A stretch of 64,000 nt of DNA, from IMG/VR virus record IMGVR_UViG_3300043419_000731, positions 56,466 through 120,465 of that record; one strand, 5' to 3'. The notes beneath the pieces are model-generated. The model saw only the letters and a program-made list of their open reading frames with translations. It did no database searches and was not told where the DNA came from. Numbering within the stretch: position 1 is the first letter of the stretch; every line of letters starts with the position of its first letter. Shown in pieces: positions 1-64,000 of the stretch. The position numbers were made by a program, and so were the translations under genes. This DNA is from a virus.

Positions 1-142
1 CAATTGCTTGTGCTTCTGCCAACTCCTGCTCAGCAATGAGCATTAGATTCTTTAGTTCACCGTGCATGATGTCAAGGCCTGATACTCCTGCGTTGACCAT
101 GCGCTGTAGGTGTGGCGGTAGTCCGATGTCTTCTGAATTCAT
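1..142 (-). CDS. hypothetical protein, C-terminus outside window
   Basis: The first 47 residues are visible, starting with MNSEDIGLPPHL; the gene runs off the left edge. The ATG overlaps the stop of the upstream gene (TAATG) and follows an AAGGAGA ribosome site 6-7 nt away, which fixes the start. The visible part ends in a helical, Glu/Ala-rich stretch. I do not recognise the family. It is the last visible gene of the unit driven by the promoter at 301-322. Confidence 0.6.
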   Translation of the reverse strand, partial: MNSEDIGLPPHLQRMVNAGVSGLDIMHGELKNLMLIAEQELAEAQAI

Positions 143-273
143 TACATATCTCCTTCTGATAGAGTTAGCCAAGTAGTACAGTATTTGCAGTGGTCCATTT
201 TTAGCGGGGAAGTAACAGAATGAGTACTATCAATAATAGACTCAATCTTGTCTAGAACATCATCCAATGTCAT
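142..273 (-). CDS. hypothetical 43-aa protein
   Basis: A 43-residue ORF starting MTLDDVLDKI. Its ATG overlaps the TAA of the preceding ORF (TAATG) and its own TAA overlaps the next ATG, so translation is probably coupled on both sides. It contains one CKYC pair, half of a possible zinc knuckle. It is the first complete gene downstream of the promoter at 301-322. Function unknown. Confidence 0.55.
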   Translation of the reverse strand: MTLDDVLDKIESIIDSTHSVTSPLKMDHCKYCTTWLTLSEGDM

Positions 274-455
274 TATTCATACCTTTCGTTTGAAGAGTTC
301 ATTATATCAGTGGCCACTGACAAAAGGTGCTTGGTTGCATAAATCTGTCCTTCTATATCTACCACATGGATAGAACAAGGATTCTCCTCTAGGTCTTGTT
401 CTAAACTAATTAGATGCAACTTCATATATTCTAGGAAGTATGATGATCGTGTCAT
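273..455 (-). CDS. hypothetical 60-aa protein
   Basis: Starts MTRSSYFLEYMKLHL; the ATG lies two bases from the stop of the upstream gene. No known domain is visible. The last 20 or so codons run straight through the promoter at 301-322 (TGTCAG box and TATAAT), so the 3' end of this gene doubles as the control region of the next unit. That makes the exact 3' part of the reading frame less certain than the 5' part. Confidence 0.5.
   Translation of the reverse strand: MTRSSYFLEYMKLHLISLEQDLEENPCSIHVVDIEGQIYATKHLLSVATDIMNSSNERYE
301..322 (-). promoter_or_regulatory. left-arm promoter pL1 (TGTCA-N11-TATAAT)
   Basis: On the minus strand TGTCA (322-318) is followed by 11 nt and TATAAT (306-301), extended by TG one base upstream. 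The leader then reads AAACGAAAGG before the start at 273. It lies inside the upstream ORF. No Crp-type palindrome is present upstream. Confidence 0.7.
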
Positions 456-456
456 C

Positions 457-717
457 CTATGCCTCCAGCTTCATTCTAATAATGTCATATGCGTCAATCG
501 CACCTGCTGAATAATCATTCATTTCGTTGTCGCCTTCTTCTTCATATTGCTTACGCAATTCAGTTAGTTCAGCAATTCGACCTTCTGCAAATTTGCGGAG
601 GGTATCAATAACATCTAAAGCAGCACATTCTCCGCAATAGGCATTGTAGTCTTCTTCTTCTGTATATGGAATAGATGTTCCACAATCATTACACCAAGAC
701 TCATCGCGCATTCCCAT
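457..717 (-). CDS. zinc-ribbon-like hypothetical protein
   Basis: 86 residues from the ATG that overlaps the previous stop (TAATG), giving MGMRDESW; an ATG 12 nt upstream in frame is possible, but it sits inside the ribosome site GGGGAGA. Two Cys pairs (CNDC and CGEC, about 20 residues apart) suggest a small zinc ribbon, followed by an acidic helical tail. Function unknown; zinc-ribbon microproteins of this kind are common in phage early regions. Confidence 0.65.
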   Translation of the reverse strand: MGMRDESWCNDCGTSIPYTEEEDYNAYCGECAALDVIDTLRKFAEGRIAELTELRKQYEEEGDNEMNDYSAGAIDAYDIIRMKLEA

Positions 718-902
718 TATTCTCCCCATGGCCCTTCAATAAGTCCTTCTTGATATGCAGCAATAATATTCATGGTTTCATGAAGAATGCAATCGCAATC
801 TCCACCGTTCATGTTTTCCATAAATTCAAAATGAGAATAGTTATCCTCATAGATAGCAGTAACTAGTTCATGAATTGCATATGGTTTTGTATCACTCTTC
901 AT
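717..902 (-). CDS. hypothetical 61-aa protein
   Basis: Starts MKSDTKPYAIHEL; the ATG lies inside the end of the upstream gene (overlap of about 10 nt) and the stop overlaps the next start. The central part has a CDC motif (GGDCDCILH). No recognised domain. The tight overlaps indicate one transcript with the 892-1620 gene. Confidence 0.6.
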   Translation of the reverse strand: MKSDTKPYAIHELVTAIYEDNYSHFEFMENMNGGDCDCILHETMNIIAAYQEGLIEGPWGE

Positions 903-1620
903 TTGATTCTACCTTTCGATATTCAGGGACATTGGTTTCTAAGTATATAGCATGGGTCTGACATCCTGCGACAGACTCTAGGTCTGCCTCACCAAGCCAG
1001 TTACATTTAGAACAGATTTGATTGTCACAATCTTCACACCACTCTAGGGTATCAATAGCATCACAATCACGGCACTTAGTGTCATATTCTGATTCTGAGA
1101 TAACTACACCACGGAGAATCTCACATTCTCCACCCCAGCCTGTTTCTTCCTCATATGATAAAGTAAATAGTAATGTTGGGTATTGTGCAGATAGTTTTTG
1201 TAGGGCAGGCATAGGGCGTGACCATGCTGTATTAAAGTTATAATAAACTACTTTGTTATCGCCATTAGCGACAGGCCCTTCAATATATGTATCAGGAAAC
1301 TTTTCTAGTTCAGATACAGCCACATCCCATTTGGTACCCCATTCACGGTTATTGAAGTTGTACCAATCGTTGCCCTCAAATGCCAAACTAAACTTTTCGG
1401 GGAAGACAGGTTGCGAATGATATGCATCAAGGTCGGTAGGTGCAATAATGTTGCGGAAACTAAAGATAGGATTAGGATACTTGCGTTGTTCCACAGAATA
1501 AGCCAAATCACCATTAGGTTTAATAGAATCTACAAATGGTGTATTCATCTGTTCAACTAATTTATCTACTTGCTCAGGATTACCCTCAATAGTTAATCCA
1601 TTATATACCCAGTTTGGCAT
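892..1620 (-). CDS. DUF1281/YubB-like protein with C-terminal zinc ribbon
   Basis: 242 residues. The start at 1620 (MPNWVYNGLTIEGN) is chosen because it lies 7 nt after GAAAGG and downstream of a full promoter; the frame stays open upstream but only across the promoter. The N-terminal MPNWVYN...LTIEGN motif and the aromatic-rich middle match the YubB/DUF1281 ferredoxin-like family of phages and plasmids (from memory). The C-terminus adds three Cys pairs (CRDC, CEDC, CSKC), a probable double zinc ribbon. Molecular function is unknown. First gene of its transcription unit. Confidence 0.75.
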   Translation of the reverse strand: MPNWVYNGLTIEGNPEQVDKLVEQMNTPFVDSIKPNGDLAYSVEQRKYPNPIFSFRNIIAPTDLDAYHSQPVFPEKFSLAFEGNDWYNFNNREWGTKWDVAVSELEKFPDTYIEGPVANGDNKVVYYNFNTAWSRPMPALQKLSAQYPTLLFTLSYEEETGWGGECEILRGVVISESEYDTKCRDCDAIDTLEWCEDCDNQICSKCNWLGEADLESVAGCQTHAIYLETNVPEYRKVESNEE

Positions 1621-1647
1621 ATTTATCCTTTCGTTTGATATATGAGA

Positions 1648-1669
1648 ATTATACACTGGACCACTGACA
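1648..1669 (-). promoter_or_regulatory. left-arm promoter pL2 (TGTCA-N11-TATAAT)
   Basis: TGTCA (1669-1665), 11 nt, TATAAT (1653-1648) directly preceded by TG. Leader AAACGAAAGG, then ATG at 1620. A weak palindrome TGTGT-N6-CCACA (1688-1703, two mismatches to TGTGA-N6-TCACA) is centred 42.5 nt upstream of the -10. Confidence 0.75.
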
Positions 1670-1723
1670 AATGGAATACATATGCCCTGTGTTCTACACC
1701 ACATGGATCAGAGCTGATCCCAT

Positions 1724-1825
1724 ATTGTGAAATTTTCAGGGAATTTACTTGACACCCGTAAAAGAGATATGTTACCCTCAGTCTTTGCGGGCAAATAGAA
1801 ATCCCCCAGTCAAAGCTGGGGGATT
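1724..1825. repeat. composite intergenic repeat, copy A
   Basis: Lies in the 340-nt gap 1621-1960. It contains the shared AATTTTCAGGG core (1731-1741), CCCGTAA (near 1755) and a GCGGGC end, all found in five other left-arm gaps. It lacks a TTATCCACA box. It ends in a hairpin AATCCCCCAG / CTGGGGGATT (1800-1809 / 1816-1825) that could terminate transcription. I see no gene in 1830-1920. Confidence 0.6.
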
Positions 1826-1920
1826 ATGAATATGGCTGCCTGGATTTCCAACGAAAGAAATAAACCCGCTTTACTTAGCACCTGGCCCGTAGACTAGTAG
1901 ATGCACCATTTCATTTCCTA

Positions 1921-1945
1921 TTAAAACCAGGACCCAAGGTCCTGG
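1921..1945 (-). terminator. intrinsic terminator
   Basis: On the minus strand an 8-bp stem CCAGGACC / GGTCCTGG with a 3-nt loop is followed by TTTTAAT. It lies 15 nt after the stop of the 1961-2326 gene and would end the transcript that begins near 3.5 kb. Confidence 0.8.
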
Positions 1946-1960
1946 ATTAATTATAGCATA

Positions 1961-2326
1961 TTACTCAACTGAAACTAGGGAGTACTTGTCTACAAAGGAT
2001 GAGAGACTAGTTGAAAATACTTCCGTAGTCAGGTCCTCTTCCATTAGTGTAAATGTCTTCTTATTCCAGTCAATGATTGGTACCCTGTGCTCATTATCTG
2101 CTAACTCATTAACGGTAATGCCCCAGCCAGTGGTTGACTGCCATTCTTCATTAATTAAATTAGAGATAGCAATGCGTGTTGCATATGATTCATCAGACCA
2201 CCTTGGCTCTGCTGCTCGTACAGCGCTAGCCAAATTCTGCAACATCATGTGCCCCGCCCAGTGTCCATACAAAAACACTGTATCGCCCTTGCGGTCTTTA
2301 AACCCAAAGTTTGCTCTGTCGCCCAT
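1961..2326 (-). CDS. conserved actinophage-type hypothetical protein
   Basis: 121 residues starting MGDRANFGFKDRKGDT, with LYGHWAGHMM and SYATRIAIS further on. I recall this pattern from many actinophage left-arm genes, with no assigned function. The start lies just after the previous stop, with GGCGGAA as ribosome site. It is the last gene of its operon, right before the intrinsic terminator at 1921-1945. Confidence 0.7.
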   Translation of the reverse strand: MGDRANFGFKDRKGDTVFLYGHWAGHMMLQNLASAVRAAEPRWSDESYATRIAISNLINEEWQSTTGWGITVNELADNEHRVPIIDWNKKTFTLMEEDLTTEVFSTSLSSFVDKYSLVSVE

Positions 2327-2327
2327 T

Positions 2328-2525
2328 TTATTCCGCCGTTTCTAGTTGTGGTGTTACTTCTACCTTGTTCAATTCTATCACTTCATAGGCCGCTCTGTCT
2401 AGGCCCCTTTTATTGCTGTTATAATGATGGCCACAGAAAGCAAGCTCTCCGCCAACTAGTTTAACTAGATACATAGAGTCTGCAGATCCGCAGGCATCGC
2501 ATGGAATATATTCTCTATCTCTCAT
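2328..2525 (-). CDS. DUF7455-like small zinc protein
   Basis: 65 residues. CDAC near the N-terminus and LAFCGHHYN in the middle give a C-x2-C...C-x-H-H metal site, matching the DUF7455-type zinc proteins I recall from actinobacteria and their phages (name from memory). ATGA-type overlap with the upstream gene. Function unknown. Confidence 0.65.
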   Translation of the reverse strand: MRDREYIPCDACGSADSMYLVKLVGGELAFCGHHYNSNKRGLDRAAYEVIELNKVEVTPQLETAE

Positions 2526-2668
2526 AGAGAGCCACCCTCAATCATTTCTGCAAGGCGGTCAAGAATCCATGTATCGATATCAGCGATATCAATCTCTGCA
2601 AGCTTTTCCATAAGTTCCTCACGAGCAAACTTATATCCATCCTCAAAGCCATCTTTATAATCTGACAT
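2522..2668 (-). CDS. hypothetical acidic 48-aa protein
   Basis: Starts MSDYKDGFEDGYKFAREEL and ends EMIEGGSL; the stop overlaps the next ATG (ATGA). A GGAGATAAG ribosome site precedes the start. It looks like a single amphipathic helix. Function unknown. Confidence 0.65.
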   Translation of the reverse strand: MSDYKDGFEDGYKFAREELMEKLAEIDIADIDTWILDRLAEMIEGGSL

Positions 2669-2676
2669 CTTATCTC

Positions 2677-2880
2677 CTAATATCCTGTCGCTTCTTTATC
2701 TGACCAGTATGATTCTGTTAAACCATACTTATCACGAATGCGACTTACTTTCTCAATACTACCAGTTCCGATATTGAATGTCAATGGTCCGCATTGTTCT
2801 GGGTCCAAACCAATCAACTCCGCTTCCCAGGTAGCCCGTGCAAAGGCTACCTGAGATGGAGCAGTTAATTCAAAATACAT
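2677..2880 (-). CDS. hypothetical 67-aa protein
   Basis: Starts MYFELTAPSQVAFARATWEAEL. The start codon touches the stop of the 2880-3494 gene. No recognised domain; the composition is globular rather than membrane-bound. Middle of the operon 3494 to 1961. Confidence 0.6.
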   Translation of the reverse strand: MYFELTAPSQVAFARATWEAELIGLDPEQCGPLTFNIGTGSIEKVSRIRDKYGLTESYWSDKEATGY

Positions 2881-3305
2881 TAGTACGCACCTTCTTCTAC
2901 TCGGTCAATCTCAAAGTTATTCACAGACATTTCTGATGCATATGAATCAACAGTTAGATTAGAAGATACAAAGTCTTCGATACCGTCAAAGTCACCTGTC
3001 AAATCAACTTCAACAGTTGCATCAACACGAACCCAAACAGTAACTTCAATTTCCTTGGTTAGAGGAACATCGAACATCTCTGCAATCTCAGCCAATGATT
3101 CTTGGTCTGATGAATCTGCGTAGTTCTCTTCAAGGAATGTACGGAGTTGTGATTCCTTGCGGTACCACTGGTTCTGCTTCTCAGTAAGATTCTTAAGTTG
3201 CCAAACCATGTGACGAATATCTGATTCAGTATATGTTTTAGTAATTAGGTCATCACCCTCGACCCACTGCAACTGCATTGTTACTGGTGTTGTTGTTTCT
3301 TCCAT
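2880..3305 (-). CDS. nested shorter product from internal start
   Basis: 141 residues starting MEETTTPV, in frame with the longer ORF. It has a complete promoter at 3337-3358, a leader CAACAACGAAAGAGG and an AAACAATG start, the same layout as every other left-arm first gene. The acidic C-terminal half resembles a folded domain of unknown function. I consider this the main product from pL3. Confidence 0.6.
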   Translation of the reverse strand: MEETTTPVTMQLQWVEGDDLITKTYTESDIRHMVWQLKNLTEKQNQWYRKESQLRTFLEENYADSSDQESLAEIAEMFDVPLTKEIEVTVWVRVDATVEVDLTGDFDGIEDFVSSNLTVDSYASEMSVNNFEIDRVEEGAY

Positions 3306-3494
3306 TGTTTCCTCTTTCGTTGTTGTTGTAGAAGGAATTGTAGCATCGACCACTGACAAAAGGATGCAGGCGGTCCCGCATCTGCAAGTGAGGTCCATCA
3401 CACCATTAGGCCATCCATAGCCATCCTTAAATGTGTATTCAATTAATGCATCACAATCACCTGGGCATATCCAGGTATATTTCTGATAGTTCAT
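2880..3494 (-). CDS. two-domain protein with zinc-binding N-terminus and nested internal start
   Basis: 204 residues from MNYQKYTWICPGDCD, placed by promoter pL4 and a GAAAGAGGG ribosome site. The N-terminal part has CPGDC and CRCGTAC, a likely zinc site. The C-terminal 141 residues (from METTT-type ATG at 3305-3303) have their own promoter (pL3), leader and AAAGAGG ribosome site inside the frame. Either two proteins share a frame, or an earlier stop between two genes has been lost. Function of both parts is unknown. Confidence 0.6.
   Translation of the reverse strand: MNYQKYTWICPGDCDALIEYTFKDGYGWPNGVMDLTCRCGTACILLSVVDATIPSTTTTKEETMEETTTPVTMQLQWVEGDDLITKTYTESDIRHMVWQLKNLTEKQNQWYRKESQLRTFLEENYADSSDQESLAEIAEMFDVPLTKEIEVTVWVRVDATVEVDLTGDFDGIEDFVSSNLTVDSYASEMSVNNFEIDRVEEGAY
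3337..3358 (-). promoter_or_regulatory. left-arm promoter pL3
   Basis: TGTCA (3358-3354), 11 nt, TACAAT (3342-3337) with TG one base upstream. Sits inside the coding frame of the 2880-3494 gene. Upstream palindrome at 3387-3402. Confidence 0.7.
3387..3402. promoter_or_regulatory. Crp/GlxR-type palindrome (one mismatch)
   Basis: AGTGA-N6-TCACA, centred 52.5 nt upstream of the pL3 -10 box, within the coding frame of the upstream gene. Same spacing as the perfect site at 9826-9841. Confidence 0.5.
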
Positions 3495-3519
3495 TTTCCC
3501 TCTTTCGTTGTATAGGAGT

Positions 3520-3541
3520 ATTATAGGGCATAGCACTGACA
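3520..3541 (-). promoter_or_regulatory. left-arm promoter pL4
   Basis: TGTCA (3541-3537), 11 nt, TATAAT (3525-3520). Leader with ACAACGAAAGAGGG, then ATG at 3494. Confidence 0.75.
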
Positions 3542-3548
3542 AATGGAA

Positions 3549-3614
3549 TAGTTTTCAGGGATTTTCTTTGTGATCCGTAACACAAAAAACTGGCCTTCCC
3601 TATTGCGGGCGCAT
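3549..3614. repeat. composite intergenic repeat, copy B
   Basis: Contains TTTTCAGGG (3552-3560), TCCGTAA (3574-3580) and GCGGGCGC near 3606-3613. Includes TGTGA-N6-ACACA (3569-3584), a near-match to the Crp-type palindrome, centred 51.5 nt upstream of the pL4 -10. No DnaA-type box. Confidence 0.5.
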
Positions 3615-3646
3615 ACTTATGCATTGATATGCATAAATATGTTTTG

Positions 3647-3720
3647 CGATCCATAACGGACTTGAACCGTCGACCTCTACCGTGACAGGGTAGCGCTCTA
3701 ACCAACTGAGCTAATGGACC
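3647..3720 (-). tRNA. tRNA-Asp (GUC)
   Basis: Complete cloverleaf on the minus strand: acceptor GGTCCAT / ATGGATC, D arm GCTC / GAGC with a GG loop, anticodon arm CTACC-CTGTCAC-GGTAG (anticodon GTC), T arm GACGG-TTCAAGT-CCGTT. No CCA is encoded. It sits in the gap between two transcription units. Confidence 0.93.
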
Positions 3721-3763
3721 AATAAGGTGAGCAGTTTTAAATCTTGCTCAGGATTATTTTTAT

Positions 3764-4768
3764 TTAGAAAGTTGCAACCATTCGATACAACTTATTTTTT
3801 TCTGCGGTAAGAACAGGGTCAAATCCTGATGCACCCGCCATAAGTGATTCAGAGTTGCCACGCCCTGAACGATAGTAATCTAGGCGCTCAGTTAGCGCAT
3901 TGAATGCGCCCCACTTTGTGCCCTTGATTGTGGCGTTAGTTGGTGAGTTATGATAAAGGTCATCGATTAGGACAACTTTATTTTCCCACTTCTTGATTGC
4001 GCCCTTAGCATCTTTCTCAGGCTTTGGATAGATTGTCTGAATCAACTTTGAGAATTCAGCATCGGTGATTGCTTGAGAATAAAGTGCTTGAGCATTCTTC
4101 TCAAATTCATCAAAGTATCCAAGCGCAAGCCCAAGAGTTTCACGAGCAACTTGAATGCGACCTTCAACAGATTGCGTGTGGCGAATCTTGAAAGATTGCT
4201 TAGCGCTCTTCATTGCAAGGTTGAGAGTGTTTTGGCATACAACACGAACAGGGGTAACCGCTGCTTGAACAGCAACAGAACCATCGTGTGATGTCCATAC
4301 GATTAGATATAACTTGGTTTCGTCATTGGCGCCTTGTGGGTCAAGAACCATTGTGCGAGGAATATCCACAGTGCCGAATACAACTTTGCCCTGCTTAAGA
4401 GAACCAGCAGATTCCCAACGGCAGTCAGCGTTAGCATCGTGAATTGCATCAGCGAATGCAAACAATTCTTCATTCTGCACAGGCTTGTAGCGCTTACCAA
4501 CAGTAGCAAGAACATCAGTTCCGCCATTGAATGGGTTATCACGCAACACGAGAGATGCAGTTGAAACATCATTCCAAGATTCTGGAATATGCTCAGCGAT
4601 TGGAGAAAGACGAACATTCCAATTTGCTAACTTTGCTTCTTCAAGCATTGTTGCAGTTGTAACTTCTTCATCTTGTGTAAAGATGCGGTTTGCAAGGTTG
4701 TGCCAAGCAGGAGCACCACGGAGAGCGAATGCAACTTCGCCATTTTCGACTTCGAGATTATGAGCCAT
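3764..4768 (-). CDS. DUF932 / TIGR03299 phage-plasmid-like protein
   Basis: 334 residues from MAHNLEVENGEVAFAL. The start at 4768 is chosen over an upstream ATG because it follows GAAAGGCAAAAA and promoter pL5. The opening segment, with FALRGAPAWHNLANR, is characteristic of the DUF932 (TIGR03299) family found in phages and plasmids, whose role is not established. Length agrees with the family as I remember it. It is the only gene visible between pL5 and the tRNA, so it is probably monocistronic and strongly expressed. Confidence 0.85.
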   Translation of the reverse strand: MAHNLEVENGEVAFALRGAPAWHNLANRIFTQDEEVTTATMLEEAKLANWNVRLSPIAEHIPESWNDVSTASLVLRDNPFNGGTDVLATVGKRYKPVQNEELFAFADAIHDANADCRWESAGSLKQGKVVFGTVDIPRTMVLDPQGANDETKLYLIVWTSHDGSVAVQAAVTPVRVVCQNTLNLAMKSAKQSFKIRHTQSVEGRIQVARETLGLALGYFDEFEKNAQALYSQAITDAEFSKLIQTIYPKPEKDAKGAIKKWENKVVLIDDLYHNSPTNATIKGTKWGAFNALTERLDYYRSGRGNSESLMAGASGFDPVLTAEKNKLYRMVATF

Positions 4769-4797
4769 TTTTTGCCTTTCGTTTGGTTGATTAAGCA

Positions 4798-4819
4798 ATT
4801 ATAACAGGTGGGTCTGACA
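4798..4819 (-). promoter_or_regulatory. left-arm promoter pL5
   Basis: TGTCA (4819-4815), 11 nt, TATAAT (4803-4798) with TG one base upstream. Leader AAACGAAAGG, ATG at 4768. Confidence 0.78.
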
Positions 4820-4857
4820 TTTACAAGGTTAGTTAGTCATTTGTCCGAATTGTCTGA

Positions 4858-4873
4858 CGTGATCAATCTCACA
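4858..4873. promoter_or_regulatory. Crp/GlxR-type palindrome (one mismatch)
   Basis: CGTGA-N6-TCACA, centred 62.5 nt upstream of the pL5 -10 box. It abuts the AAATTTTCAGGG core of repeat copy C and follows TGTCCGAATTGTCTG (4842-4856), which recurs next to the palindrome at 8108. Confidence 0.6.
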
Positions 4874-4934
4874 AATTTTCAGGGTTTTCCACAGATCCCC
4901 GTAACGCTGTGGATAACCCCGCAAAAGCGGGGGC
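4873..4934. repeat. composite intergenic repeat, copy C, with DnaA-type boxes
   Basis: AAATTTTCAGGG (4873-4884), TTTTCCACA (4885-4893, one mismatch to a DnaA box), CCCGTAA (4898-4904), TGTGGATAA (4908-4916, a perfect TTATCCACA on the minus strand), then a CCCCGC / GCGGGG hairpin (4917-4932) with an AAAA loop. Confidence 0.7.
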
Positions 4935-4939
4935 CGAGC

Positions 4940-4956
4940 TGGGGATTAACTCCCCA
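4940..4956 (-). terminator. possible terminator hairpin
   Basis: TGGGGA / TCCCCA stem overlapping the stop codon of the 4946-5206 gene, immediately followed on the minus strand by the second GC-rich hairpin of repeat copy C. No T-run follows. Confidence 0.4.
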
Positions 4957-5206
4957 ACTCTACCTTAGTCGCATTTCGAATTATGTTTTTATTAAATTCA
5001 ACTGTCTTCTCATCAAGAAACATTGCAGTTGTCTTTTTCTTTTTTACATTATCAAAAACGTAAGCATTTACTTTGCCGCTAAAGTTTCTGATGTTACTGA
5101 ATACTAATTCAGTTAAGTATTCTTTATCAACACCTTGATCCGAATAAATCGTGATGTCGTTCATTTTGTTTGCATCGTAGATTTCTACTCTGAAACGATT
5201 TGCCAT
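4946..5206 (-). CDS. hypothetical 86-aa protein
   Basis: Starts MANRFRVEIYDANKMNDITIY with AAAGG nine nt upstream. Alternating beta-strand-like and Lys-rich segments; no recognised domain. It has no promoter of the left-arm type and probably shares the transcript of the 5278-5694 gene, reaching it past a short GC hairpin at 5231-5240. Confidence 0.65.
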   Translation of the reverse strand: MANRFRVEIYDANKMNDITIYSDQGVDKEYLTELVFSNIRNFSGKVNAYVFDNVKKKKTTAMFLDEKTVEFNKNIIRNATKVELGS

Positions 5207-5230
5207 TGTATTACCTTTGTTAGTAGTTGT

Positions 5231-5240
5231 CCCCGAAGGG
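5231..5240 (-). terminator. short CCC-TTC-GGG hairpin
   Basis: On the minus strand CCC-TTC-GGGG forms a very small hairpin between two genes. A longer version of the same sequence occurs at 5755-5768. It could be a partial terminator or a processing site. Confidence 0.3.
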
Positions 5241-5277
5241 AGAGCAGTTTGGCGACATACTCAGGTCGTTGGATTAG

Positions 5278-5694
5278 TTAGAGATAACGAGCAATTTGCT
5301 TCATTGTTGAAGCATTAACTGTTTCCTCATCTGTCATCTTTAGAATTGTGAGAGCATTTGTGATGTCCTCTACAATTTCGTTGTATGAGTGCTGGTGCAT
5401 AATTGTAAAATCACGCTGTGGCTCTGTTGGCAAATCTTTCTCTGCAACTGTCAAATCAAAGTCAATGTTGAGAGTGTTATTCCAAGAGCGATAAGAAGTG
5501 CGAAGGTTCTCTGACTTCTTGATGTTTGCGATTGCATAATCCTGAAGTTCCTTCTGCCAAATCTTACGAGCCTTTTCATACTTAGCCTCGTTTGCGCCTT
5601 GCTCAGCATACTCTTTCTTGATTGTTGCTAACTTTGTTTCCAAAGCCTTAATTACCTTTGGTGTTGCCACCTTTACTGTGATTGCTCTTGACAT
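5278..5694 (-). CDS. hypothetical coiled-coil protein
   Basis: 138 residues starting MSRAITVKVATPKVIKAL. The N-terminal 60 residues are Lys/Glu/Ala-rich and probably coiled coil; the rest is mixed. The start follows GAAAGAGGAAAA and promoter pL6. No family recognised. Confidence 0.7.
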   Translation of the reverse strand: MSRAITVKVATPKVIKALETKLATIKKEYAEQGANEAKYEKARKIWQKELQDYAIANIKKSENLRTSYRSWNNTLNIDFDLTVAEKDLPTEPQRDFTIMHQHSYNEIVEDITNALTILKMTDEETVNASTMKQIARYL

Positions 5695-5729
5695 TTTTCC
5701 TCTTTCGTTGGTTGGTTGATGTTATGAGT

Positions 5730-5751
5730 ATTATAGCAGGGGGGTCTGACA
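5730..5751 (-). promoter_or_regulatory. left-arm promoter pL6
   Basis: TGTCA (5751-5747), 11 nt, TATAAT (5735-5730) with TG one base upstream. Leader CAACCAACGAAAGAGG. No Crp-type site upstream; instead a C5/G5 hairpin (5755-5768) lies directly upstream. Confidence 0.78.
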
Positions 5752-5754
5752 TTT

Positions 5755-5768
5755 CCCCCGAAGGGGGG
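5755..5768 (-). terminator. C-rich hairpin upstream of pL6
   Basis: Minus strand CCCCC-TTC-GGGGG followed by AAAT. It would sit at the end of the upstream transcript from pL7. Stable stem, no T-run. Confidence 0.4.
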
Positions 5769-5833
5769 AGAGTTCTTACTTACGACATTGGGCTAGAACA
5801 CTCTCCTAAACTGCCCCTGTTTCGATTATTTAG

Positions 5834-6010
5834 TTATACTAGAGAACTTGCTGAAACTGTTGTCCAGCGTGTTTCCTTCGTTGGCATTTCTAGCAACACA
5901 CGCACCGAGCCAGATGCTTGTGGGTGGATTTCTTTAATCACACCTGTCTTCTTTGACTTGAGGGTGGTGAATAAATCTCCAACCTGATACAACTTGTCTT
6001 GTATTGTCAT
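5834..6010 (-). CDS. hypothetical 58-aa protein
   Basis: Starts MTIQDKLYQVGDLFTTLKSK, with AGAAGGAAGC as ribosome site and promoter pL7 upstream; the longer open frame only covers the promoter. The sequence looks like a small beta-barrel (KOW/SH3-like pattern: VGDLFTTLKSKKTGVIKEI...GSVRVLL), which is a guess. Function unknown. Confidence 0.6.
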   Translation of the reverse strand: MTIQDKLYQVGDLFTTLKSKKTGVIKEIHPQASGSVRVLLEMPTKETRWTTVSASSLV

Positions 6011-6038
6011 TTGCTTCCTTCTTTCTGTGTAGGGTAGT

Positions 6039-6060
6039 ATTGTAGCATTGGGGTCTGACA
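6039..6060 (-). promoter_or_regulatory. left-arm promoter pL7
   Basis: TGTCA (6060-6056), 11 nt, TACAAT (6044-6039) with TG one base upstream. Confidence 0.75.
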
Positions 6061-6098
6061 TCTGTCTAGCCCTATCTCACTATTTGAGAGAATTATTG

Positions 6099-6114
6099 TG
6101 TGATTAGTATCACA
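6099..6114. promoter_or_regulatory. Crp/GlxR-type palindrome, perfect
   Basis: TGTGA-N6-TCACA, centred 62.5 nt upstream of the pL7 -10. It overlaps the stop codon of the 6110-6250 gene. Confidence 0.65.
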
Positions 6115-6250
6115 AGTAGTCGGTTAGGTCGCCATCCATTATTTCGCTGACATCCACGCCTTCAGACTCAGCAATTGCATCCCATAGATCGGATTCTGTA
6201 AAATCTCCTTCAGGGTGCCACTCAGCTAAAATCTCATAGACATTACTCAT
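6110..6250 (-). CDS. hypothetical acidic 46-aa protein
   Basis: Starts MSNVYEILAEWHPEGDF and ends DGDLTDYL. Its ATG overlaps the upstream gene's end. Strongly acidic. Its stop codon lies in the operator palindrome of the next unit. Confidence 0.6.
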   Translation of the reverse strand: MSNVYEILAEWHPEGDFTESDLWDAIAESEGVDVSEIMDGDLTDYL

Positions 6251-6518
6251 CGTAGTCCTCCTGTGGTAGCCAAGCATCTAGGTGGTGAGCATCTACGATA
6301 GCCGATGCAGGGCAAGTATCTTGACCTCGCCAAAATACGCCTTCAGGAAGGCTAATCTCACGGGAGTAGTCCTCCTCATAGTATGCGTCAATTGCTTCGA
6401 TGCAAGCATCTACCATAGCGACGGGGACGGGTGGATAATGATTAGCCTGAAGGTGATAAGCAAGTCCAGCCTCAAGTGATAAATCTTCTGCAAGTCCTAC
6501 TGCGGTTGTGTATCCCAT
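6243..6518 (-). CDS. conserved actinophage-type hypothetical protein
   Basis: 91 residues starting MGYTTAVGLAEDLSLEAGLA with NHYPPVP and DAHHLDAWL. I recall near-identical patterns among actinophage early genes of unknown function. The start follows AAAGGAAAT and promoter pL8. The paired His in AHHLD could bind metal, but this is speculative. Confidence 0.7.
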   Translation of the reverse strand: MGYTTAVGLAEDLSLEAGLAYHLQANHYPPVPVAMVDACIEAIDAYYEEDYSREISLPEGVFWRGQDTCPASAIVDAHHLDAWLPQEDYDE

Positions 6519-6550
6519 TTTATTTCCTTTGTTCGTTGGTTGATAAGAGT

Positions 6551-6572
6551 ATTGTATCAGGGGGCACTGACA
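6551..6572 (-). promoter_or_regulatory. left-arm promoter pL8
   Basis: TGTCA (6572-6568), 11 nt, TACAAT (6556-6551) with TG one base upstream. Leader CAACCAACGAACAAAGG. No Crp-type site. Confidence 0.72.
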
Positions 6573-6592
6573 TTATCAGTGCCCCCATTAGA

Positions 6593-6811
6593 TTATTTAG
6601 AGATAGATAGTTCTGCCCAAGAGTAGCCCGTGTTTGCAACTTCCAAAACCTTTGCTATTTCTAGTGCAGCGTGTGTTGCTTCTGAACACATCTTTGTAAG
6701 TTCATCCTCAGATAAAGATAATAGGGCAGGCAGTAATCGAGCCTCAATTTTATCTAGGTCAATAGTAGCCATAAAACTAACTGTGTGTGGTACTTTCATT
6801 ACATTAGCCAT
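6593..6811 (-). CDS. hypothetical 72-aa protein
   Basis: Starts MANVMKVPHTVSFMATIDLDK; helical middle (ARLLPALLSLSEDEL). Single gene between pL9 and pL8. No family recognised. Confidence 0.65.
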   Translation of the reverse strand: MANVMKVPHTVSFMATIDLDKIEARLLPALLSLSEDELTKMCSEATHAALEIAKVLEVANTGYSWAELSISK

Positions 6812-6840
6812 TTGTTGCCTTTCGTTGTTGGTATGAGAGT

Positions 6841-6862
6841 ATTATAGCCGAAGCCACTGACA
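6841..6862 (-). promoter_or_regulatory. left-arm promoter pL9
   Basis: TGTCA (6862-6858), 11 nt, TATAAT (6846-6841). Leader CAACAACGAAAGG. Confidence 0.78.
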
Positions 6863-6895
6863 TTTCATAATCCATTTACGGCGTGTCGCAGCTTT

Positions 6896-6911
6896 TGTGA
6901 GAATGATCACA
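6896..6911. promoter_or_regulatory. Crp/GlxR-type palindrome, perfect
   Basis: TGTGA-N6-TCACA, centred 57.5 nt upstream of the pL9 -10. This is the one site about half a helical turn out of phase with the other eight. Confidence 0.65.
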
Positions 6912-6972
6912 AATTTTCAGGGTCTGTGGATAACTCCCGTAAGCCTGTGGAAAACCCCCCACAAAAGAGAGG
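6911..6972. repeat. composite intergenic repeat, copy D, with DnaA-type box
   Basis: AAATTTTCAGGG (6911-6922), TGTGGATAA (6925-6933, perfect TTATCCACA on the minus strand), CCCGTAA (6936-6942), a degenerate TGTGGAAAA (6946-6954) and a C-rich/G-rich end. CGGCGTGTCG at 6879-6888 is the inverted form of the GACACGCCG motif clustered at 8.1-8.9 kb. Confidence 0.65.
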
Positions 6973-6986
6973 GCCTGCATATTTAT

Positions 6987-7118
6987 TCAGTCTTCTGAAT
7001 ATCTATGCTTGCGCTTTCGTGTATATTTTTTCTTATTGCGAACAGGGGTTGCGGCATTTGATCTCCGCAACTCCTGCACACGCTTAATTCTATTCAACAC
7101 ATTTGCATTTCTTAACAC
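6987..7118 (-). CDS. possible basic microprotein
   Basis: 43 residues from a GTG start (read MLRNANVLNRIKRVQELRRS...), very rich in Lys/Arg, ending KHRYSED. An AAGGAG site lies about 10 nt upstream, and the frame overlaps the previous small gene. The composition suggests nucleic-acid binding. Start codon and reality of the gene are uncertain. Confidence 0.4.
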   Translation of the reverse strand: MLRNANVLNRIKRVQELRRSNAATPVRNKKKYTRKRKHRYSED

Positions 7119-7194
7119 TTAACACATCTCCTTCAATATATACCGCACCAAAATCTTCACAACTATCACACACAAACATTTCTACCAGTTGCAT
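7090..7194 (-). CDS. zinc-ribbon microprotein
   Basis: 34 residues with CDSC near the N-terminus and CKC at the end. It follows the 7195-7380 gene by one base, with no separate promoter. The three or four Cys suggest a zinc knuckle. Confidence 0.55.
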   Translation of the reverse strand: MQLVEMFVCDSCEDFGAVYIEGDVLSVKKCKCVE

Positions 7195-7380
7195 TTATTT
7201 AGCCGCCTTCATCTTGTAGTTACTTGCTTCGTGAAATCTTACGACATCAAATCGTGGATTATCTTTTGCAAACATCTCCGCAAAATCTGTAACGACCTTA
7301 GAAAATAAAGCGGGGTGAGTTTTGTTGCTCATATAGTTTAGAATTTCGGCAGTTGCCACATAATCTTTGCGAGTCATCAT
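7195..7380 (-). CDS. MTRKDYV-family hypothetical protein, paralogue 1
   Basis: 61 residues, MMTRKDYVATAEIL...DNPRFDVVRFHEA. A paralogue of the 8262-8447 gene: both start MTRKDYV and share a C-terminal DNPRFD motif. I recall small phage proteins of this pattern, of unknown function. Overlaps the upstream gene by 4 nt. Confidence 0.7.
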   Translation of the reverse strand: MMTRKDYVATAEILNYMSNKTHPALFSKVVTDFAEMFAKDNPRFDVVRFHEASNYKMKAAK

Positions 7381-7583
7381 TTTGTTACGACCTTTCGTCC
7401 TTCACGATAAAATATGCGTGTATACATTTTGCCAGTTGGCATTTGGAGATTTACAGTTGCGTATTCATTAGCCCAACCCCAATCAACAAAATTGTTAAAT
7501 GCGGTGAAAGCCTCTAAAGCGTCGGCATAGTTCTTATTGAAGTGGATAGGCTTGCTATCATATGAAACAGATATCTGATACAT
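7377..7583 (-). CDS. hypothetical 68-aa protein
   Basis: Starts MYQISVSYDSKPIHFNKNY. First gene after promoter pL10, with GAAAGG upstream. Beta-rich with aromatic residues; no family recognised. The 3' end overlaps the next gene (ATGA). Confidence 0.65.
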   Translation of the reverse strand: MYQISVSYDSKPIHFNKNYADALEAFTAFNNFVDWGWANEYATVNLQMPTGKMYTRIFYREGRKVVTK

Positions 7584-7615
7584 ATAGTTTTCCTTTCGTA
7601 GTTATTTATAGAGAT

Positions 7616-7637
7616 ATTATAGCGGAGAGGTCTGACA
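7616..7637 (-). promoter_or_regulatory. left-arm promoter pL10
   Basis: TGTCA (7637-7633), 11 nt, TATAAT (7621-7616). Overlaps the stop region of the upstream gene. No Crp-type site. Confidence 0.75.
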
Positions 7638-7639
7638 AA

Positions 7640-7804
7640 TTAGTCTTCGCACTCGCAAGGCTTGGAGTAATCAAACTCGCAGAAGTAACAGCCTTGATAT
7701 TCATCATGTGCCTTGCACACATATCGGAATTGCATTTCATCGCAACAGAAGTGCGATTCATCTAGAACCGAATAAAACTCGGTTTGGTCAATTACATCTA
7801 TCAT
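7640..7804 (-). CDS. Cys-rich 54-aa protein
   Basis: Starts MIDVIDQTEFYSVLDESHF. Seven Cys (CC, VC, CYFC, CEC) with His between them suggest one or two zinc sites. The stop lies 3 nt from the pL10 TGTCA box. Follows the 7805-8005 gene with no gap. Confidence 0.6.
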   Translation of the reverse strand: MIDVIDQTEFYSVLDESHFCCDEMQFRYVCKAHDEYQGCYFCEFDYSKPCECED

Positions 7805-8005
7805 TTATTCCCCCGTATTCACCGCTACATAGCGGTATGTATCTTTAATTGAATTGGTAGGGCGAACCTGAACCTTGTAGGTATCTGCATTTGCATACCA
7901 GACATCATCATTTTTTTCTGCGGAGATAATCTCACCCTTTACAGAATTAGAGTAATACATTTTTCCCACTAGTAGGGACTCGACTGAATAAGCATTGGCT
8001 GACAT
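7805..8005 (-). CDS. hypothetical 66-aa protein
   Basis: Starts MSANAYSVESLLVGKMYYS. First gene after pL11 with AAAGAGGTGGC as ribosome site. Beta-rich pattern; function unknown. Confidence 0.65.
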   Translation of the reverse strand: MSANAYSVESLLVGKMYYSNSVKGEIISAEKNDDVWYANADTYKVQVRPTNSIKDTYRYVAVNTGE

Positions 8006-8037
8006 AGTGCCACCTCTTTCGTTGTTGTTATATGGAT

Positions 8038-8059
8038 ATTATAGCCTATGGGACTGACA
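8038..8059 (-). promoter_or_regulatory. left-arm promoter pL11
   Basis: TGTCA (8059-8055), 11 nt, TATAAT (8043-8038). Leader CAACAACGAAAGAGG. Confidence 0.78.
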
Positions 8060-8107
8060 AAGTGTTAATTTGGCAAGGTTTTATCTCAATATGTGGAGCG
8101 TGGGCTA

Positions 8108-8123
8108 TGTGATTAGCATCACA
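8108..8123. promoter_or_regulatory. Crp/GlxR-type palindrome, perfect
   Basis: TGTGA-N6-TCACA, centred 72.5 nt upstream of the pL11 -10. TGTCCGAATTGTCTG follows at 8130-8144, identical to 4842-4856. Confidence 0.65.
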
Positions 8124-8142
8124 TCAAAATGTCCGAATTGTC

Positions 8143-8252
8143 TGTCAAATCGACACGCCGCAAATTTTCAGGGTTTCTGTAACAATCACGTAACGACACG
8201 CCCGACCCCGTGCTTTTGCGGGCGGATCAACTTTTGTCAAGTCGACACGCCG
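8143..8252. repeat. composite repeat copy E and GTCGACACGCCG motifs
   Basis: The gap holds TGTCAAATCGACACGCCG (8143-8160), AAATTTTCAGGG (8162-8173), CACGTAA, ACGACACGCC (8193-8202), a CCCCG...GCGGG end and TGTCAAGTCGACACGCCG (8235-8252). Unlike copies C, D and F it has no TTATCCACA. No gene is seen. Confidence 0.55.
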
Positions 8253-8261
8253 TGATCTTAG

Positions 8262-8447
8262 TCACCTTTCTGCATAAACGGCTTCTTTAAACTTAGCTCG
8301 ATCAAAACGGGGATTGTCTTCCTCGAATATGTCGCACATATTATTAACTAGAAACTTTCTAGCCTCATAACTAAACATCTCGGCGGGGAAACCATGATTC
8401 ATTGAATTAAATAAACCTGCAATACGCACATAATCTTTTCTAGTCAT
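8262..8447 (-). CDS. MTRKDYV-family hypothetical protein, paralogue 2
   Basis: 61 residues, MTRKDYVRIAGLF...FEEDNPRFDRAKFKEA. Paralogue of 7195-7380. The ATG overlaps the previous TAA (TAATG). Function unknown; two divergent copies within 1 kb suggest old duplication. Confidence 0.7.
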   Translation of the reverse strand: MTRKDYVRIAGLFNSMNHGFPAEMFSYEARKFLVNNMCDIFEEDNPRFDRAKFKEAVYAER

Positions 8448-8569
8448 TAGAGAGCACCTTCCTGAAATAATCCGATTTCTAAATTAAGTAATTCTTCTGG
8501 TGTTGCATCTTCTAAATCAACCCAGCCAGCACCTTCGTCATCAAGACGGAAAAATTCAATGTGTCCCAT
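8447..8569 (-). CDS. hypothetical acidic 40-aa protein
   Basis: MGHIEFFRLDDEGAGWVDL...; TAATG overlaps on both sides. Strongly acidic. Function unknown. Confidence 0.58.
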   Translation of the reverse strand: MGHIEFFRLDDEGAGWVDLEDATPEELLNLEIGLFQEGAL

Positions 8570-8697
8570 TAGTTAGCCTCCTCTGTTCCGAACAATGCAG
8601 ACATTGTAGCGTTAGCCTGTGACATTGTAGCGATAGCCTTCTGAAGGCTTGCCTTGCGTTGCGCTTCTATGTGCGCCTTGTATTCTTCTAGGTTCAT
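8569..8697 (-). CDS. hypothetical 42-aa helical protein
   Basis: MNLEEYKAHIEAQRKASL...; first gene after pL12, with AGAAGG upstream. Almost entirely helical (Ala/Gln/Lys). TAATG overlap with the next gene. Confidence 0.58.
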   Translation of the reverse strand: MNLEEYKAHIEAQRKASLQKAIATMSQANATMSALFGTEEAN

Positions 8698-8730
8698 TAC
8701 TGACCTTCTTTCGTTGTTGTTATAGTAGGA

Positions 8731-8752
8731 ATTATAGCGGAAGGGTCTGACA
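8731..8752 (-). promoter_or_regulatory. left-arm promoter pL12
   Basis: TGTCA (8752-8748), 11 nt, TATAAT (8736-8731). Leader CAACAACGAAAGAAGG. Confidence 0.78.
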
Positions 8753-8791
8753 AATACCAGACGACACGCCGTGTTTTAAGAAATTCTTTTT

Positions 8792-8807
8792 TGTGATTAA
8801 TCTCACA
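8792..8807. promoter_or_regulatory. Crp/GlxR-type palindrome, perfect
   Basis: TGTGA-N6-TCACA, centred 63.5 nt upstream of the pL12 -10. Confidence 0.65.
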
Positions 8808-8888
8808 AAATTCCAGGGGTTGTGGATAAGTATCGTAACCTGTGGATAACCCCCCACAAAAGCGGGGGCGTGTCAAGTCGACACGCCG
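8807..8888. repeat. composite intergenic repeat, copy F, with two DnaA-type boxes
   Basis: AAAATTCCAGGG (8807-8818), TGTGGATAA (8821-8829), TCGTAA, a second TGTGGATAA (8841-8849), a CCCCC...GGGGG hairpin (8850-8867), then TGTCAAGTCGACACGCCG (8871-8888). The two TTATCCACA boxes are 20 nt apart, start to start. Confidence 0.7.
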
Positions 8889-8893
8889 TTAGG

Positions 8894-9004
8894 CTAATGT
8901 GATTCGTGCCACATCTCACGCATATCACGCCACACAAGGCGGGCCATATATAGGGCGGGGATACCGATAGCCATCTGCACGATAGTAGTTATTAGTCTAT
9001 TCAT
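8894..9004 (-). CDS. membrane microprotein
   Basis: 36 residues, MNRLITTIVQMAIGIPALYM..., one hydrophobic span (about 4-20) followed by an Arg/Glu/His tail. Preceded by GAGGAAG in the end of the previous gene. Function unknown. Confidence 0.5.
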   Translation of the reverse strand: MNRLITTIVQMAIGIPALYMARLVWRDMREMWHESH

Positions 9005-9005
9005 T

Positions 9006-9128
9006 TTATTCTTCCTCTTCTGGCGTTAACCCTAAAGCTTCAACACATTCAAAACATACTGGCGATTCAAAACGATAATCGAATAAATCATCCTCTAAAT
9101 TCATTACGCATTCTTCACAGTAGGTCAT
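9006..9128 (-). CDS. zinc-ribbon microprotein
   Basis: 40 residues with CEEC at the N-terminus and CFEC 24 residues later, a compact zinc ribbon, and an acidic EEEE end. ATGA overlap with the upstream gene. Confidence 0.6.
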   Translation of the reverse strand: MTYCEECVMNLEDDLFDYRFESPVCFECVEALGLTPEEEE

Positions 9129-9265
9129 TGCTTATTCTTCTTTCTTTTGATCATCTTGTATGCAACTAGTACAACAGTGGCGGGAATAATTACCTGCCAT
9201 GAGAAAGCGATATAGCAAACATATGTATCGAATACGAATCCGTAGTCATTAATCTCTATAGTCAT
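9125..9265 (-). CDS. membrane microprotein
   Basis: 46 residues, MTIEINDYGFVFDTYVCY..., one hydrophobic segment (about 16-35) and a Lys/Arg-rich C-terminus, so probably N-out/C-in. TAATG and ATGA overlaps with its neighbours. Confidence 0.55.
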   Translation of the reverse strand: MTIEINDYGFVFDTYVCYIAFSWQVIIPATVVLVAYKMIKRKKNKQ

Positions 9266-9363
9266 TAGTTATCCCAGCAATCTACGCAAGTTACTACATC
9301 ATCAACATCTAGCCACATACTAGAAACATCTTCATCGCAAGTGCGACATTGTAGAGTTATCAT
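9265..9363 (-). CDS. zinc-ribbon microprotein
   Basis: 32 residues with CRTC and CVDC, 21 residues apart, and acidic spacer. Overlaps both neighbours by TAATG. Smallest of the zinc-ribbon genes in the run. Confidence 0.55.
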   Translation of the reverse strand: MITLQCRTCDEDVSSMWLDVDDVVTCVDCWDN

Positions 9364-9530
9364 TACTTACCCACCTTTACATCTTGAACATTAGCACGAA
9401 ACTTTTGAGCCTTAGCGACATCGCTATCATTTAATTCTTTTATAACGCTATCTACATCCTTGATGTTGTTAGCGATGTTGTTAATAGATAGTAGGCGGTT
9501 ACCTTGCCAAATTGAATAAGTGATAGTCAT
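9363..9530 (-). CDS. hypothetical 55-aa protein
   Basis: MTITYSIWQGNRLLSINNIANN... ending VQDVKVGK. TAATG overlaps on both sides. Helical; function unknown. Confidence 0.58.
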   Translation of the reverse strand: MTITYSIWQGNRLLSINNIANNIKDVDSVIKELNDSDVAKAQKFRANVQDVKVGK

Positions 9531-9742
9531 TAGTTATCTCCAAACATTGCTAGAACGGTATCGACCTCTTCATCGGTGAGGTGGTCAATCTCAATTGCCT
9601 TAGTGAAACCGAAGACATCATCGTCTTCATCTTCTTCTTGCTCTACCTCATCATTGAGGTAAGCGTATTGGTCTGCTACATCTTCTTGAATTGTGTCCCA
9701 CTTAGAGAGTGAGTTAGAGCGGGTATCATATGAGTAAGACAT
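9530..9742 (-). CDS. hypothetical acidic 70-aa protein
   Basis: MSYSYDTRSNSLSKWDTI..., with an extreme acidic run (EQEEDEDDD) in the middle. First gene after pL13. Acidic DNA-mimic-like proteins are common in phage early regions; that role here is only a possibility. Confidence 0.62.
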   Translation of the reverse strand: MSYSYDTRSNSLSKWDTIQEDVADQYAYLNDEVEQEEDEDDDVFGFTKAIEIDHLTDEEVDTVLAMFGDN

Positions 9743-9775
9743 TTAGTTCTTCTTTCTTTAGTTTCTTATAATGGT

Positions 9776-9797
9776 ATTGTAGCCGATAGAGCCGACA
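9776..9797 (-). promoter_or_regulatory. left-arm promoter pL13 (variant box)
   Basis: TGTCG (9797-9793) in place of TGTCA, 11 nt, TACAAT (9781-9776). Confidence 0.65.
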
Positions 9798-9825
9798 TAT
9801 TGGGGGATATAGAGGGGGTGTGTCG

Positions 9826-9841
9826 TGTGAGTTACCTCACA
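9826..9841. promoter_or_regulatory. Crp/GlxR-type palindrome, perfect
   Basis: TGTGA-N6-TCACA, centred 52.5 nt upstream of the pL13 -10; overlaps the stop codon of the 9837-9992 gene. Confidence 0.62.
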
Positions 9842-9992
9842 GGCAGTTGATACACTCGCAACCCTTAGAGCGAATGAGGTACTTGAGTACCTCTTTGCGT
9901 GTGTATGTGTCTAGCCCATAAGATGAAGACACACCGCCATTGTGATACTCATGCACGATAGTGCTAAAGAGTTGTTCTGTAAGTTGAGTCAT
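9837..9992 (-). CDS. hypothetical 51-aa protein with C-terminal Cys cluster
   Basis: MTQLTEQLFSTIVHEYHN... ending KGCECINCL. AAAGGGG lies 6 nt before the start. The three clustered Cys could bind metal. First gene of the left arm, behind pL14. Confidence 0.6.
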   Translation of the reverse strand: MTQLTEQLFSTIVHEYHNGGVSSSYGLDTYTRKEVLKYLIRSKGCECINCL

Positions 9993-10022
9993 GTTCGACC
10001 CCTTTCTTGTTGTTATACCTTA

Positions 10023-10044
10023 ATTATTGCATGGGGGTACGACA
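10023..10044 (-). promoter_or_regulatory. left-arm promoter pL14 (variant)
   Basis: TGTCG (10044-10040), 11 nt, AATAAT (10028-10023). Rightmost member of the series. Confidence 0.6.
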
Positions 10045-10092
10045 AATTGCAACTCGCAAAACGGACATTAAAGACATCTTGCCAAAATACTT

Positions 10093-10108
10093 TGTGATGC
10101 TCGTCACA
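10093..10108. promoter_or_regulatory. Crp/GlxR-type palindrome, perfect
   Basis: TGTGA-N6-TCACA, centred 72.5 nt upstream of the pL14 -10. It lies between the divergent left-arm and rightward genes. No gene is seen in 10045-10245. Confidence 0.62.
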
Positions 10109-10245
10109 TTGTTCCTATGCTCACGCTCAATATGTGCGGTCTATCCTAAATGTCCGATTTTACAGAATATGTGTATCATACAAATTAAAAATATATTAAC
10201 ATTTTTAGAAATATGAGATTACAGTCAACTGAATTCTACACAGTG

Positions 10246-10251
10246 TATAAT
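10246..10251 (+). promoter_or_regulatory. -10 box for a leaderless gene
   Basis: TATAAT preceded by TG, with exactly 6 nt to the ATG at 10258. That places the transcription start at or next to the start codon. Confidence 0.65.
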
Positions 10252-10257
10252 TGATAC

Positions 10258-10770
10258 ATGATATTAGAAAACGTTAGATCATCAGGGCGGGTGGAAGTAT
10301 TAAAGAATGCTATTCCCAATACTCCAGATGTAGAATTCTTTAGAGAGCACAGAAAAGTTGCCATGTCTCACATAAGATCAAAGTGGATCACAGATACTTT
10401 GTCTATGGCGTGGGAAGAAGATGGTTGTCCAGAACTCACTAAGCATGAGGGCTTCAAAGCCTTTAGAAACGAGCTCCTAGCCTTTTTTGGAGATACTCTA
10501 TGGGATAGTCCAGCAGCAATACTTTCAGATGTGACTGGTGAACTAAGCGGTTTCAATTTTCATGTCGATAACGGAGAACAAGCTCATTGGCAATGTGCTG
10601 GTAAATCATCTTGGTACTTTAAATATCCAGACGGAACAGAAGAAAACTACGAATTAGAAGCTGGCGATGTAATTTACATACCTTGGGGAATTGGTCATTC
10701 AGTGACATCCCTGGAATCGCCTAGAGCTGGAATCGTATTTTCTGCATTTGATATGCGATTTAGTTCTTGA
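10258..10770 (+). CDS. cupin/JmjC-like oxygenase
   Basis: 170 residues. HVDNGEQAHWQCAGKSSWYF is followed by YELEAGDVIYIPWGIGHSV, the two conserved blocks of a double-stranded beta-helix: first H-x-D metal ligands, then a late GxxH ligand in the GDvIyIPwGiGH block. This matches cupin-type (JmjC/cupin_8-like) Fe(II)/2-oxoglutarate enzymes. Substrate unknown. No ribosome site; a TATAAT six bases upstream indicates a leaderless message. First gene of the rightward cluster. Confidence 0.7.
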   Translation: MILENVRSSGRVEVLKNAIPNTPDVEFFREHRKVAMSHIRSKWITDTLSMAWEEDGCPELTKHEGFKAFRNELLAFFGDTLWDSPAAILSDVTGELSGFNFHVDNGEQAHWQCAGKSSWYFKYPDGTEENYELEAGDVIYIPWGIGHSVTSLESPRAGIVFSAFDMRFSS

Positions 10771-10794
10771 CATCGAAAATATAAATAGTATACT
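10767..10794 (+). promoter_or_regulatory. consensus sigma-70-type promoter
   Basis: TTGACA (10767-10772), 16 nt, TATACT (10789-10794), overlapping the stop of the previous gene. The following leader has G-runs (10802-10816) and three GACTAA repeats just before the 10880 start. Confidence 0.7.
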
Positions 10795-10879
10795 TTTTCT
10801 AGGGGGGTCGGGGGGTCAGTAAATCAATAAATAATAAATATTAAATATATATTATATATAGACTAAGACTAAGACTAAA

Positions 10880-11437
10880 ATGATACATCTAATTGGTGAT
10901 TCACATACTGATAAAATACGTTATTTCAACGAAGATCATAATTCTAACATAGAGTACTCTTTCCATCAAGGACATAGTGCTTATTCTTTCGACTACTCAA
11001 AAAATAATTTTAAAAAATTAGATCAAGGCGGACTGGTGATACCTTGGTTTGGATATATTGATTGCAAAGTGCATCTGCCATATAAGCTAGACACTATTTA
11101 TACTGTAAAGAGATATATGGGCAAGACGCTAGGACATTTTAAGAATCAGGTAAGATTCATGGAACCAATTCCACAGCTAATTAGAATTGACGAACCTGGT
11201 GTAGAAGATAGATCATATGAAGAGAGAGTAGCGCAGCATAATCTGTTTGTTAAATACTTGCATATCTACTCTAAAGAATTTGGGCTGGTAGAGCCAATTA
11301 GAACATCAGAGATTATAGGCGTGGATGTAAATACAGTTCAATATGAATATGAGAGTAGGCTGCAGCCACAAGCATATAAGAAAATTTTAGATCACCTTGT
11401 ATTGATAGATCAAGATAGAAATAAAGTAGTTGACTAG
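10880..11437 (+). CDS. SGNH/GDSL-like protein
   Basis: 185 residues. Opens MIHLIGDSHTDKIRYF, the GDSH block I motif with the nucleophile Ser at position 8; a later block GYIDCKVHLP and a C-terminal Asp/His pair would complete the fold, but I could not place the D-x-x-H motif with certainty. SGNH enzymes deacylate or hydrolyse esters on glycans and lipids. No ribosome site precedes the ATG, only (GACTAA) repeats. Confidence 0.6.
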   Translation: MIHLIGDSHTDKIRYFNEDHNSNIEYSFHQGHSAYSFDYSKNNFKKLDQGGLVIPWFGYIDCKVHLPYKLDTIYTVKRYMGKTLGHFKNQVRFMEPIPQLIRIDEPGVEDRSYEERVAQHNLFVKYLHIYSKEFGLVEPIRTSEIIGVDVNTVQYEYESRLQPQAYKKILDHLVLIDQDRNKVVD

Positions 11438-11445
11438 AATTATGG

Positions 11446-11451
11446 TATACT
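11446..11451 (+). promoter_or_regulatory. -10 box for a leaderless gene
   Basis: TATACT preceded by TGG, 6 nt before the ATG at 11458. A TTGACT sits 10 nt further upstream, too close for a normal -35. Confidence 0.6.
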
Positions 11452-11457
11452 AATACT

Positions 11458-11577
11458 ATGAAATGTGACTTTTGCGAAAATCAAAAATATGTAGAAAGAC
11501 TTAACTCTAAAGGCGTACTTGAGAACTTCTGCAATGATTGCATTCAAAAATTTTTTAGAAAAAAAGGCGGGAAATGA
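11458..11577 (+). CDS. zinc-ribbon microprotein
   Basis: 39 residues, MKCDFCENQKYVERL..., with CDFC and CNDC pairs 21 residues apart and a basic tail (FFRKKGGK). Probably leaderless. The stop overlaps the next ATG (ATGA). Confidence 0.65.
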   Translation: MKCDFCENQKYVERLNSKGVLENFCNDCIQKFFRKKGGK

Positions 11578-11654
11578 AGACAATACTCTGGATAGGCATT
11601 ACAGTTATCCTAGTTCATATATGCGGAATAATTCTGCAAGTAATAATGAACTAG
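11574..11654 (+). CDS. single-span membrane microprotein
   Basis: 26 residues, MKTILWIGITVILVHICG..., almost all hydrophobic. Coupled to the upstream gene by ATGA. Its TAG ends on the first base of the tRNA-Ile. It uses several ATA codons, the codon read by that tRNA. Confidence 0.5.
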   Translation: MKTILWIGITVILVHICGIILQVIMN

Positions 11655-11728
11655 GGGATATAGCTTAATCTGGTTAAAGCACTTGTCTTATATACAATAG
11701 ATTCTGAGTTCAAATCTCAGTATCCCTA
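11654..11728 (+). tRNA. tRNA-Ile (UAU)
   Basis: Acceptor GGGGATA / TATCCCT (first pair G-U), D arm GCTT / AAGC, anticodon loop CTTATAT (anticodon TAT at 11689-11691), T arm CTGAG-TTCAAAT-CTCAG. The last anticodon-stem pair is C-T, otherwise paired. Reads AUA directly, without lysidine modification. No encoded CCA. Confidence 0.88.
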
Positions 11729-11757
11729 CAATATAAAAGCAGTTGACTAGGATATAT

Positions 11758-11901
11758 ATGAAGAAATTATATGCATTGATAACAATAATTGCGATAGCAA
11801 TCTTTTCAGGAGCTCTATTAGCTCAATTTTTAAATTGGGCGGGAGATGTAGAAATCTTTGATTTTGACCTAAGTGAAGATATAGATCATGAAACGTTCTA
11901 A
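11758..11901 (+). CDS. membrane-anchored acidic microprotein
   Basis: 47 residues: MKKLYALITIIAIAIFSGALL hydrophobic or signal-like N-terminus, then an acidic domain (DVEIFDFDLSEDIDHE). AGGA lies 6 nt before the ATG. Overlaps the next ORF. Confidence 0.5.
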   Translation: MKKLYALITIIAIAIFSGALLAQFLNWAGDVEIFDFDLSEDIDHETF

Positions 11902-11971
11902 ACTATATAGGTCAATACTCTGGCTATCTTGGATTATGATGATATCGTACTATATCTGGATAATATGGTAA
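11888..11971 (+). CDS. membrane microprotein
   Basis: 27 residues, MKRSKLYRSILWLSWIMMIS..., Lys/Arg-rich start then one hydrophobic span ending YIWIIW. Overlaps the gene before and after in other frames. Low confidence because of its length. Confidence 0.38.
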   Translation: MKRSKLYRSILWLSWIMMISYYIWIIW

Positions 11972-12255
11972 ATTCGGACAAAAGGGACCAACTAGCTAAA
12001 TATCTGCAGAATCGTCGATATGAGGAATGCAACTATTATCAAGCTGACAGATTCATTGCAGAGTGTTCGCTAGAATGGGTCATAGAAGGCCTTAAGAGGC
12101 GATTAGAGACTTGTTTGAATGCAAGTTCAGGGGTATGTGACATATGGTACTTAGAAAGCCATTCAGAGTGTTTATTACTAATGGATCTAATATATGAATA
12201 TAGCTCAGATGATCGATATAAGCCAAGTATTGCTAAGAATGATCCATGGGATTAA
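11929..12255 (+). CDS. hypothetical 108-aa protein
   Basis: Read from TTG (MDYDDIVLYLDNMVNSDK); an ATG 12 codons downstream is the alternative. Helical and Cys/Tyr-rich (CNYYQADRFIAECSLEW). No family recognised. Last rightward gene before the convergent minus-strand cluster; no clear terminator is seen in 12256-12307. Confidence 0.55.
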   Translation: MDYDDIVLYLDNMVNSDKRDQLAKYLQNRRYEECNYYQADRFIAECSLEWVIEGLKRRLETCLNASSGVCDIWYLESHSECLLLMDLIYEYSSDDRYKPSIAKNDPWD

Positions 12256-12307
12256 AATGGGTTCTTCTACCGCCGCCGCACTTCAATTTTTTCACTTTTT
12301 CGCACTT

Positions 12308-12844
12308 TCACTTAATTGCGACTAATATCCCCATAGGGTATTTAACTAATTCAGCTTTACCTGCGAAGAACTCACGGACAGCCTTCTCAGGCCCTGTGGA
12401 TAACCCTTCATGGGTATTGCATATTACGTATCCACCTTCTACTACTCTTTCCCACATAAATTCTAGGGAGTCTTTTGTAGGCTGATACAGACTGCAGTCT
12501 AAATGCAGCAAAGATATATTTACATCTGCTATCTCAGAAAATCTTTCAGGGAACCAGCCCTTATAAAAAGCAACATTACTAAACTGTGATAAATTTATTT
12601 TTGCTATATCTAAATGCGTCTTCCAATTTAGGGTCTCATATAGATTGTTATCAAACTCACCAAGCTCTGATACACCTTCCCAGGAATCGAATAAGTGTAC
12701 TGTTGTTCTGCAGTTCTCTGCTAGCTTTCTTGCAGATGTTCCTAGGTATGTGCCGCATTCAACAAAGTCGCCTTTGATCAATGCCGCTCTCTTGGCTATC
12801 TCATCTATAGTGTCTAGCCATAAAGTAAAATCTGAATCCATCAT
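12308..12844 (-). CDS. TylF-like class I methyltransferase
   Basis: 178 residues. FVECGTYLGTSARKLAE is the SAM-binding motif I; LFDSWEGVSELGEFD and the LLHLDCSLYQPTKDSL block are typical of the TylF/MycF macrocin-type O-methyltransferase family, in which paired Asp ligands bind Mg. Here the second block reads HLDCSLYQPT, with Cys where the paralogue at 14850 has HIDTDLYEPT, so one metal ligand may be altered. Last gene of the cassette; overlaps the oxygenase by one base. Confidence 0.72.
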   Translation of the reverse strand: MMDSDFTLWLDTIDEIAKRAALIKGDFVECGTYLGTSARKLAENCRTTVHLFDSWEGVSELGEFDNNLYETLNWKTHLDIAKINLSQFSNVAFYKGWFPERFSEIADVNISLLHLDCSLYQPTKDSLEFMWERVVEGGYVICNTHEGLSTGPEKAVREFFAGKAELVKYPMGILVAIK

Positions 12845-13719
12845 TATTGTTTTATCTTTGCTTTCATTGCATCAATAGCAGGAGTTGCGATATTTGTGTC
12901 TTTTCCTTCACGGTGAAGATTATCTCTTTCAATAGCTTCAGCAATTACGTTTGCAAACTGTGGATTTATCTCTAATGGATTCATCCATTTTCCAAGCGAT
13001 GCCATAGTCTTGTCACCAATTTGCTCATAGTATTCTGGGCTCTTGTAGTTATAGAATGTTCCAGGGTTGTCTTCTGCTAATAGAATAAAGTTAGAAAAAG
13101 CGTATCTTGTTCCTGTTAGTGTTGGCTTAGTGCCATGATCGTATGGATATGCAGCACCATGGAATATTACATCTCCAGGCTTTGTTTCTACTACCAAGCA
13201 AGGCTCTAGTAATCTTTCCTGCCAAAGAGGTTCATAAACCTCATTGGATGACTTATCTAAATCTGGTTTTACGATACCATCAGGATTAATGTTTGGATAG
13301 TAAAGCTCTCCACCAGTATAATCTCCAAGGTATGCAATCATTCCATACTCTAACTCGCAGCATGTTTGCCAGGTATCAATCTCAACCAATAGGTTACAAT
13401 TTCCTTTTCCAGGGCTATCTGTATGAATAAACATTCCTTCATCAGTATTGTCTGTAACCATCAAGCTCATTACTGGGTGCCCTACTAGTTCTGGATAGAT
13501 AAGTTCTTCCATGAACTCCCAAAGAGGAAATAGTTCTATCCAAGAAGGACTCATTCTGTTCTCATACCAGTTTCTCATGCTCCAAGAATTAAAATTTGTA
13601 CCTTTTGTAAAATCTTTTGTTTTATCAATGATAGGGTCGTATATGTCTTTTGGAATTATATTCTCAAACTTGAATATACGATCTGCAATTTTAATGCATC
13701 TGGGATCATCATAAAACAT
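12844..13719 (-). CDS. 2OG-Fe(II) oxygenase (prolyl-4-hydroxylase type), copy 1
   Basis: 291 residues. MFIHTDSPGKG gives the H-x-D ligands, GDYTGGELYYP the core strand, GDVIFHGAAYPYDHGT the distal His region and TGTRYAFSNF the 2-oxoglutarate-binding Arg. It is a close paralogue of 13719-14564. The CCELEYGMIAYLGDYTGGELYY core relates it to the seven oxygenases at 33-39.5 kb. Substrate unknown; flanking methyltransferases suggest small-molecule or glycan tailoring. Confidence 0.8.
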   Translation of the reverse strand: MFYDDPRCIKIADRIFKFENIIPKDIYDPIIDKTKDFTKGTNFNSWSMRNWYENRMSPSWIELFPLWEFMEELIYPELVGHPVMSLMVTDNTDEGMFIHTDSPGKGNCNLLVEIDTWQTCCELEYGMIAYLGDYTGGELYYPNINPDGIVKPDLDKSSNEVYEPLWQERLLEPCLVVETKPGDVIFHGAAYPYDHGTKPTLTGTRYAFSNFILLAEDNPGTFYNYKSPEYYEQIGDKTMASLGKWMNPLEINPQFANVIAEAIERDNLHREGKDTNIATPAIDAMKAKIKQ

Positions 13720-14564
13720 TACTTGTATTCCTCCCAGGCTTCCTTCATGATCTCATTTTTTTCCTCTATTACTTCAGCAAACTGAGGGTTTAGCTTAAGA
13801 GGTCTGTGCCAGTCATTCAGCTGGTCTAATGTTGGAGGGTTATACTTTCCAATTTGCTCATACCAGTCAGGGCTCTTGTAGCTATGGAAACTTCCTACGT
13901 TAGATGCTGACTCTAGTGCAAAGTTTGAGAAAGCATATCTTGTTCCAGATATTACCTTCTTTGTTCCGTGCTCATATGGCACACAGGCTCCGTGCATAAC
14001 TATATCTCCAGGTTCTGGTGATACTACTAAGCAAGGCTCTGCTAATATTTCTTCATTAATCTCGTATACAGAGAATTGTCCTTTATCGGTAGGAGGTTTA
14101 ACTGTTCCGTCTGGATTAATGTGTGGGTAATAAATTTCTCCACCTGTAAAGTCTCCAAAATAAGCAATCATTCCATATTCTAGAGAGCAGCAGACTGACC
14201 ATGTGTCAATTTCATATAGGTCTCCGCTACCTTCTGGTCCTGGGCTATCTGCATGTACAAACATTCCCTCATCGTGAGGCTGTGAAATCATTAGGTTTGT
14301 TAGCGGGTGAATTACGTGGTCTGGATATAGAATCTCAGACATAAACTTCCATGCTTCAAATGTACTTACAAATGGAGGGCAAAACTTATCCTTGTACCAG
14401 CCGTTAGAGCTCCAAATGTTTTCAGGTCCGCCTCTTTTCCAAGAAGCTACATCTGCATGCACTGCGTCCATAATTTCTTTAGGAATTACATTTTTAAATA
14501 TAAAAATTCTAGGTGCTAATTGTTCGCATTTAGGATGATTTGTAAACACTATTTGGATCTCCAC
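13719..14564 (-). CDS. 2OG-Fe(II) oxygenase (prolyl-4-hydroxylase type), copy 2
   Basis: 281 residues from a GTG start inside the preceding small ORF (MEIQIVFTNHP). Ligands: MFVHADSPGPEG (H-x-D), PGDIVMHGACVPYEHGT (distal His), SGTRYAFSNFA (Arg). The two copies keep the same order and spacing along their whole length, so they look like a tandem duplication. The stop overlaps the next ATG. Confidence 0.8.
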   Translation of the reverse strand: MEIQIVFTNHPKCEQLAPRIFIFKNVIPKEIMDAVHADVASWKRGGPENIWSSNGWYKDKFCPPFVSTFEAWKFMSEILYPDHVIHPLTNLMISQPHDEGMFVHADSPGPEGSGDLYEIDTWSVCCSLEYGMIAYFGDFTGGEIYYPHINPDGTVKPPTDKGQFSVYEINEEILAEPCLVVSPEPGDIVMHGACVPYEHGTKKVISGTRYAFSNFALESASNVGSFHSYKSPDWYEQIGKYNPPTLDQLNDWHRPLKLNPQFAEVIEEKNEIMKEAWEEYK

Positions 14565-14689
14565 TTCATTATTCTTTTAAAAAAATTTTCAATATTCTTT
14601 TCATATTTTCCACCGCTTGTTTCTTCTTGATAGTAAGCAGATTGGAAGTAAGGGCTTTGCATTATTTTTGAAAAATGGTCTCTACTCAT
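14549..14689 (-). CDS. small ORF leading the oxygenase cassette
   Basis: 46 residues, MSRDHFSKIMQSPYFQSAYY..., with a strong GGAGG site 6 nt upstream. It ends 16 nt inside the downstream oxygenase in another frame, so it may couple translation of the GTG-started oxygenase. The C-terminus is basic (FFKRIMKWRSK). Function unknown. Confidence 0.55.
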   Translation of the reverse strand: MSRDHFSKIMQSPYFQSAYYQEETSGGKYEKNIENFFKRIMKWRSK

Positions 14690-14739
14690 TGTAAGCCTCC
14701 AATAATTCTATTAATTAATTATACCATCTAAAAATTAGA

Positions 14740-14775
14740 AAACCCCTAATCAGAGGCGGATCCGATTAGGGGTTT
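14740..14775 (-). terminator. 12-bp hairpin, likely terminator (bidirectional)
   Basis: AAACCCCTAATC / GATTAGGGGTTT with a 12-nt loop. It separates the methyltransferase at 14850 from the downstream cassette. On the minus strand the stem ends in TTT and is followed by TCTAATTTTTAG. Next to it, 14780-14815 has two more small hairpins (CCCT-ATAC-AGGG and GAGTA-CGAA-TACTC). Confidence 0.65.
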
Positions 14776-14849
14776 AAGGACTTTCGCCCTATACAGGGAG
14801 TACGAATACTCAACCTGAATACCAATTGTATTATTACTTTATGATAAAG

Positions 14850-15488
14850 TCAATGCTTATATACTATTGCTTGTCCAGTAGGAAGCTCTAGAATATTATC
14901 TTGTCCAAAGTATTCAATCATTGCTTTTCTTGCTCCAATAGTTTTATATGAGCCATAGTCATCACAAATTAAAACTCCACCATTATTAAGGAGTGGCCAA
15001 AGGTGATTTATAGAATCCCTGGTTGGTTCATAAAGATCTGTGTCTATATGTACATACGAATATTTTAGTTGATCTATATTGCTAAATACATTTGGGATCC
15101 ATCCCTTATATAGCTCAACCTTAAAATTCTCTCTATCTAGATGAGATACAATTTTTTGCGCTATTTCCATAGGCATTGCTAGCTTTAGAGTTTTGAAATA
15201 ATCAGTATCAAATTCTCCAGGTTCAGAAACTCCTTCAAAAGAATCTATTCCTAGAAAACGCTCTTTGCATAAATCAGCAACAAAAAATATTGACATTCCA
15301 GCATATGTTCCACATTCAATAAAGTTGCCAGGGACTTTTGATTGCTGCTTTGCCAATTGACGAAGGATATACAGTCTTGCATATAAAGCAATATCAATAG
15401 GATTATTCATCCCATTAATTTCATTAAATTTTTGATGAAGCTTTACAAACTCAACATCGTCTTCCCATCTAGATAAATACGAATCCAT
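14850..15488 (-). CDS. TylF-like class I methyltransferase
   Basis: 212 residues. FIECGTYAGMSIFF (motif I), GIDSFEGVSEPGEFD, HIDTDLYEPTRDSI and LICDDYGSY give the full TylF set of SAM and metal residues. It is longer than, and related to, the 12308-12844 enzyme. TylF-type enzymes methylate sugar hydroxyls; the phage substrate is unknown. The stop of the upstream 69-aa gene lies 3 nt before its ATG. Confidence 0.75.
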   Translation of the reverse strand: MDSYLSRWEDDVEFVKLHQKFNEINGMNNPIDIALYARLYILRQLAKQQSKVPGNFIECGTYAGMSIFFVADLCKERFLGIDSFEGVSEPGEFDTDYFKTLKLAMPMEIAQKIVSHLDRENFKVELYKGWIPNVFSNIDQLKYSYVHIDTDLYEPTRDSINHLWPLLNNGGVLICDDYGSYKTIGARKAMIEYFGQDNILELPTGQAIVYKH

Positions 15489-15490
15489 TA

Positions 15491-15700
15491 TTAGTCTTCT
15501 GTACTAATTAATTCCCAGCTAGGGGAATGGGTGATCATGTTTCTAATTGAAATACACTCTTCATCATCTTCAGCAGTTACTACTAAAATTGCATTTAGTC
15601 CGTTTGGAACCGAAGGAATTGTTTCTACATCTTCTCCAGCATTCTGCTTGTATAGCTCAACGTGCTTTTCATAATTTGGCTTATATGTGTATCTAGGCAT
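15491..15700 (-). CDS. hypothetical 69-aa protein
   Basis: MPRYTYKPNYEKHVELYKQN..., with a beta-alpha pattern (LNAILVVTAEDDEECISI). Overlaps the gene before it by 8 nt. Function unknown. Confidence 0.6.
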   Translation of the reverse strand: MPRYTYKPNYEKHVELYKQNAGEDVETIPSVPNGLNAILVVTAEDDEECISIRNMITHSPSWELISTED

Positions 15701-15884
15701 TGTTTAAGGCTCCTGCCTCTAAAAGTCTTTCATACATATTTATGCACAAAAGTTTAAATGATTCTGTACCCTGCTCAATATGCATTGCTGAATCTTCAGC
15801 AGACACACCAGCACTTGAATACATATTTTTCATGTCTTGAATAACTCCTTCAAGCATTAAATTTAATGCATCTTCTCTACTCAT
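15693..15884 (-). CDS. hypothetical 63-aa protein
   Basis: The start MSREDALNLMLEG at 15884 is chosen because GGAGAAA lies 6 nt upstream; the frame is open further upstream. Helical, Met-rich. Function unknown. Confidence 0.6.
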   Translation of the reverse strand: MSREDALNLMLEGVIQDMKNMYSSAGVSAEDSAMHIEQGTESFKLLCINMYERLLEAGALNNA

Positions 15885-16095
15885 TTGTTTCTCCTGGGGT
15901 ATATGAAGGCGATGGCCCAAGTAAGTAACCCGCCTGATGATATTCTACCATTTTAGCAGTATCTTCACTACCTGCTACTTTGTTAGATATCAAAGTTAGT
16001 ATGTCGTATATTCTGTGTAGCATTATGTAGGAAACCATAGGTAGGTTGTCTTCTAAATTTGTTACGTTGTCTTCGTTATTCTGGTCTTCCTGCAT
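15877..16095 (-). CDS. hypothetical 72-aa protein
   Basis: MQEDQNNEDNVTNLEDN..., acidic start, then a helical stretch (SYIMLHRIYDILTLIS) and a Gly/Pro tail. An upstream ATG at 16125 is possible but overlaps the 16076-16198 gene more. Function unknown. Confidence 0.5.
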   Translation of the reverse strand: MQEDQNNEDNVTNLEDNLPMVSYIMLHRIYDILTLISNKVAGSEDTAKMVEYHQAGYLLGPSPSYTPGETNE

Positions 16096-16198
16096 CTTCC
16101 CACCATTTTTCTCTTCCAGCGGCATCAGTAACCATCATAGGCTTTGATTCTTGCCCGCATTGACAATTATTTTTGTTGCATTTATTTGTATTAGTCAT
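16076..16198 (-). CDS. Cys-rich 40-aa protein
   Basis: MTNTNKCNKNNCQCGQES... with C-x4-C-x-C at the N-terminus and an aromatic end (REKWWEDAGRPE). Overlaps both neighbours. The Cys pattern could hold zinc or a cluster. Confidence 0.55.
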   Translation of the reverse strand: MTNTNKCNKNNCQCGQESKPMMVTDAAGREKWWEDAGRPE

Positions 16199-16400
16199 TT
16201 TTATTAACAGCCTTAACTATTTCGTTGTATGTAGCAAGTCCAATATTTTTTTTATATTCACATTCAAGACAGTATAAATATATGTTATCTTCTAGATCTT
16301 GATTAGAAAAAAGAAGGGATTGGTCTACTGGGCATAAAAGCTTTTCAACCAATCCTTCTTCTGACATGGAGATGTAAGTTGATACGTATTGTATCCTCAT
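16191..16400 (-). CDS. zinc-ribbon-like 69-aa protein
   Basis: MRIQYVSTYISMSEEGLV..., with CPVD and CLEC about 24 residues apart. AAAGGAGA lies 7 nt before the ATG. First small gene after the lysin. Function unknown. Confidence 0.6.
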   Translation of the reverse strand: MRIQYVSTYISMSEEGLVEKLLCPVDQSLLFSNQDLEDNIYLYCLECEYKKNIGLATYNEIVKAVNKND

Positions 16401-16410
16401 CCCATCTCCT

Positions 16411-16953
16411 TTACTTTGTCGGAAATTTTAAATAAAATTCCTTAGCTCTTGGGGTCATACCCTTCCAAGCTGACCAATCACTGCCGCCATCGGTCATATA
16501 GTACGTTATCTCTGCGTTTGTTACTGGGTCGAATAACTCCTTGTTACTCTGTAGATCAAATTTCTCAAGTCTTTCTGGACCAAGATTTCCAATCATGTTT
16601 ATCTGAAACAGTCCGTAAGAACTATCTCCTGTATTCCTATTCCCGTTATATGCAAGCGGTCTTCCATTAGATTCACGCTTTGCTATTGACCAAGCTTTCT
16701 TAAGGCCTAATCCTTCGAATCCTACAGTCTCAAGTAGTAATACTAGCTCTTCGTCTGTAAGCATCTCAGATGGCTTGTAAATCTCTTTACTAAAACTATC
16801 TAAGACTTCTTGCTTTAATTGGGCTTCAGTTTTCACTAAAGGCTTTACAGTCAAAGCATTTGCTGGGTTACTAGAAAACAAGAACAGTGTTGTCACTGCT
16901 ATTATTGTCCAGTCACGAACCAAATCGCTAAACTGTTGTTTTATATTCTCCAT
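16411..16953 (-). CDS. SLT-type lytic transglycosylase (secreted lysin)
   Basis: 180 residues from the second ATG (MENIKQQF), which sits 8 nt after GGAGG; the first ATG is too close. One hydrophobic segment (about 16-30) ends in SNPANA, so a signal or signal-anchor sequence. AKRESNGRP places the catalytic Glu at 94, and NTGDSSYGLFQINM is the conserved SLT/lysozyme-like block. It would cut peptidoglycan at cell exit, reached by Sec export rather than only by the holin. Transcribed away from the reductase gene. Confidence 0.8.
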   Translation of the reverse strand: MENIKQQFSDLVRDWTIIAVTTLFLFSSNPANALTVKPLVKTEAQLKQEVLDSFSKEIYKPSEMLTDEELVLLLETVGFEGLGLKKAWSIAKRESNGRPLAYNGNRNTGDSSYGLFQINMIGNLGPERLEKFDLQSNKELFDPVTNAEITYYMTDGGSDWSAWKGMTPRAKEFYLKFPTK

Positions 16954-17154
16954 TGGCATTTCCTCCTATAGAGATAACGAACTATAATAATAACATTAGT
17001 AAGTAAGTCATGTCAAGCTAGTTAACTAAAATGATTCTCACATATTGATACGCTCAAAAAATATTTTAGGCACTAGACCGCTAAAAGAAAGTTTGATACA
17101 CTTAGAACTTCACACACAAATTACACCGCAAGGCGGAGAAAAGGTCGTATATAA

Positions 17155-19089
17155 ATGTCTAGAACTATTGAAAACCCTTATGAAAACTTTATTGCTTTAT
17201 CCAGATATGCAAAATGGGTAGAAGCAGAAGGACGCAGAGAAACTTGGGGAGAAACAGTAGATAGATACTTTTCTTTTATGACTAATCATTTAAAAGAAAA
17301 TCATAATTATATTCCAAATGAAAAGCTAGTTGCGGAATTAAAAGAGTTTGTATTTCAGCGAAATGTCATGCCGTCCATGAGATCCGTAATGACATCTGGA
17401 GCAGCACTAGAAAGAGATAATGTTGCTGGATACAACTGTTCGTTTGTTCCAGTTGATTCTCCAAGATCATTTGATGAAACTATGTATATCCTTATGTGTG
17501 GAACTGGTGTTGGATTTTCTGTTGAGTACAAGTATGTTAATAAACTTCCTGCCGTCCCAGAAACACTAGAGAAATCAACTACTGTAATTATTGTAGAAGA
17601 CTCTAAGCAGGGTTGGGCAAAAGCATATCGTGAGTTACTCGCTTTGCTTTGGTCTGGACAAATTCCAGCAGTAGATGTTTCTAAGGTAAGACCAGCAGGA
17701 GCTAGATTAAAAACTATGGGCGGAAGATCATCTGGACCACAACCACTTGTAAATCTTTTTGATTTTACTATTGCAAAGTTTAAGAATGCAGCAGGTAGAA
17801 ACCTTAAGCCAATTGAAGCTCATGACATCATGTGTAAGATTGGAGAGGTTGTAGTTGTTGGTGGAGTTCGCAGATCAGCAATGATATCTCTATCAAACAT
17901 TAACGATATTGAGATGGCTCAAGCAAAAGCAGGCAACTGGTGGGAAAATAATCCACAACGTGCACTTTCAAATAACTCTGTGGCTTACTCTCGCAAGCCC
18001 GACATGGAGCAGTTTATAGCAGAATGGAAATCTTTATATGACTCAAAATCTGGGGAACGTGGAATCTATAACGTCGCAGCAGCGCAGGCGCAAGCAGCTA
18101 AATATGGTCGCAGAAGCCCTGAAATCCACTATGGCACTAATCCGTGTTCAGAAATTATTCTCCGTCCTTACCAGTTTTGTAATCTTTCAGAAGTCGTACT
18201 ACGTGAAACGGACACAGTTGAAGATGTTGCAAACAAAGTACGCCTTGCTACAATTCTTGGAACTTGGCAGTCGACACTAACAGACTTTAAGTATCTTCGT
18301 AAAATCTGGAAAGATAATACAGAAGAAGAAAGACTTCTAGGAGTTTCACTTACTGGACAATTTGGACACAAGTTCTTCTCTGGAAAAGATAATCTTGATG
18401 AGCTTGAAGTTGCTCTAAATAAATTACGTGAGCATGCAAGAGAAATAAATAAAGAAGAGGCAGGGAAAATTGGGATTCCTGAGTCTGCAGCTATTACATG
18501 CGTAAAGCCTTCTGGAACAGTGTCCCAATTGGTCGGGGTATCTTCAGGAATGCATCCATGGCATTCACAGTATTACATTCGTACAGTTCGTGGCTCAAAG
18601 GGAGATCCTATCTCAACATTTTTGAAGGAAGTTGGAATTCCAGTAGAAGATGACGTTATGAAGCCAAACGATACTTACGTATTCTCATTTCCAATTAAAG
18701 CTCCAGAGGGAGCAATCGTTAGAAATGATTTAACAGCGCTAGACCATCTAAACACTTGGTTAGTCTATCAACGTGCTTGGTGTGAGCACAAGCCTTCAAT
18801 TACAGTTTCTGTAAAAGAAGATGAGTGGATGGAAGTTGGATCATGGGTATACAAGCACTTCGATGAGGTATCTGGAATCTCATTTCTTCCGCATTCAGAT
18901 CATACATACAAGCAGGCTCCATATCAAGAGGCTACAAAAGAAGAATACGAAGAGCTTCTTTCAAGAATGCCTAGCAACATTCGCTGGGAAGACTTATCAT
19001 TTTATGAGACAGAGGATGGAACTTCAACAAATGCTACTTTAGCTTGCAGCTCAGACGGAAATTGTGAGCTTGTAGATATTTCAGCATAG
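17155..19089 (+). CDS. nrdJ: class II (B12-dependent) ribonucleotide reductase, monomeric type
   Basis: 644 residues. AGYNCSFVP gives the first redox Cys (95), NPCSE the radical Cys and Glu (C331, E333), FCNLSE the second redox Cys (342), and CSSDGNC the C-terminal shuttle pair (631, 637). GGVRRSAMISL and KPSGTVSQLVGVSSGMHP are further reductase blocks. The layout is that of the single-chain adenosylcobalamin enzyme, which needs no second subunit or oxygen and makes deoxynucleotides for phage replication. Cobalamin must come from the host. A GGAGAAAAGG site lies about 10 nt upstream. No cobalamin riboswitch is recognisable in 16960-17154. Confidence 0.9.
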   Translation: MSRTIENPYENFIALSRYAKWVEAEGRRETWGETVDRYFSFMTNHLKENHNYIPNEKLVAELKEFVFQRNVMPSMRSVMTSGAALERDNVAGYNCSFVPVDSPRSFDETMYILMCGTGVGFSVEYKYVNKLPAVPETLEKSTTVIIVEDSKQGWAKAYRELLALLWSGQIPAVDVSKVRPAGARLKTMGGRSSGPQPLVNLFDFTIAKFKNAAGRNLKPIEAHDIMCKIGEVVVVGGVRRSAMISLSNINDIEMAQAKAGNWWENNPQRALSNNSVAYSRKPDMEQFIAEWKSLYDSKSGERGIYNVAAAQAQAAKYGRRSPEIHYGTNPCSEIILRPYQFCNLSEVVLRETDTVEDVANKVRLATILGTWQSTLTDFKYLRKIWKDNTEEERLLGVSLTGQFGHKFFSGKDNLDELEVALNKLREHAREINKEEAGKIGIPESAAITCVKPSGTVSQLVGVSSGMHPWHSQYYIRTVRGSKGDPISTFLKEVGIPVEDDVMKPNDTYVFSFPIKAPEGAIVRNDLTALDHLNTWLVYQRAWCEHKPSITVSVKEDEWMEVGSWVYKHFDEVSGISFLPHSDHTYKQAPYQEATKEEYEELLSRMPSNIRWEDLSFYETEDGTSTNATLACSSDGNCELVDISA

Positions 19090-19155
19090 TGGTAGAATTA
19101 TAGTATTGGGTAAAACCAAAATTCCTGGGCACATTGCCCACAAGGAGATGACAAT

Positions 19156-19392
19156 ATGGCTAAATTTGCAAAGGCAGATTTAAACAAAGATGGAAAGGTA
19201 ACCATGCAGGAACAAATTCTTTCGGCATTATCGAGCTACGGCAGAGCATTCTTATCTGCAGTACTTGCACTTTACATGACAGGCAATACGAATCCAAAGG
19301 ACCTTCTATTGGGCGGAATCGCAGCTATTGCACCAGTAGTCCTCAAGGCACTCAATCCAAACGATAAGAGCTTTGGTTTCACTAATAAGTAG
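19156..19392 (+). CDS. holin candidate with N-terminal EF-hand
   Basis: 78 residues. Residues 8-19 (DLNKDGKVTMQE) are a canonical 12-residue calcium loop (D8, N10, D12, T16, E19). Then come two hydrophobic segments (about 30-42 and 50-65) separated by a polar turn, as in two-span holins. AAGGAGATGAC precedes the ATG, and a TGGGCA-CAT-TGCCCA hairpin (19126-19140) sits just before it. The lysin lies 2.2 kb away on the other strand. Holin function is inferred from size and topology. Confidence 0.6.
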   Translation: MAKFAKADLNKDGKVTMQEQILSALSSYGRAFLSAVLALYMTGNTNPKDLLLGGIAAIAPVVLKALNPNDKSFGFTNK

Positions 19393-19408
19393 TTAGCAGT
19401 CAATTAGA

Positions 19409-19442
19409 AATACTCCTGTGCTAAAATTGGTACAGGAGTATT
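19409..19442 (+). terminator. 11-bp hairpin, likely terminator or attenuator
   Basis: AATACTCCTGT / ACAGGAGTATT with a 12-nt loop, followed by CCTATTT. It lies between the holin candidate and the appendage operon; transcription from upstream would be reduced here. Confidence 0.65.
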
Positions 19443-19464
19443 CCTATTTAGGAGACTATGGCAA

Positions 19465-19812
19465 ATGGCAGGACAAAAGAACTTTGAAGTAGATCAAAAC
19501 GCAACATTCACCTTTGTGATTGAATATAAAGATGATAATGGTGATGCGATTGATCTTACAGGTGCATCTGCAAAGATGCAGGTTCGTGATACAAAGGGTG
19601 GAGCAAAATTAGCTGTCACTCTAACATCACCTTCTGGTGGAATAGTAATTGATCAACCAAATGGTAAATTAACTATTAAAATGACACCAACACAAACTAA
19701 CAAACTCTTTTATCCTAAATCATCTTATGATGTAATGGTTGTCGATTCTAACGGGAACAAAATAAAACTCCTTGAGGGTTTTATGACGCTCAATAGATCG
19801 GTAACCATATAA
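19465..19812 (+). CDS. BppU-like baseplate/appendage protein
   Basis: 115 residues, beta-rich: FTFVIEYKDDNGDAIDLTGASAKMQVRD... resembles the small N-terminal domain of receptor-binding baseplate proteins (BppU-like), a recollection rather than a search. Its stop overlaps the next ATG. First of eleven appendage genes. Confidence 0.55.
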   Translation: MAGQKNFEVDQNATFTFVIEYKDDNGDAIDLTGASAKMQVRDTKGGAKLAVTLTSPSGGIVIDQPNGKLTIKMTPTQTNKLFYPKSSYDVMVVDSNGNKIKLLEGFMTLNRSVTI

Positions 19813-20252
19813 TGACAGAATCAATAGTCGTAACCGAAGTAATCAATGATGTAATCATTTCATCCCCAGGTCCGCAAGGTCCTAGGGGTAAAACTATTTT
19901 AAGTGGAAGTGGTGCACCTTCAAACAACTTAGGTCTAGAAGGAGACTTTTATTACGACTCAGTTCTTTCTAAATTTTATGGACCAAAGCCATCTGATACT
20001 ACTTGGCAAGATGCCAAGGTCATAACTCTTACAGCAAACACTCTAGCTTATTCATGGGAACTAGCTCAACTAACAGGACCAGTTTCAGGAATATATTCTT
20101 TAGCAATAAATCACAATTTGGGATACCATCCAAATGTAACAATTAAATCAAGCGCAGGGGATATACTTGAAACAGGTATAGACTATAACAACATAAACAC
20201 AATTACACTGACTATGGCACAACCATTTTCAGGGACAGCATATCTGTCATAA
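19812..20252 (+). CDS. small fibre-like protein
   Basis: 146 residues. An early SPGPQGPRGKT stretch is a short collagen-like Gly-x-x run; the C-terminal 60 residues (HNLGYHPNVTIKSSAGDILE...) form a beta-rich module that also recurs in the 20265 protein's HNLGTTDVTVQIF end. Probably a tail-appendage module. Confidence 0.6.
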   Translation: MTESIVVTEVINDVIISSPGPQGPRGKTILSGSGAPSNNLGLEGDFYYDSVLSKFYGPKPSDTTWQDAKVITLTANTLAYSWELAQLTGPVSGIYSLAINHNLGYHPNVTIKSSAGDILETGIDYNNINTITLTMAQPFSGTAYLS

Positions 20253-20264
20253 GGGGGAACAAAA

Positions 20265-21236
20265 ATGTCAAAAAAGTTTTTAGTTAGTATTGATCTCAAT
20301 AAGAATGAGTTACTCAATGCTAGAATTCAAAATTTAGGATCAGCACCAACAAATCCAGTATCTGGTCAGGTTTACTACAATACTGGCAATAATATTATGT
20401 ACTTCTGGAACGGTACAGAGTGGATTTCCACATCTGGTTCTCTAGAAGTAATTCAAGATGCAATTGGTCAGTATGTTGAAGGTGGAGTAGGTCTTACAAG
20501 ATCATACAATGACTCTACAGGAACAACAACAATTGATTTAGATGACACAGCGGTAAATCCAGGAACATACGGGTCAATTACAAAGGTTCCAACATTTACT
20601 GTTGATCAGCAAGGTCGTTTGACTGCCGCTAGCGAAGATAACCTAGTTATTCCGCTTGACACACAGACAACTGGAGACTATGTAGCAACAATTGTTGGTA
20701 CAGAAGGTGAAATTACCGTTTCTCCAAATAGTGGACATAATGCAGCAGTCACTATTGGATTGCCAGATGACGTCGAGATTACTGGAAACCTCCAGGTAGG
20801 CGGAAACTTAAATGTTATTGGAACTGTTAACTCTGTAAATACAACACAGATTAATATTGAAGATAATAAGGTAAATCTTAATACTAACTTTATAGGAATG
20901 CCAACAACAGATGCTGGAATCCGTGTAGAGCGTGGAGATGAAGCAGATGTTGAGCTTTTGTGGAATGAATCTACAAATACTTGGACATTAACAAATAATG
21001 GGTCCAACTATCATTCAATTGCAAGAAAGTATGCACAGATACTTTCAGAGACAAGTACATCTCACACAGTAACACATAACCTTGGAACAACAGATGTTAC
21101 AGTTCAGATATTTGAAGCTGCATCTCCTTATGCACAGGTTGAGGCAGATGTTAAGAGAACTTCTGAAGATGTGGTTACTATAGATTTTGCCGTTGCTCCA
21201 ACAGCAGGGCAATACAAGGTAGTTGTAGTAGGATAA
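20265..21236 (+). CDS. fibre protein, beta-helix type
   Basis: 323 residues, Thr/Asn/Gly-rich with repeated short strands (VEITGNLQVGGNLNVIGTVNSV), typical of phage tail fibres. AAGGGGGAAC lies 5 nt before the ATG. The C-terminal HTVTHNLGTTDVTVQIFEA module is shared with neighbours. Host-surface contact or fibre assembly is inferred. Confidence 0.65.
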   Translation: MSKKFLVSIDLNKNELLNARIQNLGSAPTNPVSGQVYYNTGNNIMYFWNGTEWISTSGSLEVIQDAIGQYVEGGVGLTRSYNDSTGTTTIDLDDTAVNPGTYGSITKVPTFTVDQQGRLTAASEDNLVIPLDTQTTGDYVATIVGTEGEITVSPNSGHNAAVTIGLPDDVEITGNLQVGGNLNVIGTVNSVNTTQINIEDNKVNLNTNFIGMPTTDAGIRVERGDEADVELLWNESTNTWTLTNNGSNYHSIARKYAQILSETSTSHTVTHNLGTTDVTVQIFEAASPYAQVEADVKRTSEDVVTIDFAVAPTAGQYKVVVVG

Positions 21237-21240
21237 ACAA

Positions 21241-21702
21241 ATGTCTCGTCAAATGAAGGTGGCGCTCAACCTATTAACCATACAGGATGATCCAGCCAAT
21301 GCTCGTGAGGGTGATATTTATTATAACGTTATTACCAAAAACTTACGTATATTTAATGGAACAGTTTGGCTAGAACTTACTCCCCCAAGTGATGACCCAA
21401 CTCCATTTTATGAGCATACACACGCATTTGACGGAAGCCTACATACAATTAATGTTAGCAACCCAATTCGATTCCAAAATTATAATGAGAATGCTGGTCC
21501 AGAAGAAGCATTACCAATAATTGCGGGTATAATAGGAGGAGGGCCAGAAGATGATTTGATTAATCCAAATTATACTCAGCTCACACTATTTGATGGCGGA
21601 AGCCCAGACTCAATACCAGAACCAGAAGAAGACTATACATTGCTAGAAGGAGGAGCTTCAGCAGAAGGAGATAATACAATTATTGATTTCGGAGGAGCAT
21701 AA
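21241..21702 (+). CDS. small appendage protein
   Basis: 153 residues. Starts MSRQMKVALNLLTIQDDPANA and ends in an acidic, Gly-rich tail (EGDNTIIDFGGA). Shares the READ-GDIYYN-x-NLRIFNGTVW-type N-terminal module with the 20265 protein (GQVYYNTGNNIMYFWNGTEW), so probably a docking domain. Confidence 0.55.
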   Translation: MSRQMKVALNLLTIQDDPANAREGDIYYNVITKNLRIFNGTVWLELTPPSDDPTPFYEHTHAFDGSLHTINVSNPIRFQNYNENAGPEEALPIIAGIIGGGPEDDLINPNYTQLTLFDGGSPDSIPEPEEDYTLLEGGASAEGDNTIIDFGGA

Positions 21703-21706
21703 ATAA

Positions 21707-23536
21707 ATGTCAACAAAAATTCTTTTTAGAAGAGACACATCAGCAAATTGGACAACAGTAAATCCAATCTTACTTGCTGGAGAAATTGGTATTGAAACAG
21801 ATACTTATAAGTTTAAAATAGGAAATGGCTCAAGATGGAATCAGCAGCCATTCTATGCATTTAAGGTCGGAGCTCCAAATGGAGTAGCTCAACTAGGAGC
21901 GACTGGTAAAATTCCTCTTGATCAGGTCCCAGACTACCAATCAGTAAATACTGAAGTTACACAGAAGGTTAATGAAAAGTTTGCAGCACAGACTACAAGC
22001 AACTTAGCAGAAGGACAAAATTTATATTTTACAGAAGCTAGAGCAATAGCAGCAAACGCAACAGCAATTTCCCATGCAGTATCCGATGAGGCTACAGCAA
22101 GAAATCAAGCAATTGCTACAGCTAAAAATGAAGCAATTGCAACAGCTGCATCAAATACAACATCAGCAATTGCCACAGCAAGAACTGGAATAATTTCTCA
22201 AGCTTACGGAGATGCAACAGATATAGCCTCAGCTCTTATACAGCAAGAATCTGCTGCAAGAGTATCTGAAATTGCAGCAGCAATAGAGCAAGAAGAATCT
22301 GATAGAAACTCTGCAATTAATACAGCAATATCAAATGAAATTATAAATAGAAATACTGCTATTAATTCAACTACAACTACTCAAATTGCAGAAGGAGATA
22401 ATTTATACTTTACTGAGGCAAGAGCCAAAAGCGCAGTTGCTTCAGACATAGCAACAGCAGTAGCTGGAGTATCTCTTACAGGCAAGACAACAAATAATTT
22501 AGCTGAAGGCTCAACAAATCTTTACTTTACAAATGCCAGAGCAATATCTGCAACAAATTCAAGATTTACACAAGCAACCATTTATACTAATCAAGTTGCA
22601 GATGACCTTAGAACAGAGATTAGTCAAAATTATGTCTCTAACAGTGGACTGCAAAACCAATTAGATTCTTATGTTCTTGAAGGAGATAGAAATGCTGCAG
22701 GTGGATTTGCTGGACTAGATTCATCTTCAAAAGTTTTAGACTCAGTACTTCCATCCACAATTGCAAGAGTTTCTGATATTGATGCAGCTATAGATGCAAT
22801 AATTGATTCTGCTCCAGGCGCTTTAGATACATTAAATGAATTAGCAGCTGAATTAGCAAACGGACAATCAGCGGTTGCTTCTTTAACAAATGTAATCAAT
22901 ACAAAACTAGATTCGTCTTTAGCCTCTACAACATATGCTCCAAAAGCAAACCCAACTTTTACTGGCACAGTTTCTGGAGTAACAAAGACACATGTCGGAC
23001 TAGGAAATGTAGACAACACTTCAGATCTTAATAAGCCAATTTCATTATTAACTGATGCAGCATTAGATTTAAAAGCTAATATAAATAACCCTACATTTAC
23101 TGGATCGATTGATTTTTCAAATGTCACAGTAACTGGGCTAACAGCTATTGCTGGGCTACCAGACCAGAGCAGCAACTCTGGAAAGTATTTGATGACAAAT
23201 GGAGTTAACCCTAGCTGGGAGACACTAGATGTTTCTGCTCTTGCTCCATTAGATAATCCAACATTTACTGGGACAGTATCATTTCAGAATGCTACTGTAA
23301 ACTTTGCAGATTCATCAATCACCAGCTCTTCATTAGCAGGAACTATACCAAATGCTAAACTAGAAAACTCATCTATTACATTAAATGGTAATTTGATTAA
23401 CTTGGGCTCAACAGTAACTCTTGGAGGATACTATAACCCAGCAGGTGAAAATGTAAGAAACAAGATAATATACGGAACTTCTGTTGATGCGCCTGCGGGA
23501 TCATATTCTGCAGGAGATATTTATATTCAATACTAA
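21707..23536 (+). CDS. tail fibre with MTD-like N-terminal domain
   Basis: 609 residues. ILFRRDTSANWTTVNPILLAGEIGIETDTYKFKIGNG is the N-terminal domain seen in major-tropism-determinant-type and hyaluronidase-type phage fibres (from memory). Residues about 130-300 are Ala/Glu-rich coiled coil; the later part repeats NPTFTGT(V/I) strands. It ends with a YSAGDIYIQY motif. A trimeric fibre is likely. Shares the domain with 29225-31609. Confidence 0.7.
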   Translation: MSTKILFRRDTSANWTTVNPILLAGEIGIETDTYKFKIGNGSRWNQQPFYAFKVGAPNGVAQLGATGKIPLDQVPDYQSVNTEVTQKVNEKFAAQTTSNLAEGQNLYFTEARAIAANATAISHAVSDEATARNQAIATAKNEAIATAASNTTSAIATARTGIISQAYGDATDIASALIQQESAARVSEIAAAIEQEESDRNSAINTAISNEIINRNTAINSTTTTQIAEGDNLYFTEARAKSAVASDIATAVAGVSLTGKTTNNLAEGSTNLYFTNARAISATNSRFTQATIYTNQVADDLRTEISQNYVSNSGLQNQLDSYVLEGDRNAAGGFAGLDSSSKVLDSVLPSTIARVSDIDAAIDAIIDSAPGALDTLNELAAELANGQSAVASLTNVINTKLDSSLASTTYAPKANPTFTGTVSGVTKTHVGLGNVDNTSDLNKPISLLTDAALDLKANINNPTFTGSIDFSNVTVTGLTAIAGLPDQSSNSGKYLMTNGVNPSWETLDVSALAPLDNPTFTGTVSFQNATVNFADSSITSSSLAGTIPNAKLENSSITLNGNLINLGSTVTLGGYYNPAGENVRNKIIYGTSVDAPAGSYSAGDIYIQY

Positions 23537-23550
23537 GAACGGAGATATAA

Positions 23551-26433
23551 GTGCCATTTAAAATTTTTGACGGTTCATCGTGGCTTCCATCTAAAAAAAT
23601 TAAAGTCAATACCGAACTTGGTATGCAAGACTATAAAAAGGCATTTATATTTGACGGCACAAACTGGGTTGAAGTTTTAGAAAAACCAAAAAATCTTACT
23701 GTTCCAGAGCTTTCCTTTTCTAGAGGACAAGAGCTTTATGGTGCAGATCAAACTGTAACAGCTACTAACGGAACCTGGGAAGGAACCGTATCATCTTACA
23801 AGTATCAGTGGCAAAAAGGAATATACGCTGGCTCTCAGATAGATTGGTCTGATATCACAGATGCAATAAACAATAGCTTTATTATACCAGGAGATTTAGT
23901 AGGGTATAAATTAAGATGTGCTGTAACTGCAGTAAATAATGCAGGAGATAGCGAAAAGGCATACGGAACAACAATTGGAATCATCCTTCCTGAATTTGTT
24001 CAAACAATAACAGCCTTTGTGCAACAAGATGCAGACGGATATGTAAATGGAAAGATAAGAGTGTTCTGGGATGTTTCAGAAGGTGCAGACGGATATTTAT
24101 TGATTTATCAAGGTCCTGGAATTGCTAGAACAGAAAAGAAAATTATTGGTAAAAGTAATAACCTGTTTGACTGGGATTTTGGTGCAACAAACGTTAATGA
24201 TCTAATAGGAATGACAAGCTTATCGATATACGTTGGCCCATACAATGATACAAGCTCTGCTGCAGCAGCATATAGAGCGGCTAACGGAATTGGTGATAGC
24301 CAAACACCAACATTCTATCAATCTGGAGGAATCAATGACCTTCTTCCAAAAAAACCAATTGTAACCTCTTTAGCAGTTGCAATTACACCGTATGTTTATG
24401 ACACAGCAATTCAAATGAGCTGGTCACTAAGTAATATAACTCAATCATCATTTTCAGCGGAGTATCAGTATTTTAACGATGAAACCCTAGAATATGGATG
24501 GGCACCTTACAGATCTGGAACAACAGAGCAAAGCGTTTACATGCCTATTGGACCAGGATTTAGTTTTGATGGATTAAGAGTTGTAGTTTCGGGAACTTCT
24601 AGAGGATTTGCAGGACCATTCATTGGCGTTTCTAATTCACCAACTTCTGCATATCTTGCACCAGCAATTTATACAAAACCATTCTTAACCCCAAGCACTA
24701 ATGTTCAAGTGGGAGAAGTTATATCTGCTACCCAAGGAGTATGGGATTATAACCCAACATCATATACTTTAGATATATTAAAAAATGGAGTTTCAGTAGC
24801 ATCTGGAACACAAAGCTGTTCATACACAACAGTATTATCAGATGCTAATGCTACATTTACTGTTAAAGCAAGTGCTACAAATCCAGGTGGCACAACAGAG
24901 TCTTACGGAGACTATTCAATACAATGCCTTAACACATCCACCGTCCCCGCAAACGGTGTTGCTCAAATTTATGGAACTGGTAGAGTTGGAACACAAATTA
25001 CAATGAGCACAAGCGGCTGGACAGGAAATCCAACTCCTTCAATAACTACAAGCTTGCAGCGCATGAACTACTCTGGAGGCTATGATGACATGGGAGTTAC
25101 ATCCTATACTGTACAAGAATCAGATCTTTCAGTTGGTTCAAAAGGCGGAACAATCGCTGCAATTTTTAGAGCACGAGCAACAGCTAGCAATATAGCGGGA
25201 TCAACTTCTGCCTATTCAGATTATCTTCAAGTTTCAAGTAATACATTTACAGTTCCAAGCTTCTTAGGTGGAGGAGTTCCACAAGGTGCAAGTAACTATA
25301 CTATTACAAATGGTGGAGCGCTATATAAAACAACAGCTCTAAGCCAAGCGGGTACAGTAGCAGCTCAGTATCCAACAGCAGGAACAACTGCAACTATTGG
25401 TGTAGATATCACAGTTTATACTTATTATTATGAGGCCGCTGCAGTACTTGCTTCTGGTGGGGTAGCTTCTATTTCTGGAAGTGGTCAGGTTGGTTCAACT
25501 ATTACTGCATCTGCTAGCGGATGGTCTGGAAGCCCAACTCCAACCGTAACAACTCAATTACAGCGCATGAATTATGCTGGAGGGTATGATGATATGGGTG
25601 TAACATCATACACCGTACAATCATCTGATCTAAGCGTTGGAACTAAGGGTGGTGCAATTCCACAATACTTCAGAGCAATTTCAAGAGCAACTAACTCAGC
25701 AGGAACTGCAGAAGTTTACTCTGATTATGTACAAGCAAGCGCAGCACCAGTAACTCCATCATTCCCATTCTTCCCTGACTTTGTGGCGCCACCGTCATTC
25801 CCTTACTTCCCAGCATTTAAGGCACCTTCATTCCCATTCTTCCCTGATTTTGTTGCACCGCCTTCATTCCCTTATTTCCCAGAATTTATGAAAGCACCAT
25901 CATTTGTAGCGCCACCTTCATTCCCATTCTTCCCTGACTTTGTTGCTGCGCCTTCATTCCCTTATTTCAAAGTTACAAAATGTATTGAGTCAAATACAAG
26001 ACTATTAACTTTTGATAGAGGATATGTTGCAGCTAGAGACATACAGCTAGGAGACAAGTTAGTTTCAATATCTGCAGAAGATTTCGGAAACGAATCAATG
26101 AAGTGGTTTAACATTAAAGATAATGTTAAGCTTGTAGAAGTTGAAGTTGTTAAATCTGAGATGTCAGTTAAAGATGTGTTGTCATTTAACGGAACAGAAA
26201 AGTACTTCTCTTATGGTCAACCAATATTCATTAAAAAAGACGGGCTTGCAACATGGATAGAGTCAGGCTCAGTTAACATTGGAGATGCATTACTAGAACT
26301 TGATCCCGCCACTGGTGAGATAAATGAAGTTATAGTTGACTCAATACAAGCAGATACAGACAAAGAAGTTTATGACATTAGAACATCAGGCAACCAATGG
26401 TTTATTGCAGAACAATTTATTGTTATAAGTTAA
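23551..26433 (+). CDS. Ig-like adhesin fibre with Phe-Pro tract and C-terminal Hint domain
   Basis: 960 residues from GTG (MPFKIFDGSSWLPSKK), with GGAGATATAA upstream. Several Ig/invasin-like repeats (for example SGWTGNPTPSITTSLQRMNY and a near-copy SGWSGSPTPTVTTQLQRMNY). Residues about 735-806 repeat PSFPFFPDFVAPPSFPYFP-like units. From Cys811 a 150-residue Hint (hedgehog/intein) fold follows: CIESNTRLLTFDRGY, GDKLVSI, then YGQPIF and NQWFIAEQFIVIS at the end. The block-B His is Gln and the C-terminal His-Asn is absent, so splicing is unlikely; cleavage or ester formation at Cys811 remains possible. Confidence 0.75.
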   Translation: MPFKIFDGSSWLPSKKIKVNTELGMQDYKKAFIFDGTNWVEVLEKPKNLTVPELSFSRGQELYGADQTVTATNGTWEGTVSSYKYQWQKGIYAGSQIDWSDITDAINNSFIIPGDLVGYKLRCAVTAVNNAGDSEKAYGTTIGIILPEFVQTITAFVQQDADGYVNGKIRVFWDVSEGADGYLLIYQGPGIARTEKKIIGKSNNLFDWDFGATNVNDLIGMTSLSIYVGPYNDTSSAAAAYRAANGIGDSQTPTFYQSGGINDLLPKKPIVTSLAVAITPYVYDTAIQMSWSLSNITQSSFSAEYQYFNDETLEYGWAPYRSGTTEQSVYMPIGPGFSFDGLRVVVSGTSRGFAGPFIGVSNSPTSAYLAPAIYTKPFLTPSTNVQVGEVISATQGVWDYNPTSYTLDILKNGVSVASGTQSCSYTTVLSDANATFTVKASATNPGGTTESYGDYSIQCLNTSTVPANGVAQIYGTGRVGTQITMSTSGWTGNPTPSITTSLQRMNYSGGYDDMGVTSYTVQESDLSVGSKGGTIAAIFRARATASNIAGSTSAYSDYLQVSSNTFTVPSFLGGGVPQGASNYTITNGGALYKTTALSQAGTVAAQYPTAGTTATIGVDITVYTYYYEAAAVLASGGVASISGSGQVGSTITASASGWSGSPTPTVTTQLQRMNYAGGYDDMGVTSYTVQSSDLSVGTKGGAIPQYFRAISRATNSAGTAEVYSDYVQASAAPVTPSFPFFPDFVAPPSFPYFPAFKAPSFPFFPDFVAPPSFPYFPEFMKAPSFVAPPSFPFFPDFVAAPSFPYFKVTKCIESNTRLLTFDRGYVAARDIQLGDKLVSISAEDFGNESMKWFNIKDNVKLVEVEVVKSEMSVKDVLSFNGTEKYFSYGQPIFIKKDGLATWIESGSVNIGDALLELDPATGEINEVIVDSIQADTDKEVYDIRTSGNQWFIAEQFIVIS

Positions 26434-26479
26434 TAAATAATCCTGTATAATATATGAATAGGCAGTAAGAGGAGGAAAA

Positions 26480-27031
26480 ATGGCTACCAGCTTTCCAACA
26501 GATATAGACAACCTCTCGAATCCATCTGCAAATGATGAGCTTACGGGACACGCAGCACAACATGCAAATGCCAACGATGCAATTGAAGCAATTCAATCAA
26601 AGCTTGGTGTGGACGGGTCAACTGATGAGAATTCAATTGACTATAAGGTAACAAACCTTGAAGCACTTGTAACAAATGTTACTAATAACTCAAACGCAAC
26701 TTCAGAACTATTGGGTCTTGAGGGAAATAATGACTTAACAGTTTATGGCATTGAAAACCCAACAAATATAGATTCATTTGCAAAAAACACATGGAGAACA
26801 GTTAGATACAATCTACAAGTAACCAAAAACAACGAAGTGTATACATCAGAGATACTAGCTTCACATGATGGAACTGACATAATGATCTCAGAAACAAACA
26901 TTATGTCTAATACAAATAACAATCTATTTACTTATACATTTGAAGAAAATTCAGGTATAATTAGTTTAAGAATCACCCCTACTTCTGGCGAAATTTCTGT
27001 AAGATTTATACGCACAGCAGTAAAGGCATAA
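26480..27031 (+). CDS. appendage protein
   Basis: 183 residues. Starts MATSFPTDIDNLSNPSANDE and contains the phage-fibre segment AAQHANANDAIEAIQSKLGV, followed by coiled coil, then a beta-rich C-terminal domain that resembles the end of the 27059 protein. GAGGAGGAAAA precedes the ATG, and a TG-extended TATAAT at 26446-26451 may start its own message. Confidence 0.65.
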   Translation: MATSFPTDIDNLSNPSANDELTGHAAQHANANDAIEAIQSKLGVDGSTDENSIDYKVTNLEALVTNVTNNSNATSELLGLEGNNDLTVYGIENPTNIDSFAKNTWRTVRYNLQVTKNNEVYTSEILASHDGTDIMISETNIMSNTNNNLFTYTFEENSGIISLRITPTSGEISVRFIRTAVKA

Positions 27032-27058
27032 AAAAAGCAACAAGAGGAGTCATAAAAT

Positions 27059-28723
27059 ATGGCAACAGTAGACAAAAACTTTAGAATTAAAAATGGCCTG
27101 GTCGTTGAAGGAGCTACAGCAACGGTCAATGGCAATGATATACTTACAAAAGATGCTGGTGATTCTTATATCATTAACCTTATTGGTGGAACAGCAACAT
27201 CTGCAAATACACCAAGCACAGTTGTAAAGCGTGATGCAAATGGTAATTTCGAGGCAGGCACACTAGCACTAACTGGAATTACAGTTCAAGATGCTGGTAG
27301 TATCTTTGAAGATTCTGGCCTTGTCATTCAGTCAAATAGCGGATATTCAATTGACATTCTTGGTAACCAGGATGTAACTATTTCATCTAGCAATGGAGAC
27401 ATTAACCTTAATCCAGATGGATCTGCTAAGGTCAATGGACAGGTAATTGCAACAAGAATTTATGCAGACGATGCCGCTTCAACAGCACAAGCAAATGCAG
27501 CTTCAGATGCTACAACAAAAGCTAACGCAGCACAGCTAGCAGCCGAAACAACAGCAGCACTAGATGCTACAAGCAAGGCTAATCAGGCTCTTTCAGATGC
27601 ACAGGCGTATGCACAAAATGCAGCAAATGCAGCACAGTCAAATGCAGAGTTCTTTGCAACATCTGCAGATTCAACACTATACGGAACAATTTCAGCTGAC
27701 ATCATAACTGCAATTGCTAATGAAGAAACAGCTCGTAATTCTGCTATTGATTCAGCAATAATGACAGAAGAGTCAGCTCGTAATTCTGCAATCAATACAG
27801 CAATTACAACAGAAGTTTCAGATAGAAACTCTGCAATTGCAACTGCAAAAAATCAAGCGATTGCAGATGCTAATTCTTACACAGATGGCAAGGTAGCAGA
27901 GCTTGTAGATTCAGCACCAGAACTTCTTGACACACTTAATGAGTTGGCTGCAGCTATTGCTGATAACCCAAATTATGCATCAGATGTTGCTAACCTAGTT
28001 GCAACAAAAGCTGACACAACATATGTAGACTCAGAAATTTCTGATCTAGATGCAGCAGCTCAGGGCTATGCCAATACAGCCCAGTCAAATGCTGAGGCAA
28101 CTGCATCAGCAGATGCAACAACTAAGGCTAACGCAGCTCAAGCAGCAGCTGAGGCAACTGCATCAGCAGATGCAACAACTAAGGCTAACGCAGCTCAAGC
28201 AGCAGCTGAGGCAACTGCATCAGCAGATGCAACAACTAAGGCTAACGCAGCATATGACAATGCTGTAGCCGCAGCAGCAACTGATGCTACAGATAAGGCT
28301 AATACAGCCCAGTCAAATGCTGAAGCAACTGCACAAACTGCGCTCAATTCAGTACTTGCGGGAGATACAAACTTCACAGAGGTTTCAATCGACTGGATGG
28401 TAAAGCATGTTGGATCATACGCATACCAGGCTGGAACTACCGAAACCGTAGCCTATAGCTGGAACCATAATGCAGGAGCTTCAGCTAAGTTCTTAGTTAG
28501 AATTAAGAATGGAATTCACTCACAGGTGTCTGAGGTTCTTTTGACTAGAGATGATGCAAATAATATTGCTATCACAGAATACGGCATGGTTACTACAAAC
28601 GGCATACTTGGAGACATTACAGCCGCTATGAATCAGAATAATATAGATCTTAAGGTAACCCCAGCACATAACACTGGAACAGAGATCTTTGTTTCTGGTA
28701 CACTTCTAAGATACGCAGATTAA
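27059..28723 (+). CDS. long coiled-coil tail fibre
   Basis: 554 residues. The N-terminus MATVDKNFRIKNGLVVEG is shared with the 28792 protein. Residues about 140-440 are Ala-rich coiled coil, including three copies of a 57-bp repeat (28091 onward, unit of 19 residues with ASADATTKANAAQ). The C-terminal domain (HNAGASAKFLVRIKNGIH) resembles that of 26480-27031. A shaft-plus-tip fibre is the likely structure. Confidence 0.7.
   Translation: MATVDKNFRIKNGLVVEGATATVNGNDILTKDAGDSYIINLIGGTATSANTPSTVVKRDANGNFEAGTLALTGITVQDAGSIFEDSGLVIQSNSGYSIDILGNQDVTISSSNGDINLNPDGSAKVNGQVIATRIYADDAASTAQANAASDATTKANAAQLAAETTAALDATSKANQALSDAQAYAQNAANAAQSNAEFFATSADSTLYGTISADIITAIANEETARNSAIDSAIMTEESARNSAINTAITTEVSDRNSAIATAKNQAIADANSYTDGKVAELVDSAPELLDTLNELAAAIADNPNYASDVANLVATKADTTYVDSEISDLDAAAQGYANTAQSNAEATASADATTKANAAQAAAEATASADATTKANAAQAAAEATASADATTKANAAYDNAVAAAATDATDKANTAQSNAEATAQTALNSVLAGDTNFTEVSIDWMVKHVGSYAYQAGTTETVAYSWNHNAGASAKFLVRIKNGIHSQVSEVLLTRDDANNIAITEYGMVTTNGILGDITAAMNQNNIDLKVTPAHNTGTEIFVSGTLLRYAD
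28091..28251 (+). repeat. 57-bp tandem repeat, about three copies
   Basis: Near-perfect copies start at 28091, 28148 and 28205, each encoding 19 residues of coiled coil inside the 27059-28723 fibre. Copy number could vary between relatives and change fibre length. Confidence 0.85.
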
Positions 28724-28791
28724 TAATTAAATAAAAGGTTTGGGGTCCTTTCAAAACCCCACCAAATAACATTAGGGGATAGTGAACTTAA

Positions 28792-29163
28792 ATGGCAACA
28801 GTAGATAAAAATTTTAGAGTAAAGAATGGTCTAAACGTAGCAGGTACTGCAAACTTTGATTCGGCAGTAAATGTAAATAACTTAGTCTTAAATTCGGCCC
28901 CCCTAGCTTATGACTCATCAACTGGTAGATTAAAAATCCAGATTGACGGGGCATGGAAAGAGGTTGCATTCTTAACAGATGCAGCTGAAGATCTAGGAGC
29001 ATTAACCTTCATGGATATCGGCTTGGCTATCGATTATGATGGGCAGCCAGTATATACAGTTTTTGCAAATGGAGTAAACACAACAGCTACAAAATTTGCA
29101 GATGGTGGAATTTACTCCACAGATGTTTACAGCATGACTTTTGACTCTGGAACAATTAATTAA
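28792..29163 (+). CDS. small appendage protein
   Basis: 123 residues. Starts MATVDKNFRVKNGLNVAGT, matching the N-terminus of the long fibre before it, then GRLKIQIDGAWKEV. It may be an alternative or companion fibre that uses the same docking domain. Confidence 0.6.
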   Translation: MATVDKNFRVKNGLNVAGTANFDSAVNVNNLVLNSAPLAYDSSTGRLKIQIDGAWKEVAFLTDAAEDLGALTFMDIGLAIDYDGQPVYTVFANGVNTTATKFADGGIYSTDVYSMTFDSGTIN

Positions 29164-29192
29164 TTGTTTTAGAGCCTTTGTGATGCTATAAT
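29164..29192 (+). promoter_or_regulatory. sigma-70-type promoter
   Basis: TTGTTT (29164-29169), 17 nt, TATAAT (29187-29192) extended by TGC. The ATG at 29225 follows AAGGGGTGG. Confidence 0.65.
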
Positions 29193-29224
29193 TACCAAAT
29201 AAGTCTAAATAAGGGGTGGCATAA

Positions 29225-31609
29225 ATGTCAACAGTAAGAATTCAAGTAAGAAGAGGCACAGCTTCACAGTGGACCTCAGTAAATCCAATTTTGGCAGCAG
29301 GAGAAATGGGTGTCGAGTCAGACACAAACCTATTTAAATTCGGTAACGGAACTTCTACATGGACTGCCCTTGCATATGCAAATAATTCAGACGTAGCAAT
29401 CGCTGAAATATCACAGGATGCAATTAATACCGCTCTCTCAATGGGCTCAGGTTTAACAAAGTCATACAATGATGGCACAAATACAATTCAGATCACAGTT
29501 GATTCAGATGTTGTTGCCCTAAAGTCATATGTAGACTCAGCAATTTCAAATGTCGAGGCATCAGTAACAGGCCTTGCAAATACAGTTGATTCAGACTATA
29601 TTCCAGTATCTGACCGTGGTGTCGCTGGTGGAGTTGCATCACTCGATAACAGTGGTTTAATTCCAAACTCACAGATCGATGACACAAATTGGGCAACAAA
29701 GCTACACGTAGCCTCAGTTTCTTCTGGGCTTCAGATTAAGGGTTCAGTACGTGTAACATCTACAGATAACTTTGCTGCAACACTAACAGATGGAACAACA
29801 GATGCATCAGGCGGAAATGGTGTAGGACAATACTTAACAGCATCAGCTAATGGAGCACTTGTAATTGATGGTGTAACACTAAATGCAGGAGACAGAGTTC
29901 TTCTTAAGGATCAGTCTGACGGCAAGCAAAATGGTATTTACACAGTAACAAATACAGGTGGATCTTCAGCAGCAGCAGTTTTAACTCGTGCTACAGATGC
30001 AGATAACAGCGTAGACGGAGAAGTCAGAGAAGGCCTCTTCGCATTTACTCAAGAAGGAACTGCAAATGCTCGTGACGGATACGTTCTTCTAGCAGCAGCA
30101 TCAAGATCAGGACAGATTTTCCAGCTTGGCACAGACTCACTAACATTTAGCCAATTTACTGGAGCAATCCCAGTAAATATTTCTACAGGCCTACAGAAGA
30201 CTGGCGATACAATTTCAGTAAATACATCTGAAATTGCAACAGTTAACTATGTAGACGGAATTAATAATGCTCTAACTCAAATAACAACATCACATGGAGA
30301 ACAAATTGATGCTGTTGAGATTAAGAATAATGAGCAGGATTCAGCAATAGCTATTAATACAGCAGATATTGCAACAAATACAGCAAGTATTAGCTCAATC
30401 GTAACTGTAAATAATACACAGAATACCAGACTAACATCACTAGAAGCAGCTGATGTAACTCTTGGAGGCTTGCTAGACGATGCTAATACAGCAATTGCAG
30501 ACCTAGAGACAGAGCTCAGAGGAGACCTTGCTCCAAAGAACAATGCTGAATTTACAGGTACTCTTGACTTGCCATCAACAACAACAATAGGCACAGTCCT
30601 TGGAACAGAGATTGCACATCTATCAGGTGTGACATCTGGAATCCAGACACAGATTGATTCAAAAGCATCAAATACAGATCTTTCAGATCACGCAGCCGAC
30701 ACATTATCGGTTCACGGTATTTCAGATACATCAGAACTTGAGACACAGACTGGCGCACAAGCAAAAGCAGATAACGGCAGAGATGCAGCAAAAGCTTATG
30801 CAGATAGCCTTGCATCAAACTATGACGCAGCTGGAGCAGCAACATCAGCAGTTGGCACACACAACAATGCCACAACATCTGTTCATGGAATTGCTGATAC
30901 ATCAAAGCTTGTAACAACAGATGCACAGTCCATAACATTAGATGGAGCATTAACAGTTGAGGGCAACCTTACTGTAAACGGTACAACATTTAACGCATCA
31001 GCAACATCTATTACAATTGAAGATAATCTAGTACAACTTGCACATCAAAATGCAGGTAATACAGTAGATCTTGGAATCGTAGTCGCTTACAATGATGGAT
31101 CTGCAAAGCATGCAGGTTTTGTAAGAGACGTATCTGATAATGAGTGGAAGCTCTTTAAGGGCGTAACAGATGAACCAGCAACAACTGTTAACTTCAGCCA
31201 GGGGTCACTAGATAATCTTGAGCTAAATAACTTAGTTGCAGCAGGCGTAGTCTTTACAGATGGAACACAGACAAAGCAGGGTGTACCTTCTATAACTCCT
31301 ATCGTAGAAAAAACAGCAGGCTTCAATATTTCAGATGCTGATTATAGAGATCAGATGCTTGAGGTCAGCCACACAGGTGGAAGCGCTGTAACAATAACAG
31401 TAACTGCAGATGGAACAAACGGTATCACATACCCAGTTGGAACATCTATCAGCATAACAAGAACTAATACAGGATCTGTAACAGTAGCAGGTTCTGGAAC
31501 AACAGTTAATGCTACACCAGGATTAACTTTAAGAGCACGATGGTCATCAGCGACATTATTCAAGAGAGCAGCTAACACCTGGATCTTGATGGGCGATTTG
31601 ACAGCGTAA
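29225..31609 (+). CDS. tail fibre with MTD-like N-terminal domain and coiled coil
   Basis: 794 residues. IQVRRGTASQWTSVNPILAAGEMGVESDTNLFKFGNG is the same N-terminal module as in 21707-23536. The middle has a large beta module (residues about 160-310), coiled coil with repeated TADIATNTAS-type heptads, and a C-terminal beta-rich tip (TAGFNISDADYRDQML...). Ends at TWILMGDLTA, a phrase common at phage fibre tips as I recall. Confidence 0.7.
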   Translation: MSTVRIQVRRGTASQWTSVNPILAAGEMGVESDTNLFKFGNGTSTWTALAYANNSDVAIAEISQDAINTALSMGSGLTKSYNDGTNTIQITVDSDVVALKSYVDSAISNVEASVTGLANTVDSDYIPVSDRGVAGGVASLDNSGLIPNSQIDDTNWATKLHVASVSSGLQIKGSVRVTSTDNFAATLTDGTTDASGGNGVGQYLTASANGALVIDGVTLNAGDRVLLKDQSDGKQNGIYTVTNTGGSSAAAVLTRATDADNSVDGEVREGLFAFTQEGTANARDGYVLLAAASRSGQIFQLGTDSLTFSQFTGAIPVNISTGLQKTGDTISVNTSEIATVNYVDGINNALTQITTSHGEQIDAVEIKNNEQDSAIAINTADIATNTASISSIVTVNNTQNTRLTSLEAADVTLGGLLDDANTAIADLETELRGDLAPKNNAEFTGTLDLPSTTTIGTVLGTEIAHLSGVTSGIQTQIDSKASNTDLSDHAADTLSVHGISDTSELETQTGAQAKADNGRDAAKAYADSLASNYDAAGAATSAVGTHNNATTSVHGIADTSKLVTTDAQSITLDGALTVEGNLTVNGTTFNASATSITIEDNLVQLAHQNAGNTVDLGIVVAYNDGSAKHAGFVRDVSDNEWKLFKGVTDEPATTVNFSQGSLDNLELNNLVAAGVVFTDGTQTKQGVPSITPIVEKTAGFNISDADYRDQMLEVSHTGGSAVTITVTADGTNGITYPVGTSISITRTNTGSVTVAGSGTTVNATPGLTLRARWSSATLFKRAANTWILMGDLTA

Positions 31610-31638
31610 TAATTCAAAGAAAGAAATTGGAGATATAA

Positions 31639-32946
31639 ATGTCAAACAAAAAAGTAGGAATTAAATCTTCCGCCCAAGACAACTTCTTAGAGCCAAGTGC
31701 TGTAACGTCTTTATCAGCAACTGCTGTAAATGGCGGAAATAATGGAAATGGTACTGTTAACTTAACATGGTCACTTCCAGCCGCATCACCGCCAGCAACA
31801 CTTTACACAGTAACATCAAATCCAGCTACAACTACACAAACATCAGCTAGCACATCAATAACATTTAATGGGCTTACTGGAGGAACATCTTATACGTTTA
31901 CAGTAGTAGCTTCAAATGCAGCAGGAAATAGCTTGCCAACTAGCACCACATCTGGTGTTACACCAACTACACTTCCTAATGCGCCCTCAGCTCCAATAGC
32001 TTCTTCGCCAAATGCTAACCAGGACGTTATATCCTGGTCAGCACCATCTTCTAATGGTGGATCAACAATTACAGGATATAGATTAAAGTCCTCAGATGGT
32101 CCAACATATGATTATGATGCTAATACAACATCAGCAACAATTAGCGAATCAGCTGGAACAGCACAGACATATCAGGTTTTGGCAAAGAACTCGAATGGAG
32201 ATGGTCCGTACTCAGTATCAAGTAATACTATTACGACAACTGCTCCATTCTTCCCATTCTTCCCGCCATACTTCCCTTACTTCCCACCTTACTTCCCATA
32301 CTTCCCACCTTACTTCCCATTCTTCCCGTTCTTCCCACCGTTCTTCCCACCGTTCTTCCCGTTCTTCCCACCGTTCTTCCCACCGTTCTTCCCGTTCTTC
32401 CCACCGTTCTTCCCACCGTTCTTCCCATTCTTCCCACCGTTCTTCCCACCATACTTTGCAGCACCATCGTTCCCTTACTTTAAGGTAACAAAGTGTATTG
32501 CAGGAGATTCTGAAGTACTTACAACATCAGGATACAAGCCAGCAAAGGAATTAAATGTAGGAGATAAACTTCTTACAGTTGATCCAAAAGACTTCAATAA
32601 TGGTGAAATAACATCAGAGCTAAGTTTGCCAGACAAGGTATTCCTCTCTGAAACATCAATCGCCACTATCGAGTTGAGCCAAAAGGCACTGCTAAGCTTC
32701 AATGACTCACTGATTAAATTCTCAGACGCACAACCAATATTTGTGAAAGACGGAGAGTTTATTAAGTACAAGACAACTGGAGAAGTAGCTGTAGGAGATA
32801 TCCTTGCAGAAGTAAATCCAGAAACATGCCAGGTAACATACACAACAGTAGAAAAGATTACTGAGCATGAAGCAGGAGATGTCTACGATATCCGATGCTT
32901 ACCGAACCAGTGGTTCATCGTAGGAAATTATATAGTAATCTCCTAA
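31639..32946 (+). CDS. Fn3 fibre with Phe-Pro tract and C-terminal Hint domain
   Basis: 435 residues. Two fibronectin type III domains (about 15-110 and 115-200; TSYTFTVVASNAAGNS, STITGYRLKS). Residues about 203-281 are almost only Phe, Pro and Tyr (FFPPFFPPFFP units of 33 bp). Cys286 starts a Hint domain of 150 residues, the same size as in the 23551 protein: CIAGDSEVLTTSGYKPAKEL, VGDKLLTV, DAQPIF, NQWFIVGNYIVIS. Again Gln stands where Hint proteins have His and no terminal Asn is present. Confidence 0.75.
   Translation: MSNKKVGIKSSAQDNFLEPSAVTSLSATAVNGGNNGNGTVNLTWSLPAASPPATLYTVTSNPATTTQTSASTSITFNGLTGGTSYTFTVVASNAAGNSLPTSTTSGVTPTTLPNAPSAPIASSPNANQDVISWSAPSSNGGSTITGYRLKSSDGPTYDYDANTTSATISESAGTAQTYQVLAKNSNGDGPYSVSSNTITTTAPFFPFFPPYFPYFPPYFPYFPPYFPFFPFFPPFFPPFFPFFPPFFPPFFPFFPPFFPPFFPFFPPFFPPYFAAPSFPYFKVTKCIAGDSEVLTTSGYKPAKELNVGDKLLTVDPKDFNNGEITSELSLPDKVFLSETSIATIELSQKALLSFNDSLIKFSDAQPIFVKDGEFIKYKTTGEVAVGDILAEVNPETCQVTYTTVEKITEHEAGDVYDIRCLPNQWFIVGNYIVIS
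32246..32460 (+). repeat. Phe-Pro coding tandem repeat
   Basis: Units of 21 bp (YFPPYFP) then about four of 33 bp (FFPPFFPPFFP), using TTC and CCG/CCA almost only. The uniform codons and short units suggest recent expansion by slippage or recombination. Confidence 0.85.
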
Positions 32947-32957
32947 AGTAATTAAAC

Positions 32958-32999
32958 ATAATCAGGAGGGGTAGCACTTACCCCTCCTGATTATTTTAT
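32958..32999 (+). terminator. strong intrinsic terminator
   Basis: A 16-bp perfect stem (32958-32973 / 32979-32994) with a 5-nt loop and TTATAT after it. It separates the appendage genes from the oxygenase operon. Confidence 0.9.
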
Positions 33000-33008
33000 A
33001 TAAAAAGC

Positions 33009-33037
33009 TTGTCTCCTGAATAATAAAATGCTATACT
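33009..33037 (+). promoter_or_regulatory. sigma-70-type promoter for the oxygenase operon
   Basis: TTGTCT (33009-33014), 17 nt, TATACT (33032-33037) extended by TGC. AAGGAGG lies 5 nt before the ATG at 33053. Confidence 0.72.
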
Positions 33038-33052
33038 AAACAAGGAGGCAAA

Positions 33053-33805
33053 ATGAGTATTCAAGATACATGGTTTGATAAAGATAGATCTGAGACTTCT
33101 TCAAATAGAAGACCAGACAAAACATTTAATGGCATCACTGTTAAGAATGAGGCCCTAGGCTTAGATGTATACAAAAATGTATTTACATCTAGTCAGATTC
33201 AGAAATACATTAATGCGCTAGAAAATAATTTAAAGCCAGACACAGAGTTCTTCTGGAATGAAGCAAGAGTTACAAACTCTGAAACACCAATTAAAAAAGC
33301 AAGAGATTGCGTAGACTTTAAGATGAACTACGCCTCACTTGGCGGAGCACAGAATCAAAAGAATGCTGAGCTTTGGGAAACATATGATGAGATCTACAAA
33401 GCCCTAAAATCATGCGTGGACGACTATTGCAGGTACTGGGGAATCAATGTTACATACTATGAGGTTTTTAACTTTGTAAAGTATGAAGGCGAAGGCAAAG
33501 AGTTTAAGATTCATGCTGATGATGGACCAGCATACAAAGCAGCCGTATCTGCAGTTATTTATTTAAACAATGACTATGAAGGCGGAGAGATAGCTTTCCC
33601 AAGAATGGATAATTTGGTAATTAAGCCAGACCTTGGGGATATTGCAATATTCCCATCAAACTATATTTACGAGCATGCTTCACTTCCCATTAGATCTGGA
33701 ACAAAGTATTGCGTAGTTATTATGATGGACTTAAATGATTTAGCTCATCAAAATAATAGAATGCAAGGAAGCCCTTCTGCATTCGGAAAAGAATCAGGAT
33801 ATTAA
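33053..33805 (+). CDS. 2OG-Fe(II) oxygenase, array member 1
   Basis: 250 residues. FKIHADDGP gives the H-x-D ligands, AVIYLNNDYEGGEIAFP the core strand shared by the array, YEHASLPI the distal His and SGTKYCVV the cofactor-binding position, here Lys as in many prolyl-4-hydroxylase-type enzymes. The family hydroxylates Pro or Lys in proteins, or small molecules. First gene behind promoter and strong ribosome site. One base separates it from the next gene. Confidence 0.82.
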   Translation: MSIQDTWFDKDRSETSSNRRPDKTFNGITVKNEALGLDVYKNVFTSSQIQKYINALENNLKPDTEFFWNEARVTNSETPIKKARDCVDFKMNYASLGGAQNQKNAELWETYDEIYKALKSCVDDYCRYWGINVTYYEVFNFVKYEGEGKEFKIHADDGPAYKAAVSAVIYLNNDYEGGEIAFPRMDNLVIKPDLGDIAIFPSNYIYEHASLPIRSGTKYCVVIMMDLNDLAHQNNRMQGSPSAFGKESGY

Positions 33806-33806
33806 T

Positions 33807-34502
33807 ATGCAAGCAGAAACTAAAGAAATTGATTTTAAAGCTGAATGGGCAGAGCCAATCAAGCAGACCTGGACAGAAAAGATTGATCTAGGTTCTGGCA
33901 TTTGGCTATACAAGAATGTTATCCCAACAGATATCCCAGCTAGACTGGAAGAACTATTAGCAGACCCATCTAACCCGTATAACTGGATGGAAGCTTTTGT
34001 GGGGTACCAACAGAGTATGCCAGAGTATAGAGACTGTGTTGACTTTAAGTATAAGAAGACAGATATTAATGACCCAAGCGAAGCTGGACAAAAGCTAGTA
34101 AAGATTTGGGAGGAGTGCTATGAGCCACAAAGACAGGCTGTAAGAGATTACTCTAGAATGTATAATATTAATCAGCTTAGATACTGGGAAGCATTCAACT
34201 TTATTAGATATACACCAGGAAATCACTTTATGGAGCACCACGATCATGGATACTCATATAACTGCACAGTTTCACTTGTAGGATATTTTAATGATGACTA
34301 CGAAGGTGGAGAGCTATACTTTAGACTTCAGAACTTAAATCTAAAGCCAGAAGCTGGAGATCTTTTTATCTTCCCTTCAACATATATGTATCCACACCAA
34401 GCCAAAAAGGTGCACTCAGGAACAAAGTACTCAATTGTAACAATGCTTGATTACAGCGAGAAGTTCCATGATCCAAAGTTTTTCCAAGAGACTGGAAACT
34501 AA
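33807..34502 (+). CDS. 2OG-Fe(II) oxygenase, array member 2
   Basis: 231 residues. NHFMEHHDHGYSYNC has the H-x-D ligands, SLVGYFNDDYEGGELYF the core, YMYPHQAKKV the distal His and HSGTKYSIV the Lys position. Full-length and in order. Its TAA overlaps the next ATG, so translation is coupled. Confidence 0.82.
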   Translation: MQAETKEIDFKAEWAEPIKQTWTEKIDLGSGIWLYKNVIPTDIPARLEELLADPSNPYNWMEAFVGYQQSMPEYRDCVDFKYKKTDINDPSEAGQKLVKIWEECYEPQRQAVRDYSRMYNINQLRYWEAFNFIRYTPGNHFMEHHDHGYSYNCTVSLVGYFNDDYEGGELYFRLQNLNLKPEAGDLFIFPSTYMYPHQAKKVHSGTKYSIVTMLDYSEKFHDPKFFQETGN

Positions 34503-35218
34503 TGATTAACCTTACAGCCTATCAGATGGGCACAGAAACTGCATCGGTTGAGCCTTTGCAAGTAACTAGAGACTGGATGGATGCAACACCAGAAAAGCAT
34601 GCATACCATTGTTTTCCAGTAACTCAAGCCAATACTGTAGGCTGGACAATCTCTATGCCAGTAGATATTAAATTTATTTGGGATGGAGTAAATGATACAA
34701 GCGGGAATCATATAGAGATACTAGAGGGCAATAGCTTTGTTTATACAGGAAGAGGTCAGTCTTCTGTAAGCTTTAATACAAACCTATTGTTTAGATCAGA
34801 AAGCAATGTTAGCTTATTAACAATGACACCACCTAACTATTTTAATCCAGATTATCAAGTTATTGGTTCTGTTATATCTACATCATTTTTTAGAAACCCT
34901 CTACCGCTTGCAATTAAAGCATTGACTCCAAATAAAGAAATTTTAATACCTGCAGGAACACCAATTGCAACAATATTGCCAATATCTTTATCTGAACTCA
35001 AAGACTCTGTTGTAGAGGTTAAAAAGTTTCCTCAAGAAGATATGTATGAGTGGAATGAAAAGAATAGAGCCTATGGAGATGCAGCTCAAGTCTTATCCAC
35101 AAAGGGCGAGTGGACTGATTGGTATAGAGATGCTGTTGATCAAGACGGCAACAAGATTGGTGAACACGAAGCTAAATCACTTAAGCTTAAAACAGTATAC
35201 GTAGATACAGAGGTATAA
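34502..35218 (+). CDS. unknown protein, DUF6065-like, copy 1
   Basis: 238 residues. Segments YHCFPVTQANTVGWTISMPV and EILIPAGTPIATILPIS, shared in outline with the next gene (TPCDIEFI, GILPAGTPYAQMLPFK). I recall similar proteins (possibly DUF6065) next to 2OG oxygenases in aquatic phages, without a known function. A beta-rich fold is likely. Inserted between oxygenases 2 and 3. Confidence 0.5.
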   Translation: MINLTAYQMGTETASVEPLQVTRDWMDATPEKHAYHCFPVTQANTVGWTISMPVDIKFIWDGVNDTSGNHIEILEGNSFVYTGRGQSSVSFNTNLLFRSESNVSLLTMTPPNYFNPDYQVIGSVISTSFFRNPLPLAIKALTPNKEILIPAGTPIATILPISLSELKDSVVEVKKFPQEDMYEWNEKNRAYGDAAQVLSTKGEWTDWYRDAVDQDGNKIGEHEAKSLKLKTVYVDTEV

Positions 35219-35950
35219 ATGTCTAACACCATTAAGTTTGTCAGTAATAGACCATGGCTAACAAAAGATAGCTCTTCAAAGCCAGAACCTATCATAAAGT
35301 CTATTCCAGATTGGTATAGAAAAGCTGACAGATTTGCTAAAAAACCAGATGGAGAATATTGGCAAGATCCTACAATTGGGGGAAAGATTCCTACATGGAA
35401 AGCTTGTCCAGCAATATTTGACATTATGGGAACAGGATATACGCTAAGAACTCCGTGTGATATTGAATTTATAAAGGGTGACTTCGGATCAATTGATTTT
35501 AAAATCTCTGATCCAAAGTATAAAGATTTTTGTACCAAAAGAGAACCTATGCCACAATTTCATCAGCCAGAGGGATACTATGCAATTCACTTTGCTTGGT
35601 TCCCAGATTGGGCTATAGAGACTCCAGAAGGATACAGTGTTCTTTACTCACAGCCTTTCAATAGATTTGAGTTGCCATTCCTAACTACATCTGGAATCAT
35701 TGATAATGATAAGGTAAACTTGCCAGGGTCAATGCCTTTCTTTTTGCAAAAAGGTTTTAGTGGAATTCTTCCAGCAGGAACTCCTTACGCACAGATGCTT
35801 CCATTTAAAAGAGAAGACTGGGAGCATGAGATTGTTATAGAAAAAGCTTCAAAGCTACAAAGTAAAAATATGGAAAACTCAGCAAAATATAGAAAGCCAG
35901 ACGGCGGAATATACAAAAACGAAGTATGGTCTAAGAGAACATACTCATGA
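35219..35950 (+). CDS. unknown protein, DUF6065-like, copy 2
   Basis: 243 residues. PIIKSIPDWYRKADRFAK, TWKACPAIFDIMGTGYTLRTPCDIEF and SGILPAGTPYAQMLP. Paralogue of the gene before, with the Pro-Ala-Gly-Thr-Pro motif conserved. One base separates the two genes. Function unknown; may act with the oxygenases. Confidence 0.5.
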   Translation: MSNTIKFVSNRPWLTKDSSSKPEPIIKSIPDWYRKADRFAKKPDGEYWQDPTIGGKIPTWKACPAIFDIMGTGYTLRTPCDIEFIKGDFGSIDFKISDPKYKDFCTKREPMPQFHQPEGYYAIHFAWFPDWAIETPEGYSVLYSQPFNRFELPFLTTSGIIDNDKVNLPGSMPFFLQKGFSGILPAGTPYAQMLPFKREDWEHEIVIEKASKLQSKNMENSAKYRKPDGGIYKNEVWSKRTYS

Positions 35951-35956
35951 GGATGG

Positions 35957-35962
35957 TATAAT
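35957..35962 (+). promoter_or_regulatory. -10 box for a leaderless gene
   Basis: TATAAT preceded by TGG, exactly 6 nt before the ATG at 35969. It allows members 3-7 to be expressed without the first genes. Confidence 0.6.
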
Positions 35963-35968
35963 TAAATT

Positions 35969-36643
35969 ATGGAAGATAAAACATTAGCTAACGGTCCTGC
36001 AAACTGGGACAATCGTACTTCAATAACTCCTCCAGGATTCTTTGGTAATACTCCAGAGCATATCCAGGCAAGAGAAAATTTTATGACTGAAGAAGAAAGA
36101 ACCTTTTTATTAGAAGCAGCAAAGTCTATTACGGAGTGGGATAGAACAGAAACACACTACAATGATGATGGAGTAATTATCTATGACTCAACATATTGGG
36201 ATAACCGTGTTGCTTCAAGACCGATCCTGGACTCTATAAATCCAGAGATATCAAATGTTATCGAAAAGCTCGTAGCTAGACTTAAAGTTGAAGTTGATAA
36301 TCACTTTAAGGTAGACGCTATGCCAACAAGCCCAGCTATTGTTAGATGGATGGAAGGATATAGACAAGAGCCACATGCAGACAAGCAATTGCAGAATGGC
36401 GAGCCTAATGATTTCCCATGGTATGACCTAGCTGGTCTATTTTACTTAAATGATGATTATGAGGGTGGAGAGCTTTACTTCATGCATCACGATATTGAAT
36501 TTAAGCCAAAGCCAGGAGCAGCATACTTCTTCCCAGGAGATGTTGGGTATAGCCATGGTGTAAGAGAAATAAAGAGCGGTATTAGATATGTTATTCCGTT
36601 CTTCTGGACTATTATGAAGCATACAGGAGATAAGCAGCCTTGA
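35969..36643 (+). CDS. 2OG-Fe(II) oxygenase, array member 3
   Basis: 224 residues. YRQEPHADKQLQNG (H-x-D), GLFYLNDDYEGGELYFMHH (core), VGYSHGVREI (distal His), KSGIRYVIPFFW (Arg). Closest in pattern to the classical prolyl-4-hydroxylase catalytic domain. Probably leaderless. The stop overlaps the next start codon. Confidence 0.82.
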   Translation: MEDKTLANGPANWDNRTSITPPGFFGNTPEHIQARENFMTEEERTFLLEAAKSITEWDRTETHYNDDGVIIYDSTYWDNRVASRPILDSINPEISNVIEKLVARLKVEVDNHFKVDAMPTSPAIVRWMEGYRQEPHADKQLQNGEPNDFPWYDLAGLFYLNDDYEGGELYFMHHDIEFKPKPGAAYFFPGDVGYSHGVREIKSGIRYVIPFFWTIMKHTGDKQP

Positions 36644-37380
36644 GTAAACAATGCACATGTGGAAGATCTCAGTCTTATCCTTTTTGCGATAACACTCACG
36701 CTCAGCCATCACATCCAGTAATTCAAACAATCAATCCTCATGCATTTAGCTACTTTAATAAAAAGGATTCTGCGGAGAATGTTGTTGTTCAAGTTCCCAA
36801 GTTTATCTCTAAGGGTATGTCAAAAGACCTAATTGATGTTTTTGAAAAGGATGAGCTGTGGCAGGATGTTGGATTCCACAAGGCAAGTAATTTATTTCAT
36901 ATAGATTTTGCAGGCAATAAAGAACTTGCTGATCTGTGGGAAGAGCTTGTTTCAACTATTAAAAGGGCTACAGAAATAGTATTTAAAGACAAGGTTGTAA
37001 ACACTGGCTTATATATTCAAAAATGGCCAGAAGGATCGTATGGAATAAAACATAATGATATGTACAATTTTGATGGAAGCATCGGCAATTTAACATCCAG
37101 AATAGCAACAACCTTATTCTTGCACTCACCTTTTACTGGAGGGAATTTAGAGTTCCCAGATCATGAGCTAGCTATTGAGCCTAAGATGGGGTCACTGTAT
37201 TTGTTCAAAGGTGGACCAGACAACGAACATCAAATTGCAGAAATAACATCTGGATTAAGATATACAGTTATTGCATTTTGGGATTTTGAAAGCTCAACCT
37301 ATACCGATGAAGAATTACAGGGTATGGAAGATAGCAAGAAGAAGTGGGAAAATTATATGAAGACAGGTGAGGGGCTATGA
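36640..37380 (+). CDS. CDGSH iron-sulfur domain fused to 2OG-Fe(II) oxygenase, array member 4
   Basis: 246 residues from TTG. Residues 5-20, CTCGRSQSYPFCDNTH, fit the CDGSH pattern C-x-C-x2-S-x3-P-x-C-D-x2-H that holds a [2Fe-2S] cluster. Then the oxygenase: GIKHNDMYNF (H-x-D), FTGGNLEFPDH (core), DNEHQIAEI (distal His), SGLRYTVIAFWDF (Arg). A cluster next to a mononuclear iron enzyme could supply electrons or sense redox state; I know of no characterised example. Overlaps both neighbours. Confidence 0.78.
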   Translation: MSKQCTCGRSQSYPFCDNTHAQPSHPVIQTINPHAFSYFNKKDSAENVVVQVPKFISKGMSKDLIDVFEKDELWQDVGFHKASNLFHIDFAGNKELADLWEELVSTIKRATEIVFKDKVVNTGLYIQKWPEGSYGIKHNDMYNFDGSIGNLTSRIATTLFLHSPFTGGNLEFPDHELAIEPKMGSLYLFKGGPDNEHQIAEITSGLRYTVIAFWDFESSTYTDEELQGMEDSKKKWENYMKTGEGL

Positions 37381-38174
37381 CAAAAGACTTAGAGTTTATT
37401 ACGATATATCCTAGAATAAATGTTTATAGAAATACATTTAAAGATGTAGAAAAATTTTTAGAGCAAGCAAAGTCAGAAGAGGGATGGATTCAGTGGTATA
37501 CCTTTGGACAAATGCTGCCTCTCCAAGAAGCGCCTCTTGATTTTGACCATTTCCCAACAAAAGAAGAGTATATTAAGCTAAGAGATTCACAGCCATCTTC
37601 TCAAAAGAATTTAACAGATGAGATAGGTGAAATATTCTACGACGTAACAAAGCATTGGTTAGACATGAATCCAGATATGGGATTAATTAATTACCATAAG
37701 GGATCAGCATCAATTAATATCTATAAGAATGAAGCTGGGTTATCAGAAAACTACTCTATGAATTATCATACAGATTTTGTTGTACCTCTTAGAGATGCAC
37801 CAGGAACCAAGTTTGGCATTACAACAACATTTTATTTGAATGACGATTATGAAGATGGAGAGATCTGTTTTAAGATTGGAGATCATTTTATATCTCACAA
37901 GCCTAAAGCAGGAGATGTTATTGTATTCCCATCAAGAGACCCATACTACCATGCAGTAAGAAAGTCTTCTGGTAACAATAGATATATGATCAGATCATTC
38001 TGGGAGTACAACTTCCCTGGTACCGATGAGTGGCTTGCTGGACAAGCAGAGCACGGTGAAGAAAAATGGGCTGAGATGGAAAAGATCAGGTTTAAAAAAG
38101 AGATAGAAGGCACACAGCAGCAAGCTGAAGATGTTCACGAATTCTTTGGGAGAGACAACGGTAAATACTTATGA
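37377..38174 (+). CDS. 2OG-Fe(II) oxygenase, array member 5
   Basis: 265 residues. MNYHTDFVVP (H-x-D), TFYLNDDYEDGEICFKIG (core), DPYYHAVRKS (distal His), NNRYMIRSFWEY (Arg). A long Glu/Lys-rich C-terminal helix follows. ATGA-type overlaps with both neighbours. Confidence 0.82.
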   Translation: MTKDLEFITIYPRINVYRNTFKDVEKFLEQAKSEEGWIQWYTFGQMLPLQEAPLDFDHFPTKEEYIKLRDSQPSSQKNLTDEIGEIFYDVTKHWLDMNPDMGLINYHKGSASINIYKNEAGLSENYSMNYHTDFVVPLRDAPGTKFGITTTFYLNDDYEDGEICFKIGDHFISHKPKAGDVIVFPSRDPYYHAVRKSSGNNRYMIRSFWEYNFPGTDEWLAGQAEHGEEKWAEMEKIRFKKEIEGTQQQAEDVHEFFGRDNGKYL

Positions 38175-38935
38175 AAAATGGAATGATTGATGTAATAGAT
38201 CCTGATAAGTTTATTATTTTACAGGATGAGGTTGTACCAGAAGAAAAAGCTGGGGTGCTAGGCGTTTATACAAATAAGATAGTTGAGATCCCAAACTTTA
38301 TTGACCCAGAAGTTGTTCCAAAGATGATTAACTTTTTTGAAAATTGCGACGTAGACTGGGGAGATATTGCATTTTATGGATCTTCAGGCAAAGGTATTTT
38401 AACTGATGCCACCACAATGGAAAAGTTTGGATTGCCAGATGGATTCTTTGATAAACTAAAAGACAAGTATCAGGAAGCAGTTACAACTGTATTTGGCAGA
38501 GAGGTAAGAGCAAATACTTCTCATGCACAGAAATGGGATGTGGGAGGATTTGCATCACCACACTCAGACAATTCAAATAATGAAGGAAAACCAAATGCAT
38601 TTGAGATTAATAAATACGTAGGCATTTTATATCTAAATGATGATTATGAAGGTGGAAATCTTTATTTCTGTGACAAAGATAAAGAGATGGAGCCATATCT
38701 ATCATTTAAGCCAAATGCATACTCTTACTATGTTTTCCCAGGAGGATATGAAAATATTCATGGAGTTGCTGAGATCACAGCTGGAACGAGATATACAATG
38801 GTTTCATTCTGGGACTTTGCAGATTTAGAATATGACGAAGAGACTCTAGAGCGCTGGAAAGAAGAAGAGCGCCAGGTTAGAGTTGAGCAGGCCGCACAGA
38901 AAGAAGAGTGGGAAAAGGGTAACAAGTATGCCTAA
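38171..38935 (+). CDS. 2OG-Fe(II) oxygenase, array member 6
   Basis: 254 residues. FASPHSDNSNN (H-x-D), GILYLNDDYEGGNLYFCDKD (core), YENIHGVAEI (distal His), AGTRYTMVSFWDF (Arg). Ends in a charged helix. Overlaps the next gene by 8 nt. Confidence 0.82.
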   Translation: MKNGMIDVIDPDKFIILQDEVVPEEKAGVLGVYTNKIVEIPNFIDPEVVPKMINFFENCDVDWGDIAFYGSSGKGILTDATTMEKFGLPDGFFDKLKDKYQEAVTTVFGREVRANTSHAQKWDVGGFASPHSDNSNNEGKPNAFEINKYVGILYLNDDYEGGNLYFCDKDKEMEPYLSFKPNAYSYYVFPGGYENIHGVAEITAGTRYTMVSFWDFADLEYDEETLERWKEEERQVRVEQAAQKEEWEKGNKYA

Positions 38936-39524
38936 CCTTGAAAAGTTTGGCAAGATTCATTATTACAAAAATGTAATTGCTGATCCCGCATCTTTAATAG
39001 ATTTAATTGAAACATTAGACGAAGAGTTAACAGACGATACATCTATCCCAAAATGGCAAGAGTGGTCAGCAAGTGGAGATATCCCATATGTATTTGGATA
39101 TCAAAAAAGATTTAAGGATGGCGTAGATACTGACGATAATCCCAAAATACGTGAGATAAACAATATTTTAAAAGAAGCAATAATAGAATCATCAAATGAC
39201 TATGCCAACATTTATCAGGCAGAGCTAGGCATGCTTATGCCAATATCTGTTAGCAAATATTCTACAACAAAATCCATGGGGCCACATGTAGATGATTATG
39301 GAAATGAAGATAATCCAAACATTTCAGTTGTTCTTTATCTTAACGATGATTATGAAGGCGGAGAGCTTTACTTTAAAGATCAGGATGTAAAGATAAAGCC
39401 AGAGGCTGGGAGTATAGTAATTTTCCCATCTATTGAGCCTTATTATCACGAATCCCTACCAGTTGTTTCTGGCACAAAGTATATGTGTCCAGGATTCTGG
39501 CGTAAAACTAACAAGGTGGTATAA
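38928..39524 (+). CDS. 2OG-Fe(II) oxygenase, array member 7
   Basis: 198 residues. The start MPNLEKFGKI at 38928 is chosen because AAGGG lies 6-7 nt upstream; the frame opens further upstream inside member 6. MGPHVDDYGNED (H-x-D), VVLYLNDDYEGGELYF (core), YYHESLPVV (distal His), SGTKYMCPGFW (Lys). Shortest member. The collagen-like fibre starts 7 nt downstream. Confidence 0.82.
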   Translation: MPNLEKFGKIHYYKNVIADPASLIDLIETLDEELTDDTSIPKWQEWSASGDIPYVFGYQKRFKDGVDTDDNPKIREINNILKEAIIESSNDYANIYQAELGMLMPISVSKYSTTKSMGPHVDDYGNEDNPNISVVLYLNDDYEGGELYFKDQDVKIKPEAGSIVIFPSIEPYYHESLPVVSGTKYMCPGFWRKTNKVV

Positions 39525-39525
39525 T
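39520..39525 (+). promoter_or_regulatory. -10 box for a leaderless gene
   Basis: TATAAT preceded by TGG, exactly 6 nt before the ATG at 39532, overlapping the stop codon of oxygenase 7. Confidence 0.65.
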
Positions 39526-39531
39526 TAAAAA

Positions 39532-40749
39532 ATGAGTACAACAGGTAAAGGCTTTCATTATCCAGTCTACACAGACACTCCAGACGTCCCTAGAGACCTA
39601 GAGCAGCTAGCAAGAGACGTAGACGCATATCTTGATGCCCATCCAGGCCCACAAGGTGAACAGGGTCCTGCAGCAACAGTAGCAGTTGGAACTGTTGAGG
39701 TTTTGCCACCAGGATCAACGCCAGAGGTTATTAATGTTGGAAACTCAAATGATGCAGTATTTAACTTTAAGATTCCCAGAGGAGTAGATGGGGTTCTTGG
39801 AGGACCTGGACCTGCGAATGAACTTTCTATAAATCCTACAATTACAGGAGAAGCTGGTACGCAGGCAAGCGTTGTTATATCGGGAACTGCTCCATCACAA
39901 ACTTTAACATTTACAATTCCAAAAGGCGACAAAGGTGAGACTGGCGCAAAAGGAGACAAAGGAGATACTGGAGAGCAAGGTCCAGCTGCCGCAACAATAT
40001 CTGTATCACCAACAACTGTAACAGGAGCCCCTGGAACAAATGCATCCGTTACAAATTCTGGCACATCAAGTGCTGTTGTTTTAAACTTTACAATTCCTAG
40101 AGGCGCAACAGGAGCAACAGGAGCAGCTGGCGCAGATGGCGCTCAAGGTCCTGCAGGAGCAGATGGTGTAACACCATCACTTGATCCTTTAACTCAAGTA
40201 ATAAGCTTAAACGTTCCAAATGGTGCAGGAGACGGAGTTAACTCACATTGGTACCCATTAGCATCTGGATCCTATTCTTTAGGAAAAGATGCTACAAGCG
40301 GTACAGCAAGATACTGGAGAGATGTTTTTGCAACAGGAACAGTTAGAGCCGCATCTGTCATCGCATCTGGAAATATGTATATCAATACATCAACTATTGT
40401 AACTTCAGATCAAAATTTAAAAAACAATATTAACACTTCTGACTTAGGTCTTGATTTTATTAATTCATTAAATCCAGTAAGCTATAAGTATAATGTTGGC
40501 GGGATAGACTATGTTCTTAACAATGATGGAACACATACAGAAGTTGAAGTCCCTGGAACTAGAACACACTACGGCTTAATTGCACAAGAAGTAAAGCAAG
40601 CACTAGATGAAGCTGGAGTAGAAGATTTTGGCGGATGGGTACAGCAAGAAGATAATACTCAGGCATTAAGATATGAAGAGTTTATATCTCCACTAATTAA
40701 AGCGGTACAAGAACTTACAGCGAGAGTTAAAGCACTAGAAGAGGCGTAA
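39532..40749 (+). CDS. collagen-like fibre with S74 intramolecular chaperone
   Basis: 405 residues. Three Gly-x-y blocks: GPQGEQGPA (about 39-47), KGDKGETGAKGDKGDTGEQG (about 136-155) and GATGATGAAGADGAQGPAGA (about 190-209), separated by beta-rich segments. The C-terminus, from TSDQNLKNNI (Ser-Asp and Lys of the catalytic dyad) through HYGLIAQEV to the coiled end, is the S74 (endosialidase-type) chaperone that trimerises fibres and then cuts itself off. Collagen-like triple helices are substrates of prolyl hydroxylases in other systems, and seven such genes lie just upstream. Confidence 0.85.
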   Translation: MSTTGKGFHYPVYTDTPDVPRDLEQLARDVDAYLDAHPGPQGEQGPAATVAVGTVEVLPPGSTPEVINVGNSNDAVFNFKIPRGVDGVLGGPGPANELSINPTITGEAGTQASVVISGTAPSQTLTFTIPKGDKGETGAKGDKGDTGEQGPAAATISVSPTTVTGAPGTNASVTNSGTSSAVVLNFTIPRGATGATGAAGADGAQGPAGADGVTPSLDPLTQVISLNVPNGAGDGVNSHWYPLASGSYSLGKDATSGTARYWRDVFATGTVRAASVIASGNMYINTSTIVTSDQNLKNNINTSDLGLDFINSLNPVSYKYNVGGIDYVLNNDGTHTEVEVPGTRTHYGLIAQEVKQALDEAGVEDFGGWVQQEDNTQALRYEEFISPLIKAVQELTARVKALEEA

Positions 40750-40752
40750 GAC

Positions 40753-42564
40753 ATGTCATATAAATACACAGTCTTACAAGATAAGCCAACATCGTTTTAC
40801 ATGCTTGATGAAATTAGATCAGGTACGATTGGAAATTACACAAACTTATTGTCTAGATTTGCCACATATCAGGATCTAAAAGACAATGGAGTTTCATACT
40901 CAGCAATAAGCGGTTTGCCAATATATGATTATTCAGGCAATGCAAATGATGGGTATGCAATTAATGCCTCTAACAAAGAATTGATGCCCATCGTGACTGG
41001 TACAGTGAGAGGAACTGAAATCCTTGCAGATACTGAAATAGCTTTTAAAGCCCCAGGTATTGCAACAAAGTATTACGCAGATAATTCTTTTGCTATCGAG
41101 ATGTGGGTAAAGCTCCCAGGCAAATCTAGCTCTTCACAGATGCTTCTAGGAGATATAGACCTTGGCTTCGGAATATTTTATGAGGGATCAAATGTTGTAT
41201 TCCGAATAGGAGATAATGAGTGCTTTTATAAGGTTTCAGATAGAGAAGCAATTTACATAGTAGCTCAATTCTCTTCAAATAAAATGTGGCTAACTATAAA
41301 TGGAATAGAGGTTGACTCCGTATCTCTAGATGGATATAAGTTTCAAAATAGTAGCATAAGCTTTAAGATTGGCCCAGCTATAAACAAATTCTTTGTTGAT
41401 GCTGTTGGTTTTTATAGATTTAATTTATCTGCTGGCCAGATCAACAAGCATTACCTAGAAGGAACTAAAGAGATTAATTACTCACAAATAGTTTCTGCAG
41501 ACAATGGTTATCTATTTAGCATTAACGCTTCAAGAATTAAGCCTACACTAAAGTACTCTTATCCAGAATCTAAGTCTTGGGATGAGCTAGCAGATGAAGG
41601 AATATCAGTTTCGCAAGACAAGAAGTATCTTTATTTTGAAAAAACAACAGAACCAGCAACTGCATCTTTTGAATTTATTGATGAGCTTTTTGTCCCAAGC
41701 CATCTTGGAATAACAACTTCTCAAATATATTGGGATGAGGATACGGCGGGGACAAGAGTTTATGTTAGCTCAGACAACTCATCTTGGCAAGAATGTATCA
41801 ATGGATCACCAATGCCTCTATTTAATAAAAATGACGACCTTATATCAGATGTTATATATATAAAGGTTGTGCTGTCATCTACAGATACATCAAAAGACTT
41901 TACAAGACTAAGCTCTTTAAGAATTAACTTATTTAAGAACAAAGATGTATATTCAGATAATTATGGATATACTATATCATCTGACTATGATTATGGAATT
42001 CCAGAATTCAATAACAGAATACTTTTGTGCAACAGATATAATGGAATTAAAATGTACGACGGGCATGGGTTTTCTATAAATGCTGGAATGTCGACAAAAA
42101 CTATTGAGCTTATTTATACCCCAGGATCTGGAGAAAATGTGCTTTTCTCAACACCATCCTCATCATACGAGTGGACTTCTGGTGGGGCAATAACAAAGTC
42201 GGGGATATCAGAGATATATGTAAACGGTATAGATCGATACAGCTCTACAAATATTAACGATTTCCTTGTTGAAGGACTCCCCCATCATATAGTGATAGTG
42301 TTAGATTCACCACAATCCTCTGGAGTAAAGATAAATCAAAATCAGGGTGACACCAAGTCTGGCCAAGACCAGCTGTATAGCAATATTGCAATATATGATT
42401 ATGAGCTTTTGTCTCATCAAATAGATAAACATTATAAGCTTTATACGGACAACATAGTGAATCTAGTAGACGACACTTCCTTTACTATATCCGAAGGCAC
42501 AACAGGTAACGATTCTACTGCGTTTGTAGTGTTTTCTGTACAGCCAGATGCTATAAGTGTCTAA
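40753..42564 (+). CDS. LamG/concanavalin-like carbohydrate-binding appendage protein
   Basis: 603 residues. SGNANDGYAINASNKEL and FAIEMWVKLPGKSSSSQMLLGD are typical of LamG/concanavalin-like jelly rolls; two such domains are likely (about 30-230 and 400-580, with GFSINAGMSTKTIELIYTPG). Glycan binding at the cell surface is inferred. It follows the collagen-like fibre by 3 nt and ends the oxygenase/fibre block. Confidence 0.65.
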   Translation: MSYKYTVLQDKPTSFYMLDEIRSGTIGNYTNLLSRFATYQDLKDNGVSYSAISGLPIYDYSGNANDGYAINASNKELMPIVTGTVRGTEILADTEIAFKAPGIATKYYADNSFAIEMWVKLPGKSSSSQMLLGDIDLGFGIFYEGSNVVFRIGDNECFYKVSDREAIYIVAQFSSNKMWLTINGIEVDSVSLDGYKFQNSSISFKIGPAINKFFVDAVGFYRFNLSAGQINKHYLEGTKEINYSQIVSADNGYLFSINASRIKPTLKYSYPESKSWDELADEGISVSQDKKYLYFEKTTEPATASFEFIDELFVPSHLGITTSQIYWDEDTAGTRVYVSSDNSSWQECINGSPMPLFNKNDDLISDVIYIKVVLSSTDTSKDFTRLSSLRINLFKNKDVYSDNYGYTISSDYDYGIPEFNNRILLCNRYNGIKMYDGHGFSINAGMSTKTIELIYTPGSGENVLFSTPSSSYEWTSGGAITKSGISEIYVNGIDRYSSTNINDFLVEGLPHHIVIVLDSPQSSGVKINQNQGDTKSGQDQLYSNIAIYDYELLSHQIDKHYKLYTDNIVNLVDDTSFTISEGTTGNDSTAFVVFSVQPDAISV

Positions 42565-42627
42565 TATCTGACAACACTCTGACAAAAATCTGGACTTTAG
42601 CATCAACTAATGGTATGATTATGGTCT

Positions 42628-42966
42628 ATGGATATCTTAAACAAAAACACGAGAATCATTGAAGAGACCACACTAGGCATATATGTGTGGGAAATGCCTG
42701 ACGGCAGATGGATTGGAGACGACGATGGCAATTTTCTTTCGATCACGTCAAAAAAAGGCAATAGATCCAGAATCGATGCTTTGGCTAGAGAAGTTCGCTC
42801 ATACGGTATATATGAGGGCAATCCCAAGTTCCTTTCAGGGCGTAGAAAAATTGACGACGAAGAATTTGAACATCAGAATGAAAGACTCAAATGGGGATTA
42901 ACACCAGATCCTTTGGATATTGGAGTGTATAAGGACTCGATGTTGAGAAATGGGGCGGTACAGTGA
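42628..42966 (+). CDS. hypothetical protein upstream of the portal
   Basis: 112 residues, MDILNKNTRIIEETTLGIYVW.... IYVWEMPDGRWIGDDDGNFL is beta-rich; the end overlaps the portal start. A TG-extended TATGAT lies 8 nt before the ATG. Function unknown; a head-related role fits its position. Confidence 0.6.
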   Translation: MDILNKNTRIIEETTLGIYVWEMPDGRWIGDDDGNFLSITSKKGNRSRIDALAREVRSYGIYEGNPKFLSGRRKIDDEEFEHQNERLKWGLTPDPLDIGVYKDSMLRNGAVQ

Positions 42967-44555
42967 CAAGAAGAGTTGAGTTTATGGAAGATGAAATCGA
43001 TAGCGTAAATACAATCGATATATCTAACACAGCAGATTGGTTTCACTTTCAAAAAGCAGAAGAGCACGATGACCCATTTAAGATAGGCATCGATGACATA
43101 AAGAAGCTAAGAGGTCTAGGAGCTAACTTTAAGAGAAAGATTAACCGTGATTTCTCAAAAGCCTTCGTAGGCACTGGCGGAACTGCAACTCAGCAAAACT
43201 TATTACAGCAAGCAATTAGCGGCTATGCTTTATTTGATTTAGTTGAACCTACTTATAACTTAGAATATCTTTCAAAGATTTATGAAATATCAACATACAA
43301 CTATGCAGCAATTAATGCAAAAGTTTCTAACATTGTTGGCTTAGGGTATACATTTACAGAAACTGATAAAGCTAAAGATGCAATGGATGCTATCACAGAT
43401 TCAAAGCAGTTAGATAGAGCTCGTGCAAAGATTGAAAGAATTAAAACTCAGCTAGATAGATGGCTTGATGACTGCAACGAAGAAGAGTCATTTACTGAGA
43501 CCCTAATAAAGGCCTACACAGACCTTGAGGCGACAGGAAACGGATACATTGAGATTGGTCGTACAACAGCGGGAGATATCGGCTATATCGGCCACATACC
43601 AGCTAAGACAATGCGTGTACGTCGCTACCGTGACGGATTTATTCAGTTGCTATACGGCAAGGCCGTATTCTTTAGAAACTTTGGCGATCTAGAAACACCA
43701 AGCCCAATTGCTGGGCAAGAAGAGCGACCAAATGAGATCATTCATTTGAAGAAGTACACTCCGATGAATAACTATTATGGAGTCCCAGACATTATTGCAG
43801 CTCAGCAAGCTTTGGCTGGAAATGAATTTGCTGGAAGATACAACCTTGATTACTTTGAAAACAAGGCGGTCCCAAGATATATCATTACAGTTAAGGGTGC
43901 AAAGCTTTCTCCAGAATCAGAAAGAAAGCTTCTTGAATTTTTCCAGGTCGGATTGAAGGGTAAGAACCACAGATCCCTTTACATTCCATTGCCAGCAGAT
44001 ACACCAGATTCAAAGACCGAATTTAAGATGGAGCCAATTGAGGCTGGAGAGCAAGAGTCTTCATTTAATATTTATCGTAAAACAAATAGAGATGAAATCC
44101 TTCTTGCTCACAGAGTTCCTATTAATAAAATTGGAACTCCAGAAGGTGTAAACCTTGCCGTTGCTCGTGATGCCGATAAGACATTTAAAGAGCAGGTTTG
44201 CCGACCAGCACAGGATAGACTTGAAAAGAAATTAAATTATATTATTGCAGAAAAGACAGATGTCCTACAGCTTAAATTTAATGAGCTTAGCCTGACTGAT
44301 GAATTAACTCAAAGCCAGATCGATGAGATTTATTTGAGAATGCAGGTTATTACCCCTAATGAAGTTCGTCTAAGAAAGAATATGACGACAATTGAGGGTG
44401 GGGATGAAGTAGTAGAATTAAAGCCTCAGCAGGCTGCCGATCAACAAGCCAAGTCTACTGGTAATAGAACCAGAGACCAAGAACGTGCCAAGAATGCTCC
44501 AGATAAAACTGGTGAGGGCAGAAATGCTAAGGGCGATGGTCCAAAAGTCAAATAA
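42963..44555 (+). CDS. portal protein (PBSX-like)
   Basis: 530 residues from GTG. The central segment (HIPAKTMRVRRYRDGFIQLL ... DIIAAQQALAGNEFAGRYNL ... HRVPINKIGTPEGVNLA) has the pattern of PBSX-type portal proteins. It forms the dodecameric ring at the capsid vertex through which DNA passes. Followed by protease and capsid genes, as expected. The C-terminus is charged and Gln-rich. Confidence 0.85.
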   Translation: MTRRVEFMEDEIDSVNTIDISNTADWFHFQKAEEHDDPFKIGIDDIKKLRGLGANFKRKINRDFSKAFVGTGGTATQQNLLQQAISGYALFDLVEPTYNLEYLSKIYEISTYNYAAINAKVSNIVGLGYTFTETDKAKDAMDAITDSKQLDRARAKIERIKTQLDRWLDDCNEEESFTETLIKAYTDLEATGNGYIEIGRTTAGDIGYIGHIPAKTMRVRRYRDGFIQLLYGKAVFFRNFGDLETPSPIAGQEERPNEIIHLKKYTPMNNYYGVPDIIAAQQALAGNEFAGRYNLDYFENKAVPRYIITVKGAKLSPESERKLLEFFQVGLKGKNHRSLYIPLPADTPDSKTEFKMEPIEAGEQESSFNIYRKTNRDEILLAHRVPINKIGTPEGVNLAVARDADKTFKEQVCRPAQDRLEKKLNYIIAEKTDVLQLKFNELSLTDELTQSQIDEIYLRMQVITPNEVRLRKNMTTIEGGDEVVELKPQQAADQQAKSTGNRTRDQERAKNAPDKTGEGRNAKGDGPKVK

Positions 44556-44608
44556 GTTTAATCAACTGCTATTTGCGTTAGAGTAAATAAAGCATTAAAA
44601 TTAAGCAT

Positions 44609-45991
44609 ATGAACATCGAGAAGTCACACTGGTCTGCAGATGGAGAGAACCTCCATTTATCTGTACCATTCACAAAAGTAAATCGTGAGAACAGAACCGT
44701 ATCAGGTTTTGCTACTCTTGACAACATTGATCAAACAGGCGATGTTGTAACAGCAGAAGCAAGCATCAAGGCGTTTGAGAACTTTAGAGGAAATCTCCGT
44801 GAGATGCATCAGTCAATTGCAGTTGGTAAAGTTGTTTCATTCAAACCAGAAACATACTATGACCAGAAGTCTCAGAATTTTTACAATGGTGTTTATGTAA
44901 CATCATACATTTCAAAGGGTGCACAAGATACTTGGGAAAAAGTTCTTGACGGCACTCTTTCTGGTTTCTCAATCGGCGGAAAGATTAAAGAGTCAGACAA
45001 TGAAGTTAACAAAGCTACAGGACAGCAAGTTCGTTTTATTAAGGACTATGATCTAGTAGAACTTTCAATTGTTGATTCACCAGCAAATGAGCTATGCAAC
45101 ATTTTTTCAATTGAAAAAGTAAACGGCCAAATGGTATACAAGGGTATTGCTACAGAAGTAGTTACAGAAAATATTTTTTACTGCGAAGAAAGTGATTCTG
45201 TTTTTATGTCAACAGAAAAAACTTTTGAGTCACCAGTATCAGGAAAACCAGCCACACTTATTGGTTGGGTGGAGAGCTCAGATATGAACAAATCAAAAGA
45301 GATAAATAGAATTCTTGCTTCATTTAAGAAGTCAAGATTACCGTTGCCTGAAACACAATTAGCAAAACAGGCAAACGTAGAAGGAGGTAATGACATGGAA
45401 AAACTTAATGTAGGCAAAGAAGCTGAAGTAGTTGCAGAAGCAACCGTAGAAGCTCCAGCTGAAGTTACTCCAGAAGTTGAGACACCAGCTGAAGAGGCAC
45501 CAGTTGCCGAAGCAGCAGATGAATCAAACGTCAATCTTTTTGACAAATCATCAGATGTTGCAGAAGTTGCAGCAGAAGATACCTCTGCCGACAACGTTGA
45601 AAAAGCAGCCGAAGCAGTAGAAGTTATGGTTGATGAACCTGATTTTGCAAAAATGTTAGGCGACCTAAAAGGCTTTTTCTCTGAAACATTAACAAAGGCA
45701 ACCGAAGCAAATGCACTGCAGGTCACAGAAATTAAGACATCTGTAGAAGCATTCAGCAAGAACGTCGATGCTAGAATTTTAGAGTTGGCAGAAAAGCACA
45801 GCGCACTTAGTGATGCTGTTGCAGAAATCAAGGGCACCATCGATGGTGTTCAAAAGCGTGTAGATGCCGTAGAAGGCGATACAGCAATTAAGAAGTCCTC
45901 TGACCTTGGCGGGTCTGAGGTATTTACCAAATCAAAATCAAAATGGTCAGGAGCTTTCCTCGGTTCCGTAAATGAAATCTTTTCAAATTAA
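44609..45991 (+). CDS. prohead protease (S78/XkdF-like) fused to scaffold
   Basis: 460 residues. The N-terminal 170 residues are the protease: REMHQ (His67), GTLSGFSIGG (Ser121) and the ELSIVDSPANELC block match S78/XkdF-type prohead proteases. The region 262-460 is acidic, Ala/Glu-rich and coiled, as expected for scaffold. The protease matures the capsid after assembly. The scaffold part also has its own start at 45395. Confidence 0.82.
   Translation: MNIEKSHWSADGENLHLSVPFTKVNRENRTVSGFATLDNIDQTGDVVTAEASIKAFENFRGNLREMHQSIAVGKVVSFKPETYYDQKSQNFYNGVYVTSYISKGAQDTWEKVLDGTLSGFSIGGKIKESDNEVNKATGQQVRFIKDYDLVELSIVDSPANELCNIFSIEKVNGQMVYKGIATEVVTENIFYCEESDSVFMSTEKTFESPVSGKPATLIGWVESSDMNKSKEINRILASFKKSRLPLPETQLAKQANVEGGNDMEKLNVGKEAEVVAEATVEAPAEVTPEVETPAEEAPVAEAADESNVNLFDKSSDVAEVAAEDTSADNVEKAAEAVEVMVDEPDFAKMLGDLKGFFSETLTKATEANALQVTEIKTSVEAFSKNVDARILELAEKHSALSDAVAEIKGTIDGVQKRVDAVEGDTAIKKSSDLGGSEVFTKSKSKWSGAFLGSVNEIFSN
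45395..45991 (+). CDS. scaffold protein from internal in-frame start
   Basis: 198 residues starting MEKLNVGKEAEVVAE, in frame within the protease gene. A perfect AAGGAGGT lies 6 nt before this ATG, far stronger than the site of the full-length gene. This is the lambda C/Nu3 arrangement, which gives many scaffold copies and few protease copies. Confidence 0.75.
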   Translation: MEKLNVGKEAEVVAEATVEAPAEVTPEVETPAEEAPVAEAADESNVNLFDKSSDVAEVAAEDTSADNVEKAAEAVEVMVDEPDFAKMLGDLKGFFSETLTKATEANALQVTEIKTSVEAFSKNVDARILELAEKHSALSDAVAEIKGTIDGVQKRVDAVEGDTAIKKSSDLGGSEVFTKSKSKWSGAFLGSVNEIFSN

Positions 45992-46009
45992 GGGTAGGTG
46001 AAATAAAAA

Positions 46010-47059
46010 ATGAGTAATGAATTATTAGAAAAGGCCGCAGCAGCTGGTACAACAGTATCAACTGGTTTTGGCTCATCAACTGGTGGTTCAGGCGTTCACG
46101 TTGCTTCAGAAAATGGCAATGGTGGTCTCCTTAACCCAGAACAATCAGCAAGATTCTTGGACTATATGTTCGATGCTACCGTAATTGGTAAGGTTGCACG
46201 TACTGTCCGAATGAAGGCTGACACAACAGAAATTGATCGTATGTCTATCGGAGAGAAGCTTGTAAAGCTTGCATCTGAAGGCGAGAACACAGCCACAAAC
46301 AGTGGTGTAACATTCTCCAAGATCTCTCTCACAACAAAGAAGCTTCGCATGGATTGGGAACTTTCAACAGAGTCTCTAGAAGACAACATTGAAGGTGCTG
46401 ATCTCGAAGATCACATTGCACGTATGATGGCAACACAGGCAGGAAATGACATCGAAGATGTTATCCTCAACGGTGATACATCACTATCAAGCGATGCACT
46501 ATACAAGTCATTTGATGGCGCAGTTAAGAAGGCTAAGGCTTCAGGCCATGTAGTCGATGCAGCAGGTGCGGGAATTTCTCGTGCTGTATTTAACTCAGCT
46601 CTTAAGGCTCTTCCACGTAAGTACAAGCAGCGTCGTACAGACCTTCGCTTCCTTTCTGGTTCAAACTTGATCCAGGATTACTTATACTCAACATCACAGA
46701 ACATTCAGAACGTTAACCCACAGGATATCGCTTCAGGTATCATCCGTGGAGATGTTCCAGTTCTTGGTGGTCCAGCAGGTTATGTAGCTCCATACGCATT
46801 TGGTATTCCAATCGTTGAAGTTCCATTGCTTCCTGAGACACAAGAAGGTTCATACGCAAATGCAGCGGGCTCACACGGTGATGTCCACTTGACATTCCCA
46901 AATAACGTTGTTATTGGTATTAAGCGTGATGTAACTGTCTATCGCTTCTTCTGGCCACGTAAGGACTCAATCGAGTACACAATGTATACTCGTGTTGGCG
47001 TTCAGATCGAGCAGGCAGACGCTTGGGTAGTTGTAAAGAACGTTAAGGTTGCTTCTTAA
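46010..47059 (+). CDS. major capsid protein
   Basis: 349 residues. Position after protease/scaffold, length and the pattern of an N-terminal disordered arm (Gly/Ser-rich to about 45), a spine helix (EDHIARMMATQAGNDIEDVI) and a C-terminal strand-rich domain fit an HK97-fold capsid. GNDIEDVILNGDTS is typical of such proteins. Followed by a strong terminator. Confidence 0.85.
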   Translation: MSNELLEKAAAAGTTVSTGFGSSTGGSGVHVASENGNGGLLNPEQSARFLDYMFDATVIGKVARTVRMKADTTEIDRMSIGEKLVKLASEGENTATNSGVTFSKISLTTKKLRMDWELSTESLEDNIEGADLEDHIARMMATQAGNDIEDVILNGDTSLSSDALYKSFDGAVKKAKASGHVVDAAGAGISRAVFNSALKALPRKYKQRRTDLRFLSGSNLIQDYLYSTSQNIQNVNPQDIASGIIRGDVPVLGGPAGYVAPYAFGIPIVEVPLLPETQEGSYANAAGSHGDVHLTFPNNVVIGIKRDVTVYRFFWPRKDSIEYTMYTRVGVQIEQADAWVVVKNVKVAS

Positions 47060-47085
47060 TTAATTAAGAATTAAACTACCGAAAG

Positions 47086-47117
47086 GCCCCCAATTAAATT
47101 TGGGGGCTTTTCATTTT
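47086..47117 (+). terminator. intrinsic terminator after the capsid gene
   Basis: GCCCCCAA / TTGGGGGC stem with a short loop, then TTTTCATTTT. Capsid transcripts would end here; a new TATAAT lies 25 nt downstream. Confidence 0.88.
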
Positions 47118-47130
47118 AATTTATCAATGC

Positions 47131-47136
47131 TATAAT
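47131..47136 (+). promoter_or_regulatory. extended -10 promoter
   Basis: TGCTATAAT with a weak TTTTCA 17 nt upstream; AGAGGAG precedes the ATG at 47166. Confidence 0.6.
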
Positions 47137-47165
47137 TAAAGGACCTAGAAAGAGGAGAACTAAAT

Positions 47166-47558
47166 ATGTCATTTGACACATTAACAGTAGCTGAATTAAA
47201 GGAAATCGCAACAGAGTTTGCAGTAGACACAGAAGGTCTAAAGAATAAGAAAGACGTAATTGCTGCCATGGCAGAAGAAGGCGTAACATATTCTGTATAT
47301 CAGAAGACGATGCAGGCAGTTGAAGAAGCAACAGAAGAAATTGAAATTTTGCCAAAGTTTGATCCAAAGGCGCAGGCAGAAGACACGATCTTGGTACGCA
47401 TGACAAGAGAGAACATGAGATACGACATCATGGGGCATACATTTACAAAGACTCATCCCTTTGTAGCAATGTCTGAAGAAGATGCTCAAAAAATCTTTGA
47501 TACAGAGGAGGGTTTTCGTTTAGCCACACCAAAGGAAGTCCAGGACTTCTATAACTAA
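47166..47558 (+). CDS. SAP-like head protein
   Basis: 130 residues. The N-terminal 40 residues (LTVAELKEIATEFAVDTEGL...KKDVIAAMAEEG) have the helix-turn-helix pattern of SAP/HeH domains, often found in the small protein after the phage capsid gene. The rest (FTKTHPFVAMSEEDAQKIFD) is a separate domain. Possibly a head-completion or DNA-binding structural protein. Confidence 0.65.
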   Translation: MSFDTLTVAELKEIATEFAVDTEGLKNKKDVIAAMAEEGVTYSVYQKTMQAVEEATEEIEILPKFDPKAQAEDTILVRMTRENMRYDIMGHTFTKTHPFVAMSEEDAQKIFDTEEGFRLATPKEVQDFYN

Positions 47559-47574
47559 ACGTTAACATAAGTTA

Positions 47575-48552
47575 ATGGAAATATTAGTAGGAACAAACTC
47601 ACCAATAAAGCATAGAGTCTTTTGGAAAGGTGAATCTGTATATGCAGACGATCTTCCAGTTGTAAATCTATACGACATTACAGAAGAAGACCAGGTTAAT
47701 CCTGCAACAAATCCAGGCACACTAATCTATACAGCAACTGCAGAGCAGTCTGAAACAGATATAGGTGTTTATAACTTCTATCCAGATCTTACAGTTACAG
47801 AATCTATTAAGGATTTACGTGCAGAGTGGTCTTATATGGTTGAAGGTTCTCCCGTATTAAAAAGACATGATGTGTTTGTAGTTCAGCCATATGTCGATAT
47901 ATCTCAAGCTGTAGATGCTCTAGGACTTGGGTCTGATCATTCTGACCCAAATCATAGAACATATCAAGAGCTTATTGATGCAGAGAGATATGCTCGCAAA
48001 ATGATTGAGAATTACACTCAGCAAAAATTTTATTTGTATGATGACAACAATGTAACTTACGGCGCTGGAACAGATATACTTCCGCTTCCAAGCAAGATTC
48101 ATGATATTCATGAAATATATGTAAATGACTTATTGCTTATTGATAGCATTAATAATATTAATAACTGGGGTATTCCTGTTCAGCCAACCGAAAGCGGCTT
48201 TGGGGTTAGAGTAAACAGAGCTAACATGATAGACAATACTGTATACACAGCAAATGGAATGATACCTCCAAGCATAAATGACTATGCTGGTGTCTTTAAT
48301 AAAGATGCAAGATACAGCGTCTCTGGAAAGTATGGCTGGAATGAAGTTCCAGACGAAGTAGAGTTATCATGTATTGAATTAATGAAAGACTATTTTTCTA
48401 AAGACAAGGTGTGGAGAAATAAGTACATAAAGAGAATCTCAACATTTGACTGGCAGTTTGATTTTAACTCTGCCACATTCTCAGGTACTGGCAATAACTA
48501 TGTAGACCAATTACTTTTGCCATACGTAACAAATAAAATGGTGTTGATATAA
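47575..48552 (+). CDS. head-tail connector
   Basis: 325 residues. A beta-rich N-terminal domain (about 1-110) precedes a helical adaptor-like domain (DPNHRTYQELIDAERYARKMIENYTQQKFY), the gp6/connector signature as I recall it. Position between capsid and head-closure genes supports an adaptor role. Confidence 0.65.
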   Translation: MEILVGTNSPIKHRVFWKGESVYADDLPVVNLYDITEEDQVNPATNPGTLIYTATAEQSETDIGVYNFYPDLTVTESIKDLRAEWSYMVEGSPVLKRHDVFVVQPYVDISQAVDALGLGSDHSDPNHRTYQELIDAERYARKMIENYTQQKFYLYDDNNVTYGAGTDILPLPSKIHDIHEIYVNDLLLIDSINNINNWGIPVQPTESGFGVRVNRANMIDNTVYTANGMIPPSINDYAGVFNKDARYSVSGKYGWNEVPDEVELSCIELMKDYFSKDKVWRNKYIKRISTFDWQFDFNSATFSGTGNNYVDQLLLPYVTNKMVLI

Positions 48553-48553
48553 G

Positions 48554-48979
48554 ATGAATAACCTTGTTGATTCCATCTTAAATATGAAGATGGATGTTTA
48601 TGCTCAACAGGACATTCAAGATCCAGACACTGGCGCTATAAAAAAGTCTTGGCTTTACACAAGAACTGTAGCCTGTTATGCAAAAGGTATTATTAGCAAC
48701 TCAACATCAAGAGGAGCTGATAAGCAGACTATGGGAAACTCGTATGTTAATCAGCAAATAATTGAAATAAGAACAGCCTCTAAATTAAACATAAGAGAAA
48801 AAATTACAAATATTAGAGATGCAAACGATGTTGTTATTTGGGCAGAACTTAACTACCCAACAGAAACACCAACTGTGTTTGAGCTAGTGGGCACAACACC
48901 AATTACCGACCCGTTTGGTGGAGTGCTTGGATATAGCTCTTCAGCAAAAAGATCGGAGAACCAGGTAATTGGACTCTAG
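48554..48979 (+). CDS. head-closure / stopper protein
   Basis: 141 residues, beta-rich (MDVYAQQDIQDPDTGAIKKSW), with Tyr/Arg-rich strands. The place between connector and tail terminator, and the length, fit a head-closure protein. Confidence 0.6.
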   Translation: MNNLVDSILNMKMDVYAQQDIQDPDTGAIKKSWLYTRTVACYAKGIISNSTSRGADKQTMGNSYVNQQIIEIRTASKLNIREKITNIRDANDVVIWAELNYPTETPTVFELVGTTPITDPFGGVLGYSSSAKRSENQVIGL

Positions 48980-49757
48980 CGTAGCATTACTGCAAACAGC
49001 AAGCGGGCTGGAAAGAACAATGGTCGGAACTCCTCCAGGAGTATTTAAAGATTCATCAGTCGCTCAGATCTCAGCATTCCTATATTATCAAGCAGCAGTG
49101 CTAGGAAAACTAACAACAAATAAATCATTTCAAAACTTATTTAAGAAGACTATATTTAACCAAATAGATAAAGATTTTGGAGACTACATAGATGCCTCTG
49201 CAAGAGTAAAGCCAGCATCATTGCATCATGTGTATGAATGGAACAGGGTTGGTCAAGATAGCGCTAGATTGTTTAAGCTTACACGAATGGATACAGATGG
49301 ACTTTCATTTAAAGTAACATATGACTTTAAACTATCTAAGTCTTCTGTTCCAAGCAAAAATAAAAAACAAAAGAAAAAGTATGTATTTGCAAACAAGGCA
49401 TCCATCATGGAAGCTGGAATGCCCGTCATAATCCGTCCAAGGTCCGCTGAGCGGTTAGTATTCGAATTAGATGGTATTACAGTGTTCATGCCTAAAGGGT
49501 CCTCAGTAACCGTTAAAAGCCCAGGAGGACGTGCTTCATCACAGCAATTTAGATTATCATTTGGAAGATATTTTGGAGGGCAGCTAGTAAATAGCTCAAT
49601 AAAAGCATCGGGCTTTCAGAATATATTTAGCTCAAAAATGAATAAGGCTCTAGACACACCAGCCAGCATTCGTAAAGTGCAATATAGCTTCACACCTGGT
49701 AAAATTAGACTGGAAGCAAATACAGAATTAGAAGCGGCATTTGGAGGATCATTATGA
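48969..49757 (+). CDS. neck / tail-completion protein
   Basis: 262 residues from TTG (MDSSVALLQTASG), overlapping the previous gene by 11 nt. A Lys-rich insertion (PSKNKKQKKKYVFANK) lies near residue 140. Role inferred from order; no specific family recognised. Confidence 0.55.
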   Translation: MDSSVALLQTASGLERTMVGTPPGVFKDSSVAQISAFLYYQAAVLGKLTTNKSFQNLFKKTIFNQIDKDFGDYIDASARVKPASLHHVYEWNRVGQDSARLFKLTRMDTDGLSFKVTYDFKLSKSSVPSKNKKQKKKYVFANKASIMEAGMPVIIRPRSAERLVFELDGITVFMPKGSSVTVKSPGGRASSQQFRLSFGRYFGGQLVNSSIKASGFQNIFSSKMNKALDTPASIRKVQYSFTPGKIRLEANTELEAAFGGSL

Positions 49758-50263
49758 CAGTCGATTATAAAGTAGACGCAATATTTGAATTACGCAAGTT
49801 CCTCTGGAATGAATTAAAGAGCACTAATATCTTTGATCCAAATGAATATTACAGCGACAATATCAATATGGAGATTATTCCAATAATTCCAGTCCAGCAG
49901 CAGCCAGAACTTAATCAATTTTTGAGCGGGAAAAAGCATATAGTCTACGACAAGATAGGTCTATCCTATGAAGACATCTGGCTTATATGCTGCGAAAAGG
50001 TTTTATTTACCCTATACTCAACAGATGTCTCTGATATATATGAGATTAGGAACTTGATGACAGACCTATTTAGAAGAATGGATGAGTCTGCCAGAGACAT
50101 TAATAAATTTAAGGATGAGGATAGAATCAAATTCCATAGCATCCATATAGTAGAGACATCCCCTATAACCCCTTCAGAGGAGCTCCAGGGATTCTTATCG
50201 GCAGATGTAATTTTAGAGGTCAAATATTCAAGGATCACTGGCCCAGATGGACGTTTCCTTTAG
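49754..50263 (+). CDS. tail terminator-like protein
   Basis: 169 residues. Mixed alpha/beta with an acidic core; gene order (after closure, before tail tube) and length suggest the tail terminator that stops tube growth. Overlaps the gene before by 4 nt. Confidence 0.55.
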   Translation: MTVDYKVDAIFELRKFLWNELKSTNIFDPNEYYSDNINMEIIPIIPVQQQPELNQFLSGKKHIVYDKIGLSYEDIWLICCEKVLFTLYSTDVSDIYEIRNLMTDLFRRMDESARDINKFKDEDRIKFHSIHIVETSPITPSEELQGFLSADVILEVKYSRITGPDGRFL

Positions 50264-50385
50264 GTTGCTTTTGGGGCAATTATACACTAAAATTAGCTAA
50301 GAGGAAAAAAGCCTAGCCAGCTTTTGATTTAGATTTACAGTAAGTTAATATATATATATATTTATTTAACAGGAGGTTTTACAAA

Positions 50386-51075
50386 ATGGCACAAAACACA
50401 GGTAATGCTAAAAATATTCTTGTTGGTGCGTCACCATTGTTCCTTTCGAACATCGACATCACAACATCAGGATATGTAGAAAATGCAGAGCCAGGAGCAG
50501 TAGGAGACTACGCTTTTGAGTCTGGAATTTCTTTCACAAAGACACTTAACGACATCGACCAGGTAGCTGGCGATTTCGGATACCGCAACGTAGGTTACAC
50601 AAATAACGGTCTTCAGGTTACATACAACCCATCATACGGTTCAGTAACAGTTGATCAGCTTCTTGATACAGCAAAGCTTTTCAAGGAGTCAATGGAAGTT
50701 ATGATCGCAACAGAAATGGCAGAAGGTACTCTTGAGAACGTTCTTACAGTATTCGGTCAGCGTTCAAACACACTTACATCAGCAGGAACAGGCGCAACAG
50801 CAACCGACAAGCTCGGTCTTGCAGGTGGTGCACTTGGTGAGGCTCCAACAGAGCGTCAGCTTATTGCAGTAGGACAGGCTCCAACATCTGAAGCAACAGC
50901 AACTGAGCGTGTATACTATGCACGTCGTGTTCTTTCTGTACAGCAGTCACAGTTCTCTCTGGCTCGTAACGCAGCATCAACATTCCCAGTAACATTCCGT
51001 TTGCTACCATCAGGTGATTCAGCAAACGCTGGTCAGGAATATGGTTTCATCGTAGACCGTGTTCTAACAGTATAA
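50386..51075 (+). CDS. major tail (tube) protein
   Basis: 229 residues with AGGAGG 8 nt upstream. Ala/Thr/Gly-rich, with the beta-rich pattern expected for a tube protein. It is the gene immediately before the two tail-chaperone frames. Its codon choice is cleaner (TTC, CGT, GGT) than neighbours, like the capsid gene, suggesting high expression. Confidence 0.78.
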   Translation: MAQNTGNAKNILVGASPLFLSNIDITTSGYVENAEPGAVGDYAFESGISFTKTLNDIDQVAGDFGYRNVGYTNNGLQVTYNPSYGSVTVDQLLDTAKLFKESMEVMIATEMAEGTLENVLTVFGQRSNTLTSAGTGATATDKLGLAGGALGEAPTERQLIAVGQAPTSEATATERVYYARRVLSVQQSQFSLARNAASTFPVTFRLLPSGDSANAGQEYGFIVDRVLTV

Positions 51076-51096
51076 TTAATTTATTAATTAATAGAG

Positions 51097-51122
51097 ACCC
51101 CCTAAGAAATTAGGGGGTTTTC
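51097..51122 (+). terminator. intrinsic terminator after the tail tube gene
   Basis: ACCCCCTAA / TTAGGGGGT with a GAAA loop, then TTTCT. Confidence 0.88.
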
Positions 51123-51124
51123 TA

Positions 51125-51153
51125 TTGCTCTAATATTTATGATATGATACAAT
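51125..51153 (+). promoter_or_regulatory. sigma-70-type promoter for the tail chaperones
   Basis: TTGCTC (51125-51130), 17 nt, TACAAT (51148-51153) extended by TGA. AGGAGG precedes the TTG at 51183. Confidence 0.6.
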
Positions 51154-51182
51154 AATTAAGACTAGATCCTAGGAGGATTAAA

Positions 51183-51515
51183 TTGGCAACTACAGTATAT
51201 GATGTTGAAGAGATTCAGCTACAGAATGGCGCAACAGTTAAGCTCAAGCCTTTAACAATTAAAGAGCTTCGTGAGTTTATGAAAGTCATTAATAAGACAC
51301 AAGAAGTAACAACAGAAGACGAAACACTAACTATTTTGATTGAGGCATGCGGAGTGGCTTTGCAAAAGCAGCTTCCAGATCTTGTCGCAGATCGAGACGC
51401 ATTTGAAGACACACTTGACGTTCCAACTATCAATCGCATTCTAGAAGTTTGCGGAGGAATTAAGATGGACGACCCAAACCAACTAGCGGCAATGGTTCTG
51501 GCTGGGCAGAACTAG
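51183..51515 (+). CDS. tail assembly chaperone G
   Basis: 110 residues from TTG (MATTVYDVEEIQLQNGATVKL). KLKPLTIKELREFMKVINKT is typical of the tail assembly chaperones of siphoviruses. It is the product of normal termination at TAG 51513; a fraction of ribosomes should shift frame at 51473-51479. Confidence 0.82.
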   Translation: MATTVYDVEEIQLQNGATVKLKPLTIKELREFMKVINKTQEVTTEDETLTILIEACGVALQKQLPDLVADRDAFEDTLDVPTINRILEVCGGIKMDDPNQLAAMVLAGQN

Positions 51516-51847
51516 ACTTAGCCGCTTTAGAGGGGGAAGTTTTTCTTTTAGGTAATTGGGTAAATTACGAGCAGTTAGAAGAAAGCCTTTCAATGCCAGA
51601 ATTAGTCCAGACATTTAAATCAATGCAAAAAACTGAATCGGAGAAAAGAAAGTTCTTAGCTTCAATCCAGGGTGTAGATTTAAATGAAAGCAGTAATGAA
51701 AATGAAGGGAGTTCCTCCTTCGAAGATGTTAAAAGACGGGCACTTGGAATAACTGCATCATCTGATGATGTTGTTTCACTACAAGGGTCATTTGCAGCGG
51801 AAGCTGGTTTTGGCGTTGGAGCAGGATTAGGATACCGAATAGAGTAA
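51183..51847 (+). CDS. tail assembly chaperone GT (programmed -1 frameshift product)
   Basis: The -1 frame is open from 51464 to 51847 and reads AELDLAALEGEVFLLGNWVN, a normal chaperone T-domain sequence, with no ribosome site of its own. The heptamer CCCAAAC (51473-51479) lies in the overlap in the right frame (C CCA AAC). The shift gives about 221 residues, 99 of G and 122 of T. Together G and GT coat the tape measure during tail assembly. Confidence 0.82.
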
Positions 51848-51856
51848 CATAGATAC

Positions 51857-54800
51857 ATGGCCGATAATAACTTAACGACGTTTATTACAGCCAACGCAGA
51901 CTTTTCGAGTTTAAGAACTCAATTAGCTGCGGTCACTGCCCAACTCGTAAAACTTCAAGAAACCACTGCTGGAACAAACGCAAAGCTTGCAAATCAGATT
52001 GCAGTGATGAACAAATCCTTTGCGGACACAATGCGCTCCACTGGACAGTTCTCAACACACTTTGTATCTCTATCCTCAGACGTAGAAAAGTTTGGCAAAA
52101 ATTTAGATAGAGGTCGTTTAAAGCTAAGCGAATATTATAACGCCTGGAATAGCCACACAAGAAAAAGCGGAAACTTAATTAAAGATCTTGCTAAACAGCA
52201 AGTAATGCTTGAGAACGCTATCGTTCAGCCTGTTGGTAAAAATGCACAAGGCTTAATGCAGTACAACGTAATGGTTGCAAAAGGCTTAGATGAAGTAAAG
52301 CACAAGATGGCTCTTGCAAGACAAGAAGCTGCCATTATGAACAAGGTAATGCTTGATGGGTCTAACCAGCTAATTAACTGGGGTAAAAATACACAGTGGG
52401 CAGGTCGTCAGCTTACAGTTGGCCTAACTGTTCCACTTGTTGCATTTGGAGCAGCAGCACAAAAAGCATTTAGAGAAGCAGATCAAGAGCTTGTAAGACT
52501 AACAAAGGTTTACGGCGGACTAGCAGCAACATCATCTGCAGACCTAGCTCAAGTTAGAAAAGATGTTGCAAACACAGCAAAAGAAATTGCTGGAGCATAC
52601 GGCATTGCATATAAAGATACTATTGCTCTAGCTGCAGACTTGGCGGCTACAGGACAGCAGGGCAATCAGCTTTTAGAATCAACACAGCAAACAACAAGAC
52701 TTGCAGTACTAGGTGAAGTTGATAGACAAGAAGCAATGAAAGCAACTCTTTCTATTCAAAATGCATTTAAACAAAATACAGAAGAACTTGCTCAGTCAAT
52801 TGACTTCCTTAACGCAGTTGAAAACCAGACATCAACAAGCCTTGCAGATTTAGTTGAAGCAATTCCTAAAGCTGGCCCAGTTGTTAAATCTCTTGGCGGA
52901 GATGTAAAAGATTTAGCGCTCTACTTAACTGCAATGAAAGAAGGCGGAGTAAATGCAGCTGAAGGCGCAAATGCAATTAAGTCAGCAATGGCATCTCTTA
53001 TCAACCCAACAAAGGTTGCAACAGAGCAGTTTGCCAGTTTTGGAATAGATCTTCCAGGGATCGTAAGCAAAAATGCTGGTAACCTAACAGATACAATTAT
53101 GGCTCTTCAGTCAGCTTTAGACAACCTTGATCCATTAAGCAAGTCAAGAGCAATTGAGCAGTTGTTTGGTAAATTCCAGTTTGCAAGAATGTCAGCTCTA
53201 TTTGATAACCTAGGTAAGTCAGGATCACAAACTCTACAGGTTATGGATCTGATGAAAGCAAGTGCAACAGATCTTGCTAACATTTCATCACGAGAATTAA
53301 AGATGCTTACAGAGTCTGCATCTGGACAGTTTAAGAGAGCGTGGGCTTCTGTCCAGGCAGACCTAGCTCAAGTTGGAGAGCAGTTCTTAAAGATAAGCAC
53401 AAAGATTTTAAATGTAGTTAGCAAAATAATTGAATTTTTCCAGAATTTACCAAAGCCAATTAAAACATTCTTAAATGCAATCGGTGGTCTGACAGCTATT
53501 GCTGGTCCTCTCATCATGATGGCTGGTGTTATGGGTAACTTTATAGGCTATGTTGTTAAAGGTATATTCCACCTAAGACAGCTTGCAAAGGGCGGATCAG
53601 CATTTAAGCTTCTTACACCAGAGATAATTGCAGCTGAAGCTGCTGCTTCAGGGTTAGCTACAACATTTTATTCTGATTCAGAAGCAACAATAGTTTTATC
53701 TAATGCTGTAAATACATTAGCTCAGTCATTTGCAACACTTGAAACAAAAGCAAATGCAGCTAAGGTTGCAGCTGGCCCAGCCATTACAACTGTTGCTGGT
53801 AGTGTAATATCTGCAGGAAATCCAGGCGGAAGAATGGTGGACAAAGATAATCCACTTATAGGAAAGCCACACTCTAGAGATATGCAGCATTTAATTCCAT
53901 CTCAAACTCCACAGATGGGAACAATATTTGGAACTGTGCCAGGAGCTCGTCCAGTAAATGTTAGAGTTGGTAAAAATCCACAGGCCTATATGAATGAGGA
54001 TTTGCCGAAGATACCTGGAGTAACTTCTGTAAATAGCACATCAACTGGTATAGTTGCACAAGAAGCTGCTAAATGGCATGCAATGACAGCAGCAATTGCA
54101 ATGCAATCAGAAGCAGAAATTAAAGCTCTCAAAACAGAAGTGATGGCCACTGGAACAGTTACATCAAGCTTAACGGATTCATATCAGGCTTTGTTGCCAC
54201 AATTTTCACAAATTACAGATCTTGCAGCTGCTGAAGTAAAAGCAATTGTTGTAGAGGTTCAGCAAAATAAAATTAATGTTGACCAGGCTAGAGCTAAAAT
54301 AATTCAGCTTAATGCAACAGTAGAAGCTATGCTTGCAGAAACTACAGCAATGACAGCAGCTACAATGGGAAGAACTGCAAACCTTACAACAGTGCCTTTA
54401 ACATCACAGCCAGTAGTAGATCCAGTTACTGGTAAGTCAAATATGAAAGAGATGTTCCATAAGGGAACAACAAAAGAAATTGCAGACCGAATTGCAAGAG
54501 CTCTTGGAGGAGTTAGAACTTCAGGTGCAGGATATAATATTCAAACTACAAAGCCTAAGTTTGCTAAGGGAGGATATGTTCCAGGAACAGGAAACACAGA
54601 CACATATCACACAACCGCAGAAGCAGGCTCATTTGTTATTAATAAAAAGTCTACGCAAGAAAATAAACCATTTATTGATAGTCTATTAGGCGGATCATCA
54701 TATTATGCTGCAAAGGGAGGACAAGTACCAGTTGTACTTACTCCAGGAGAGGCTGTAATCCCAGCAAGTATTGCTCAAGATAATATGCCTTTAATGTACT

Positions 54801-57800
54801 CATTAAACGGAGGACCAGGAAACACTAGCGGAATGGGTAGAGTAAAGGGCGGTGGAGTTGGTGGCAGACCAATGACAAAAGCTCAGTATAAAAAAGCTCT
54901 AAGAGACTATTACAATTTTATATCAGACGCAAACTATGAAGCAAACATAAAGGCTAGATTTATTATGCTAGATGCGGCGGAGTTCATGGACCAGCAGCCA
55001 GGTCTTAAAACAAAAGACGCCATAACTCTTGCTACAAGTAACTGGAGGGAAGCATCAGTTTATCATCAAGATCCAGAGAAATGGCTAGCAACAAGAGCTA
55101 ATCAAATTCGTGCATTTGATGCTTCACAAGGACCTACTAAACCATTATCTTTAAACATAAACGCTGGGGATCAAAAAAATGCTGGCGCAGACACTGGAGT
55201 AAATAGGCACTTAAATAAAGTAAGAGCAGCGATGCTCAATATGAAAGAGTTTGAAGAAGCTCATGCAGATATTAAAAAAATTCCTAAGCTTTCAAGAAAA
55301 CTTGCAAGCAAAAAAGGATTTATGCTTGAAGGGCTAGTAAGAGGTCATGGTTTTAGAAGAGGTACTGTCCCACTGGCAACAAGAGGTTTTGCTGGATTTG
55401 CAGGAATAATGCCAGCAGGGTTTAATGATATTGCTGCAAAACTACAAGCTAAAAACCTACAACCAGACAGAATTCACTTCACACAAGCTGGAGCAATTGC
55501 AGACTTTGAAGGCATGATTAAAAATTCAGGACTCCATGGATTTGGAACAATAGATGATCTTGCTGCAGCACTTGAACACGACACTAGATTTAAGATGGCA
55601 GGAGCTACTCCATCTAAGCCAGCAACTCCACACCAAAAGGATTTCTTAAGTAAATTTTTAATGACTGTTGAGCAAGGTGTTAGATGGGTAGAAAAACCTA
55701 AAGGACACTGGGTTCCAGCAAAAGCAAAACTTGCAAATAAAGGTGGAATGATTCCAGGTGCACCAGCTCAAAGATTATTTGGCGGCGGTGGAGTAAAATT
55801 CTTGGGAATGCCTAGAGCTATTAAACAGGTAGAGCAACAAAGAGCATTAAAGAAAGCAATGGAAGATGCTAACGCTGCCGTAGGAAACTCTAGATTTGCT
55901 AAAAAGACAGTAACTAACTATGGAGAGCTACTAGAGCCTACATCTGGAAGAAGCTTCCCAGTACCTGGTATTGGCGGAGTATATTCAAAGAATGGTGATA
56001 GAGTTTTTGTTAAGCCAGTTCTTGATGAAAAAGCTGCGCTTGCAGAAGTAAGAGCAACCCAGATAGCTCGTGAAGTTCATGGATTAAAAGCTCCAGAACA
56101 AAAAATTGTTGTAATGAGAGACCCATCTGACCCAAAGGGTGCTAGAAAAATTCTTGCTCTTGAGTCAAAGTATGATCCTTCATTTGCAGAGCAAGATGGA
56201 AAATTTACAACAGATCAGTACTTTAAGCAGCTTGTTGCATCGGCACTTCGTGGAGACAAGGATTTAGCTAAGGGTAACTTGTCTGGCAACATACTTGCTG
56301 ACGTAGGCCCAGCAGGTGTATTTGGCGCAGCTTCTGGACTAAGAGATTATTCCAAGACAATGCCATCTATGAAAGATCAAGCTATGGTTAACCTGCTCGG
56401 AGTTAAAGGTGGTGGAGCCAAGAAGTTCTTTGCAGAATCAACGCTAGATATTCCAAAGGGAATGACATCTGAAGAATATCACTCAAGAATGATTAAAGAA
56501 ATTGAAGATGCCCTTCCAAAGCTTAAGACAACAGTTGCAAGCTTTGGCTTAAATGCTGAAGAAAAAATTATTTATAATGCTATGATTCAAAGACTTGCAG
56601 ATGCAAGAAGAGTTAACTGGGCAGAACTACACGGTGTTCATTCAAATGTACAGGTTAGCCAGAAGAGACCTATGACTCCTGCTGCTATAGCTAAGATGCT
56701 TGAGGCAGATGAATTAAAGCGTAGACAAAGAGGAGGCGCTGCAAGCCTTTCAGACAATGCATTTAAAAATGACGCTAATGGATTTGCAATTGGCGGATTA
56801 ATTGGAAATGTTCTTAAGGGTAAAGCAATGCACAGAATTGGTGCAGGCTTTGGACCAACAGGTGCACCAAAACCAAGTATGTATGAGTCAGCTCCATGGG
56901 GTGTAAATTCTCTTTCAATCGATATGGCAGATAAATTATTTGCTTCAAGCGGATTAAGAAAGCATACACAAAAACTTCTTTATGATAAGTTTGCTGCAGC
57001 ATTAGCACAAGAAAAGCCATATGGATATGTAAAGATGCCAGATGGCACATTAAAGAATGGCCTTGAGCCAGATTCACTTGATGCTGTAATTAGACTTGCT
57101 GCATCAAACATGATTAGCGATAGAGCCGTTGCAAAGCAGCTATCTCCAATTGACAAAGATATTCTTAGAAAGAAATTCATGAACTGGGAGTCAAAGAAAG
57201 ACACCCCAATGACAGAAGCATTAAAGAAATTGATATTTAGTATCGAACCAAGAGAAATGGGTGGACCAGTATCTTCTAACAAGCCTTACCTTGTAGGAGA
57301 AAAGGGTCCAGAGATATTTGTTCCTAGAAATGCTGGCGGTATTATTCCTAACAAAAGTACAATGGCACAAGGCTACAATGCTGGCGGAATGATCAAGATG
57401 ATGCTTATGAGTATGCTTGGCATGCAAGGTGGCATGACATTAGGCAAGATGAGCGGCATCCCTGGTGGAGAAATGATTGGATCGATGCTTGGCTCAATGC
57501 TAGGAATGGGCTCAATGGGCGGCGGAGCTGCAAAGCTTATGACTGAAAAGGGTAAGTATACAGCGCCAATTGGAGCAACAGCACCAGGAGCAAGAGTACC
57601 ATTTGCCGACGGATTTAAACAAACAAAGAATTTGACAGAGTATGGTACCAAGCTTGAAAAGCTTTCTTCAAGCACAAATATGTTTGCTAAGTTTGGTGGC
57701 TATGCACTTAAGTCGGTAACTAGATTAAATCTTGCAATAGGTGCTGGCGCACTTGCACTTGCAATTGCAAATAGAAGATGGAACGATCATAAGGAGCATT

Positions 57801-60064
57801 TAAGAGTAGGCATGCTTCAGTATGGTCTTACAGAAGAGGCTGCTAAAAAAGCAGGACTTAAGTTTACAGATTATTCTTCAAAGCTTGCAGATACAGCTGC
57901 AAGCATAACTGCACTAAGAGAAAAGAATCAGCTTTTATATGAGAGCATGCAAAAAGCAGGCACTCCAATTAAGATGACCATCGAAGAGTATAAGAAGCTT
58001 AGAAAAGAAGTTAAGACAGTATATGCTGACCAGATTAAGCTAATTAACCAGACCAAGGGTGAAGGCAATACAAAGAAGCTTGCCGAAGACTTAAAGGTTC
58101 AATTGATGGCTGCAGGTATGTCTGCAGAAGATGCAACTAAAAAAATCTGGGCAATGTTTAAGATGTCAAACAAAGCACTAACTGCATCAGCTTACACACT
58201 TCAGAATTCAAGATTCAATAGCATTGAAACAAAGCAAGACGCAGCAGCAAGAGCTGTTGGCGGATATGGAGCTGCTGCAAGAGAAGGCGGTAAAGAAGGC
58301 GCTAATCAGGTCAACACTGGCCTAACAGCAATTGATACTGGCATACAAGACTTAATTGATAAGAGCAAAGCAGCCAACAAGAAGGATAGCAGCAAGCCAA
58401 TATTGACAGAGTATGAAGCTCAAATGCAGATGATGGATAGACTTACAAAGCTTGATTCTTCAAGAGTTAAGTTAACTGCACAAACTAAGGCTGAAATGAT
58501 TAAGCAGAATCCAGCACTTAAGAGTGTTTTAAATAGTTCAGAGACAATGCTAAGCTTGTGGCAGAAGATGAATCTAGCTGCAAAGGGCTTTACTGGAAAT
58601 CTAGGTGATTTAGGCTCTGAAGCAGTTTCAACATTATCTAAGATTGCAGATGTTTCACTTGCAACAATTGCAAAAGAAAATGAAAATGGGCTCCTAAAAG
58701 ATCAGTATGCTGAGCTTGGAAGATTAGAAGGTCAGTATAAGAAGCTGCAGAAAGCAGCTAAGGGACAATCTGTTGCACAGCAAATCAGCACTAGAGATCA
58801 GCTGAAAGCTCTTCAAAAACAAATTGATGCAAATAACAAGCTTGCAGACTCAAGACTTAAAGCACTTGATGCAGCAAAGCAGGAATCAGATCTTGCAAAT
58901 CAAATTGCTAAAAAGAAGGCTGAGTACGAAGCAGCATTAGCAAGAGGAGATACTGCTACCGCACAACAGGCAGGTCTAGACGTCAAGCAGCTTGAGTCAA
59001 CAATGCAGTACAACTCACAGAGAAAATCAATTGAGGATTCAAGAGATAGAATTAATGCAAAGCTTCAGCTTAAGGTAGATGCAATAAATGATGCTAATAC
59101 AAAGATGCAAGACAATGCTGCATATGCAGCTGAAGGCCTAAGCAAGCTTGGTGATAGAATAGCCAAGCAGAAGCAAAAGATAGAAGATTTCAATAGAGCT
59201 ATGAATACGCTTGTTCTTAATGCAATTGCTGCAGGCAAAACTGTTGAAGAGTATATTAGAACTAGCAAAGCAGGAAAGGGAGATGCAGCAGATCTCGTAA
59301 ATACTGGAAAAGCAGCTGGAGTTCTTAAGGGTGACCTAAAGGGTGTTGATGTAGGAACTGAAGCTCTTAAACTAATGAATGGTCCTGTAGATGCAATCAC
59401 TTCAGCACTTTCATCAAAGGGCATAACAATGGGTAGCGGCGACATTATTATTAATGGTAAGAAGGTTGACCTTGGTGGAGACAAACCCATTGCTCCAAAA
59501 ACTGTAACTAAGGATGGACCAAAGGGGCCAATAAAGACAGTTGATCCTACAACAACAAAGCCTCCTGTTTTTGCTACATTAAAAGAAGCACAGGCAGCAG
59601 CATCAGATAAGACAAGGAATACTTTTACAAGTAGTGATGGCTCTAAATGGGTTCTAACCTCCACTCCAAAGTCTGGAGTTAAATGGTCTAGCGGAAACTG
59701 GAGTATTCCAGCTGTCAAGGCTGGATACGGAACAATGAAGCTTGATCCAATGGTTCCTACAATTGTTGGAGACCGTGGACCAGAGATGGCTTTTGGAGGA
59801 ATGATTATTCCTAATATGGCTAAGTTGCCATTTAGCTCTCCAAGATATGATGTTAATCAGGCAGCTAAGATATTTGAGCCGATGGCTACATCTTCAAGCG
59901 GAAGTGTAATCAATCTAACACAAAACATTTATCCATCAGACGGCATGAATACAGATGCATTTGTAAGACAAGTAGTGTCAATGACAAAGCAAGCAATTGG
60001 ACAAGATGCCAAGTTAAATGCTAAAATGGTTGGAACAACTAAGAATGTGAGCATCAAATCATGA
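51857..60064 (+). CDS. tape measure protein
   Basis: 2735 residues, the largest gene. Coiled-coil start, then a TP901-type core (about 174-480, NWGKNTQWAGRQLTVGLTVP, AAEGANAIKSAM). Gly-rich tape-measure linkers (KPYLVGEKGPEIFVPRNAGG near 1811 and PTIVGDRGPEMAFGG near 2637) join unrelated modules. One, about 1360-1600, has a kinase-like pattern around Lys1386. The C-terminus is coiled coil. At about 0.15 nm per residue, a tail near 400 nm is predicted (inference). No peptidase domain was recognised. Confidence 0.88.
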   Translation: MADNNLTTFITANADFSSLRTQLAAVTAQLVKLQETTAGTNAKLANQIAVMNKSFADTMRSTGQFSTHFVSLSSDVEKFGKNLDRGRLKLSEYYNAWNSHTRKSGNLIKDLAKQQVMLENAIVQPVGKNAQGLMQYNVMVAKGLDEVKHKMALARQEAAIMNKVMLDGSNQLINWGKNTQWAGRQLTVGLTVPLVAFGAAAQKAFREADQELVRLTKVYGGLAATSSADLAQVRKDVANTAKEIAGAYGIAYKDTIALAADLAATGQQGNQLLESTQQTTRLAVLGEVDRQEAMKATLSIQNAFKQNTEELAQSIDFLNAVENQTSTSLADLVEAIPKAGPVVKSLGGDVKDLALYLTAMKEGGVNAAEGANAIKSAMASLINPTKVATEQFASFGIDLPGIVSKNAGNLTDTIMALQSALDNLDPLSKSRAIEQLFGKFQFARMSALFDNLGKSGSQTLQVMDLMKASATDLANISSRELKMLTESASGQFKRAWASVQADLAQVGEQFLKISTKILNVVSKIIEFFQNLPKPIKTFLNAIGGLTAIAGPLIMMAGVMGNFIGYVVKGIFHLRQLAKGGSAFKLLTPEIIAAEAAASGLATTFYSDSEATIVLSNAVNTLAQSFATLETKANAAKVAAGPAITTVAGSVISAGNPGGRMVDKDNPLIGKPHSRDMQHLIPSQTPQMGTIFGTVPGARPVNVRVGKNPQAYMNEDLPKIPGVTSVNSTSTGIVAQEAAKWHAMTAAIAMQSEAEIKALKTEVMATGTVTSSLTDSYQALLPQFSQITDLAAAEVKAIVVEVQQNKINVDQARAKIIQLNATVEAMLAETTAMTAATMGRTANLTTVPLTSQPVVDPVTGKSNMKEMFHKGTTKEIADRIARALGGVRTSGAGYNIQTTKPKFAKGGYVPGTGNTDTYHTTAEAGSFVINKKSTQENKPFIDSLLGGSSYYAAKGGQVPVVLTPGEAVIPASIAQDNMPLMYSLNGGPGNTSGMGRVKGGGVGGRPMTKAQYKKALRDYYNFISDANYEANIKARFIMLDAAEFMDQQPGLKTKDAITLATSNWREASVYHQDPEKWLATRANQIRAFDASQGPTKPLSLNINAGDQKNAGADTGVNRHLNKVRAAMLNMKEFEEAHADIKKIPKLSRKLASKKGFMLEGLVRGHGFRRGTVPLATRGFAGFAGIMPAGFNDIAAKLQAKNLQPDRIHFTQAGAIADFEGMIKNSGLHGFGTIDDLAAALEHDTRFKMAGATPSKPATPHQKDFLSKFLMTVEQGVRWVEKPKGHWVPAKAKLANKGGMIPGAPAQRLFGGGGVKFLGMPRAIKQVEQQRALKKAMEDANAAVGNSRFAKKTVTNYGELLEPTSGRSFPVPGIGGVYSKNGDRVFVKPVLDEKAALAEVRATQIAREVHGLKAPEQKIVVMRDPSDPKGARKILALESKYDPSFAEQDGKFTTDQYFKQLVASALRGDKDLAKGNLSGNILADVGPAGVFGAASGLRDYSKTMPSMKDQAMVNLLGVKGGGAKKFFAESTLDIPKGMTSEEYHSRMIKEIEDALPKLKTTVASFGLNAEEKIIYNAMIQRLADARRVNWAELHGVHSNVQVSQKRPMTPAAIAKMLEADELKRRQRGGAASLSDNAFKNDANGFAIGGLIGNVLKGKAMHRIGAGFGPTGAPKPSMYESAPWGVNSLSIDMADKLFASSGLRKHTQKLLYDKFAAALAQEKPYGYVKMPDGTLKNGLEPDSLDAVIRLAASNMISDRAVAKQLSPIDKDILRKKFMNWESKKDTPMTEALKKLIFSIEPREMGGPVSSNKPYLVGEKGPEIFVPRNAGGIIPNKSTMAQGYNAGGMIKMMLMSMLGMQGGMTLGKMSGIPGGEMIGSMLGSMLGMGSMGGGAAKLMTEKGKYTAPIGATAPGARVPFADGFKQTKNLTEYGTKLEKLSSSTNMFAKFGGYALKSVTRLNLAIGAGALALAIANRRWNDHKEHLRVGMLQYGLTEEAAKKAGLKFTDYSSKLADTAASITALREKNQLLYESMQKAGTPIKMTIEEYKKLRKEVKTVYADQIKLINQTKGEGNTKKLAEDLKVQLMAAGMSAEDATKKIWAMFKMSNKALTASAYTLQNSRFNSIETKQDAAARAVGGYGAAAREGGKEGANQVNTGLTAIDTGIQDLIDKSKAANKKDSSKPILTEYEAQMQMMDRLTKLDSSRVKLTAQTKAEMIKQNPALKSVLNSSETMLSLWQKMNLAAKGFTGNLGDLGSEAVSTLSKIADVSLATIAKENENGLLKDQYAELGRLEGQYKKLQKAAKGQSVAQQISTRDQLKALQKQIDANNKLADSRLKALDAAKQESDLANQIAKKKAEYEAALARGDTATAQQAGLDVKQLESTMQYNSQRKSIEDSRDRINAKLQLKVDAINDANTKMQDNAAYAAEGLSKLGDRIAKQKQKIEDFNRAMNTLVLNAIAAGKTVEEYIRTSKAGKGDAADLVNTGKAAGVLKGDLKGVDVGTEALKLMNGPVDAITSALSSKGITMGSGDIIINGKKVDLGGDKPIAPKTVTKDGPKGPIKTVDPTTTKPPVFATLKEAQAAASDKTRNTFTSSDGSKWVLTSTPKSGVKWSSGNWSIPAVKAGYGTMKLDPMVPTIVGDRGPEMAFGGMIIPNMAKLPFSSPRYDVNQAAKIFEPMATSSSGSVINLTQNIYPSDGMNTDAFVRQVVSMTKQAIGQDAKLNAKMVGTTKNVSIKS

Positions 60065-60522
60065 CATTGACTTTACCAGTAGGCTCTGCCCTTTATATAG
60101 ATACCTCTACAACAGATACTCCAACATGGGTAAAGTTGTCAGAGCATAATCGCTCACCTATATCAATTGATACAAATAGAATTGAAAAGACTCAAAGAAT
60201 GTCTGGCGGAACTTTAAGAAAAGTTTGGATTGCTGATAAGAAAACAATTAGCACAAGCTGGAGCATGTTGCCAACAAATGATGCTACTACTGTAGATGGC
60301 GGATATGGGGCGGCAGCCTTAAGATCATTCTATTATGGAGAAAAAGGCAAGAATACATTTAAGGTAAAGATTTCATATAACGGAGTTTCAGCAAGAGATG
60401 AGATACTGCTTATGTCATTTACCTCATGCTCATTTACTGTGGTTAAAAGAAATGTAAAAGAAAAAAACACAGATTCTCCACAAGAATTTTGGGATGTGTC
60501 AATCGGTCTGGAAGAAGTATAA
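60061..60522 (+). CDS. distal tail-like protein
   Basis: 153 residues, beta-rich, MTLTLPVGSALYIDTSTTDT.... Overlaps the tape measure by 4 nt (ATGA) and the next gene by one base (TAATG). Position after the tape measure suggests a distal tail ring. Confidence 0.65.
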   Translation: MTLTLPVGSALYIDTSTTDTPTWVKLSEHNRSPISIDTNRIEKTQRMSGGTLRKVWIADKKTISTSWSMLPTNDATTVDGGYGAAALRSFYYGEKGKNTFKVKISYNGVSARDEILLMSFTSCSFTVVKRNVKEKNTDSPQEFWDVSIGLEEV

Positions 60523-63500
60523 TGTTAACAGCTTCAACCGCAACAGTTAATACATTAAATCAATCTCAATCTATTAATATTAAAAATGGATGCTGGATTG
60601 AATATAACATGAATGGCCTAATTGATAAAAAATCAATTGAAGCGGCAGATGGTGTTGTAACTGTTACTAAAACTGATGCTGCAGGAAATAAATATCAGCC
60701 ATTTGAAAAGCTATTTCCAATAACATCTATTATTGATCCAAGAAGACCAAAGATAGCAGGAATTAAATATATTATTTTGGGAGATCCAAGCTTATCAAAA
60801 GATAAGGGTTCTGGAGTCATAGATAAATACAAGACTGCAGCTAACTTCTCATCTAGATTGTATTTCTCAGGTATAAAGATGGCATATAAATATTGGGTCA
60901 CACCAGTGGCATCTGGAACATCATTATCTAATTGCGTATTAACTGCTAAATACCCTGCTGATAAAACTGCTGTTGTCAATAAGATAGTTATTAAGTTTGA
61001 AACATCTCACTCCAAGCCAGTTAACTGGACTTTGAAGCTAGCTGGATTAACAGGTACTGAAACAACTATTGCAACTAATGTGGTTGTGCCAGACAATGGA
61101 GTTGTAAACCTATATTATAATGGTAGCACATGGACAACAACAGAATTTACAACACCCCCATCTGGTGTTAATTTAAGTGCTTTAAAGCTTGAGATATCAT
61201 CACTAGATATAGCGGGCGGGTATGTAGGGGTAATAGAAATTTCACCTAGATACGTAATCGATGTTACAAATAGGCTTATCTCTATGACAATCAACAAGTC
61301 TTCTTCAGATGACATATCTGGAATTATTCCAGTAGGAAATGTTACAGCAAACTCAATCTATATTGATCTAAATGCTTATGATAAGAACTATGAGTATTAT
61401 GATAAGACCGTGCCGTTCAATAAAGATAAGCTCAACCTTTATAAGGATACAATTTTAAGGCCCTTTGTAACTATAGGGTCAGAAAAAATAAACCTTGGAA
61501 TATTCTATACTGAATCATTTTCTGTAAGTGAGTTTGGAGATGTAAGTGTAACTGGGCTAGATGGCGCTAAAGAGCTTCAGTATATAAAGCCACCAGATAT
61601 TGTCTGTGATAATATGACTTCAGTTGCTATCATTAGAAGACTGCTAGATTCAGTAGGGTTTACTAACTATAACTTTAACTTAACAACAACTGATACAACT
61701 GTAATATCTCCATACCACTGGTATACAGATCAGTCTAAAACTGTTTGGGAGCATATTCAAGATCTTTGCAAAGACACTCAGATGATAGCAACATTTGATG
61801 AGCTTGACATATTGCAATTTTATCCAAGAGACTACATATTTAAAAAAGATAAGCAGACTAACTTAAAGCTAAGAGATAGAAATATTGGCAGCAACCTTGC
61901 AAACATAGCTTCTCTATCAGTAGAGAATGTTCCATCTGTAAAAGCTGTTAAGATAATTTATACACCACAGCTTGTTAGTTCATATCGAGGAACAGGCGAG
62001 AACCTTTATGACGCTCCAGTAATTACTTTGGGCGCATCTGCAATTGTTAATGATATATTACCAATTCAGCCATCCTATACAAACAACTCAGGCGAGGTTG
62101 CAGAACTAGGAGTTGTTTCTTGTGAACCAGTCGTATTGTCTGGTCTTGGATCAACTCAATATTCATTTAAAGGATATTTAGTGGTTGAAAAAGAAATTAT
62201 TGAATATGATGCAATAGAGTACAGCTATTCAGAACTAAATACTGGAACAGTTAAGTATAAATGGATAACATCAGATTCAGATGTTGCAAAGTATCAGGGC
62301 CTTGCAAATCCTTCAACATTTAAACCAACCAACAATTATAGAATTAAATCTAGAAATGCATTCGGAGTCCTTGGCCCAGTTACCTCATCATATACTCAAG
62401 ATATGATGAATAAAGATATGACACATAAATTAGGAAATGCAGATGACGGCTGGACCCAGTTAGAGTGGGATTCTAAAACTGGATTGTTTACTTCAAGCCC
62501 AGGGTCAATGGTTACAACAAGTATTCCAAGTTATGATCCAAAAGGGCCAGACACACAAAAACTTTTGTACAATGGCGTATCAAGATCAATGGCTACACTT
62601 TTTGCTAATGACGTAACATATGTTCCAAGTTCTGATCCAGCAAAGCCAACAGACGATAAGTATATTCAGAATACATTATACAAGATTGCAACAACTACAG
62701 CTCAATATACAGGAAGTGCAGATAAAGCTTTTGCTATAGGAGCAAATATGTATTTTCCACTTACTGTTGATAAAAACACAAAGAACGTTACTGGCAATCA
62801 AATGACTATAGCGGGCCTTGCATTTTCATTAAGTGAAAACAATAAAAGCGGATACATGCTATCAATAGCTACAACTCAAAATAGCAATGGCGATAAGACA
62901 TATAGAGATGTTAATTTTTATAAAATTGTCGATGGTAAGCCAGAGCCAATGCTAACAAGCCAAAAAGATACAGATGGAACCATTATTACAAATATTAATG
63001 GCGGAGATTTATATAAGGTAGAAATTAAAGCTTTAGATATAATGAACGGGCCAAATGAGAATAGGGTGTTCAAGATTGCTTTAAATGGCAAGGTTATAGG
63101 TGTTACAGATTCTTCTCCTCTAACTCTTACAAATAAAATAGGAATAGCATCTCTTCAAGGAACAACCTCATTTGATTATGTTTATACTGCCAGCATTACT
63201 AAAGAAGAGTTTGGTATTGCTTCATCATTTGATGCCTATTCAGGATTTCTTTCTAGCAATTCTTCAATGGTTAAAACATTTAGCGATTTTGTTTTTAATA
63301 AAACCGATAAGCCAAAAACAGAAGTATGGCTAAGAGAATTTGGTCCAGTTGCTCGTGAGCTTAGAAGAATAACTGGTAGATACACAAACGCCCCAGGGTA
63401 TCCTTTATATCCACAAATTGTTCAAAACAACGATGTCACTTTAGTTGGATCAGCACTAGATCCATTTACCATGGATATATTTGTTATGAATAATACAGGA

Positions 63501-63929
63501 GCTTTTGCAGACCTTGCAAATGGTCAAGAAAAATCTTTTGTTGTTGTTGGAAATCAAATTACACCTTCAGATTCATTTGAATATATTGATCCAAAGTTAA
63601 CGGATGAAGACAAGGCGGAAGGAATAGCGTTTGACTCAGTTTGGATTCAAAAAGAATCAGAAGCGGAAAGCCTATCAAAATGGATTACTGGACAATGGTC
63701 TAAGCAGCAGAAGGTAGTAAGCGTAGAAACATTCATAAACCCATTAATTCAGATTGGCGATGTAGTTGAAATATCATATCCTTCAAGCCAGCTATATTCG
63801 TCTGAAGATATAAATCCACCATACGCTGTGGGTAAATATATAGTCTTAACTGTAGAGAATAACTATGACGATTCAAGTGCTCCAGTTACTAATTTAATGT
63901 GTAGATCAATCTACACTGAAATGGTATAA
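60522..63929 (+). CDS. large baseplate / minor tail protein
   Basis: 1135 residues. The start at 60522 (MLTASTATVNTLNQ) is chosen because it overlaps the preceding stop (TAATG); the upstream extension lies within the previous gene. A beta-rich domain (about 1-250) precedes a tail-hub-like segment (HIQDLCKDTQMIATFDEL) and then LamG-like modules (MYFPLTVDKNTKNV...). Probably a tail hub or side-fibre protein. Confidence 0.65.
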   Translation: MLTASTATVNTLNQSQSINIKNGCWIEYNMNGLIDKKSIEAADGVVTVTKTDAAGNKYQPFEKLFPITSIIDPRRPKIAGIKYIILGDPSLSKDKGSGVIDKYKTAANFSSRLYFSGIKMAYKYWVTPVASGTSLSNCVLTAKYPADKTAVVNKIVIKFETSHSKPVNWTLKLAGLTGTETTIATNVVVPDNGVVNLYYNGSTWTTTEFTTPPSGVNLSALKLEISSLDIAGGYVGVIEISPRYVIDVTNRLISMTINKSSSDDISGIIPVGNVTANSIYIDLNAYDKNYEYYDKTVPFNKDKLNLYKDTILRPFVTIGSEKINLGIFYTESFSVSEFGDVSVTGLDGAKELQYIKPPDIVCDNMTSVAIIRRLLDSVGFTNYNFNLTTTDTTVISPYHWYTDQSKTVWEHIQDLCKDTQMIATFDELDILQFYPRDYIFKKDKQTNLKLRDRNIGSNLANIASLSVENVPSVKAVKIIYTPQLVSSYRGTGENLYDAPVITLGASAIVNDILPIQPSYTNNSGEVAELGVVSCEPVVLSGLGSTQYSFKGYLVVEKEIIEYDAIEYSYSELNTGTVKYKWITSDSDVAKYQGLANPSTFKPTNNYRIKSRNAFGVLGPVTSSYTQDMMNKDMTHKLGNADDGWTQLEWDSKTGLFTSSPGSMVTTSIPSYDPKGPDTQKLLYNGVSRSMATLFANDVTYVPSSDPAKPTDDKYIQNTLYKIATTTAQYTGSADKAFAIGANMYFPLTVDKNTKNVTGNQMTIAGLAFSLSENNKSGYMLSIATTQNSNGDKTYRDVNFYKIVDGKPEPMLTSQKDTDGTIITNINGGDLYKVEIKALDIMNGPNENRVFKIALNGKVIGVTDSSPLTLTNKIGIASLQGTTSFDYVYTASITKEEFGIASSFDAYSGFLSSNSSMVKTFSDFVFNKTDKPKTEVWLREFGPVARELRRITGRYTNAPGYPLYPQIVQNNDVTLVGSALDPFTMDIFVMNNTGAFADLANGQEKSFVVVGNQITPSDSFEYIDPKLTDEDKAEGIAFDSVWIQKESEAESLSKWITGQWSKQQKVVSVETFINPLIQIGDVVEISYPSSQLYSSEDINPPYAVGKYIVLTVENNYDDSSAPVTNLMCRSIYTEMV

Positions 63930-63930
63930 T
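63925..63930 (+). promoter_or_regulatory. -10 box for a leaderless gene
   Basis: TATAAT preceded by TGG, exactly 6 nt before the ATG at 63937, overlapping the stop of the previous gene. Confidence 0.6.
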
Positions 63931-63936
63931 GTTAAT

Positions 63937-64000
63937 ATGAGCAATCAAAAACAACAAGCATCCAAGCTACCTAAATCCAAAAAGCTATTGCTATTCCCAG
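63937..64000 (+). CDS. unknown protein, continues beyond window
   Basis: 21 residues are visible, MSNQKQQASKLPKSKKLLLFP, a Lys-rich start. Probably leaderless. Likely another baseplate gene by position. Confidence 0.45.
   Translation, partial: MSNQKQQASKLPKSKKLLLFP

Follow-up and report, generated by a model that had tools for sequence, protein, structure and literature searches.

Activation at class I (lac type) promoters of E. coli depends on Crp-cAMP and on the C-terminal domain of the RNA polymerase alpha subunit. In this arrangement the Crp palindrome TGTGA-N6-TCACA lies upstream of the core promoter and is centred at -61.5, -71.5, -82.5 or -92.5 (PMC11894529). The regulons of the actinobacterial GlxR/CRP proteins use the identical palindrome, and cAMP raises the affinity of C. 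glutamicum GlxR for its site about 100-fold (PMC7026483). Isolated examples of phage genes under the control of a host Crp have already been described, most of them in E. coli. Coliphage T1 is one: its pir promoter is under direct repression by cAMP-Crp, which also inhibits dam and recE (PMC6737242). The virus DNA described here carries the same palindrome upstream of its promoters in one-turn steps, and an action of host Crp on several phage promoters is likewise proposed. The differences from T1 are the phased upstream sites, which suggest activation rather than repression, and the extent: about ten promoters in a single arm, across a whole phage family. From the GlxR/CRP regulons it differs in that the targets are phage genes. 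What is new is a predicted Crp control that is built into about ten promoters per genome and kept family-wide. A literature search for GlxR together with phage genomes returned no paper, which is weak evidence given its partial coverage.

The window, i.e., the whole stretch of 64,000 nucleotides that was analysed, corresponds to bases 56466-120465 of a virus record of 120,465 bases. Because the first 4.7 kb of the record recur at its end, the genome is taken to be self-closing, with a size of about 115.7 kb. The record encodes DNA polymerase III alpha, a primase, a DnaB-like helicase, RecA, RNR, thioredoxin and WhiB; an Rfam scan yielded two tRNAs and nothing else. The nearest named relatives are Streptomyces phages of the Stanwilliamsviridae (NootNoot, Karimac, Yaboi), whose left arm is also made up of small leftward genes. 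They provide the best matches for the three proteins compared, namely RNR (60-67% identical), the DUF932 protein (about 50-51%) and WhiB (45-51%). WhiB, a protein confined to actinobacteria and their phages (PMC6802176, PMC10202952), is encoded by 17 of the 21 family records. Since the named relatives, in addition, infect Streptomyces, the host is very probably an actinobacterium. The IMG/VR names give no habitat; a freshwater origin of the phage family is probable from the G+C content and from the literature on WhiB phages of lakes. A genome scan with the RNR protein found six MAG loci, none of them actinobacterial, the best being phage-like contigs. The MAGs in question are labelled as a cyanobacterium, alphaproteobacteria, an archaeon, CPR and Rickettsiales.

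A first-pass annotation of the window had listed nine TGTGA-N6-TCACA sites in the left arm, six perfect and three with one mismatch. All nine were recovered in place with the same mismatches (Table 1), together with a tenth, two-mismatch site that the annotation lacked. Positions 3001-10200 hold 6 perfect matches, or 10 at up to one mismatch. Positions 10201-64000 hold none, perfect or one-mismatch, so the palindrome is not equally common in the structural half; equal frequency there had been named as speaking against a regulatory role. All perfect copies in the complete 120,465-base record sit in the left arm. Among the 5-6-5 inverted repeats of this arm, TGTGA is the leading arm six times and every other sequence once, and TGTGA-Nk-TCACA occurs with k = 6 only (k = 0-19 tried). 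In 1000 dinucleotide shuffles of the left arm the mean number of perfect matches was 0.01 and the maximum 1; chance is therefore ruled out as the origin of the six perfect sites.

Table 1. Crp-type sites, promoters and the DUF932 gene in the left arm (distances run from the site centre to the centre of the -10 box)
Feature	Position	Strand	Remarks
Decayed tenth site, 2 mismatches	1688..1703		45 bp; better site on rung 45 in relatives
Promoter TGTCAG-N10-TATAAT	1648..1669	-
Palindrome AGTGA-N6-TCACA, 1 mismatch	3387..3402		55 bp
Promoter TGTCAG-N10-TACAAT	3337..3358	-
Palindrome TGTGA-N6-ACACA, 1 mismatch	3569..3584		54 bp
Promoter TGTCAG-N10-TATAAT	3520..3541	-
DUF932 protein gene	3764..4768	-	PF06067, 188.7 bits; downstream of Crp-linked promoter
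Palindrome CGTGA-N6-TCACA, 1 mismatch	4858..4873		65 bp
Promoter of DUF932 gene, TGTCAG-N10-TATAAT	4798..4819	-
Perfect palindrome	6099..6114		65 bp
Promoter TGTCAG-N10-TACAAT	6039..6060	-
Perfect palindrome	6896..6911		60 bp, half a turn off ladder; adjoins GACACGCC box 6880-6887
Promoter TGTCAG-N10-TATAAT	6841..6862	-
Perfect palindrome	8108..8123		75 bp
Promoter TGTCAG-N10-TATAAT	8038..8059	-
Perfect palindrome	8792..8807		66 bp
Promoter TGTCAG-N10-TATAAT	8731..8752	-
Perfect palindrome	9826..9841		55 bp
Promoter TGTCGG-N10-TACAAT	9776..9797	-
Perfect palindrome	10093..10108		75 bp
Promoter TGTCG-N11-AATAAT	10023..10044	-	weaker -10
Like promoter without Crp site	301..322	-
Like promoter without Crp site	5730..5751	-	site missing in 36/36 of gene cluster
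Like promoter without Crp site	6551..6572	-	overlaps inverted repeat
Like promoter without Crp site	7616..7637	-	site missing in 36/36 of gene cluster

The distances in Table 1, measured to the -10 centre, exceed those of the annotation by 2.5, and eight of the nine sites lie on a ten-base ladder, as had been claimed. The further statement that every site accompanies a TGTCA promoter applies to most of them; the promoters at 9797 and 10044 read TGTCG, the latter with AATAAT as its -10 box. The left-arm promoters lie on the minus strand. Their pattern, TGTC(A/G) followed after exactly 11 bp by TA(T/C)AAT, has 14 matches in this arm and a single one in the rest of the record, which is likely due to chance.

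Related loci were collected as the DUF932 neighbourhoods of 80 virus contigs and as 80 loci retrieved with the composite pattern, some contigs overlapping. In these roughly 160 loci, 835 distinct promoters are followed by a reading frame. With a single exception, the composite-pattern loci share proteins with the window, and for this reason the ladder is regarded as a trait of one phage family. The spacer between TGTC and the -10 box is 11 in 750 pairs, other spacings being at background except for two small groups at 24-25. The site-bearing promoters have no conserved -35 hexamer, and canonical -35 sequences are absent from most of them; TGTCAG occupies about -28 to -23, and position -14 is a G. 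The base preceding TGTC is A or T in about 99% of the site-bearing promoters. TGTCAG is thus ruled out as a WhiA box (GACAC/GTGTC; PMC3781837), since GTGTC is not formed. As for a phage sigma factor reading TGTCAG, the search yielded nothing beyond a match of about 30 residues that fell below threshold.

In the relatives most site centres are 45, 55, 65 or 75 bp away from the centre of the -10 box, give or take one base. For 506 distinct site-promoter pairs the rung means are 45.08, 54.78, 64.68 and 74.95. The period is 10.1 bp (bootstrap 95% 9.8-10.35); none of 5000 random sets was equally concentrated. The peaks do not change when TGTCA is not required and every -10 hexamer that follows a perfect site is counted. 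The claims of Crp-type sites, helical phasing and restriction to the left arm are borne out, the ladder being kept over hundreds of promoters of the relatives. Almost all orthologues of the DUF932 promoter (25 of 27) have a site at exactly 65, and at this promoter the arms are better conserved (0.36 bits of entropy) than the N6 gap (0.87) and the flanks (0.97), a fixed-frame measure that is uninformative where the rung varies within a group. Such variation proceeds by ten-base steps among orthologous promoters, one group occupying 45, 55 and 65. The site of the gene at 6060 is at 45 in some phages and at 55 or 65 in others, with differing spacer sequence.

The rule extends to a divergent relative, L301, a phage contig of 110 kb in a MAG labelled as a cyanobacterium, with an RNR of 79% identity. 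Its sites lie at 75, 54, 75, 54 and 85 from TGTCAG promoters; two more, at 65 and 54 (hand count), belong to promoters in which TTGACT or TTGATT stands 17 bp away from the -10 box. Because the ladder also holds at these ordinary -35 promoters, the phase is set against the polymerase and not only against the binder of TGTCAG. One of the TTGACT/TTGATT promoters precedes an apparent tRNA gene.

Many of the promoters are orthologous and have kept their distance, and the ladder could in principle be a by-product of the shared ancestry of a few promoters, without selection for helical phase. This is highly improbable: when one event is counted per orthologous group and distance, 33 of 40 events fall on the ladder and 7 elsewhere (binomial P 5e-10, assuming distances uniform over 43-77 and independent groups), one orthologue is found on different rungs, and the divergent L301 obeys the ladder even at ordinary -35 promoters. 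Common descent alone is largely refuted as its cause by the once-per-group counts and L301.

The annotation had also stated that the sites behave like class I Crp sites. The Crp consensus upstream of a core promoter and the helical-turn ladder agree with this, including the ten-base period; the register does not. With the -10 box assumed at -12 to -7, the site centres fall at -54.5, -64.5, -74.5 and -84.5, about 3 bp further upstream than the E. coli positions (roughly 100 degrees). Further differences from E. coli class I are TGTCA at 11 bp from the -10 box in place of a -35 box, the location on a phage and the presence of about ten copies. The arms, the gap and the phased upstream position suggest that bound Crp would activate and not repress. 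A host Crp acting as repressor or brake, with the phage genes waiting for a change in host cAMP, has its precedent in T1, where pir is repressed and dam and recE are inhibited (PMC6737242). It is quite unlikely here: the sites never overlap the core promoter, the helical face sets the distances over at least four turns, as is typical of upstream activators, and a canonical -35 is missing at most site-bearing promoters.

A domain search of the virus record found no Crp HTH, and 20 relatives have no cNMP-binding domain; both Crp domains were detected in the positive control, the actinobacterium C. glutamicum. The records searched contain no recognisable Crp of the phage. With the CRP of M. tuberculosis as query, no close relative was found in IMG/VR. 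The phages yielded neither a Crp-family nor a cNMP-binding protein, so the binder is most likely a protein of the host, presumably its Crp/GlxR, which implies that the host possesses a Crp. A search of the literature for Crp in acI/Planktophila genomes produced nothing usable. Some other regulator of the phage, using the palindromes as an operator battery, could account for the many copies in one arm, since other actinophages carry operator arrays, and such a DNA-binding protein could hide among the left-arm products, most of which belong to no recognised family. It is nevertheless an unlikely binder, as the motif is the exact Crp consensus, no Crp-family domain was detected in the record or the 20 relatives, no HTH was recognised in the left-arm proteins scanned, and the distance of 45-85 bp from site to downstream -10 box is one expected of an activator rather than a repressor.

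The arrangement is best explained, with good though not full confidence, by a host Crp/GlxR that binds the upstream palindromes and activates the promoters of the small left-arm genes, which are predicted early genes, from one helical face. In the direction of transcription, the module would consist of the Crp site, a spacer varying in steps of about one turn, TGTCAG, and a TATAAT box that starts 11 bp downstream of TGTCA and has the G of an extended -10. The host Crp dimer would occupy the palindrome and, when on the correct face of the helix, aid RNA polymerase at a core promoter without an ordinary -35 box. The left-arm promoters of the small genes would form a battery under the control of a Crp/GlxR-type regulator of the host, and the phage probably borrows a metabolic sensor of the host to drive or tune these genes. 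If this is true, the carbon state of the host directly sets the strength of left-arm gene expression, which is a matter of phage ecology. The hundreds of natural spacing variants represent a ready-made helical-phasing experiment. A more far-reaching version, which is conceivable but doubtful, is a new promoter type in which TGTCAG, recognised by a phage factor or a phage-modified one (with WhiB as a candidate), takes the place of the -35 box and works only together with host Crp on one face, so as to form an AND gate. The early genes of a widespread phage family would then answer jointly to a phage factor and to the carbon status of the host.

The sites are not shared by all related phages. 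Five left arms of Streptomyces Stanwilliamsviridae contain no perfect Crp palindrome; NootNoot has TGTCC-N11-TAGACT promoters, yet it keeps TTG-type -35 boxes, unlike the promoters of the window. For a phage contig found in a marine MAG, 80 relatives contain 0 perfect sites in 0.9 Mb, compared with 444 in 1.33 Mb for the family of the window; this control is partial, because the marine loci extend no more than 10 kb past the RNR gene and cover part of the corresponding arm. Within the window's family, a site is missing from roughly 40% of the promoters of this type. In the window this applies to four or five left-arm promoters (322, 5751, 6572, 7637 and possibly 8624). Certain genes lack a site in all their orthologues, so the battery is split into Crp-linked and Crp-free promoters.

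A class of 34 promoters, to which that of the 6896 site belongs, has its site at 60-61, half a turn off the ladder. The secondary box CGACACGCC, which contains the WhiA target motif GACAC, lies between site and promoter in 26 of these 34, compared with 24 of 476 other site-bearing promoters. In view of this enrichment, a second protein may reshape the DNA at the promoters of the 60-bp class.

Perfect DnaA boxes (TTATCCACA) were identified six times in the window, where 0.7 are expected. The boxes are frequently found as pairs, at a spacing of about 20 bp, immediately upstream of the predicted Crp-type palindromes (Crp sites), and are conserved in the related phage loci. This region is possibly an origin or a DnaA-controlled region. 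Several Crp sites also have a repeated element, CCTGAAAATTT, close by; reading along the minus strand, a GTTACG-like sequence comes before it.

The GACACGCC box contains the WhiA consensus GACAC. All seven copies found (0.4 expected) are located in the left arm. In the relatives, its preferred distance to TGTCA is 25-26 in forward and 17-18 in reversed orientation. The left arm of Streptomyces phage NootNoot (L164) carries TGTCC promoters with CGGACA boxes upstream at variable distances. Together these form inverted GGACA / TGTCC pairs, in which the TGTC element may have taken a related form.

In the window and in relatives, an inverted repeat, GGGGGCACTGA-TAA-TGTCAGTGCCCCC, overlaps a TGTCAG promoter. 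Here a terminator of the upstream gene and the next promoter may have bases in common.

Coordinates of the sequence elements in the window
Element	Positions	Strand
DnaA box TTATCCACA	4908-4916, 6925-6933, 8821-8829, 8841-8849	minus
CCTGAAAATTT	1730-1740, 4873-4883, 6911-6921, 8162-8172	minus
GACACGCC box	6880-6887, 8152-8159, 8195-8202, 8244-8251, 8763-8770, 8867-8874, 8880-8887	
GGGGGCACTGA-TAA-TGTCAGTGCCCCC	6545-6575	

One divergent relative, a 110-kb phage contig (L285 / G021 contig C31), lies within a MAG labelled uncultured cyanobacterium, a placement likely explained by a binning error.

Follow-up and report, generated by a model that had tools for sequence, protein, structure and literature searches.

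A lake phage carries seven diverged 2-oxoglutarate (2OG)-Fe(II) oxygenases within an ordered nine-gene cassette, and in most of the related viral contigs that we compared this cassette lies beside a proline-rich tail protein. The arrangement suggests chemical modification of tail proteins by the phages that encode them. The DNA that we analyzed, here called the window, is a stretch of 64,000 nucleotides corresponding to positions 56,466 to 120,465 of IMG/VR record IMGVR_UViG_3300043419_000731, which is about 120 kb long. A scan of the window with the PF13640 profile identified seven intact oxygenase genes at positions 33053-39524, all on the + strand. The gene order is O1-O2-D1-D2-O3-O4-O5-O6-O7, and the nine genes run in one direction and mostly overlap. 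A first-pass annotation of this DNA had described a tandem array; its seven complete genes are indeed present, but the run is not uninterrupted, as D1, a DUF6065 protein, and D2, a probable relative of D1 with a predicted dUTPase-like fold, lie between copies 2 and 3.

By profile and facial triad, the seven genes belong to the 2OG-Fe(II) oxygenase superfamily. Every copy scores above the PF13640 cut-off (27 bits; E-values from 1.8e-6 to 3.4e-14), and every copy has the H-x-D motif, the distal His and the Arg or Lys at the 2-oxoglutarate position, as the first-pass annotation had claimed. The copies are O1 (33053..33805; E 2.9e-11; HAD..H..K), O2 (33807..34502; E 3.9e-13; HHD..H..K), O3 (35969..36643; E 1.2e-8; HAD..H..R), O4 (36640..37380; E 1.8e-6; HND..H..R), O5 (37377..38174; E 3.6e-8; HTD..H..R), O6 (38171..38935; E 1.2e-8; HSD..H..R) and O7 (38928..39524; E 3.4e-14; HVD..H..K). 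For O7, the sequence makes a start at ATG 38928 more likely than one at TTG 38883, because most orthologues begin at the former. Among 99 copies from this record and its relatives, counted after dereplication, HxD..H..K/R is kept in 98, the remaining one having HxE.

Outside the cassette, the two additional copies that had been proposed at 12.8-14.6 kb proved to be distant 2OG oxygenases, X1 (12844..13719, - strand) and its paralogue X2 (13719..14564, - strand; 51% identity). Both have an intact catalytic motif and are detected by a custom profile built from our oxygenase set, while neither has a match in the Pfam scan. With three further PF13640 genes outside the window, the record encodes 12 oxygenases. 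A cupin at 10258 had been counted as a tenth putative Fe(II) oxygenase; its JmjC_2 score of 21.3 bits is below the cut-off of 22. Nor do phages usually carry only one or two such genes, as had been assumed: cyanophage S-WAM1 has ten PF13640 matches, and S-SZBM1 has nine annotated copies, described as scattered (PMC9146016). We therefore do not regard a high copy number as a rarity.

The first-pass annotation had named incomplete metal sites in predicted structures as evidence that would count against it. The site residues are complete, and the AlphaFold2 model of O7 (pLDDT 89.6), the copy whose fold we analyzed, confidently predicts a double-stranded beta-helix of the P4H/PHD2 type. Its best Foldseek match is a viral collagen prolyl hydroxylase (5c5t; E 3e-10; TM-score 0.64 by model length, 0.75 by target length), followed by PHD2, and the matches also include a Pseudomonas P4H solved with EF-Tu. 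In profile comparisons with the PDB, O7 matches P4H, P3H1 and LH3. We found no AlkB- or TET-type family match in the profile scan or in the fold search of O7.

The copies within this genome share only 15-38% identity with each other. By contrast, proteins in the same slot of the cassette in different phages share about 40-95% identity, which exceeds their similarity to other slots within a genome. O1, O2, O3 and O5 each form a single clade in 98-100% of bootstrap trees. O2 is the most constant oxygenase slot and is strongly conserved (94% identity to O2 of the related locus L004), and dN relative to L004 is low in all slots (dS is saturated). This pattern indicates old, specialized enzymes rather than recent duplicates, and agrees with the earlier proposal that the copies differ in role.

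The first-pass annotation mentioned neither D1 and D2 nor the adjoining proline-rich tail protein, the CDGSH element or the fact that the block is conserved in other phages. D1 (34502..35218, + strand) matches PF19541 (E 9e-31; 107.6 bits, cut-off 26.6) and occurs in nearly all cassettes; our literature search on DUF6065 found no report. D2 (35219..35950, + strand) matches phrog_7084 (E 2e-31) and has no Pfam match in the scan that identified D1. The AlphaFold2 model of D2 (pLDDT 83.8) resembles the dUTPase (beta-clip) fold: it aligns with dUTPase 2y8c in VIA-align with a Z-score of 10.2 and an rmsd of 2.6 over 120 residues, but the Foldseek E-value for this fold is only 2e-3. A profile-profile match between D1 and D2 (E 5e-5, probability 67%) is consistent with D2 being a probable diverged relative of D1. 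The one dUTPase motif that we mapped is a motif-III-like GIIDND, which D2 retains, whereas D1 has other residues in its place.

O4 carries near its N terminus a CDGSH-type [2Fe-2S] motif, CTCGRSQSYPFCDNTH (36652..36699, + strand), which includes the 3-Cys-1-His ligand pattern. Its match to zf-CDGSH (PF09360; E 4.7e-6) scores 27.2 bits, just below the cut-off of 29.5, and is confined to the last part of the profile (positions 32-48). In 76 cassettes the motif occurs exactly once, either on O4, O5 or O6 or as a stand-alone gene. The other 120 of 196 cassettes lack it within the stretch examined.

The cassette is preceded by a tail-type protein (31639..32946, + strand) with fn3 domain(s) (PF00041, E 3.6e-14), a Hint/intein-like C-terminus and, at residues 202-281, an 80-residue proline/aromatic stretch of the PFFPPFFP type (PFFPPFFPFFPP). 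Of 93 testable loci, 84 have such a repeat protein immediately before the cassette, and in most others it lies slightly further upstream. A scan for the repeat only, blind to oxygenases, gave 85 loci, of which 78 have an oxygenase no more than 2.5 kb downstream; dereplication left 67 of 74. At one locus (L149), a short repeat of 6 motifs accompanies a cassette of which only O2 and D2 are left, and at another (L066) a repeat protein was not found in the upstream sequence covered. We found no correlation between oxygenase number and repeat number (Spearman 0.17, p 0.16). A second protein with proline/aromatic repeats and a Hint-like region (23551..26433, + strand, recognized from its sequence) served as a labelled relative in neighbourhood comparisons, while the Hint-like C-terminus, used as a query, found only one relative. 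Downstream of the cassette is a collagen-like tail-fibre protein (39532..40749, + strand) with an S74 chaperone domain (Peptidase_S74, E 2.1e-14) and GXY runs of 4, 7 and 8 triplets; a gene of this type follows the cassette in many relatives and is absent from others. It is important to consider that the closeness of oxygenases and repeat protein could arise from a common insertion site and ancestry, and the proline-rich neighbour is circumstantial as a sign of peptidyl-proline hydroxylation. A literature search on hydroxylated phage tail proteins found no report.

Viral contigs contain 204 D2 proteins, about 110 of them distinct, and gene order is kept whether loci are seeded with D2 or with O7. 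Some cassettes have extra oxygenase copies or accessory genes (SDR, aldo/keto reductase, TauD, IMPDH, GSHPx). The histories of cassette and capsid are discordant, implying transfer between phages. In six records where no relative of either the portal or the capsid of the window was detected, O2 is 54-66% and D2 66-70% identical, whereas two records (G002 and G003) have a capsid 91-92% identical to the window's, yet O2 at 50% and D2 at 48%. LilMartin and Sham, two cultured phages related through their capsid, lack both a PF13640 match and a cassette-like block between ribonucleotide reductase and portal. A search for the T4-type capsid (PF07068) gave no match in cassette records lacking the window's capsid, nor in controls. 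We rejected a defence system as an explanation; PADLOC gave only a generic CRISPR-associated 2OG profile for the oxygenases, and nothing for D1 or D2.

Our leading hypothesis, which we consider about evenly balanced between right and wrong, is that the cassette works as one module that hydroxylates virion proteins, above all the proline-rich tail protein, and that the CDGSH element reactivates iron. We infer the substrate, the proline specificity, the iron reactivation and the role of D1 and D2. With Fe(II), O2 and 2-oxoglutarate, each P4H/PHD2-like oxygenase would hydroxylate side chains, probably those of prolines, in a sequence context specific to that enzyme. We propose the adjoining PFFPPFFP-repeat protein as the main substrate and, where present, the collagen-like GXY fibres as a second. 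The single CDGSH element may re-reduce iron oxidized in uncoupled turnover for all enzymes of the array, and the D1/D2 pair may bind substrates or act as a scaffold. The receptor-contacting fibre would become stiffer or otherwise altered through hydroxylation, and in some phages the hydroxylated residues might be attachment points for sugars. A GlcNAc-transferase gene (PF11397, E 1.1e-30) directly follows an oxygenase in this genome; the PF11397 family includes the enzyme that glycosylates the hydroxyproline of Skp1. However, only 8 of 45 related records have PF11397, so glycosylation is not general. More tentatively, and with doubt prevailing, we envisage a dedicated phage system that spreads horizontally and hydroxylates the proline/aromatic-repeat tail protein at multiple sites. 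It would combine an ordered series of diverged prolyl hydroxylases, a D1/D2 scaffold and a single shared CDGSH element hopping from enzyme to enzyme, and in some phages glycosylation of the hydroxylated residues would follow.

Other explanations must be weighed against tail-protein hydroxylation. The oxygenases might instead tailor a small molecule or glycan stepwise, e.g., a sugar of the virion or host surface, the tail neighbour being a mere insertion site. TylF-type methyltransferases near X1 and X2, genes for a carbamoyltransferase, a PLP enzyme, a sulfotransferase-like protein and the GlcNAc-transferase elsewhere in the record, and the accessory genes listed above for some cassettes all fit this idea, as does a fold match to the biosynthetic hydroxylase PolD of Streptomyces cacaoi (9blq). 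However, the accessory genes are rare and vary from cassette to cassette while the repeat protein is nearly constant, and the nearest folds are protein hydroxylases, so we consider this explanation unlikely, if worth keeping in mind. We think it somewhat less probable still that the enzymes hydroxylate several host proteins, such as translation factors or ribosomal proteins, for cell takeover. Several targets would suit several diverged enzymes, and one of the nearest folds is that of the Pseudomonas P4H solved together with EF-Tu. However, the genes belong to the tail/structural module and adjoin the gene for a virion-type protein, in phages whose capsid genes are unrelated; genes for host takeover are usually early and located elsewhere.

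An action on DNA or nucleotides, in repair or hypermodification, with dUTPase-like D1 and D2 handling nucleotides, would account for the fold of D2 and for the D2 relative in halovirus HSTV-2, which adjoins thymidylate synthase; repair has moreover been proposed for cyanophage copies (PMC9146016). Given the P4H/PHD2-like folds, the lack of AlkB/TET-type matches noted above and the location in a tail module away from replication genes, we judge it improbable. Recent tandem duplication or dosage without distinct functions might be expected of adjoining genes of one family with extra copies in some cassettes. We give it almost no credence, because the divergence among copies, the orthologous slots over wide divergence, the low dN in every slot and the tree all contradict it, and recent duplication is ruled out by divergence and tree.

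Aquatic phages commonly carry 2OG oxygenases in several copies, with no accepted explanation, and the link of this cassette to one tail protein offers a concrete, testable substrate. If our leading hypothesis is true, phages make post-translationally hydroxylated fibres, like algal viruses and animals with collagen, and a single roaming CDGSH element would hint at how several 2OG enzymes could be kept active without ascorbate.

Parts of this system resemble known ones. The motif C-x-C-x2-S-x3-P-x-C-D-G-T-H of CDGSH proteins of the mitoNEET type is exact in many relatives here; unlike those proteins, only a short putative cluster-binding segment is present, either fused to a 2OG oxygenase or encoded by an ORF of 39 residues. 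The Dictyostelium pathway of Skp1 prolyl hydroxylation and glycosylation, the subject of PMC3515798, likewise combines a P4H-type enzyme with a PF11397 GlcNAc-transferase, the two being side by side once in this genome; however, that pathway is eukaryotic, with one hydroxylase and one target, and here the transferase is optional. Cyanomyovirus oxygenases share PHROG 61 and a high copy number (up to about ten), and in S-WAM1 a run of them comes after tail-fibre genes. They differ in having about 30-36% identity to ours, and neither D1 nor the PFF protein has a match in the annotated phage collection; published suggestions for phage 2OG oxygenases are DNA repair (PMC9146016) or nitrogen metabolism. 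The PBCV-1 enzyme vCPH (5c5t) is closest in fold to copy 7 and has the same kind of catalytic motif, and PBCV-1, which has viral proteins containing hydroxyproline, encodes a prolyl hydroxylase with viral peptide substrates, as reported where PMC9301287 cites Eriksson 1999. While vCPH is an algal-virus enzyme, the phage cassette adjoins a tail protein gene, comprises as many as seven or more diverged enzymes and includes DUF6065 and CDGSH parts. Its distinctive feature is thus its organization as an ordered cassette rather than the number of its oxygenases.

We consider it well supported that O1 to O7, the seven 2OG-Fe(II) oxygenases at 33053-39524, are distinct, selected oxygenases of P4H type, and that the mobile cassette they belong to is conserved and associated with a proline-rich tail protein. 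The window comprises bases 56466-120465 of an IMG/VR virus record of 120,465 bases, and the window's major capsid protein shares 56-60% identity with its counterparts in Streptomyces phages such as Sham, Faust and LilMartin, so we take the source virus to be a tailed phage whose host was probably an actinobacterium. In a profile search, seven ORFs at 33053-39524 scored above the cut-off for PF13640, and all seven retain the H-x-D, distal His and Arg/Lys positions, as the first-pass annotation had claimed. Its description of a tandem array holds for these seven ORFs but not for their continuity, as D1 (34502-35218, DUF6065) and D2 (35219-35950, phrog_7084) lie between the second and third oxygenases. 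Neighbouring genes of this nine-gene cassette overlap or almost touch, so it is probably a single transcription unit with translational coupling. The preferred start of copy 7 (O7) is 38928.

The predicted structure of copy 7 (pLDDT 89.6) is in keeping with the oxygenase assignment: its nearest structures are the PBCV-1 collagen prolyl hydroxylase, human PHD2 and the Pseudomonas P4H solved with EF-Tu, and its profile matches PKHD-type, P4H, P3H1 and LH3 hydroxylases in the PDB. The D2 model (pLDDT 83.8) has a dUTPase-like fold (Z 10.2; Foldseek E 2e-3). Because the profile alignment of D1 with D2 gives an E of 5e-5 but a probability of only 67%, their homology is likely, not certain. Haloviruses also have D2 relatives; gene 40 of the haloarchaeal tailed virus HSTV-2 (L074:5818-6687) adjoins thymidylate synthase.

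It might seem that the copies arose by recent duplication. However, this is contradicted by their divergence, their recurring slot orthologues and the slot clades in a tree. Pairwise identity is 15-38% among the cassette copies and their three relatives elsewhere in the record; the minus-strand pair X1/X2 (12844-13719; 13719-14564) is 51% identical. The order (O1)-O2-D1-D2-O3-(O4)-O5-O6-(extra)-O7 is repeated across the 71 contigs that a copy 7 query retrieved, and orthologues in a given slot are mostly about 40-100% identical. A maximum-likelihood tree built from 99 dereplicated copies groups O1, O2, O3 and O5 each into a single clade in 98-100% of bootstrap replicates, and O6 and O7 are each nearly one clade; several long branches make the deep joins unsure. 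Against the related locus L004, dN is 0.04-0.21 across every slot with dS saturated, which fits purifying selection on all slots. One O6-type ORF (L053:6551-7993), of about 480 residues, is twice the usual length and possibly a fusion.

The histories of cassette and capsid/portal are strongly discordant, which argues for movement of the cassette between phages. Related records G002 and G003 have portal and capsid proteins 81-82% and 91-92% identical to the window's, yet only 50% identity in O2 and 48% in D2. In G001 and G016-G020, O2 (54-66%) and D2 (66-70%) are closer, and no portal or capsid relatives were detectable in these records of 78-136 kb, which may be fragments, so that portal absence is no proof. 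The ribonucleotide reductase is phrog_84 in G016 versus phrog_367 in the window, and G019 carries phrog_5838 virion structural proteins. PF13640 has no match in LilMartin and Sham, the cultured capsid relatives; between ribonucleotide reductase and portal, the structural module of these phages contains endolysin and two hypothetical genes, with the block absent.

A search with D1/D2 yielded 80 loci, nearly all of one and the same architecture. Directly upstream of the cassette lies a protein that combines fn3 domains with a long PFFPPFFP-type repeat and often has a Hint/intein-like C-terminus (intein match below cut-off). To avoid circularity, we scanned viral contigs for a DNA pattern of the repeat alone, ignoring oxygenases. 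Among the matches listed, 85 loci extend 2.5 kb or more downstream of the repeat gene, and in 78 of them an oxygenase lies inside that 2.5-kb stretch (67/74 after dereplication, likewise among the matches listed). The exceptions include L196, which lies after a collagen-like gene, and L168, a second repeat gene on the contig of L160, whose own repeat gene precedes a cassette. Collagen-like fibres lie downstream of the cassette in many phages, not all. The upstream repeat protein is the candidate substrate: the oxygenases would hydroxylate it, the best of several explanations, with about an even chance of being correct.

The window's two tail-type proteins with Hint/intein-like C-terminal domains (31639-32946 and 23551-26433) both end in VIS, versus HNK in L113 and L128, so self-processing may differ. 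At L149:6572-9421 the cassette is reduced to O2 and D2 beside a short repeat protein, with a 229-residue protein, sulfotransferase-like in appearance, that has no Pfam match. A protein of about 159 residues (L146:15606-16085 and relatives), also with no Pfam match, recurs within about 19 to 25 cassettes.

Elsewhere in the record, a PF11397 GlcNAc-transferase (E 1.1e-30; L002:7595-8584, record positions about 50594-51583, outside the window) lies immediately downstream of a further 2OG oxygenase (together L002:6878-8584), which has H-x-E in place of H-x-D. The PF11397 family includes the hydroxyproline GlcNAc-transferase of Skp1. As only 8 of 45 related records carry a PF11397 gene, it is optional. 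Two TylF-type O-methyltransferases (12308-12844 and 14850-15488, minus strand) flank the X1/X2 pair, and the same phage record encodes a NodU/CmcH-type carbamoyltransferase (L001:1235-2680).

O4 begins with CTCGRSQSYPFCDNTH, a CDGSH motif. In a six-frame scan of cassettes that have four or more oxygenase genes (loci not dereplicated, window left out), 76 of 196 have this motif, exactly one each, carried by O6 (34), O5 (20), O4 (4) or outside any oxygenase (18); in L019 it is a 39-residue ORF between O5 and O6. The motif occurs either free or as a fusion with one or another oxygenase, and is never doubled, which suggests that it serves the array as a unit, where it would re-reduce iron.

In the literature searched, we found no description of a cassette organised in this way, with D1/D2 and a roaming CDGSH element. 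Multi-copy oxygenases are already known in cyanophages (PMC9146016), and virus-encoded protein hydroxylases in algal viruses (PMC9301287). The unrelated cyanophage S-WAM1 (L275, record 33.5-36.8 kb) has a run of 2OG oxygenase genes located after both its tail-fibre genes and a putative tryptophan halogenase gene.
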